A stretch of DNA of 28,527 nt, taken from positions 1 through 28,527 of the IMG/VR virus record IMGVR_UViG_3300032271_001254; one strand, written 5' to 3'. The notes below the pieces were generated by a model, which saw only the letters and a program-made list of their open reading frames with translations, ran no database searches and was not told the DNA's origin. Made by a program: the position numbers and the translations under genes. This DNA comes from a virus. Positions 1 to 28,527 of the stretch are shown in pieces (the first letter of the stretch is position 1; every line of letters begins with the position of its first letter).

Positions 1-393
1 ATGACAGTAAACGGAAACGTTAACACCCAACCAACAGGCGTTGCCAAAGTTGGAACACTCGGTGGTCGTTTCACAGTTTATCGTGACACTCGTACAGATG
101 CTCAGTATCTAGCAGGTCAGAGATCAAACCCAATTGAGTACGCTCTTCTCGGTTACAAGGGAACAGAATACTATGACACTGGTATCGTTTACTGCCCCTA
201 TATTCCTGTCATGATTCAGCGTACAGTCGGACCTAACGACTTCAGCCCACGAGTTGGACTGATGACCCGTTACGGAGTCGTAGATTATATCTTCGGCGCA
301 TCCCTCTACTACCATGTAATCATCGTCAAGGGACTAGGCTACAGTTCCGGGGGCTTCCTCGGCGGTGCTAACGGTCAGGTATCTTACCTCTAA
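1..393 (+). CDS. 23: Major capsid protein gp23-like, C-terminal fragment (5' end outside window)
   Basis: The 130 visible residues look like the C-terminal end of a T4 gp23-type major capsid protein, which forms the hexamers of the head shell. The family-like signature is the run of short motifs GYKGTEYYDTG, VYCPYIPV and FSPRVGLMTRYGVV, which ends most gp23 homologues. Family members are usually 450-550 aa, so the ATG at base 1 is almost certainly an internal Met and the gene starts to the left of the window. Codon use differs visibly from the downstream genes: many C-ending codons and a much higher GC content, as expected for the most highly expressed phage protein. A strong intrinsic terminator follows 28 nt after the stop. 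Identification rests on recalled family motifs and agrees with the other T4-type genes in the window. Confidence 0.85.
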   Translation: MTVNGNVNTQPTGVAKVGTLGGRFTVYRDTRTDAQYLAGQRSNPIEYALLGYKGTEYYDTGIVYCPYIPVMIQRTVGPNDFSPRVGLMTRYGVVDYIFGASLYYHVIIVKGLGYSSGGFLGGANGQVSYL

Positions 394-421
394 TCGTTCG
401 AGAACCTCAGTTCACAAAAGA

Positions 422-455
422 AACCCATCCTCGCAAGAGGGTGGGTTTTCTTTTT
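422..455 (+). terminator. Rho-independent terminator of the capsid gene
   Basis: An 11-bp stem (422-432 paired with 437-447, one G-T wobble) is closed by a GCAA tetraloop of the GNRA class and followed by a T-rich tract (446-455, TTTTCTTTTT). It lies just after the gp23 stop and before the next promoter. This is the only classical GC-rich intrinsic terminator seen in the window. Confidence 0.93.
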
Positions 456-457
456 GT

Positions 458-485
458 TTGCATAATTTATTGTTTTTGGTATAAT
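458..485 (+). promoter_or_regulatory. Sigma70-like promoter for the kinase-like gene
   Basis: A TTGCAT -35 element (458-463), a 16-bp spacer and a perfect TATAAT -10 element (480-485) lie directly after the capsid terminator. The -10 ends 6 nt before the ATG at 492, so the predicted transcript would begin at or within a base or two of the start codon. The element is seen directly; activity is inferred. Confidence 0.75.
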
Positions 486-491
486 TTAACC

Positions 492-1022
492 ATGAGATAT
501 GCACTCACGGGTTCACATGGAGTAGGTAAAACCTCCATAATCAATGGTTTGGAAGATTTTTTAATAGAAAAGCACATTACTGCTATTACTAATAGCTCAA
601 GAGCTAGAAACATCAAGGCATCTGGCTTGAATATCAACGATAAAGCAGACGATATTACAGAACTTCTTATCGCTTCCAATCATATTAGCCATTTTAGTAA
701 TGATAATTGGTTTGCAGATAGATCAATTATTGATACATATGCTTATGCAGAGGTCAGTCACAGAAGAGGCAACATCTCAGCAAAGACTTTTAATACAATA
801 TCACATCTTGCCGTTAATTTTGTAGGTCTCTATGATATTATATTCTATATTCCTATAGAATTTGACATGGTAAGTGATGGAATTCGTAAAGATGACGAGT
901 CTTATAGGAAAGAAGTAGACAAAGAAATCGTCAATTTTTTAGAATATCACAAAAAATTTGAAATATTGAGTGGATCTGTAGAAAACCGTGTCTCTAAAGC
1001 ACAAAGTCTTATCGATCTTTAG
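492..1022 (+). CDS. P-loop NTPase, AAA/nucleotide-kinase-like
   Basis: A 176-aa cytosolic P-loop protein. The Walker A motif GSHGVGKTS sits at residues 7-15, right after the first beta strand. The segment FADRSIIDTYAYAEV (about 75-90) resembles the strand and acidic/Arg motif after which nucleotide kinases bind substrate. A late charged helix (DGIRKDDESYRKEVDKEI) recalls the lid region of AAA_28/NadR-type and deoxynucleotide kinases. The probable role is phosphorylation of a small molecule such as a nucleotide, but the substrate cannot be read from the sequence. The reading frame is open upstream to 441, inside the terminator stem, so ATG 492 is chosen; it sits 6 nt after a perfect TATAAT. 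There is no Shine-Dalgarno sequence. Its 3' end overlaps the convergent small-terminase gene by 14 nt. Confidence 0.8.
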   Translation: MRYALTGSHGVGKTSIINGLEDFLIEKHITAITNSSRARNIKASGLNINDKADDITELLIASNHISHFSNDNWFADRSIIDTYAYAEVSHRRGNISAKTFNTISHLAVNFVGLYDIIFYIPIEFDMVSDGIRKDDESYRKEVDKEIVNFLEYHKKFEILSGSVENRVSKAQSLIDL

Positions 1023-1491
1023 AAAATTCGCCTTCTATAAGCTCAATCTTCTCTTTCTTTCCGCTATCCTTGTCAAATAGCTTCTTCATGACATCATCTC
1101 TAGTAGCTATCATGATATTATTGGTCTGTGTTCCAATTGGAAGAGCCTTGGAGCCACTTGCTTCTACCTTTGCTACTTCTAGGTTATTCTTATGTTGTTT
1201 GGTTTGTAAATTAATTTTATTGAGGTTATCAATTGCCTTTGTTACTGCACCCATTAATTGAGCTAATGCAGCTATTTCTTTAGGATCTTGACCAGCAGCA
1301 ACAGTATCTTTTAAATTAACCACTGTTTCCAATCCCAATTCGATAACTTCAGCAGTCTTTCTATAGACATAATCACTGACATTATCATCATTAAGATGTT
1401 GTACTTCTGTTTGTCTTTTTTGAGGAATTGAAGGAACAGCATCCCCTTTCAATTGCTCTACAATTGCGTCTATCTCATCTGATGAATCCAT
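1009..1491 (-). CDS. 16: Probable small terminase subunit (gp16-like)
   Basis: A 160-aa, mostly helical, charged protein; T4 gp16 is 164 aa. The small terminase recognises viral DNA and regulates the large terminase motor during head filling. The layout matches gp16-like proteins of T4-type phages: an acidic N-terminus, a central pair of long helices (about 40-105, with EVIELGLETVVNLKDTVAAG then LAQLMGAVTKAIDNLNKINLQ), and a C-terminal TNNIMIATRDDVMKKLF motif, which corresponds to the TNN-x-F-VGSTAEL-type tail of that family. It lies on the strand opposite to the capsid gene and is convergent with the kinase gene (14-nt overlap). A TAAATA late-type motif sits 6 nt before its ATG. The assignment is from family resemblance, not a search; an unrelated coiled-coil protein is the alternative. 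Confidence 0.6.
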   Translation of the reverse strand: MDSSDEIDAIVEQLKGDAVPSIPQKRQTEVQHLNDDNVSDYVYRKTAEVIELGLETVVNLKDTVAAGQDPKEIAALAQLMGAVTKAIDNLNKINLQTKQHKNNLEVAKVEASGSKALPIGTQTNNIMIATRDDVMKKLFDKDSGKKEKIELIEGEFSKDR

Positions 1492-1497
1492 TTAAAA

Positions 1498-1505
1498 TAT
1501 TTAGT
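1498..1505 (-). promoter_or_regulatory. Late-promoter-like motif upstream of the small terminase gene
   Basis: Read on the minus strand, ACTAAATA (1505-1498) matches the core of the T4 late promoter TATAAATA (6 of 8). It lies exactly 6 nt before the ATG at 1491, the same geometry as two other minus-strand structural genes in the window. It overlaps the first base of the -35 element of the divergent early-type promoter. Confidence 0.5.
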
Positions 1506-1532
1506 TGATTATTTACAAATTACTAGTAGAAT
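1505..1532 (+). promoter_or_regulatory. Sigma70-like promoter for the dUTPase-like gene
   Basis: TTGATT (1505-1510), a 16-bp spacer and TAGAAT (1527-1532) are followed 6 nt later by the ATG at 1539. Spacer and distance to the start codon are identical to those of the promoter at 458-485. Confidence 0.6.
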
Positions 1533-1538
1533 ATTGAT

Positions 1539-1925
1539 ATGTTCACAGAACCAAAGTTTCTTCTGTCAAAGACAGATACAGAGGCAAAGATGCCATTTAA
1601 AATGGATATAAACCATACAGGATATATTCTTTCCTCTATTGAAGAAGTTATAATAAATCCGAAATCTTTTCAAGTTATAAGAACAGGTATCAAAGTGGAT
1701 GATATAATCAAAGGAGCATGGATATCAGTTCTACCAGATAAAGAACTTCTAGATGTCTATAATATTTCCCCATTAAATCAGTATTATGACAATACCTTTA
1801 GAGAAGAAATAAAAATAAAGTTGTATAATTTTTCTGATACACTATACTTGATTAAAAAGGGAAGCCATATAGCATCTATTGCTTTTATGCCACTTCTTAC
1901 TATGGAGCCAATTTGGAATGAATAA
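1539..1925 (+). CDS. dUTPase-fold protein, probably catalytically degenerate
   Basis: A 128-aa protein whose pattern follows the trimeric dUTPase / dCTP-deaminase fold. It has the strand IINPKSFQVIRTGIKV (about 38-53), GAW-x-x-VLPDKE where the PRS motif 2 is expected (59-69), YYDNTFREEIKIKLYN (82-97) in the place of motif 3 (IDxDYRGEI), and IKKGSHIASIAF (105-116) as motif 4 (GxRIAQL). The motif 3 Asp seems kept (D84), but the uracil-contacting Tyr is Phe (F87), motif 1 lacks its Asp, motif 2 lacks Arg-Ser, and the chain ends shortly after motif 4 with no glycine-rich motif 5. It may therefore be a non-enzymatic binding or structural member of the fold. The clamp-loader gene follows after 9 nt. 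ATG 1539 has no Shine-Dalgarno sequence but does have a promoter 6 nt upstream. Confidence 0.6.
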   Translation: MFTEPKFLLSKTDTEAKMPFKMDINHTGYILSSIEEVIINPKSFQVIRTGIKVDDIIKGAWISVLPDKELLDVYNISPLNQYYDNTFREEIKIKLYNFSDTLYLIKKGSHIASIAFMPLLTMEPIWNE

Positions 1926-1934
1926 AATATACAA

Positions 1935-2882
1935 ATGAAAGAGAATTTTTACGACAAGCTTTGGGTGGAAGCATATAGACCTAAAACTCTAAAAGATTTA
2001 ATATTATCTGAAGAAAATAAAGAATTTTTTTCTTCTATAAAAGAAGACATTCCTAATCTTTTATTTTATGGTTCTCCGGGTACTGGTAAAAGTACACTAG
2101 CTAAGATCATTGTTAATGATATTCTAAAGTGTCAGTATCTCTATATCAATGCTTCTGATGAGAATGGTATTGATACCATCAGAAACAAGGTTATTAGCTT
2201 TGCACAGACACGTTCTATTGATGCAAAGAAGAAGGTGGTGATCCTTGAAGAAGCTGATGGTCTTACTGGTGAATCTCTTAGAATCCTTCGTAATGTCATG
2301 GAGGAATATGTGGACACTACACGCTTTATATTGACCGCAAACTACATTAATAAGATCATTGAGCCTATTAGGTCACGTTGTATGCTCTTCAAGCTACAAA
2401 ACGATATTACGGCCTGTTTAAGCCGTTGTGTGACCATTCTAAAGGCAGAGAACATTAAGGCTCTTGGTGATGATAAATCTAAGTTTGTTGAGTTCATTAC
2501 AGATAGATATCCTGATCTTAGAAGAATCATTAATGATCTCCAAAAGTTTTGCGTAACTGGAGAACTCATTATACCTGATAACAATGAACTCTTGGATCTG
2601 GCTGGCTATATTATCAAAGGATTAACTATGTCTCGTCTTTCTTCTCTGGATATTAGAAAGAAGGTTATAGAGTCAGAGAAGAGCTTTAATAATGACTATC
2701 AACAGCTTTTAAAGAATATGTTTGATTATGTATATTCTTCTGTAGACCTTCCAGAAAAGGCTAAAAAGTCTTTTTTAGTGGATATCGGAGAATATCTATA
2801 TCGAGATAACTTTGTTCTCGATCATGAGATTAACTTCTTCTGTTGTATTTTGGCTATGGAAGCCTCTATTACTTCTTCTTAG
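1935..2882 (+). CDS. 44: Sliding-clamp loader large subunit (gp44-like AAA+ ATPase)
   Basis: A 315-aa clamp-loader ATPase; T4 gp44 is 319 aa. With gp62 it opens and loads the gp45 sliding clamp onto primed DNA for replication and, in T4, late transcription. Seen directly: the N-terminal LWVEAYRPKTLKDLI box typical of RFC/DnaX-like loaders (9-23), Walker A GSPGTGKST (46-54), Walker B VVILEEADG (101-109), sensor 1 TAN (134-136) and the SRC motif (147-149) that supplies the trans arginine finger in this family. The C-terminal helical collar follows (about 225-315). The order upstream is dUTPase-like gene, 9-nt gap, this gene, so the two are probably co-transcribed. No gp62 or gp45 gene is in the window. 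The 3' end overlaps the convergent gene by 14 nt. Identification is confident. Confidence 0.92.
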   Translation: MKENFYDKLWVEAYRPKTLKDLILSEENKEFFSSIKEDIPNLLFYGSPGTGKSTLAKIIVNDILKCQYLYINASDENGIDTIRNKVISFAQTRSIDAKKKVVILEEADGLTGESLRILRNVMEEYVDTTRFILTANYINKIIEPIRSRCMLFKLQNDITACLSRCVTILKAENIKALGDDKSKFVEFITDRYPDLRRIINDLQKFCVTGELIIPDNNELLDLAGYIIKGLTMSRLSSLDIRKKVIESEKSFNNDYQQLLKNMFDYVYSSVDLPEKAKKSFLVDIGEYLYRDNFVLDHEINFFCCILAMEASITSS

Positions 2883-3498
2883 ACTTTGATTTCTTACCAC
2901 TTAAGAAGTTCTTTGATCTCTTAGGACCATTGAAGTATTTCTTCTCTTTAGCTACAAAAGCTTTAATCTTGGTGTTCTTCTCAGGAAGCTTTGCATCCAA
3001 TGAGTGATTATCAAGAGCCTTGAAATCATCAACATTAACTGGTGTAGGCTTACTCTGAACATAATCCTGATAGTGTTCATACTTGTTAGGAACACCCTGC
3101 ACAGGAGGAAGATTGATACCAAAATCAAGAACTTCTATAAGTCTATAATCACCGGGAACATTAAATTCACTATATTCAGTTGGTGTTTTTACTGTTCTAG
3201 GATCGGTTTTAATGGTAAGAATAATGTTATTTATTCCACCTGCTAAATCATTAGCATCTTTGGCAGATGCATTTGTACTAGGAGAAGCAATATCATGTAT
3301 GAAGAAAAATAAATTAGGATTCTCTTTGATAGAACCTCTGAGCCACTGATCAAAAGTAGAGTCTTTCTGATAATGTGTCTTGTAGAAATCAGAATTGAAA
3401 AATTCAGGACGGAGCTTTACTGGAGTGTTTGTACGGAAACCTCCATTAGAATAATGCGTGAATGCTTTTTCACAAAGTGTTTCAAATTTTTTGTTCAT
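2869..3498 (-). CDS. Conserved phage protein of unknown function, Lys-rich C-terminus
   Basis: A 209-aa soluble protein with no membrane segment. The N-terminus (KFETLCEKAFTHYSNGGFRTNTPVKLRPEF) resembles a family of T4-type phage proteins whose members start with a short helix, an NGGF motif and a beta-rich middle. I cannot assign a function; a virion or head-associated role is a guess from its location. The last 40 residues are strongly basic and end in GKKSKSKKK, so nucleic acid binding is possible. There are two possible starts: ATG 3516 and ATG 3498. The second is chosen because it lies 8 nt after a GGTAAATA late-type motif and begins MNKKFE like its relatives. Divergent from gp25, convergent with the clamp loader (14-nt overlap). 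Confidence 0.7.
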   Translation of the reverse strand: MNKKFETLCEKAFTHYSNGGFRTNTPVKLRPEFFNSDFYKTHYQKDSTFDQWLRGSIKENPNLFFFIHDIASPSTNASAKDANDLAGGINNIILTIKTDPRTVKTPTEYSEFNVPGDYRLIEVLDFGINLPPVQGVPNKYEHYQDYVQSKPTPVNVDDFKALDNHSLDAKLPEKNTKIKAFVAKEKKYFNGPKRSKNFLSGKKSKSKKK

Positions 3499-3513
3499 AT
3501 ATTGGATATTTAC

Positions 3514-3521
3514 CATAAATA
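3514..3521 (+). promoter_or_regulatory. Late-promoter-like motif of the baseplate wedge operon
   Basis: CATAAATA differs at one position from the T4 late promoter TATAAATA and lies 10 nt before the gp25 ATG. The reverse strand of the same short divergent region carries two GGTAAATA motifs pointing at the opposite gene, so the region looks like a compact bidirectional late promoter. Confidence 0.55.
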
Positions 3522-3531
3522 TTTACCTAAG

Positions 3532-4038
3532 ATGGCTACTATTTATATAGATAATTTAATAAAACCAAAAAGCCTATTTTCTCCAAATAATAAGCTTACC
3601 AATCCTACTAATCCTAATGATCCTGTTTATACTGATTTGCACTTAGATTTAGGATTTGTTAAAGGAATAGGAAATGGTTTAGATCCCCATCAATCAAATG
3701 ATGTAGTAGTTGATCATGATTCTAATGCTATTAAAAATTCTCTTTTTAATATATTCACAACAAGACCCGGAGAAAAAATACTTAATCCATCGTTTGGTGC
3801 AGCTTTAGATCAATTCTTATTTGAAAGTGTTTCTGATATTAAAGCTAGAATAATAGGTAATCAGATATTAAAAACCATAGCACAATTTGAACCAAGAATA
3901 GAAGTTCTTAATTTACAGATTGCACCTTTGCCTGATCAAAATATGTATTATGTTATGTTCCAGTATAAATTATTAAATGTAGGAATAACAGATACGTTCC
4001 AAATAAACTTTCAACAACATAATGTTAATATAGTATGA
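3532..4038 (+). CDS. 25: Baseplate wedge protein gp25-like
   Basis: A 168-aa member of the GPW/gp25 family. It is a wedge core protein that joins gp6 and gp53 around the tail tube end and helps start sheath assembly; it is lysozyme-like only in name. The family signature is clear: NSLFNIFTTRPGEKILNP (69-86), the FGAALDQFLFE segment (89-98) and the RIEVLNLQI strand (122-130) followed by a YYVMFQYKL strand. An open frame extends upstream to 3373 but runs through the oppositely oriented gene, so ATG 3532 is taken; the translated product then starts MATIYIDNL. The stop codon overlaps the gp6 start as ATGA (4035-4038), so translation is probably coupled. Confidence 0.9.
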   Translation: MATIYIDNLIKPKSLFSPNNKLTNPTNPNDPVYTDLHLDLGFVKGIGNGLDPHQSNDVVVDHDSNAIKNSLFNIFTTRPGEKILNPSFGAALDQFLFESVSDIKARIIGNQILKTIAQFEPRIEVLNLQIAPLPDQNMYYVMFQYKLLNVGITDTFQINFQQHNVNIV

Positions 4039-5846
4039 ACAATCCAAATCCAATAGTTCCTTTTGATAAAAATTCTTATATAGCCTTTGATGGTCTTAGT
4101 ATAAGAGATATTATAGTAAATCGTCTTAATCAAAGTCAGATATTCACTGATCAAAATTATCAAGGATCTAATCTTTCTGCTTTAATTGATATTATAAGTT
4201 ATACGTTTAGTAATCTTTTATATTATTTAAATAAAACATCAGCAGAGAGTATGTTTTCAGAAGCTCAGGTTTATGAAAACATGAATAGAATTGTTAAAAT
4301 TTTAAATTATAAACCAGTAGGTAGACTAGGACAGAATTTACCATTTAAATTAATAGCAACTGATTCTCTTCCTATAGGAAGTTATTTTATTCCAAGATAT
4401 AGTTATATTACTGTAGGTAATACTTCTTATTCTTTAAATCAAGATATTGTTTTTTCGAAAACAATAAATGGACAATCACAGATAGAAGATGTTAATAACA
4501 ATTATTTATTGTATCAAGGATTATTCAAGGAATATCCTACATATACTGCTTTAGGTATAGCAGATGAAGTTTTATTTTTAGCATTAAATGAATCAACATA
4601 TATAGACCATTTTAATATCTTTGTTTATGTTAAACCTGCAAATTCCACAACATGGGAACAATGGAGTAATGTTACTGAAATGTTCTTACATGGATCTGAT
4701 GAACCCATATATACCACAAGATTTAATGAAAATTTAATATATGAGATTACATTTGGCAATGGTATAAACGGAAAACAACTTAATCCGGGAGATCAAGTTG
4801 CTGTATACTATTTAAGTATCGATCCAAATGCAAAACCTCTTGCTCCAAATTCTATAGATTATAAAGCAATAATACAATACAATACACAACAATATAATAA
4901 AATATTATTAGATACTTCATATAACTATGAACAGAAATTAAATCCTGCACAATTTAATACTATAGCCCTTTTAAATGATTATCCATCTAATTCATATTCT
5001 GATTATGAAACTGTGGATATGATACGAGAAAAAGCTCCTCTTGTTTTTAAATCTCAAAATAGATTGGTTACCGTAACTGATTATGAAAATTATGTAAAAA
5101 TAAATTATTCTAATATAATTTCAGACGTTAAAGTTGTTAACAATGATGATTATTTAAGAGGACATATCAAATATCTTTACAATATAGGATTAAATTCTCC
5201 ACAAACACAAACGCAGATATTATATAATCAGATTAAATTTGCAAATAGTTGTAATTTTAATAATATATATGTTTATACAACACCAAATAACTATTTGCAG
5301 GATTATCTTTTACCTCCACAAAAAGAATTAATACTTAATGATTTAAAAAATACAAAAACAATAACCACAAATATTGTAATGATGGATCCTGTCTATATGT
5401 ATTTAGATTTTTATACAAGATCACCAATCACTGATCCTACGATAGATGATTTATCTAAAAGTGTACTTAGAATTATAAAATCACCAACAACAAAAAGATC
5501 ATCAGCTGCTATTTTAACCGATGTTAAAACTATCTTTAATAGTTATTTTAACAATACTGTTAATAGATTAGATCAACTTATTGATTTATATCAGATAGCT
5601 TCTGATATTTTATCACTAGATGGTGTTAAAAACATACAAACATACAGATATGATACAGATACATCAATAAAAGGTATATCAGTTTTAATGTGGAATAATT
5701 TATATCCTTATCAGGATGCAACTGTTCATACACAAAATATAAATTTAGAATATTTCCAATATCCTGTTTTCAATAATATAGAAAATATAACATCTAGAAT
5801 AGAAGTTGTTGATGTTAATGGAAGTGTAAAACCAGTTGATTTTTAA
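4035..5846 (+). CDS. 6: Baseplate wedge protein gp6-like
   Basis: A 603-aa protein; T4 gp6 is 660 aa. gp6 dimers form the inner ring of the baseplate that changes shape when the sheath contracts. Recognised from the N-terminal pattern (short helix SIRDIIVNRLNQ, then GSNLSALIDIISYTFSNLLYYLNKTSAESMF split over about 40-78, where gp6/baseplate-J proteins carry the helical hairpin NLxxLxDxxAY), the EAQVYENMNRIVKILNYKPVG segment, and the mid-protein LVTVTDYENYVK motif near residue 350, typical of baseplate-J/gp6. It also fits by position: it directly follows gp25 with ATGA overlap and precedes the gp7-like gene by 3 nt. No Shine-Dalgarno sequence is present at the start. Confidence 0.85.
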   Translation: MNNPNPIVPFDKNSYIAFDGLSIRDIIVNRLNQSQIFTDQNYQGSNLSALIDIISYTFSNLLYYLNKTSAESMFSEAQVYENMNRIVKILNYKPVGRLGQNLPFKLIATDSLPIGSYFIPRYSYITVGNTSYSLNQDIVFSKTINGQSQIEDVNNNYLLYQGLFKEYPTYTALGIADEVLFLALNESTYIDHFNIFVYVKPANSTTWEQWSNVTEMFLHGSDEPIYTTRFNENLIYEITFGNGINGKQLNPGDQVAVYYLSIDPNAKPLAPNSIDYKAIIQYNTQQYNKILLDTSYNYEQKLNPAQFNTIALLNDYPSNSYSDYETVDMIREKAPLVFKSQNRLVTVTDYENYVKINYSNIISDVKVVNNDDYLRGHIKYLYNIGLNSPQTQTQILYNQIKFANSCNFNNIYVYTTPNNYLQDYLLPPQKELILNDLKNTKTITTNIVMMDPVYMYLDFYTRSPITDPTIDDLSKSVLRIIKSPTTKRSSAAILTDVKTIFNSYFNNTVNRLDQLIDLYQIASDILSLDGVKNIQTYRYDTDTSIKGISVLMWNNLYPYQDATVHTQNINLEYFQYPVFNNIENITSRIEVVDVNGSVKPVDF

Positions 5847-5849
5847 AAA

Positions 5850-8800
5850 ATGGCAAATATAGATCAAAACCAATTTTTTTCTTTAAGTGCAGGAAATTAT
5901 TATAGTATAATTCCTTCGTTTACAGCAATCGGAGGAATTACTAATGTATATGCAGTAAACATTCCTGAAGGAATGTCATTGAATAATACAACTGGTGCTA
6001 TATACGGAACTCCAGTTAATCAAGGAAAGTCTTTTATATATTATAATGTTTCAGATTCTATCAATACAGCTTCTACTATTTTAAATTTTACTATATTTTT
6101 TAGTAATACTGCGAAAACAAATATACAAGTTAGTCCTCAGAATGGATATGCAAATATAACAAATTTTCAATTCACATCATATGTCCCTGCAAGTCTTTCT
6201 GCTTATGCTTATCTTTGGAATTTTGGTGACGGAAATACCAGTAATGTACCAAATCCTACACATTTTTATAATTTGCCGGGAACATATAATGTAACTTTTG
6301 ATGCTTATACACCAACTGGAGTAAAAACTTTAGCATTATCTGTTAAAACGGATTTAAAATTAAATGAATCTTTATATTTCGAATATGTGCCTCCTCCAAC
6401 ATTTGCAGGTCATTATAATAGATATCCTTTTAGAATAAATTTTACTTCTTCTGTAAAAGGACCACATATAATTGATTTAGGAGCACAATATTCAAAATCA
6501 TATGAAGCACAAATACCTTCAAATAAATGGTCATTCTTAAGACCAGAATGGAGATTTTTAGATTTAAATGGTAATGTAGTCAATAATATATATCCAACTA
6601 ATGAAGTTGAAATATACTGTGATTCACAAGGTAATTTAAATTATACTGGAAATGGATATTTTGTAGGTGTTAGTGGAAGTTATCAATTTTATTTTGTTGA
6701 TGATCTTTATAATGTTGATCAAGCAATAACTTCTCAGCCATATACTACTATTATAGCAACTCTTAGAACATCAGGTATAAGAGCATTTAGTGATAGTAAT
6801 AATTTAGATAAAAACATACCCGGATTTAGTAATAGTTTAGCTTCAGCTGCTATACCTTATATTTTCTATTGGAGATCTCCTGACAACTTAAGAATAAGTG
6901 AAAATGGAGCAAGAGATTATGTAAATCCAAGATGGCCCCAAGCTGTTCAAAATATGGTGATAACAGCAAATTATAAAAATCCCATTCCTGATCCTTGGCC
7001 TGATGGTAATGGAATAAGTCTATTCAATCCAGATGGTGCATTTGCTAGATATATACCAACAAACAACACTGATGTTTTAAAATTAAATGTAACTACTCAA
7101 GGATTTAGTGCAAATATATTACCTCAACCAATAACATTTCAAGGTGTGGATAATACTGGATTTAAAACTGCTGGGTATTATAAAGGAAAATTTACAACCA
7201 ATACCGTTTCGGCTTTAAATGCAACTATTTCTGCATCTTTAACATATCATGTACCAACACTAACTGCTCAATTTTTTAATCCTATACTTTGGATTTCAAA
7301 TCCAGCCAATACTTCAATGACAATTGCACAATATTTTTATAATCCTGCATTGTCAGCAGCAATAAATTCACCTAATTTAAATGTTGCACATGTTTATAAT
7401 TTTCAAGTTCCTTTTATAACAAATGATCTAGTTGCACTAACTGGTTCACAATTGATAAAAAGCGTAGCCCCTTTACCTGCTCCTTCATATCATGCATGGG
7501 CTGTAGATTCGGAACTTAATTACATATATAGAATATCTTCTTTTGGTAAAATATTATGTGCATTAGATCTTTCTAATGAAATACAAAAATTTAATTTAGT
7601 TTCAGAACCTATTACTAGCTTTGGTATATTATCTGGAAATGATATAAGAATAGATGGAAATCAAAATTTTTATGTTTCTTTAAATCATAGTTTATCTGTA
7701 TTAAAATTTAATAATGTAGGTCATATGATAGGAGCTTTTACACCTACAAAATTCTTACCACAAACAAATCCACCTTCACAGTATTATCCTGAGAATGTTG
7801 CTCCATATATAGATATAGATAATCAAAATAATCTTTGGGTAACATATAATAATAGTGTAACCTCCGCAATAGTTAAATATGACCAAAAAGGTAGAAAGTT
7901 ATTTTCTACTGTACCACCTTTAAATCCTAAAAATATTATAGTAGATTCAAATAATAATATTTGGATAGCATATTTGGGAAGTAATTCGAATTATACATTA
8001 GAAAAAAGAGATCAGTATGGTAATATTATTAAGTCTTATTATCCTATAAAAAATTTAAAATATATAAATTTAGATTATAAACAAAATCCTTGGTTTACTT
8101 TTAGTTATAGTTGGGTAGGAACAATTGATACATCTACAGGATCTGTATTTCTTCTTAATCTTTCAGGTACTAATCAAAAATTTACAAATTTAGGATCATG
8201 GACAGATGTTAATCAAAATTTAAATACTACTGCTTTAGGAGGAATAGGAGGAGACCAAAAGGGAAGAGTTTTTGTTATAAATTCTTTAGAAGATAACATG
8301 TATGTTATAGATAGTAATTCTAAAAATATTTTAAATAAATTTCATTTAAATTCAAACAGTTCAGCAATAGCTGATGGTGATTGGACATGTTTAAATTGGT
8401 TAAATAAATTTGCTTCAAAATATACAAGTTATTATATACCAAATAGTTCGTATGTAACATTAAATGGTATTTCTAAACCTTTAAACTTTTTACAACATCA
8501 AAGTTATGATATCTTTAAAAAGAATGAAAATTTTGATATAGTTACACAAATGAAGTCTTTAGCATTCGTTCCTTCGCTAAGAGATAGTAATGTATTATTT
8601 GATGAATTTTTTGGATCAATATTAGGAAAATATCCATTTAATCATACTGATTTAGGATTAGAATCTTATGAAAAAATAGCAAATTTTGTTTCTAATCATA
8701 AAGATGTTGATTATTGTAATATTGATCAACTTTATGATTTAGCAGCTTCAATAGGACTTTCTATTGAAGATTTTAGATTAGATTATCCAGAGGCTATTGA

Positions 8801-9275
8801 AAGAATAGTAGACTATGCAAGTGTTAATCAATCTAGATTACTTGGCGCAAGATCATTAGATCAAGTTGCATTTAAAACTCCTAATTCACAAGGAATATTA
8901 AACAGAAAATATAAACCTATAACTTCTCTTTGTTATGAAGTTAGTGCTGGACAAAATTTAGTATTAAAAGATAAAATACAAAATGTTTATACATTTGTTC
9001 CTACGGATAAGATATATAATATTATTATATATCCTTTGCAAGCTTTGGCAAATTATATTAATTTACCACAAGATTGGTATAATACATATGAATTTTATGA
9101 ATTTGTACCCGGTTATGATTATAGCGAAATATCGGGTATAATAGATTGGGAAAACCCCAATACAACTATTAATAGAAATTTATCTGGTGTTAATAATTGG
9201 TTTGGATCTGAAGGATTTTTAGATGCACAATTATCATATGCATTATATAAAGGATTAGGATATATAAACAACTAA
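5850..9275 (+). CDS. 7: Giant gp7-like baseplate wedge protein with Ig-like, PKD and beta-propeller segments
   Basis: A 1141-aa protein placed where T4 has gp7 (1032 aa), directly after gp6. Domains read in order: an Ig-like He_PIG segment with the IPEGMSLNNTTGAIYGTP hallmark (38-55); a PKD domain (about 92-165) with the classic YLWNFGDG-x-TS and HFYNLPGTYNVTF motifs (121-150); a long beta-rich region; an NHL-type beta-propeller (about 545-840) with repeated NNLWVTY / NNIWIAY / KGRVFVI blades; and a C-terminal block (about 895-1141) of mixed helices ending YALYKGLGYINN that I take to be the conserved wedge part. PKD and propellers are adhesion or sugar-binding modules in other proteins, so a role in surface contact is inferred. 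The gp7 name rests on gene order and C-terminal character. The gene ends 4 bp into the convergent tail operon (CTAA shared by both stops). Confidence 0.65.
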   Translation: MANIDQNQFFSLSAGNYYSIIPSFTAIGGITNVYAVNIPEGMSLNNTTGAIYGTPVNQGKSFIYYNVSDSINTASTILNFTIFFSNTAKTNIQVSPQNGYANITNFQFTSYVPASLSAYAYLWNFGDGNTSNVPNPTHFYNLPGTYNVTFDAYTPTGVKTLALSVKTDLKLNESLYFEYVPPPTFAGHYNRYPFRINFTSSVKGPHIIDLGAQYSKSYEAQIPSNKWSFLRPEWRFLDLNGNVVNNIYPTNEVEIYCDSQGNLNYTGNGYFVGVSGSYQFYFVDDLYNVDQAITSQPYTTIIATLRTSGIRAFSDSNNLDKNIPGFSNSLASAAIPYIFYWRSPDNLRISENGARDYVNPRWPQAVQNMVITANYKNPIPDPWPDGNGISLFNPDGAFARYIPTNNTDVLKLNVTTQGFSANILPQPITFQGVDNTGFKTAGYYKGKFTTNTVSALNATISASLTYHVPTLTAQFFNPILWISNPANTSMTIAQYFYNPALSAAINSPNLNVAHVYNFQVPFITNDLVALTGSQLIKSVAPLPAPSYHAWAVDSELNYIYRISSFGKILCALDLSNEIQKFNLVSEPITSFGILSGNDIRIDGNQNFYVSLNHSLSVLKFNNVGHMIGAFTPTKFLPQTNPPSQYYPENVAPYIDIDNQNNLWVTYNNSVTSAIVKYDQKGRKLFSTVPPLNPKNIIVDSNNNIWIAYLGSNSNYTLEKRDQYGNIIKSYYPIKNLKYINLDYKQNPWFTFSYSWVGTIDTSTGSVFLLNLSGTNQKFTNLGSWTDVNQNLNTTALGGIGGDQKGRVFVINSLEDNMYVIDSNSKNILNKFHLNSNSSAIADGDWTCLNWLNKFASKYTSYYIPNSSYVTLNGISKPLNFLQHQSYDIFKKNENFDIVTQMKSLAFVPSLRDSNVLFDEFFGSILGKYPFNHTDLGLESYEKIANFVSNHKDVDYCNIDQLYDLAASIGLSIEDFRLDYPEAIERIVDYASVNQSRLLGARSLDQVAFKTPNSQGILNRKYKPITSLCYEVSAGQNLVLKDKIQNVYTFVPTDKIYNIIIYPLQALANYINLPQDWYNTYEFYEFVPGYDYSEISGIIDWENPNTTINRNLSGVNNWFGSEGFLDAQLSYALYKGLGYINN

Positions 9276-9730
9276 TCTTTAACCAAAGATAAAAGATAAT
9301 TTGCACTATTAAATCTACTTAAGATATCTTCTATAGTATTGTGCATACCTGATTTAACTTGAGTTAAATAATTATTAAGTTCTATAGATGTTAATATTGA
9401 AGATATTTCTCTATAAACTTCGTAATAAGCATTTAAAATATTATTATTCTCATCAAAATATTGAGATGTATTATCTAATTTTATTATAGATGAATTAAAA
9501 CTTGGAAAAAGAACATCATTTTGTCTAGAAGTTCCTATGATTTCTTCTTGTAGTTTGTCGAAAAGTTCATCTAAATCTTCATAAAGTTTACCTAATATTT
9601 TATGTGTGTCATAATTTAAAACATACCAATGAACCATATGTATTATAGCTTCTGATTTTAAAAGAATTAAACCAAATTCTCTAGTAGGTTCGTTTGTTAT
9701 AGATGATATTGTTGTTATTTCTATTTCCAT
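9272..9730 (-). CDS. Dps/ferritin-like helical phage protein
   Basis: A 152-aa helical protein. The segment LLKSEAIIHMVHWYVLNYDTH followed by KLYEDLDELFDKLQEEIIG has the pattern of Dps/ferritin-like four-helix proteins (helix with spaced His/Trp, loop, acidic second helix). It closely recalls small T4-type phage proteins of that class (I think of DUF5856). Canonical ferroxidase residues are incomplete by eye, so metal binding is not claimed. It is the last gene of the long minus-strand tail operon; its ATG comes 1 nt after the stop of the previous gene. A TTG at 9754 would extend the frame, but that lies within the upstream gene. Its stop overlaps that of the gp7-like gene on the other strand. 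Function unknown. Confidence 0.65.
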   Translation of the reverse strand: MEIEITTISSITNEPTREFGLILLKSEAIIHMVHWYVLNYDTHKILGKLYEDLDELFDKLQEEIIGTSRQNDVLFPSFNSSIIKLDNTSQYFDENNNILNAYYEVYREISSILTSIELNNYLTQVKSGMHNTIEDILSRFNSANYLLSLVKD

Positions 9731-9731
9731 T

Positions 9732-10241
9732 TTATTTTTTTCTAAAAAATTCAATTTTTACCATATATTCCCCAAAAAAGTTTTGTTCGCTTGATAAGAA
9801 AATATATTCATTTGAATCATTTTTTTGTTTTGCTATATTTATAATTTGTTCTTCTGTATTGACAATTTGTTCTGGCATATTTGTATTTTTTTCTAATTCT
9901 TTTATTTCTATTTTAGAAGATACAAATCCTGTACTTTCTTTAGTTAATTCTTCTATTACATATCCTGCTTTTATTAGATCCTTTTTTAAAGATTCTATAG
10001 CTTCTTCTTCAGAATTAAAAAATAATTTCCATAAAGATATAGGAAATAATGTATTAAGAGCAGTTGCTCTTTGAGCACAAATGTTACATGGTCTTTTTTG
10101 TTTCGTTAATAAAAAAGTTAACCAACTCAAAGCTTTACTATGTAAAATACAAGATATTATATCACCAAGACCACGAGAATATCTTAATTTTAAGTATGGA
10201 TCTTTACCCAAAGATTTTTCTAAATGTTTGTTCTGATTCAT
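9732..10241 (-). CDS. Small conserved phage protein with CxxC motif
   Basis: A 169-aa protein. The N-terminal part holds RGLGDIISCIL (23-33) and a CNICAQRATALNTLFP block (52-67). The GLGD, CxxCxxR and LNxLFP pattern recurs in short proteins near tail-fibre genes of many phages; their role is not known to me. With only one CxxC pair visible, a metal site would have to be completed by other residues or by dimerisation. The C-terminal 85 residues are charged and contain a KDLIKAGYVIEEL helix. The gene begins 38 nt inside the preceding gene, a longer overlap than its neighbours show, and ends 1 nt before the ferritin-like gene. No Shine-Dalgarno sequence. Confidence 0.65.
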   Translation of the reverse strand: MNQNKHLEKSLGKDPYLKLRYSRGLGDIISCILHSKALSWLTFLLTKQKRPCNICAQRATALNTLFPISLWKLFFNSEEEAIESLKKDLIKAGYVIEELTKESTGFVSSKIEIKELEKNTNMPEQIVNTEEQIINIAKQKNDSNEYIFLSSEQNFFGEYMVKIEFFRKK

Positions 10242-10644
10242 TTTTTGATATTAAATTTAATTTATCTTTGTGATATTTAACTCTGTTTTCATATTTTTCA
10301 AATGCCGAAGTGATATAATCAGACATATCTGAATATTCTTCGTCCAATAATTCGTTATTATTTTCTAAAATTATGTTGATTTGTTTTATTAAATTATAAA
10401 TTTGTTTTTCTATTGGATAGTTTTTATTAATATATTCAAAAAGTTCTTTTTCTAAATTTAATTCTTCTATTGGGTATAAATTTTTAATCGGAACCATTTT
10501 TCCAGAATCATAATCCCCTTCCCATTTCCATTTACCTAAATCTGTTTTTTCCGGATCTATATCTTTTTTCAAAATTTTTGAATTTGGTGGTATGTTATCA
10601 CCATAACCTATAAATGTTTTTTCTTTGTTAAAAAGTGCAATCAT
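10204..10644 (-). CDS. Conserved tail-region protein of unknown function
   Basis: A 146-aa protein beginning MIALFNKEKTFIGYGDNIPP, with a WKWEGDYDSGKMVPI segment (about 38-53) and a helical C-terminal half of alternating charge (ELFEYINKNYPIEKQIYNLI and following). The N-terminal beta part plus the W-EGDYD-x-G-x-M motif resembles small proteins that accompany tail-fibre genes in large myoviruses and could be assembly factors, but that is inference. The start overlaps the stop of the preceding gene as ATGA (10644-10641), indicating coupled translation. Its 3' end overlaps the next gene by 38 nt. Soluble, no signal peptide. Confidence 0.65.
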   Translation of the reverse strand: MIALFNKEKTFIGYGDNIPPNSKILKKDIDPEKTDLGKWKWEGDYDSGKMVPIKNLYPIEELNLEKELFEYINKNYPIEKQIYNLIKQINIILENNNELLDEEYSDMSDYITSAFEKYENRVKYHKDKLNLISKNESEQTFRKIFG

Positions 10645-11339
10645 ATTATATTACCATATACTTTACCATTTCCATTATTTGTTAAATTTATTAAAAATTT
10701 GTTTCCATCTATTGCATTTCCTGCTTGTCCACCAAGTGGTGGAAGTTGTGTACCATTAGAATCCAAAGGTCCGGTGTCTTGTCCTTTTTGTCCTAAATTT
10801 CCCCCATTTCCTCCAATTATAGGTTTAAATGTTTGAGGTACAGGTACATTTAAAATATTTACAGTTGTTTGTGTTTGTCCATTATTTGGATTTTGTACAG
10901 GTATATTAACATTAAATGTTATATTTTTTGTTGGATTTGTTGGATGTTTTTTAGTTTTATTTTTATTAGCTGTATTTTTATTAGCTGTATTTTTAGTTTT
11001 ATTTTTATTATTGTTATTGTTACTTTTAATTTTTGTAGTAACTTTTTTTGTATTAGTGCTTTTAACTTTTTTTGTATTTGCTAAATTGGATTTTTTTTGT
11101 TGTGCTTTAGCATTTTGTTGTTTAGCAGCTTTGGCAGCAGCTTTTTGTTGATTAGCAACTTGTTTAGCAGCAGCTTTGGCAGCAGCTTTTTGTTGATTAG
11201 CAGCTTTAGTAGCAGCAGCTTTTTGTTGTTTAACAGTGTTAGCAGCAGCTTTGGCAGCAGCTTTTTGTTGTTTAGCAGCTTTTTGTTGTTTAGCAGCTTT
11301 AGTAGTAGCAGCTTTTTGTATTTGTTTTTTTACAGGCAT
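10641..11339 (-). CDS. Ala/Lys/Gln-repeat protein with glycine-rich fibre-tip-like C-terminus
   Basis: A 232-aa protein of three parts. Residues about 8-85 are low-complexity repeats of the type AAKQQKAAAKAA, which would form one long amphipathic helix or coiled coil. Residues about 86-135 are a Lys/Asn/Thr linker, including a tandem ANKNT duplication encoded by an exact 15-nt direct repeat. Residues about 136-232 are beta-rich and Gly/Asn-rich (IIGGNGGNLGQKGQ, then QAGNAIDGNKFLINL and GNGKVYGNII) and closely resemble the distal end of glycine-rich phage adhesins, where a GNAI-x-GN-x-x-I motif near the C-terminus is common. Probable role: detachable tip or accessory of the fibre encoded just upstream. 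A perfect TATAAATA late promoter lies 6 nt before the ATG. Alternative: a histone-like basic protein, which the C-terminus argues against. Confidence 0.7.
   Translation of the reverse strand: MPVKKQIQKAATTKAAKQQKAAKQQKAAAKAAANTVKQQKAAATKAANQQKAAAKAAAKQVANQQKAAAKAAKQQNAKAQQKKSNLANTKKVKSTNTKKVTTKIKSNNNNNKNKTKNTANKNTANKNKTKKHPTNPTKNITFNVNIPVQNPNNGQTQTTVNILNVPVPQTFKPIIGGNGGNLGQKGQDTGPLDSNGTQLPPLGGQAGNAIDGNKFLINLTNNGNGKVYGNII
10965..10994 (+). repeat. Exact tandem 15-nt repeat inside the repeat-protein gene
   Basis: Two perfect copies of ATTAGCTGTATTTTT (10965-10979 and 10980-10994) encode the doubled ANKNT unit of the overlying minus-strand gene. It looks like a recent slippage duplication. Confidence 0.85.
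11105..11320. repeat. Degenerate Ala/Lys/Gln-coding repeats
   Basis: Imperfect units built from GCAGC(A/T)GCTTT and TTTTTGTTG(T/A)TTAGCAGC recur about nine times with unequal spacing. They encode the helical repeat domain of the minus-strand gene. They stay in frame, so they are coding repeats and not a CRISPR array. Confidence 0.8.
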
Positions 11340-11345
11340 ATTATT

Positions 11346-11353
11346 TATTTATA
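11346..11353 (-). promoter_or_regulatory. Perfect T4-type late promoter (TATAAATA)
   Basis: TATAAATA reads on the minus strand from 11353 to 11346, in the 15-nt gap between two fibre genes. The downstream ATG begins 6 nt later, so the expected start of transcription coincides with the start codon. It would give the repeat-protein gene extra late transcription within the operon. Confidence 0.65.
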
Positions 11354-11354
11354 T

Positions 11355-12755
11355 TTAATAATAAGTAGAATTTCCTCCAGATCCATTTGAATCGACTGAA
11401 CCTACATTACCATCATCACCTTGACTAAGTGTATCTAATCCATTAAAAGCAGAATTGGTACTAGTATTACTTACAATACCAATGCCACCAAGCCCTTCAT
11501 CTCCTCCTAAAAATCCAGCACCACCTCCTCCACCATTTCCTCCACCTAAGATAACATTAGTGGTGTAATTATCTGGAATTAATTCATTGATATCTACCGT
11601 TCCTTGGTGTGTAATAATACTAGTAACTGTATTAGCATCGGAGTATGTTGCAAGAGATCCAGCACCACCTCCTCCACCACCTCCTATTATTCCGTTGTTT
11701 ATTATCGTAGTTGGATATCTTAAAACAATAGCATCTCCTCCATCATTACCATTGGTATTATTGGTCAATGATGTTCCTAAGTTTTGACCATTTCCTCCAT
11801 TTCCTCCACATCCTAATATATATCCATCATTAATTATAGTAACAGTATCACCAGTTGAAAATCCAGAAACAATTAAAGCTGGTTCGGAAGTTTTTGTACT
11901 TCCTACTTTTGTATTATTATGTATATGCAATATTATATCACTTTGTCCTATACTATATAGACCTGTTCTGGTTATTCTATAAAACAAATCATAATTATAA
12001 TGATCTTCTTTTTGTAGTTCTACATCTATAGTAATTCTACCATTAGGGTTTGGTCTTATTTCTATTCTAGAATGGTCAAGTTCTGTTAAATCTGTATGTA
12101 TAGTTTTTTCAGTATTGCCTTCATTTGTTTCTAAATAAACCCAATCATTTATATTATTATAAAATGAAAGCATTTTTCCTTCTGATAAATGAATATCTTT
12201 TCTAGCAAAATAAGAATTTGTATTTCTTTTAACATATGTAAAATCAGGTAAATCAAAACTTGTTAACCTATCTAGATTTACTGGAACGTTTGTACTATAA
12301 AAAAAGAACATAACATTTACAATAGTTTGATTATTGAAAGCAGATGCAGGATAATTGTTTGTTAGGTATTTTTTACCAAGAGATTTTAATATAACATCAT
12401 TGTTTTCATCTTCTGTTAAACAATAAAATTTTTGATTATTTAAAGTTGATATGTTTAAGGGATAATGAACTGTAAATTGATTATCTTGCCAATAAGAACT
12501 TAATAATCGAACAGTTGTCGTTGCTCTACTAACTCTACTAATATCTGAAAAATTATTTTCTAAATCAATTAAAACAGCAGTATTTGCAGAAAATAAAGTA
12601 AAAATATTATAAAAACTATTAATATCATTAAAATACATTGAAGATAATTCACATAGTTGTGAATCTAAAGATATAAGATTATAATTATGTTTACCTACGG
12701 AATCTCCTACACAGTCTTCTGGAAATATTTTAAATGTTAGATTTCTATTATTCAT
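11355..12755 (-). CDS. Tail fibre protein with glycine-rich C-terminal adhesin region
   Basis: A 466-aa probable receptor-binding fibre. The N-terminal 95 residues (PEDCVGDSVGKHNYNLISLDSQ and on, to QFTVHYPLN) form a module shared with the next two genes of the operon and probably attach to the virion. The middle (about 100-290) is beta-rich. From about 305 the protein is dominated by glycine runs (CGGNGGNGQNLG, IIGGGGGGGAGS, LGGGNGGGGGAGFLGG), separated by short hydrophobic strands such as TVTIINDGYI and TTIINNGII. This is the pattern of polyglycine-sandwich adhesins such as T-even gp38 and related fibre tips, whose loops set host range. The start follows the upstream stop after 3 nt; the perfect late promoter behind it drives the following gene. 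Confidence 0.8.
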   Translation of the reverse strand: MNNRNLTFKIFPEDCVGDSVGKHNYNLISLDSQLCELSSMYFNDINSFYNIFTLFSANTAVLIDLENNFSDISRVSRATTTVRLLSSYWQDNQFTVHYPLNISTLNNQKFYCLTEDENNDVILKSLGKKYLTNNYPASAFNNQTIVNVMFFFYSTNVPVNLDRLTSFDLPDFTYVKRNTNSYFARKDIHLSEGKMLSFYNNINDWVYLETNEGNTEKTIHTDLTELDHSRIEIRPNPNGRITIDVELQKEDHYNYDLFYRITRTGLYSIGQSDIILHIHNNTKVGSTKTSEPALIVSGFSTGDTVTIINDGYILGCGGNGGNGQNLGTSLTNNTNGNDGGDAIVLRYPTTIINNGIIGGGGGGGAGSLATYSDANTVTSIITHQGTVDINELIPDNYTTNVILGGGNGGGGGAGFLGGDEGLGGIGIVSNTSTNSAFNGLDTLSQGDDGNVGSVDSNGSGGNSTYY

Positions 12756-12758
12756 ATA

Positions 12759-13655
12759 TTATGCTGTTATAAATTTATCAAATACCCAACAACAATTTTG
12801 AACTTTAAAAGCTATAGCTATTATATTTTGTCCTTCATATCTATCTTGGAATCCATATGTATTTCCAGATTTTGAATCTATTTGCATATCTATTGTTGTA
12901 GATATAGTTGAAGCTGCATTCTTTGAAGTAAAATTACCAAATGGTGTATTATTGTTTGTTAAATATGGTAATGTATATTTACAAGCTTGAGTTGCTGCTT
13001 TACTACACAAGGATTTTTGATTATTACACTTAAATCCATTTTTATATTGTTCACAATCATAAACAACTCCAGAATAAACAGTAGTACAACTAATGCCAGC
13101 ATTAATATCTGAAGTACCACAAACCAAATAATCACTAATTGTTTTTATAGAATTTATCTGTGAACCATAACACCATGTATGTGAATATACTATACATTGT
13201 TGTCCTTCTATAAAATTAGATTGTAAATCAGAAATTAGTGTATCTAGCGTTAAATTTCCGTTTGTATCTTCGATATAAACTTCAGGTACTACTGGAAAAA
13301 AATCTTGTATCCAAGAAGATAATGTTGTTTTTATAGAATCTATAGGGGTATTAGAAGGAAATAAAGAAGGATATACTATTGTTATAGGAGCTAACCAACC
13401 AGCAGAAAAATTTTCTACATATGTTGTTGTATTAAAAAAAACTGAGGAATTTTGTTTAGAAATTGTAATAACTTTATTAAAAGAATCTTGAAAAGCTAAA
13501 AAATAATTTAACATTGGTTGCCAAAAATTTTGAGAACTAGCAACTAAATTAAGAGTTGCTAGTTCTAAATTTAGATAGTTAGTATTAACATTAGATAAAG
13601 TATCTCCTATGCTATCATTTGACTGTAAACTATAAAAATTATAATCATTAATCAT
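12759..13655 (-). CDS. Cysteine-rich tail fibre-like paralogue
   Basis: A 298-aa virion-type protein with no catalytic motif. Its first ~100 residues share the module of its neighbours: NDSIGDTLSNVN, hydrophobic NFWQPMLNYFLAF, then SAGWLAPITIVYPSLF. The remainder has ten cysteines (for example GQQCIVYSHTWCYGS and YDCEQYKNGFKCNN, ending QNCCWVFDKF), far more than the surrounding genes, suggesting a disulfide- or metal-stabilised distal domain. The start is ATG 13655, whose ATGA overlaps the stop of the upstream gene; a TTG at 13667 would add four residues and is less likely. A fibre or spike role is inferred from operon position and from the shared module. Confidence 0.7.
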   Translation of the reverse strand: MINDYNFYSLQSNDSIGDTLSNVNTNYLNLELATLNLVASSQNFWQPMLNYFLAFQDSFNKVITISKQNSSVFFNTTTYVENFSAGWLAPITIVYPSLFPSNTPIDSIKTTLSSWIQDFFPVVPEVYIEDTNGNLTLDTLISDLQSNFIEGQQCIVYSHTWCYGSQINSIKTISDYLVCGTSDINAGISCTTVYSGVVYDCEQYKNGFKCNNQKSLCSKAATQACKYTLPYLTNNNTPFGNFTSKNAASTISTTIDMQIDSKSGNTYGFQDRYEGQNIIAIAFKVQNCCWVFDKFITA

Positions 13656-14455
13656 ATTGTTGTCCAAGTATAATTTATATTTTTGAATCTAAAATTAACA
13701 GTTCTCGCTGTATTAATATCAGTAGCACTTATTGAATAATTTAGAGTTAAAGTATTAGTATTTGTATTGTTTGAATATTTATAAAAATAGCCATTACAAT
13801 TTGTTTTTGCACTAATACCAGTTGTTGTTTTTTTACAATGGAAAAGAGCATTATCACACCAATGTTTACCATTACTGTCATGATTACAACCTACATTTTT
13901 TGGAGGTCTACAAACATCACAATTTAAATCAACAGCCGCAGATACAGAGTTTGGATTGCAATTTTCTGTATAAGTTTTATTATAATTAAAACTAAAAGGT
14001 ATAGTTTGATAGAGATATACAACTATATCTATTATTTGATTTGGGTTATATGTATTAGCATTAAAATTTATATCTAACCAGTTTTTTATAATTGATGTTT
14101 GAGAGCTACTATTCATAGCATACCAACTATTAATTTCCATCATTGTTGGATATATTAAAGTAAAATTTCCAATCCAAGTTGAACTTGTTGTATTTACTAC
14201 TGTAAATGCATCAATCCAATCAGAACTATAATTTAAAATATTATTTGTTGCTTTTAACCAATTTGCACTATGTGCAGTAAAAATAGTATATAAACCATAC
14301 CAAAAATTATGATTTTTTTCAAAATTAAAAATAGCAGAAGATAATGTTTGTACATTAAAATTAATCAAACCATAAGAATTGGACAAACAAAGAGAACTAT
14401 CTATAAGATAGATATTTGAACAAATTTGATTTGTATTGTCTAATGATACGCTCAT
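13652..14455 (-). CDS. Cysteine-rich tail fibre-like paralogue
   Basis: A 267-aa protein, the first of three consecutive relatives. N-terminal module: SSLCLSNSYGLINFNVQTLSSA, an aromatic HNFWYGLYTIFTAHSANW segment, and SSTWIGNFTLIYP near residue 105. The centre is cysteine-dense (NCDVCRPPKNVGCNHDSNG, HWCDNALFHCKK, TNCNGYFY), and spacing such as CDVC and WC..HC would suit zinc or disulfides. The C-terminal strands (about 235-267) resemble the same region of the neighbouring paralogue (VNFRFKNINYTWTTI compared with IAIAFKVQNCCWVFDKF). It starts 4 nt after the stop of the LamG/propeller gene, with no Shine-Dalgarno sequence. Tail fibre or spike is the best inference. Confidence 0.7.
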   Translation of the reverse strand: MSVSLDNTNQICSNIYLIDSSLCLSNSYGLINFNVQTLSSAIFNFEKNHNFWYGLYTIFTAHSANWLKATNNILNYSSDWIDAFTVVNTTSSTWIGNFTLIYPTMMEINSWYAMNSSSQTSIIKNWLDINFNANTYNPNQIIDIVVYLYQTIPFSFNYNKTYTENCNPNSVSAAVDLNCDVCRPPKNVGCNHDSNGKHWCDNALFHCKKTTTGISAKTNCNGYFYKYSNNTNTNTLTLNYSISATDINTARTVNFRFKNINYTWTTI

Positions 14456-14459
14456 ATTT

Positions 14460-17400
14460 TTATAACCAATTTACTTTATATAAAGAAGTATATGCAGGTG
14501 CTATTTTTTTTATATTAGTTTTTATAGCATCTTCGATTACTACTTTAACATTATCATTAATATTTAGATTGTGTATGTTAATATTAAAGTATTTGCTTTT
14601 ACTTCCGGGGAGTTGCATTTGATACCAATGTGATATTTCTTCTATAAAGCTTCTTCTTCCTACATTCATATTCCATGTAAGATCTTTTATTCCATCTGAA
14701 AAATTTGAAGAGAAATAAAGTTGTTCTATTTCGTTTTGTGTTAAGCTTTTTGCATACATTCTAAGTTCTGCAATTTTTCCTATAAATTTATAACTATCTT
14801 CAATACCTATGATATCATTAAGTGTAGTACTTCTAACAGAAGCAGCACCTAAAAATAATGATGATCTATAATCATAATAAATTTGATATTTTTGTGGAGT
14901 AAATGATACTTCATTTACTTTTATTGTATCTACATAATATCTAGCAACACCATTAAAACTATCAAAAGTTAACACAAAATGGTGCCATCCTTCTGGTAAT
15001 GAACTTACACTATATTGGAGTGAAAGTAATTGATAGTTTTTACCATTAGGTTCTGCTATCTTTAGTTTCCAAGAAAGGTTTTTATTAAGACTACCATATT
15101 TTCTTATATATTGATAACCTGTAAAATCACCTTTTGCATAAAAATCTAAGGGAATGGTAGGATCGGATCCTAAACCTCTTAAATCTAATTTGCTCAGTAA
15201 TGTACCATATGTGTTTAATATATAAATTTGATTTTCTCTATTATCAACTATAATAATTCTATCTTCATAATAAACATCTTCTTTACAAACTGTATTATTA
15301 TCTACTGGAACTTTAACAAAATTTATATATCTAAATACATCCTGAGTTGTACAAGGATTTGGAGGTAATGAACTGAATTCGCCTATTCTTAAAGAAAATT
15401 CAAATAAACCAGTTATAGTATTTAATTTAGAAACTCTATCTTGTTGGTGCAAAATCCAAATATTTCCTGTAGAATCACATGTTATTTGTTGTGTAAATCC
15501 TACATTTGCTACAACTGTTTTATTTAAATAAAGATTGCTACCAATAACTTCCCAAAGATTTCCACTATTATCTATTGTAGAAGATTTACCATGAGCAAGA
15601 ACTACATTACTATCTTGATCTAGCTCTATTCTATTAATACCTGCTGGTACAGTTGTTGTGCTAATATATTTTCCGTTTACATCAAAAATAGCATATCTTT
15701 TATTAGTATTATCATATATGTATATATTTTCATTTTGATCTATTTCTATTTGATCAAAAGAAGATATATAAGATGAAGCATTTAGATTACCTATTATACT
15801 ATTAATTTCACTATAAAGAATTCCTTTACGAGTATTAGAATCAAATATCCAAAAATTATAATTTGGAAGTCTTTGAATAAAGCTTATATTACCTCCAGAT
15901 ACATATGGGAAAGGAGTTTGTAATTCTGCAATTTTTTTCAATTTGTAGTTTACATTATAAATTAATCCAGAAGCACTATTAACTATTGTTAAAACAGGAG
16001 TTGTTAAAGACGACTCGTTTATCAAACCAAATCCACTTTTAAAGTAATTTCCGAATACTTGTTGTCCATATATATTAGACCAATCTTTTGTATTGATCCA
16101 CATAGAAACTGTTATTCTAGAATTTTGTAAAAGATCTTTTTTAGCAGGAAATACTACATGATTACTACCATCTAATATAAAATAATCATTTTTATAATTT
16201 TCTGGACTAGTAAAATAAGCCAAACCATTATTGTGATAATTAGAATCGTCTAAAATAGGAGAAGAAAGCCATCTAGTAATACTTAAAAGTTTACCACCAT
16301 TGCTTAAATTTGTTTCTTGATCCAAATATTGTAAGAAATTTTTACTGTTATTTTTACCTGTTCTATCATATTTATAAAGAACTCCGGGTTCTAAAATTAT
16401 TTTTGATGGTGTGTCAAATGTATAAGGTTTGGAAGGGTCTAATTTTTGATTATATACATAAGCAGTTGCAGTTAATGCTTGATCTATTGTATAATAAGCA
16501 GCATTATAGTATCTATCCATCCATACTTTTTTACCAAAATTAGTACCCGATAGCCAAGAACATAACCATGTTCTATCAAATTTAGTAATGCTTGCTGGTT
16601 GTGGACTTCCGGGTATAATTTCATTATAATTTTGTTTATATACAGAAATTCTATCGGAAGTATAAGGAAGTTCTCCAGCAATAGCACCATCTTCTATTAA
16701 TCCAGCGTTGTTTAATGGTGTTCTATTAGATAAAGCTGGATAGTAAAAATAATTTTCTTGATCTACTTTGAATGTAAATTGTTGAGTATCTGCTTGATAT
16801 CCTAAAAATATATTATTATATCCATTTGTTTGATTTGTTCCTGTATATAATTTTTCATAATTTCTTCTTATACAAGGAGAAGAAGAAATTAAAGGATTTG
16901 CTATTGAATATGTATATTCTGGTGTTTGGTGATTTTTTAAACTATGAATTTGTATATTGTAATTCGTATCCGTATCTGTTATATAAGGATATTCATATGG
17001 GAACATTGCCAAATAATTTTGTGCTAAAGAATTGCTTGAAATGAAATCTTCATCATAATTTAATTGATTTTTATTATTTGTGGGTGTTGTTTTATATTTT
17101 ACAAAAAAACTATTAGGTATATCTTTATCCGTATAAACAGTTTGATTATTTAAATATGAAGTGAATTTAAATATATATTGAGTTGGTATAGATTCACTAT
17201 TTGGAAGTATTAAAGTATCAACAAAAACTTGCGATCCTTGCGATATTACATTTGTAAAATTAGTATTAGAAACAAATAAAACTATATTGTCTTTACCTAA
17301 TATATAATCAAAAAGTTGTGAAGGATCTGGAGGATATATTCTAGGTAAAAATGATACAGTAACTCCATCAGAACCAACTGTCATTACATTACCATCTTGA

Positions 17401-17840
17401 TTTTCTACAACTACATAATTAGTTGGCACAAATTCAAATTTTAATGTATCTGCTTTTGTAAAAACAGTTTGTTGAGTATTAACTAAATATTTTACAGATA
17501 AGGTTGTTGTTAAATCTAATCCAGAAACTGAATAAACATAATTAGAAATAGGATCTATTATTGGAGATTCAATAATAGAAAGTTGTTCATTATCTTTTGG
17601 ATTAACATAATTTTTAATAAATTTAGAATTATATAAAGGTTTACTAAGAATTGTTCCTGTTCTTCTATTAAAAGAAAAATCCTGTGCGTCTTGTAAAAAG
17701 TCATGAATGTAAAAATTCATACTATTGCTGAACATACAAGGAGCTTTTTTTAATTCGTATTCCTCACCAACGATAGTAAAATCTACTGGATTCCAGTAGA
17801 TGGCAGACAATACTTTACAAAAATTAAAAGAAGTATCCAT
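14460..17840 (-). CDS. Large virion protein with LamG-like fold interrupted by a beta-propeller
   Basis: A 1126-aa probable baseplate or tail adhesin. The N-terminal ~430 residues are beta-rich and unassigned. A TWLCSWLSG ... VWMDRYYN block (about 420-445) and an ILEPGVLYKYDRTG block (about 480) follow. Then comes the first half of a laminin-G/concanavalin-like domain (about 550-600: YFILDGSNHVVFPA, RITVSMWINTKDWS). Residues about 610-870 have propeller blades with the signatures NENIYIYD, DSNVVLAHG, TGNIWILHQ and RIIIVDNRENQIYILN. The second LamG half follows (about 945-1042: PEGWHHFVLTFDS, ARYYVDTIKVNEV, YKFIGKIAELRMYAKSLT). The last 85 residues (HWYQMQLPGS to YTSLYKVNWL) may dock to the baseplate. 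LamG and propellers bind glycans or proteins in other systems. A TCTAAATA motif lies 6 nt before the ATG. Confidence 0.75.
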   Translation of the reverse strand: MDTSFNFCKVLSAIYWNPVDFTIVGEEYELKKAPCMFSNSMNFYIHDFLQDAQDFSFNRRTGTILSKPLYNSKFIKNYVNPKDNEQLSIIESPIIDPISNYVYSVSGLDLTTTLSVKYLVNTQQTVFTKADTLKFEFVPTNYVVVENQDGNVMTVGSDGVTVSFLPRIYPPDPSQLFDYILGKDNIVLFVSNTNFTNVISQGSQVFVDTLILPNSESIPTQYIFKFTSYLNNQTVYTDKDIPNSFFVKYKTTPTNNKNQLNYDEDFISSNSLAQNYLAMFPYEYPYITDTDTNYNIQIHSLKNHQTPEYTYSIANPLISSSPCIRRNYEKLYTGTNQTNGYNNIFLGYQADTQQFTFKVDQENYFYYPALSNRTPLNNAGLIEDGAIAGELPYTSDRISVYKQNYNEIIPGSPQPASITKFDRTWLCSWLSGTNFGKKVWMDRYYNAAYYTIDQALTATAYVYNQKLDPSKPYTFDTPSKIILEPGVLYKYDRTGKNNSKNFLQYLDQETNLSNGGKLLSITRWLSSPILDDSNYHNNGLAYFTSPENYKNDYFILDGSNHVVFPAKKDLLQNSRITVSMWINTKDWSNIYGQQVFGNYFKSGFGLINESSLTTPVLTIVNSASGLIYNVNYKLKKIAELQTPFPYVSGGNISFIQRLPNYNFWIFDSNTRKGILYSEINSIIGNLNASSYISSFDQIEIDQNENIYIYDNTNKRYAIFDVNGKYISTTTVPAGINRIELDQDSNVVLAHGKSSTIDNSGNLWEVIGSNLYLNKTVVANVGFTQQITCDSTGNIWILHQQDRVSKLNTITGLFEFSLRIGEFSSLPPNPCTTQDVFRYINFVKVPVDNNTVCKEDVYYEDRIIIVDNRENQIYILNTYGTLLSKLDLRGLGSDPTIPLDFYAKGDFTGYQYIRKYGSLNKNLSWKLKIAEPNGKNYQLLSLQYSVSSLPEGWHHFVLTFDSFNGVARYYVDTIKVNEVSFTPQKYQIYYDYRSSLFLGAASVRSTTLNDIIGIEDSYKFIGKIAELRMYAKSLTQNEIEQLYFSSNFSDGIKDLTWNMNVGRRSFIEEISHWYQMQLPGSKSKYFNINIHNLNINDNVKVVIEDAIKTNIKKIAPAYTSLYKVNWL

Positions 17841-17846
17841 TAGATA

Positions 17847-17854
17847 TATTTAGA
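17847..17854 (-). promoter_or_regulatory. Late-promoter-like motif before the LamG/propeller gene
   Basis: TCTAAATA on the minus strand (17854-17847) has one mismatch to TATAAATA and lies 6 nt before the ATG at 17840, in the 34-nt gap after the VWA gene. Same spacing as at 1498 and 11346. Confidence 0.55.
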
Positions 17855-17874
17855 TTTAGCTACCAAGTTTACCA

Positions 17875-20800
17875 TCATAGATATGTAACTGGAAATGTAT
17901 CGATTTGATACCAAAGAGTTAAATCTCCTCCTACATATGCTCTTACTGGGGGTGCTGCTGTTGAATAATTAGAAAGATTAGACATAGATACAGAAGTTAA
18001 TTGTGTATATGTACCTACATACCAATTAGTTCTGCAAGATCCACCAATATCAACATAGTATGTTTCATATGGATTGTTTATACCAGCACCAAAAGTATAA
18101 GAAGTAACTATAGGATATAAAGTAATGGCAGAATTGGGTATCTTATAAAGTCCATAATTATTTCCAAATATATCCATTTTCCATTGTGAAAGTGTTCCTT
18201 TGTTTATTAAAAGATTATTTTTTCTATTTTTATATGAAGATTCTAATAATTCTCCTCTGAAAGTTAATGGATATTTGTAAGCTTTATCCCATTTAGAAGG
18301 AAATGCTGGATTCCAAAATTGCAAATCATCATTTTGCATACACATGCCTACATCACTTCTTTTATCTATCTCGTATTTTGTTTGATATGGTGTGAACTTT
18401 TGGTTATTTAAAGTATCAGTAACCATACCTGCTGCATTTGCTGAAGCGAAAGATAACATCATCCATCTATTATCAATACTATCAATGACTACAGGGAAGT
18501 TTTGATCTTTTTTGGTTAATCCTCTATGTCTAGAACTATATTTTTCAGGATCTAAGAACATTCTTTCTGCACTTATACTGTCTATATAAGAGAGATTACT
18601 TCCATCGATTTTCATTTTATATCCTTTACCTCTATAAAATGATACACCTAAATTTTCAGGCAATAGATATTCACCTGTCTGTTTATCAGAAACTGCCAAA
18701 GAAGGAAAAGAAGCAGTTGCGATAGTAGGATAATGTACATTATCTAAATTTGCAAAAGGTTCCAAAGGTTCTATAGCAATTCCTGTATTAAAAACAAAAA
18801 AAGTATTTTTACATTTTTCACTATAAAAAAGATTTTCTGTATAATTTACACCAGTAATAGCATAATAGTTATATCTTGCTGGCAAGAATTCAGAATAACT
18901 TTCAAGTAGCATTTCACTAGGTTCATATGATCCATATTCGATCAAATCTTGTCCGTTTCCATTTCTGAGAACATTAGCAAAATTAGAAGAACCTTTTCCG
19001 AATACTAGTTTATTCCATCTATAATCAGATAATGTTACAGTAAAACTAAGTGGCTGATTCCACACTAAATTGGTATATGCTTTTCTTTCATATGTTAATA
19101 AACAACCATTGTTTAAAACCATATTAGATATATCAGGTTGATTTATAGGAACATAATCACCAAGAAACCTTACATGACCACCAAAAGTTTGTATATTTTT
19201 ATAAAATCTATTATTAGAATCTGGAATATTATACATTTTACCCCAAAATGGTTTTGCTCCAAATGCACTACCAACAGCTGTTAAAGAAAAACTATTTGTT
19301 ACATAATCCCATCCATTTAATTTATAATTTGCTGCAAAATTAATTGATGGCATTACAAAAGAAGTATTATTTGGTCCAGTATAATCTGCTCCTGCTTTGT
19401 GATTATAAACCAAATAATCACCCGGATTTAATACCATATCGGATATCTGTCTAGTAGAAATCCAATTTCCGTTTGGATCTTTTGTTGCTTTATACCATTG
19501 TGGAGTTACCGAAATAGAATTTGAATCAGTAAAGGTTGATACGATATATTGTATAAAACTATTATAGTCCCCATCACCAGAAGTTAAATAATCTTGAAGA
19601 TTAAAATAACCTAATGTGGATCCTATTTGTTGCATATTAGTATTAAAATATGAATTAGGACCAATATCTATAGAATATATTTCATAGCCATTATTTTTTA
19701 ATTGTGTTGCATATGGAATAGACTGACCAACATTTATATTTTCATAACCATCACTAAAAATCATTATTCTTTTTGTTGCACTTAATCTTGGAAAATTTGT
19801 ATTTTCTTTTATATTAGATATTCTAGATATGGTTGAATTTAAATTATTACATAAATCATATAGATTTACAGTTGTATCATCTGAAATTGTTGTTGTCAAT
19901 AAAGAGTTAGCAAGCTGTAAAGATTCATAAATATTAGTACTACAATCAGGATATGTATTTGTAATATTAATTTTACTTAAGTTATATTTTATAATATCAG
20001 ATGAATCGGTAAGATAGCTCAATTCATAAGCATGATTATTGAAGGATATTAAGGAAACTTTAATATCAAAATTTGATTTATTTAACAAATTATCAACTAT
20101 ATTTTTTACTAAATTTATTACAGTATCAATATTATCTTTTTGAGAATAACTATTGTCTATAATAATAGTCAAATCATATTGATTAGATATATTGCTATAT
20201 AATCCTCTTATGGTTTTATATGGATAATTTACAACTATATAAGGAGTAATTGGTTGATTAGTTAAAGTATTATTATTTGTTCTTAATGCTGTTCTATAAT
20301 AGGTATATCTTCTTCCTGTTTTAAGAATCATTGGTGCACCATTTCCTGTTTTCCAAAAACCAGATCCCCAACCTACATTGTTATCACCATTTAAACCATC
20401 TAAATAATAAAAAGAAAATTGAGGACTATTTAATGGTGTTAATCCACGAGTATCTATCCATGTATTAAATGCAAAACTAGAACCTAATCCTTGTGGATCA
20501 GCAAATAGAAAATCAGTCATTGCATTGTAATCTGTGGCTTTATTTCCTTGGTGACCTATTGGTGAATAAACTGTTGATTTACAAGTACACTTGTTCCAAT
20601 GTTGATTATTGTTTAATGGATTTGGATTTTGATAATCTTGTCTACTATAATAATCATAAGGACCATTTAAAATATAAGGACAATCTGGTTGGTGTTCTCT
20701 ATAGTAAAATACTTGATCTGCTGGAGTATCAATATCCATCCATACGAAAGATATTTTTTCTCCTCCATTTATTTTAGTCGATAATGCACCTTGTACAGGA

Positions 20801-22626
20801 CCATCCAAAAATGAAGAACAATATATTGCAGATACTCCATTATATATGTCTATAGAGTCATTTGTGGTATCCAATAATGTTATTGAACCCGAACCTAACC
20901 AAGCAGCTTCTACAGGTCCATCTGATTTTTGACCCATTTTATAGATTTTATCACTTGATCCAAAATCACTTCCAGCAATTGCACCAGCAATTGTTTGTGT
21001 TGGATTTGTATTACCAAGAACTATAGGTAAACATGTATCACTTAAAACAGTTATTGGCAAGTTAACGGTAACATCAAAACTTCCAATAGGCCAAACTATA
21101 TCAGAAGTTCCTATAGGAATAACAAAATCTGTATTTAAAAATTTATACAAATAAGCAGCTTCTGTATTACCTTTGTTAAAATCATTATAAACCAAATCTA
21201 TTACTTGATTTGATTGTCTTTTTACAACGGTGTCAGCAGCATCTGAAAATCTATCAGATAATGCACCATTATAAACTAGAGTAGTATCATTTATGTATAA
21301 TGAATTTGCGGATGAATTTGGTAAAGTTTTTGTGAAATAATCATAGAGAATAGTTTGTCTTTGCTCTGGTTGTAATTTTCCATATAATAAAAAGTTATTA
21401 TCATTCAGACTATGTCCTGCCCAATCGTTTCCTCTAGGTGTTAAATTAAATCCGGGAAAAGGAAAAATAAAATCTCTTTTTGTTCCTACAGGAATAGTCA
21501 TATTCATGTAATCAAAAGAACCTACAGTTCTTGGACCCATCAACCATGCTCCTTCTAAATAACCATTTTTATCAGAAAAAATTAAATCTGAATTGGTATA
21601 ATCACCAGTACCATATGCTCCAGATTTTACTAAATTTGAATCATTTATTTTTATTGGAGCATAAAGACTTACATATTTAGAATCGTCATAAATCTTATCA
21701 CCACTAGGCCAGAAAAACCAATTATTACCTTGTGAAAAGTTTAAATTTAAAATATAATCAGGAGTAGTAACTTCACTCTGACGTAAAGCTGTTAATGCAT
21801 ATACTCTTTCTCCAAGATATTTTTCTGAGGCTACTATCTGATTAAATACAGCAGGAACATAATTACTAGATAATGAAGCAGTCGATAGTGTAGGTAAATC
21901 GGTAAGATATTGTTTAAATATTTTTGATAAAGGAGTATCGCTTATTCTAGAAAGAAACCTACTTGATAATACACCAGCGATTTCATCCTCTGACATCATA
22001 TCAAATGGAATATCATTTTCTACATCTGTTAATGTTACATACGAAGAAATAGGAACAGAAGGATCAGAATCATGATATACATTAGGATCATGTAATTCTT
22101 CTACTTCTATATAAAAATTAGAATTTACAGATGAAAGTTGTGGGAAAAATTGTGATATATTTGAAATAGGAACTGTTGAAATATTATCACTCCCATGAGT
22201 AAATCCTTTTAAAATATATTCATAAAGAATACTTTCTAAGCCTTCATTAGAACCTATTAAATTGTATTTCAATTTTGTATTTTTAACTATTTCTCTCTTT
22301 TGAGCAATACTTTTACATATTTCTTTGAGTTTTTGTACAAAATATGGAATTGCTAATATAATATCTTCATCATTAGCAAAATCAATTTGACTTAAAAATA
22401 GATTAGAATCATTAGAATCTATTAAAAAACTCAATTCTTTTAATAAAGTAATATAATTCTGTTTAATTGTGGCTTCTGTAGTTACAGCTTTTGATTGGTA
22501 AACGTACCAAGAATGTAGATAGTCTGTGTACAATAACTGTTCAGTATCAGGTTTTATTCCTTCCTGATGCTTCATCCATTCCGAAAATGGTAATGGTGAT
22601 ATTGTATTTAAAGGTACTATTGTCAT
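17875..22626 (-). CDS. Giant virion protein with von Willebrand factor A domain
   Basis: At 1583 aa the largest gene here. The N-terminal ~220 residues are helical and begin IVPLNTISPLPFSEWMKHQEG, perhaps the attachment part. A long beta-rich region follows. Residues about 812-1030 form a VWA domain: strand YDLTIIIDNSYSQ with the MIDAS triad DxSxS (D824, S826, S828), the MIDAS Thr in STNIYES (T897), and strand KRIMIFSDGYEN with the third metal ligand D959. The C-terminal ~550 residues are again beta-rich with no motif I recognise. VWA domains bind ligands through a Mg2+ ion held at the MIDAS, so the intact triad suggests working metal-dependent adhesion. It sits second in the tail operon ahead of the LamG/propeller gene, so a host-contact baseplate or tail component is inferred. 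The start is 17 nt after the preceding stop. Confidence 0.75.
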   Translation of the reverse strand: MTIVPLNTISPLPFSEWMKHQEGIKPDTEQLLYTDYLHSWYVYQSKAVTTEATIKQNYITLLKELSFLIDSNDSNLFLSQIDFANDEDIILAIPYFVQKLKEICKSIAQKREIVKNTKLKYNLIGSNEGLESILYEYILKGFTHGSDNISTVPISNISQFFPQLSSVNSNFYIEVEELHDPNVYHDSDPSVPISSYVTLTDVENDIPFDMMSEDEIAGVLSSRFLSRISDTPLSKIFKQYLTDLPTLSTASLSSNYVPAVFNQIVASEKYLGERVYALTALRQSEVTTPDYILNLNFSQGNNWFFWPSGDKIYDDSKYVSLYAPIKINDSNLVKSGAYGTGDYTNSDLIFSDKNGYLEGAWLMGPRTVGSFDYMNMTIPVGTKRDFIFPFPGFNLTPRGNDWAGHSLNDNNFLLYGKLQPEQRQTILYDYFTKTLPNSSANSLYINDTTLVYNGALSDRFSDAADTVVKRQSNQVIDLVYNDFNKGNTEAAYLYKFLNTDFVIPIGTSDIVWPIGSFDVTVNLPITVLSDTCLPIVLGNTNPTQTIAGAIAGSDFGSSDKIYKMGQKSDGPVEAAWLGSGSITLLDTTNDSIDIYNGVSAIYCSSFLDGPVQGALSTKINGGEKISFVWMDIDTPADQVFYYREHQPDCPYILNGPYDYYSRQDYQNPNPLNNNQHWNKCTCKSTVYSPIGHQGNKATDYNAMTDFLFADPQGLGSSFAFNTWIDTRGLTPLNSPQFSFYYLDGLNGDNNVGWGSGFWKTGNGAPMILKTGRRYTYYRTALRTNNNTLTNQPITPYIVVNYPYKTIRGLYSNISNQYDLTIIIDNSYSQKDNIDTVINLVKNIVDNLLNKSNFDIKVSLISFNNHAYELSYLTDSSDIIKYNLSKINITNTYPDCSTNIYESLQLANSLLTTTISDDTTVNLYDLCNNLNSTISRISNIKENTNFPRLSATKRIMIFSDGYENINVGQSIPYATQLKNNGYEIYSIDIGPNSYFNTNMQQIGSTLGYFNLQDYLTSGDGDYNSFIQYIVSTFTDSNSISVTPQWYKATKDPNGNWISTRQISDMVLNPGDYLVYNHKAGADYTGPNNTSFVMPSINFAANYKLNGWDYVTNSFSLTAVGSAFGAKPFWGKMYNIPDSNNRFYKNIQTFGGHVRFLGDYVPINQPDISNMVLNNGCLLTYERKAYTNLVWNQPLSFTVTLSDYRWNKLVFGKGSSNFANVLRNGNGQDLIEYGSYEPSEMLLESYSEFLPARYNYYAITGVNYTENLFYSEKCKNTFFVFNTGIAIEPLEPFANLDNVHYPTIATASFPSLAVSDKQTGEYLLPENLGVSFYRGKGYKMKIDGSNLSYIDSISAERMFLDPEKYSSRHRGLTKKDQNFPVVIDSIDNRWMMLSFASANAAGMVTDTLNNQKFTPYQTKYEIDKRSDVGMCMQNDDLQFWNPAFPSKWDKAYKYPLTFRGELLESSYKNRKNNLLINKGTLSQWKMDIFGNNYGLYKIPNSAITLYPIVTSYTFGAGINNPYETYYVDIGGSCRTNWYVGTYTQLTSVSMSNLSNYSTAAPPVRAYVGGDLTLWYQIDTFPVTYL

Positions 22627-22643
22627 TTATTTAATACTTAATA

Positions 22644-22829
22644 TTATTGGCTTGAACTAACGCTTTGTTGTGTTTCGTCTATAAAATAAATATCAGATTG
22701 ATTATAATTTTGATCTACAGGTACAGTATTTACACATATAATAGGATCAGTAGCTGAATATATTAAAAAATTACCTAAAACAACTGTGTTTCCTCTGGAA
22801 TATGAATTTACAATTTGATAATCTGCCAT
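22644..22829 (-). CDS. Small protein heading the tail operon
   Basis: A 61-aa protein starting MADYQIVNSYSRGNTVVLG, beta-strand rich (FLIYSATDPIICVNTV) and ending in a polar Ser/Gln tail. It is not recognised. It is the first gene of the minus-strand tail operon, 17 nt before the VWA protein, so it is probably a small virion part or chaperone. An in-frame ATG at 22844 would add MISFY; the inner start is preferred because the product is then a polar MADY-type N-terminus, but no promoter or ribosome-binding signal decides it. Coding is supported by conserved operon spacing only. Confidence 0.5.
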   Translation of the reverse strand: MADYQIVNSYSRGNTVVLGNFLIYSATDPIICVNTVPVDQNYNQSDIYFIDETQQSVSSSQ

Positions 22830-22871
22830 ATAAAAACTTATCATAAAAAGTACTAAATTGTAAGTAAAAAT

Positions 22872-23060
22872 ATGAATACTTTTGATTCGGATTATATTTC
22901 TTCACAAACAGGTATGACAGCCTCTAATATTAGGGGAATACCTAGACAAGTAGAAATACCCGTTAAGATACCACAAATAAGCACAAAACATAAAAAAACT
23001 ATTAGTGAAATAGCTAAAATACTGGATAAATTGGTTAAAACTCTTCAAAAAATAGATTGA
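22872..23060 (+). CDS. Hypothetical small protein
   Basis: A 62-aa protein with an acidic/polar N-terminus (MNTFDSDYISSQTGMT), a Pro/Ile-rich middle (VEIPVKIPQIS) and a basic helix at the end (KKTISEIAKILDKLVKTLQKID) with leucine/isoleucine spacing of an amphipathic helix. Not recognised. It is the first plus-strand gene after the divergent tail operon. Its last codons overlap the -35 element of the promoter for the next gene. No Shine-Dalgarno sequence before the ATG (leader GTAAGTAAAAAT). Confidence 0.55.
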   Translation: MNTFDSDYISSQTGMTASNIRGIPRQVEIPVKIPQISTKHKKTISEIAKILDKLVKTLQKID

Positions 23061-23084
23061 CAGTATATACAAGTATGATAAACT
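23057..23084 (+). promoter_or_regulatory. Sigma70-like promoter for the first tandem paralogue
   Basis: A perfect TTGACA (23057-23062), a 16-bp spacer and TAAACT (23079-23084) lie before the GTG start at 23092, with 7 nt between. The -35 overlaps the preceding gene's stop codon. An overlapping TATGAT at 23074-23079 is a possible alternative -10, but its spacer would be too short. Confidence 0.55.
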
Positions 23085-23091
23085 CTATAAA

Positions 23092-23829
23092 GTGAAAATA
23101 GAGTTCATAGCTGATACAAAAGAAATGCTGGGTATTTTAGAAAAACCGTATCCAGCATCTAAAAAATCTCCGTTTTGGTTAAAGCGTATGCCTACTTATA
23201 TTGGTAGAAAAAAGGCAATCAATGATAATGGTGTACCAAATTATACGATTAAAAACAATTATAACATAACAGATGCTTTAAATATTGGATATTATATTCC
23301 TTTACACTCTGATGTATCATTTAAGACTGAAAAAAATTATGGTATAAATGTAAAATGGGCATGGAACAGCTTAAAAGTCGTACATATGTACGAAGAAGAA
23401 GAAACTGAAGGATATCCTTTACCAGATTCGTTTGAACAGGTAATATTTAAATGGGGATGTCCTTGGATTATTAAAACTCCACCGGGATGGTCTTGCTTAT
23501 TTACGCATCCTATGCATCAGGATAATCTTCCTTTCAAATCGATTCCTATTGTAGTAGATACCGACAAATATCCAAAATCTATAGAATTTCCTTTCCTTTT
23601 AGAGAAAGATTTTTCTGGTTTAATAGAAAAAGGTACTCCTATTATTCAAGTTATTCCATTTAAAAGAGAAAAGGTTATATCAGAATTCTCTTATGATTTT
23701 GGTTTTTTTAAAAACCAATGGAAAAAAGCTTCTTCTATTATTTTTGATAGATATAAAAAGCTATTTAGATCAGAAAAAACTTATGAACAAGGTTCGGTAA
23801 AAAATCAAATTAATTATATTTTTAAATAA
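23092..23829 (+). CDS. Conserved phage protein, tandem paralogue A (DUF6065-like)
   Basis: A 245-aa soluble protein, closely related along its full length to the next gene. Shared landmarks: IEFIADTKEML near the start, KPYPA (18-22), GYYIPLHSDV (66-75), the strongly conserved TPPGWSCLFTHPMHQ (129-143), VDTDKYP (155-161), SGLIEKGTPIIQVIPFKR (175-192) and a final FDRYKKLF helix. It resembles a family common in T4-type and cyanobacterial phages that I associate with DUF6065; the function is unknown to me. The order P-x-G..., VDTDxY, ..IxKGTPIIQ.IP parallels motifs 2, 3 and 4 of dUTPases, so a beta-clip fold is inferred. The start codon is GTG, 7 nt after a good promoter and with no Shine-Dalgarno sequence. 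The paralogue follows after 2 nt. Confidence 0.75.
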   Translation: MKIEFIADTKEMLGILEKPYPASKKSPFWLKRMPTYIGRKKAINDNGVPNYTIKNNYNITDALNIGYYIPLHSDVSFKTEKNYGINVKWAWNSLKVVHMYEEEETEGYPLPDSFEQVIFKWGCPWIIKTPPGWSCLFTHPMHQDNLPFKSIPIVVDTDKYPKSIEFPFLLEKDFSGLIEKGTPIIQVIPFKREKVISEFSYDFGFFKNQWKKASSIIFDRYKKLFRSEKTYEQGSVKNQINYIFK

Positions 23830-23831
23830 AA

Positions 23832-24575
23832 ATGAATACTAAAATAAAATTCATAGCAGAAAATGAAGAAACTTTAGAAATTTTACCTAAACCATATCCA
23901 GCTTTAAATAAATTACCTAATTGGATTCATGAAATGGATTCTTATGTTAATGGTGAAAAGGATATAAATGATGAAGGAGATCCCACTTCGACTATAAAAA
24001 AGTGTGTACCTGTTTTAGATTCTATTACCGCTGGTTATCATATTCCTTTACATAGTGATGTTTGGGTAGAAAATGATGGGGAAGATATTAATATAAAATG
24101 GTCATTGGACGATATAAAGGTTGTTAGTGTTCATGATCAAGTTCAATATCATTCATACCCCGTTCCGGAAGGGTATGAAGCTGTGGGATTTAAATGGATT
24201 AACCCTTGGATTGTTAAAACACCACCGGGATGGTCTTGTATGTTTACACATCCTATTCATCAAGAAGATCTTCCTTTTAAATGCTTAACAGCAATAGTTG
24301 ATACTGATAGATATCCAAGTTGTGTTAATTTTATATTCTTTATTAAGAAAGGATTTTCTGGATTAATTCCTAAAGAAACTCCAATAATTCAAATTATACC
24401 AATTAAAAGATCTACATTTAAATCAGAATATTCACATGATTCTGGTTTTTTAAAACAACAATGGGAAAAAGCTCATTGTGTATTTTTTGATCGTTATAAG
24501 AAATTTTTTCATGTTCCTAAAATATATAAAAAAGGTGATATTAGAAAATGTCCATTTGCATTTTTACACAAATAA
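23832..24575 (+). CDS. Conserved phage protein, tandem paralogue B (DUF6065-like)
   Basis: A 247-aa paralogue of the preceding gene, with the same landmarks in the same order: IKFIAENEETL, KPYPA (20-24), GYHIPLHSDV (68-77), KTPPGWSCMFTHPIHQ (129-144), IVDTDRYPSCVNF (155-167), SGLIPKETPIIQIIPIKR (176-193) and DRYKKFF (220-226). The most divergent parts are 40-60 and 80-115. The arrangement, 2 nt apart on the same strand, indicates duplication in situ followed by considerable divergence. Function unknown; no catalytic residue set is obvious beyond the conserved Asp pair in VDTD and two His in FTHP..HQ. A late-type motif follows before the next gene. Confidence 0.75.
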   Translation: MNTKIKFIAENEETLEILPKPYPALNKLPNWIHEMDSYVNGEKDINDEGDPTSTIKKCVPVLDSITAGYHIPLHSDVWVENDGEDINIKWSLDDIKVVSVHDQVQYHSYPVPEGYEAVGFKWINPWIVKTPPGWSCMFTHPIHQEDLPFKCLTAIVDTDRYPSCVNFIFFIKKGFSGLIPKETPIIQIIPIKRSTFKSEYSHDSGFLKQQWEKAHCVFFDRYKKFFHVPKIYKKGDIRKCPFAFLHK

Positions 24576-24582
24576 ATAAATA
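24575..24582 (+). promoter_or_regulatory. Possible late-promoter motif
   Basis: AATAAATA (24575-24582) occurs in an (AATA)n/(GATA)n stretch 10 nt before the ATG at 24593, the same spacing as for gp25. The simple-sequence context makes a chance match likely. Confidence 0.3.
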
Positions 24583-24592
24583 GATAGATAAT

Positions 24593-24790
24593 ATGAATCA
24601 AATTTTATTTTTAAATCACACAATAGAATTTAAACCTAATTCTTCTTTCTCTGAAAGGGAATCGCTTATTAATAGTGAAATCCTTAAAATTCAAGATACT
24701 CTAAGACAAAGAGGTTTTTATCCTCTTGATCACCAAGTTCTTAATAAGAACGATAAGCTTGCTCGTTTAGTAGTTAACTATAAGGCTTAA
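24593..24790 (+). CDS. Hypothetical small protein
   Basis: A 65-aa polar protein (MNQILFLNHTIEFKPNSSF...) with an amphipathic helix ERESLINSEILKIQDTLRQRGF in the middle, followed by a short LDHQVLNKNDKLARLVVNYK strand-like end. Not recognised. It follows the second paralogue after 17 nt and is followed by a 42-aa gene after 1 nt, suggesting co-transcription. No Shine-Dalgarno sequence. Coding support: close-packed spacing and non-random composition. Confidence 0.55.
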   Translation: MNQILFLNHTIEFKPNSSFSERESLINSEILKIQDTLRQRGFYPLDHQVLNKNDKLARLVVNYKA

Positions 24791-24791
24791 T

Positions 24792-24920
24792 ATGTCTGCT
24801 GGTAAAGGACCAAAACCAAGACCTGTTAATATAAAAAAATGGATAGAGAACTATCCAAAACTAACAGGTAAAGTTGAAGGATTTGTAAAAATTAAAGGTA
24901 AACTTGTAAAAAAGTATTAA
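24792..24920 (+). CDS. Very small basic protein (MSAGKGPKPRP family)
   Basis: A 42-aa, strongly basic protein, MSAGKGPKPRPVNIKKWIEN at its N-terminus and ending GKLVKKY. The opening SGKG-x-K/R-RP followed by a short KK-x-x-ENY segment recurs in tiny proteins of many phages and is likely real despite its size. The role is unknown; the charge allows nucleic acid binding. ATG 24792 is 1 nt after the stop of the previous gene, in the same direction. Stop TAA at 24918. Confidence 0.6.
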   Translation: MSAGKGPKPRPVNIKKWIENYPKLTGKVEGFVKIKGKLVKKY

Positions 24921-24927
24921 AAAGTTC

Positions 24928-24962
24928 TTGCAGTATCTTAAATAAGGATATAGACTATATCC
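24928..24962 (+). promoter_or_regulatory. Promoter with palindromic operator for the lipoprotein gene
   Basis: TTGCAG (24928-24933), a 17-bp spacer and TAGACT (24951-24956) form a sigma70-like promoter. Overlapping the -10 is a perfect 17-nt palindrome, GGATATAG-A-CTATATCC (24946-24962), which ends 3 nt before the ATG. An 8-bp dyad over the -10 is the usual form of a repressor operator; as RNA it could also fold into a hairpin covering the start region. Confidence 0.65.
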
Positions 24963-24965
24963 ATT

Positions 24966-25436
24966 ATGAAAACTGTATTGACCGTTTTATCTTGTTTATT
25001 GCTTTGCTCTTGCTACTGTGTGGGTCCAGATGGTATTGTTGTTCCTGCATATGGGGCTGGACCTATTCTGCCAGTAGGTTATAACAATCCTGTTTGTTAT
25101 GGAACTTCGGGTTCCTATGGTGGAGGTTATTATCCCGTCTATAATATGGGAGGATGTGGAGGCTATGGATGGGGTGGAGGTGGATATGGATGGGGTGGTG
25201 GAGGAATCGGATGGAACAATGGAAATACCACAATAAATTATCGTAGAACAACTAGTATCAATAATAGCGGAAATACTACCTATACTGGAGGCACATATGC
25301 TGGTGGTTCATATACTGGAGGCTCATATGCAAGAAGTGCATCATATTCATCTGGTTATGGTGGAGGCGGATATGGAGGATATCGTGGAGGTGGCTATGGT
25401 GGTGGAGGATATGGAGGAGGATATCGTGGACGATAA
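24966..25436 (+). CDS. Glycine/tyrosine-rich putative lipoprotein
   Basis: A 156-aa secreted protein. The N-terminus is a short lipoprotein signal (MKTVLTVLSCLLLCSC) with a lipobox LCSC giving a candidate lipidated C16; C10, C14 and C18 are unusual extra cysteines. Residues about 19-50 are Pro/Gly/Tyr-rich (VVPAYGAGPILPVGYNNP). The rest is Gly/Tyr/Trp repeat sequence: YGWGGGGYGWGGGG, then a Thr/Asn segment (NTTINYRRTTSINNSGNTTY), TGGTYAGGSYTGGSY, and a terminal GGGYGGYRGG array. It is richer in G than its neighbours, suggesting acquisition from a bacterial genome. A membrane-anchored phage lipoprotein could mask receptors or block superinfection (lipoprotein-type exclusion is known in several phages), but this is inference. 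The gene stands alone behind its own promoter and operator, so it may be expressed separately. Confidence 0.75.
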   Translation: MKTVLTVLSCLLLCSCYCVGPDGIVVPAYGAGPILPVGYNNPVCYGTSGSYGGGYYPVYNMGGCGGYGWGGGGYGWGGGGIGWNNGNTTINYRRTTSINNSGNTTYTGGTYAGGSYTGGSYARSASYSSGYGGGGYGGYRGGGYGGGGYGGGYRGR

Positions 25437-25605
25437 AAAAACTATAGTCTATTATTTTTGGTTAGTTTTTTATTTTATAAAAAATCTTCCAGAGATAATA
25501 TATCTTTATTTGTATAGAGAATATCTATACTTAAAGTTAATAATAATAGAACTATTTGACCTATAAAATGATTAAGTATTAGTAGCGATTAATGGTCGCT
25601 ACAAT
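25437..25605 (+). promoter_or_regulatory. Intergenic leader region with three inverted repeats
   Basis: A 169-nt stretch without a convincing gene. It contains an AT-only 8-bp hairpin (25466-25473 with 25477-25484; possible weak terminator), a perfect 7-bp dyad GTATAGA/TCTATAC (25512-25530) and a perfect 7-bp dyad GTAGCGA/TCGCTAC (25582-25602) ending 3 nt before the next ATG. A weak promoter candidate, TTGACC (25556-25561) with TATTAG (25577-25582), lies between them. It could be the 5' regulatory region of the next gene or encode a small RNA. Confidence 0.4.
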
Positions 25606-25776
25606 ATGAAAAGCAAGGCATTCTTTCCAATTACTATTAGAGGAAAAGAATATGTTGTTATTCAAAATGGTAAAGAGTTAGAAATAACTTATGATACCGA
25701 TGATGAAGAAAATGTATCAGAAAAAGAATTCGATATAGTGGCAAATTATTTAATAGACGAAGGTTTCATAAAATAG
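25606..25776 (+). CDS. Hypothetical small acidic protein
   Basis: A 56-aa protein, MKSKAFFPITIRGKEYVVIQN at the start, then an acidic segment (TYDTDDEENVSEKEFD) and a C-terminal helix-like VANYLIDEGFIK. The first half looks like two short beta strands joined by a turn (ITIRGKEYVVIQNGKELEITY). Not recognised. A hairpin (25582-25602) sits immediately before the ATG and could control its translation or reflect operator binding. No Shine-Dalgarno sequence. Confidence 0.5.
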   Translation: MKSKAFFPITIRGKEYVVIQNGKELEITYDTDDEENVSEKEFDIVANYLIDEGFIK

Positions 25777-25787
25777 TCTTTACTTCA

Positions 25788-25812
25788 GATGATATAATGG
25801 TAAAATATCATC
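25788..25812 (+). promoter_or_regulatory. Extended -10 promoter embedded in an inverted repeat
   Basis: A perfect 8-bp inverted repeat, GATGATAT (25788-25795) and ATATCATC (25805-25812), ends directly at the ATG at 25813. Inside the left arm, TGATATAAT (25790-25798) is an extended -10 element (TGnTATAAT); no good -35 is visible, as expected for that class. Transcription would begin near 25805, so the right arm lies at or just after the start site, like a repressor operator. Confidence 0.5.
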
Positions 25813-25980
25813 ATGTATAAACTCAAATACTATTTTGCTGAAATAATTGTTAAGATTCTTTTATTCTTTACTCCACAATGGAGTACTAAACATTATGAAT
25901 ATAGATGCCTTCTCAATGACATATACGATGAGGAATATACAGAAAAAATATGCAAACAGATGAATCGGAATTGGTATTAA
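25813..25980 (+). CDS. Hypothetical small protein with hydrophobic N-terminus
   Basis: A 55-aa protein. Residues 6-20 (YYFAEIIVKILLFFT) form a short hydrophobic helix that may be membrane-associated, followed by PQWSTKHYEYRCLLNDIYDEE and a helical, charged end with one more Cys. Not recognised. It lies behind its own extended -10 promoter and inverted repeat. The next gene starts inside it in another frame (31-nt overlap), suggesting translational coupling. Confidence 0.45.
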   Translation: MYKLKYYFAEIIVKILLFFTPQWSTKHYEYRCLLNDIYDEEYTEKICKQMNRNWY

Positions 25981-26108
25981 AAAAATGGTATCAAGAATAT
26001 CGTAAACAAGTTTTAAAACTCGATAGATTTCCAGAACAACCCAAAATAAAGGTATCGAAAAAGAGACCTTTAAAAAAGAAATATGATAAAAATAGAAACA
26101 AAAATTGA
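25950..26108 (+). CDS. Hypothetical small basic protein
   Basis: A 52-aa protein, MQTDESELVLKKWYQEYRKQ followed by VLKLDRFPEQPKIK and a C-terminal stretch in which most residues are Lys/Arg (KVSKKRPLKKKYDKNRNKN). The N-terminal half is a probable amphipathic helix. It overlaps the previous gene by 31 nt and the epimerase-like gene by 26 nt, which makes it plausible as a coupled reading frame but not certain. Not recognised; nucleic acid binding is possible from charge alone. Confidence 0.4.
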   Translation: MQTDESELVLKKWYQEYRKQVLKLDRFPEQPKIKVSKKRPLKKKYDKNRNKN

Positions 26109-26634
26109 TGGTGCTTTTATAATAAAGCCTATATATCATGACGATTCTCGTGGAACCTTCTATACTTCATTTAGTAGAGAAGCATATACCAATCTTGGAA
26201 TTTTAAATCTGAACATAGCTCAAATGAACACAAACGTCTCTAATAGAGAGGTTCTTAGAGGTCTGCACTATCATGCAGGACTAGAAGCACAGGCAAAGCT
26301 TGTTTGGGTTACACATGGCAAAGTTCAAGATGTCTTTGTTGATCTCAGAGAGGATTCACCAACCTTTGGTCAATGGGATTCGGTTGATCTCATATCCAAT
26401 GGTAATAAGCTTTTTATTCCCAAGGGATGTGCTCATGGCTTCCTTACCTTAGAGGATAGTTCAGAGTTTAACTATCTATTTTCTAATCCTTGGAATAAAG
26501 AAGCAGAGAGAACTTTAATTTGGAATGATCCCGATATCAATATTAATTGGAAGAATACATGTGATCCTATCATTTCTCCTAAAGATTTGGCTGGTATTTC
26601 CTTTAAGTATTGTGAGAAATACCGTGAATACTAA
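26083..26634 (+). CDS. dTDP-4-dehydrorhamnose 3,5-epimerase-like protein (RmlC-type cupin)
   Basis: A 183-aa protein matching RmlC in length and order of motifs. RmlC epimerises C3 and C5 of dTDP-4-keto-6-deoxyglucose on the way to dTDP-rhamnose, a sugar of surface polysaccharides. Seen: DDSRGTFYTSF (20-30), REVLRGLHYH (55-64) with the catalytic base H62 in RGLH, AKLVWVTHGKVQDVFVDLR (71-89), the LFIPKGCAHGFLTLED strand pair (110-125) and AERTLIWNDPDI (141-152). The position of the catalytic Tyr (YLxS-x-x-Y) is Trp here (W137 in YLFSNPWN), and RGLHYQ is RGLHYH, so activity may be changed, for example to a single epimerisation, or lost. Codon use is slightly less AT-rich than the tiny genes around it. 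In a phage it may modify host surface sugar or supply a sugar for modification. Confidence 0.85.
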   Translation: MIKIETKIDGAFIIKPIYHDDSRGTFYTSFSREAYTNLGILNLNIAQMNTNVSNREVLRGLHYHAGLEAQAKLVWVTHGKVQDVFVDLREDSPTFGQWDSVDLISNGNKLFIPKGCAHGFLTLEDSSEFNYLFSNPWNKEAERTLIWNDPDININWKNTCDPIISPKDLAGISFKYCEKYREY

Positions 26635-26836
26635 AAAAGAAACCACACCTGACAATAAAAAGAAAAAGGAACCATTTGTTGTCAGAAAAATAGAAGTCAA
26701 AGAGATTCCTGATGAGAGTGGAGAAGTAAATGAATCCACTATCATAAAGATATCCTTTGATGGTATTCTAATTCATTTGGGCGTACCAGCAGCTATGAGA
26801 TTACAGAGAAATTTATCTGAAATTTTAGATAATTAA
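26624..26836 (+). CDS. Hypothetical small protein
   Basis: A 70-aa protein: a basic N-terminal tail (NTKKETTPDNKKKKEPFVVR) followed by a compact alpha/beta part (KIEVKEIPDESGEVNESTII, KISFDGILIHLGV, then an amphipathic helix PAAMRLQRNLSEILDN). The frame is open far upstream but runs through the epimerase gene, so an internal GTG start is chosen: GTG 26624, preceded by GAGA about 7 nt upstream, one of the few plausible ribosome-binding contexts here; GTG 26612 is the alternative. It overlaps the epimerase-like gene by 11 nt. Not recognised. Confidence 0.5.
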   Translation: MNTKKETTPDNKKKKEPFVVRKIEVKEIPDESGEVNESTIIKISFDGILIHLGVPAAMRLQRNLSEILDN

Positions 26837-26869
26837 TTTTTTTTAAAAAATATTTTGCCAAAAAAAGAT

Positions 26870-26897
26870 TTGCATTTTATTTAAAATAATCTATGAT
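26870..26897 (+). promoter_or_regulatory. Sigma70-like promoter for the two-helix membrane protein gene
   Basis: TTGCAT (26870-26875), a 16-bp spacer and TATGAT (26892-26897) precede the ATG at 26907 by 9 nt. The -35 is identical to that at 458-463. An AT-rich T8/A6 tract just upstream (26837-26850) may weakly end transcription of the preceding gene. Confidence 0.65.
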
Positions 26898-26906
26898 ATA
26901 GAGATT

Positions 26907-27185
26907 ATGACATTGGAAAATATAAAAACAATTCAAACGGCTATAGACATATTTACGGGTTTTCTTGGAGTAACTTTTATTATACTTTTGTTTACAAACA
27001 CAATGAAATTCCTTTTTCATATTACTATGATAATTGGACTTTGTATTATTATGTGGTTTTATTTTGATAACAAGAAATCGAGTGCCATCGAAGAACATCT
27101 TAAAACTAAGGAAGCAGATATTGTTAATTCTATTATTTGGAAGAAAGCCACAGGAAAACTTAAACTTCAACTACCCAATGAATGA
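26907..27185 (+). CDS. Small membrane protein with two transmembrane helices
   Basis: A 92-aa protein with two hydrophobic segments (about 13-30, IDIFTGFLGVTFIILLFT, and 35-53, FLFHITMIIGLCIIMWFYF) separated by a tight turn, followed by a charged cytoplasmic-type tail (DNKKSSAIEEHLKTKEAD...). There is no cleavable signal. The layout (short N-terminus, two close helices, charged C-terminal tail) would fit a class II holin or another inner-membrane accessory protein, but no endolysin is next to it in the window, so function is open. Its own promoter lies 9 nt before the start. The next gene overlaps its end by 8 nt. Confidence 0.65.
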   Translation: MTLENIKTIQTAIDIFTGFLGVTFIILLFTNTMKFLFHITMIIGLCIIMWFYFDNKKSSAIEEHLKTKEADIVNSIIWKKATGKLKLQLPNE

Positions 27186-27438
27186 TATCAGACAAGAATT
27201 GGTAGATCTATATGATGATCCTGATCTGCTCTTTGCAGATGGATTTGATGATGCTATTCTAGGTGTAACTATTGGATTCAATGGACATGTTGTTGTTTAT
27301 GATATAAAAAAGATCATATCTCGTCTTATGGAAGATGGTATGACCCACGAAGAAGCAGAGGAGTATTTTGATTTCAACATTGCTGGTGCCTATGTTGGTG
27401 AAAGAACTCCCATCTATATAAATGTTTATGAGAAGTGA
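27178..27438 (+). CDS. Conserved small phage protein
   Basis: An 86-aa acidic protein. DDAILGVTIGFNGHVVVYDI (about 25-45), SRLMEDGMTHEEAEEYFDFN (about 48-67) and GAYVGERTPIYI form a pattern found in many phage genomes as a small hypothetical protein: beta hairpin, helix with DGMT-x-EEAEE, then a closing strand. Role unknown. The frame continues upstream to 27034 within the membrane protein gene; ATG 27178 gives the family-like N-terminus MNDIRQEL. It overlaps the previous gene by 8 nt and the next by 11 nt, so this is a tightly packed, probably translationally coupled block. Confidence 0.75.
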   Translation: MNDIRQELVDLYDDPDLLFADGFDDAILGVTIGFNGHVVVYDIKKIISRLMEDGMTHEEAEEYFDFNIAGAYVGERTPIYINVYEK

Positions 27439-27727
27439 TACCGAAACCTTAATCAAGGCTCTTGAAATTTTAGCAAGAGACATCCAATCCGAAGATGGAG
27501 TTGCTAATGCTGCCATTGCAGAAGCTGCTCAACGTCTAAAGGAATTTAATAATGATTGGCATCAACCAGAACTCTGCAACGAGAAGTATGATAAGCTTGT
27601 TGTTGAATCTAATGATTGGGAAGAGCTTTGTGAAGATATGTATGATTATATTTTTGCTTCCGAAAAATCTGGTGAAATAAAACTAGAAAAGAGATACCTA
27701 ACGCTAAAGGGACATTACAACAAATAA
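27428..27727 (+). CDS. Conserved small phage protein (DGVANAAIAEAA motif)
   Basis: A 99-aa helical protein. The N-terminal half, TLIKALEILARDIQSEDGVANAAIAEAAQRLKEF split over residues 6-40, has the well-conserved SEDGVANAAIAEAA motif of small hypothetical phage proteins. The second half has CNEKYDKLVVESNDWEELCED and ends in a basic KLEKRYLTLKGHYNK. Function unknown to me. ATG 27422 is two codons upstream; ATG 27428 is preferred because the product then opens MRSDTETL like relatives. Starts inside the previous gene (11-nt overlap); the next gene follows after 1 nt. Confidence 0.7.
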   Translation: MRSDTETLIKALEILARDIQSEDGVANAAIAEAAQRLKEFNNDWHQPELCNEKYDKLVVESNDWEELCEDMYDYIFASEKSGEIKLEKRYLTLKGHYNK

Positions 27728-27728
27728 T

Positions 27729-28154
27729 ATGGAAGAAGAAATCGAAGCATTAAAAAATATACCAAACCAAGGATTTGAAGACTACGATCCTTTGGATTTT
27801 GAGAATGCACAATTTATTATGCCTGTTGGAATGTTTGGTTCCAAGAAGGATTACCTTGTAGATTCAATCATTCGTGCTGTTGCTGAATACTATGCATCAG
27901 AAGGAGAATGGGCAGACAAATATGGAACAGAAGTTGATAACTGTGTCTTCTCTATGAAGCCTTATTGCTGGTGTGAGTCAGAAGATTGTAAATGGTGTAA
28001 AGAGCAACAGGCTCCTAACTTTCATTATAAACCATTAGACTTCCAAGTATGGTGGTACAAATATATTGGTCGTGATATGCACTTTAATAAAGACATCTCT
28101 GTACAGGATTGTGCTAAGATGCTTCAAGATTGTATTAATATTCAAACTAACTAA
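27729..28154 (+). CDS. Conserved phage protein with CxC...CxxC motif
   Basis: A 141-aa protein with PVGMFGSKKDYLVDSIIRAV (32-51), an acidic/aromatic YYASEGEWADKYGTE segment, and four close cysteines in CWCESEDCKWC (C80, C82, C87, C90), followed by APNFHYKPLDFQVWWYKYIGRDM (95-117). The cysteine cluster would suit a small zinc knuckle. The whole pattern occurs in conserved phage proteins of unknown function that sit in operons of small early genes. It begins 1 nt after the previous stop and is followed after 1 nt by the next gene. No Shine-Dalgarno sequence. Confidence 0.75.
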   Translation: MEEEIEALKNIPNQGFEDYDPLDFENAQFIMPVGMFGSKKDYLVDSIIRAVAEYYASEGEWADKYGTEVDNCVFSMKPYCWCESEDCKWCKEQQAPNFHYKPLDFQVWWYKYIGRDMHFNKDISVQDCAKMLQDCINIQTN

Positions 28155-28155
28155 T

Positions 28156-28446
28156 ATGGAAGAAAATAATTTTATACCTCTAGTAACACTAGGTCTTTTA
28201 AAAAATCCAGAAGGAGACGATGATGATTCAGCATATCCAGCAGCACAGACATATAATCTGATTGATGAAGTTAGATTGTCTCCAGAAGCAATAGCAGGAT
28301 TTATGGTATCTGCATTTGAATGTTTTATCAATACGGTTCCTGAAAGCCAACAAATTGAATTTGAAAAGAAGGCTCTCAGAATCTTTTCCAAAAAAGTAAA
28401 GACAAGAGAACAGATCATGGAATCATTTGAGAATGAAAAAGATTAA
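28156..28446 (+). CDS. Hypothetical small protein
   Basis: A 96-aa acidic protein: MEENNFIPLVTLGLLKNPEG, an Asp run (GDDDDSAYPAAQ), then helical segments SPEAIAGFMVSAFECFINTV and IEFEKKALRIFSKKVKTREQI. The open frame extends upstream into the previous gene; ATG 28156 lies 1 nt after that gene's stop and is the sensible start. Function not recognised. The next gene begins 14 nt inside it, continuing the overlapping pattern. Confidence 0.65.
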   Translation: MEENNFIPLVTLGLLKNPEGDDDDSAYPAAQTYNLIDEVRLSPEAIAGFMVSAFECFINTVPESQQIEFEKKALRIFSKKVKTREQIMESFENEKD

Positions 28447-28527
28447 TTATTCTCTAAAAAAGATAGCAAATAGAATCTATCATGTAACTATACCTGATCA
28501 GTATAATATGTGTATGACTTTTTGTCG
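28433..28527 (+). CDS. Conserved phage protein, N-terminal fragment (runs off window)
   Basis: 31 complete codons are visible before the window ends: MKKINYSLKKIANRIYHVTI then PDQYNMCMTFCR. The YHVTIPDQYNMCMTF segment resembles the start of a conserved T4-type phage protein with a Y-H-V-x-V-x-D-x-Y-x-L-x-x-T-F-x-R pattern, but too little is visible for a name. The ATG lies within the end of the previous gene (14-nt overlap) and a GAG sits directly before it. The 3' end is outside the window. Confidence 0.55.
   Translation, partial: MKKINYSLKKIANRIYHVTIPDQYNMCMTFC

Follow-up and report, generated by a model that had tools for sequence, protein, structure and literature searches.

The von Willebrand A (VWA) domain has been met before in the virion-protein gene region of a phage. 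Gp164 of Bacillus phage 0305phi8-36, described in 2007, is encoded in such a region of a large myophage and possesses a central VWA domain, which is missing from its relatives (PMC2147016). VWA domains have also been reported in eBAP4, a tail-fibre group of extracellular contractile injection systems (PMC12923769), and the other phage VWA proteins met in the papers searched are stand-alone proteins or AAA+ partners (PMC7911831 and PMC8651126 for the AAA+ pairs and cobST). In bacteria, Streptococcus sanguinis PilB and pneumococcal RrgA carry a VWA domain with a MIDAS grafted on a filament protein, with arms flanking the MIDAS (PMC8179133). Mfa5 of Porphyromonas gingivalis (6to1, 6tnj) is a pilus-tip protein.

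The window analysed here is the whole stretch of 28,527 bases of a single IMG/VR virus record. Its ORF list includes a frame at 17875-22626 on the minus strand, which encodes a protein of 1583 aa, designated P0001. Like gp164, P0001 is encoded in a virion-protein region and has a central VWA domain missing from a portion of its relatives, but the two belong to different phage lineages and were compared by published description, not by sequence or MIDAS state. P0001 is not the first VWA protein of a phage virion-protein region, gp164 being earlier; what is new is a graft that keeps its MIDAS intact and is spread across a lineage, in a protein encoded near T4-like baseplate genes. PilB and RrgA share with P0001 the MIDAS-bearing VWA grafted on a structural protein, but they are bacterial pilus proteins with an unrelated scaffold, and their function has been tested. 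Mfa5 matches the VWA of P0001 by both sequence profile and fold but is a bacterial fimbrial protein, and eBAP4 belongs to different particles and is likened to P0001 by description, not by sequence. The parts of P0001 are as follows.

17875-22626, minus strand: P0001, VWA-bearing baseplate-neighbourhood protein, 1583 aa (ORF; IMG/VR homologues)
21757-22626, minus strand: N-terminal domain, residues 1-290 (helical in the model)
20203-21756, minus strand: beta-rich scaffold before the VWA, residues 291-808 (high-confidence model in homologue L084)
20209-20244, minus strand: first arm of the predicted carrier beta-hairpin, residues 795-806, PYIVVNYPYKTI (homology to L084 model strand 465-470)
19522-20178, minus strand: VWA domain, residues about 817-1035 (PF00092 and fold match)
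20143-20157, minus strand: MIDAS motif DNSYS with D824, S826 and S828 (sequence position; conservation)
19936-19938, minus strand: MIDAS threonine T897 (sequence position; invariant in 32/32)
19750-19752, minus strand: MIDAS aspartate D959 of the SDG motif (D in 30/32, N in 2)
19477-19500, minus strand: second arm of the predicted carrier hairpin, residues 1043-1050, QWYKATKD (homology to L084 model strand 478-484)
18109-19521, minus strand: scaffold after the VWA, residues 1036-1506 (common to VWA-less homologues)

The first-pass annotation, made from the letters alone, had proposed a VWA fold in this protein, and both of the computations it had suggested, a search against VWA families and a structure prediction with a fold search, bear the proposal out. 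Pfam family PF00092 matches residues 818-1013 (E 5e-10; 40.3 bits, the cut-off being 23.8); PF13519 (VWA_2) is also above its own cut-off. In an AlphaFold2 model of residues 1-1140, built from 14 sequences, strands and helices of the domain alternate, as they do in the VWA fold; the pLDDT of the domain is mostly 63-89 per 10-residue block, being weaker at about 915-942, and the scaffold is poor in this model (mean pLDDT 46.5). As found by Foldseek, the VWA model resembles ANTXR2, integrin I domains, Plasmodium TRAP and the LapA VWA (probability 1.00, best E 8.5e-8). VIA-align superimposed it on the VWA of ANTXR2 with Z 21.9 and an rmsd of 2.1 Å over 173 aligned residues, and on Mfa5 with Z 21.3. 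A single-sequence phmmer search of the PDB with the VWA returned nothing; a profile was needed, and with it collagen VI, PTMP1, Mfa5, ANTXR2 and integrin alpha-2 were matched. Integrin I domains and ANTXR2 have the same fold, recognisable by sequence profile, but are eukaryotic receptors with 14-20% identity. As judged from the model and the profiles, residues about 817-1035 of P0001 are a genuine VWA domain with a Rossmann-like alpha/beta fold. The interval given for it previously, 19545-20190, covers the domain (about residues 813-1027), although the strand needs correction to minus.

The five proposed metal ligands, D824, S826, S828, T897 and D959, are located exactly where they had been placed, and in the profile alignment with Mfa5 the DxSxS motif, the threonine and the aspartate of SDG coincide with their Mfa5 counterparts; the fold match implies that the five lie near one another in space. 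Their conservation was assessed in 32 distinct VWA-bearing proteins from IMG/VR. D824, S826 and T897 are identical in 32/32; position 828 is occupied by serine in 26 proteins and by threonine in six, and position 959 by aspartate in 30 and by asparagine in two (L012 and L068). Among the 224 columns of the VWA, the five MIDAS columns rank 2, 3, 5, 13 and 21 by conservation. As a whole, the domain is less conserved than any other part of the protein except the C-terminal tail: the mean pairwise identity is 33.6% for the VWA, compared to 44.9% for residues 1-290, 46.7% for residues 291-800 and 46.2% for residues 1036-1500, and the VWA is less identical than residues 291-800 in all pairs (435/435). 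That the MIDAS is retained in a domain otherwise diverging faster than the remainder of the conserved protein argues against a relic, in line with the earlier view of the domain. A fixed metal site in a faster-drifting domain fits the pattern of an exposed binding module.

Several members of the family have insertions, 10 to about 250 aa long, just behind the third MIDAS loop, following residues 964-969. In L006, L055 and L056, insertions after residues 964 and 969 (P0001 numbering) total about 280-320 aa beside the MIDAS loop; they are rich in Glu, Lys, Leu and Asn and look coiled-coil-like by eye. By description, these insertions are reminiscent of the arms on either side of the MIDAS in PilB and RrgA (PMC8179133). 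Near its end the VWA also has an unusually conserved motif, YFNLQ.YL..GDGD (residues 1007-1020, 19567-19608), whose D1018 and D1020 might bind a second ion.

Homologues of P0001 in IMG/VR show about 38-56% identity in their best tblastn segment. The scaffold also occurs in 21 other distinct homologues, mostly at 26-34% identity by tblastn, and the VWA profile matched none of these 21. All 20 that cover the region skip profile positions of about 802-1035; most have almost nothing between the two matched blocks, and L085 has about 100 residues there. In the scaffold tree the 32 VWA-bearing proteins form one clade with a support of 98, the root being uncertain. A single gain of the VWA would be enough to explain this clade, as would its loss among the VWA-less proteins; gain, not loss, is the direction we infer.

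The site of the graft was located in a model of the VWA-less homologue L084 (61 rows, mean pLDDT 78.8), which is confident over most of the first 840 residues. The graft point is a turn between strands 465-470 and 478-484. By homology with this model, the VWA of P0001 appears to replace a hairpin turn, anchored by residues 795-806 on one side and 1043-1050 on the other. The scaffold model had no match at E below 1e-3 in the PDB and BFVD, which is not proof of a new fold. The VWA-less proteins have an insert of their own, of about 100-170 residues, starting about 45-60 residues downstream of the graft point. The insert of L084 was modelled as a PKD/Ig-like domain with Z 6-7 (e.g., 6.7 to the ColG PKD); this name is tentative because such Z values are middling. 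A global alignment paired this insert with the VWA as its counterpart, a pairing overruled by the profile coordinates. In L071, the homologue lies in two overlapping frames (6221-11099) with a break near profile position 540. Since gp6 of this record is split too, sequencing frameshifts may be present in the contig.

The N-terminal domain of the P0001 type was found in the VWA-bearing members and in L069 and L070. Residues 1 to about 180 are also common to a separate protein family of 850-970 aa (L017-L031), the members of which match P0001 only over the N-terminal 140-300 residues or so. Judging by this shared sequence, the domain may be a common virion anchor of P0001 and the L017-L031 family. 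A search ahead of the shorter VWA-less homologues found no gene encoding the N-terminal part on its own. Protein searches of an annotated phage collection with P0001 (by tblastn), two VWA-less homologues, L021 and the window proteins at 5850-9275 and 14460-17840 gave no match; no PHROGs family was found for P0001, and no relatives of P0001 were found in a scan of bacterial and archaeal genomes. The term giant phage, applied to the protein earlier, rests on relatives located on contigs of 170-236 kb; the record of P0001 itself comprises only 28.5 kb.

The assignment of the gene to a tail or baseplate region, made in the first-pass annotation, is upheld by synteny with gp25 and gp6. The neighbouring genes are listed below.

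3373-4038, plus strand: gp25-like baseplate wedge protein (PF04965 E 6e-12; phrog_261)
4035-5846, plus strand: gp6-like baseplate wedge protein (phrog_219 E 2.5e-36; hhalign to T4 gp6 98%)
5850-9275, plus strand: 1141-aa PKD/Ig-bearing protein (in related loci, its homologues separate gp6 from the P0001 homologue)
11355-12755, minus strand: tail-fibre adhesin, gp38-like, glycine-rich (PF05268 E 1e-7; phrog_11439 E 3e-18)
14460-17840, minus strand: 1126-aa LamG-domain protein, after P0001 on the same strand (PF13385 E 6e-10)

Homologues of gp25 and gp6 of the T4 baseplate wedge adjoin the P0001 family. In L010 and several VWA-less loci the gene order is gp25, gp6, the homologue of the 5850-9275 protein and the homologue of P0001, with one gene more in L010; in L001 the next gene encodes a T4-type portal. 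The scaffold is not detectably T4 gp7, gp8, gp9 or gp10, which were tried as candidates and show no relation to P0001 by hhalign (probability of 0.1% against the gp7 family alignment, with 98% for gp6 as a positive control). C-terminal extensions in some relatives of P0001 match the profiles of legume lectin (E 8e-22), LamG (E 1e-20), Gly_rich_2 (E 2e-14) and also Ig. In L065 such an extension opens, from 10890, with a long Thr-Pro-Thr-Ser repeat.

The VWA fold, the MIDAS residues with their retention, the clean presence or absence of the domain at one site and the baseplate synteny are computed results. The reading that we prefer, with a confidence barely above even, is that the VWA of P0001 is a host-surface adhesion module of the baseplate and tail-fibre region of a T4-like phage, binding through its MIDAS in a metal-dependent manner. 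P0001 would be a virion component encoded in the baseplate and tail-fibre gene region, and a MIDAS-type VWA would have been inserted once into a beta-hairpin turn of a pre-existing scaffold, from which it would project on two short linkers. The MIDAS would coordinate a divalent ion, Mg2+ or Mn2+, and an acidic group of the ligand would complete the coordination, as in integrin I domains. The ligand, the step most dependent on inference, would most likely be on the host surface, making the VWA an adhesion module of the baseplate periphery. Binding of a host receptor by the MIDAS, as suggested earlier, is plausible; the VWA fold, the near-invariant MIDAS, the faster drift of the VWA, the insertions beside the MIDAS loop, the clean absence of the domain from 20/20 VWA-less homologues, the gp25-gp6 neighbourhood and the lectin-like C-termini of some relatives support adhesion. 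Against it stand the asparagine in place of D959 in L012 and L068 and the VWA-less relatives, which manage without the domain; the receptor could in truth be bound by the gp38-like adhesin (11355-12755) and the LamG protein instead.

Docking inside the virion would suit the MIDAS just as well: its partner would then be a tail or fibre protein close by, bound through an acidic side chain, and the contact would serve assembly or a conformational trigger rather than host recognition. The strict retention of the MIDAS across a diverse clade, the hosts and receptors of which probably differ, speaks for such docking. So does the distribution of two small fibre-cluster proteins (13652-14455 and 12759-13667), which track the VWA as a partner would: homologues were found in 6/6 VWA-bearing records tested and in 0/5 VWA-less ones, bar two short weak matches in one, while gp6, as a control, was present in 11/11 of the same records. 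However, the VWA-bearing proteins are one clade, and descent only would explain this tracking equally well; besides, drift faster than that of the scaffold is less expected of an internal interface. On balance, docking inside the virion seems unlikely, though it keeps appreciable weight. That the ion is purely structural and stiffens a spacer or decoration having no specific ligand is improbable. The PKD/Ig-like domain of the VWA-less sisters, about 60 residues downstream, suggests that accessory bulk may suffice, but PilB deprived of its MIDAS metal kept its structure and had its adhesion cut 33-fold, so the MIDAS there is kept for binding, not for stability (PMC8179133).

Haloarchaeal tailed viruses have pairs of VWA and AAA+ proteins, and cyanophages have cobST (PMC7911831, PMC8651126), which raises the question of whether P0001 is not a virion protein at all and its VWA acts inside the cell with an AAA+ ATPase of the CobT/MoxR-partner type. 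The location of the gene among gp25, gp6 and fibre genes and the lectin-like C-termini make this very improbable. In five large VWA-bearing records no AAA_3 was found over the cut-off, with one weak match at E 6.8e-4 (the search covered AAA_3, not CobS-type families, and the records may be incomplete), and the VWA is therefore probably not of the AAA+-partner kind. The VWA matches in the large VWA-bearing records fall in the P0001 homologue, bar one weak match elsewhere in one record.

If the MIDAS binds a host ligand, as in the adhesion reading, these phages attach as integrins and pilus tips do, by an ion-dependent grip; the papers searched contained no phage example of it that had been tested by experiment. 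Tentatively, and with less confidence than adhesion as such, a clade of T4-like giant phages may be pictured as gripping their hosts by an integrin-type metal-dependent site of the baseplate that arose by a single hairpin graft, the sister phages having a PKD/Ig-like domain on the same scaffold. The clean graft and the natural VWA-less homologues, which may serve as controls, open the question to simple mutation and cation testing.

Two further features of the window are noteworthy. Three adjoining proteins of 466, 302 and 267 aa, encoded at 11355-14455 on the minus strand, apparently have a common N-terminal module, by eye, and the first of them has the gp38-like adhesin end. At 23092-24575 on the plus strand, two tandem paralogous-looking genes encode proteins of about 245 aa each with no function assigned, and homologues of the second are located near the VWA gene in several relatives.
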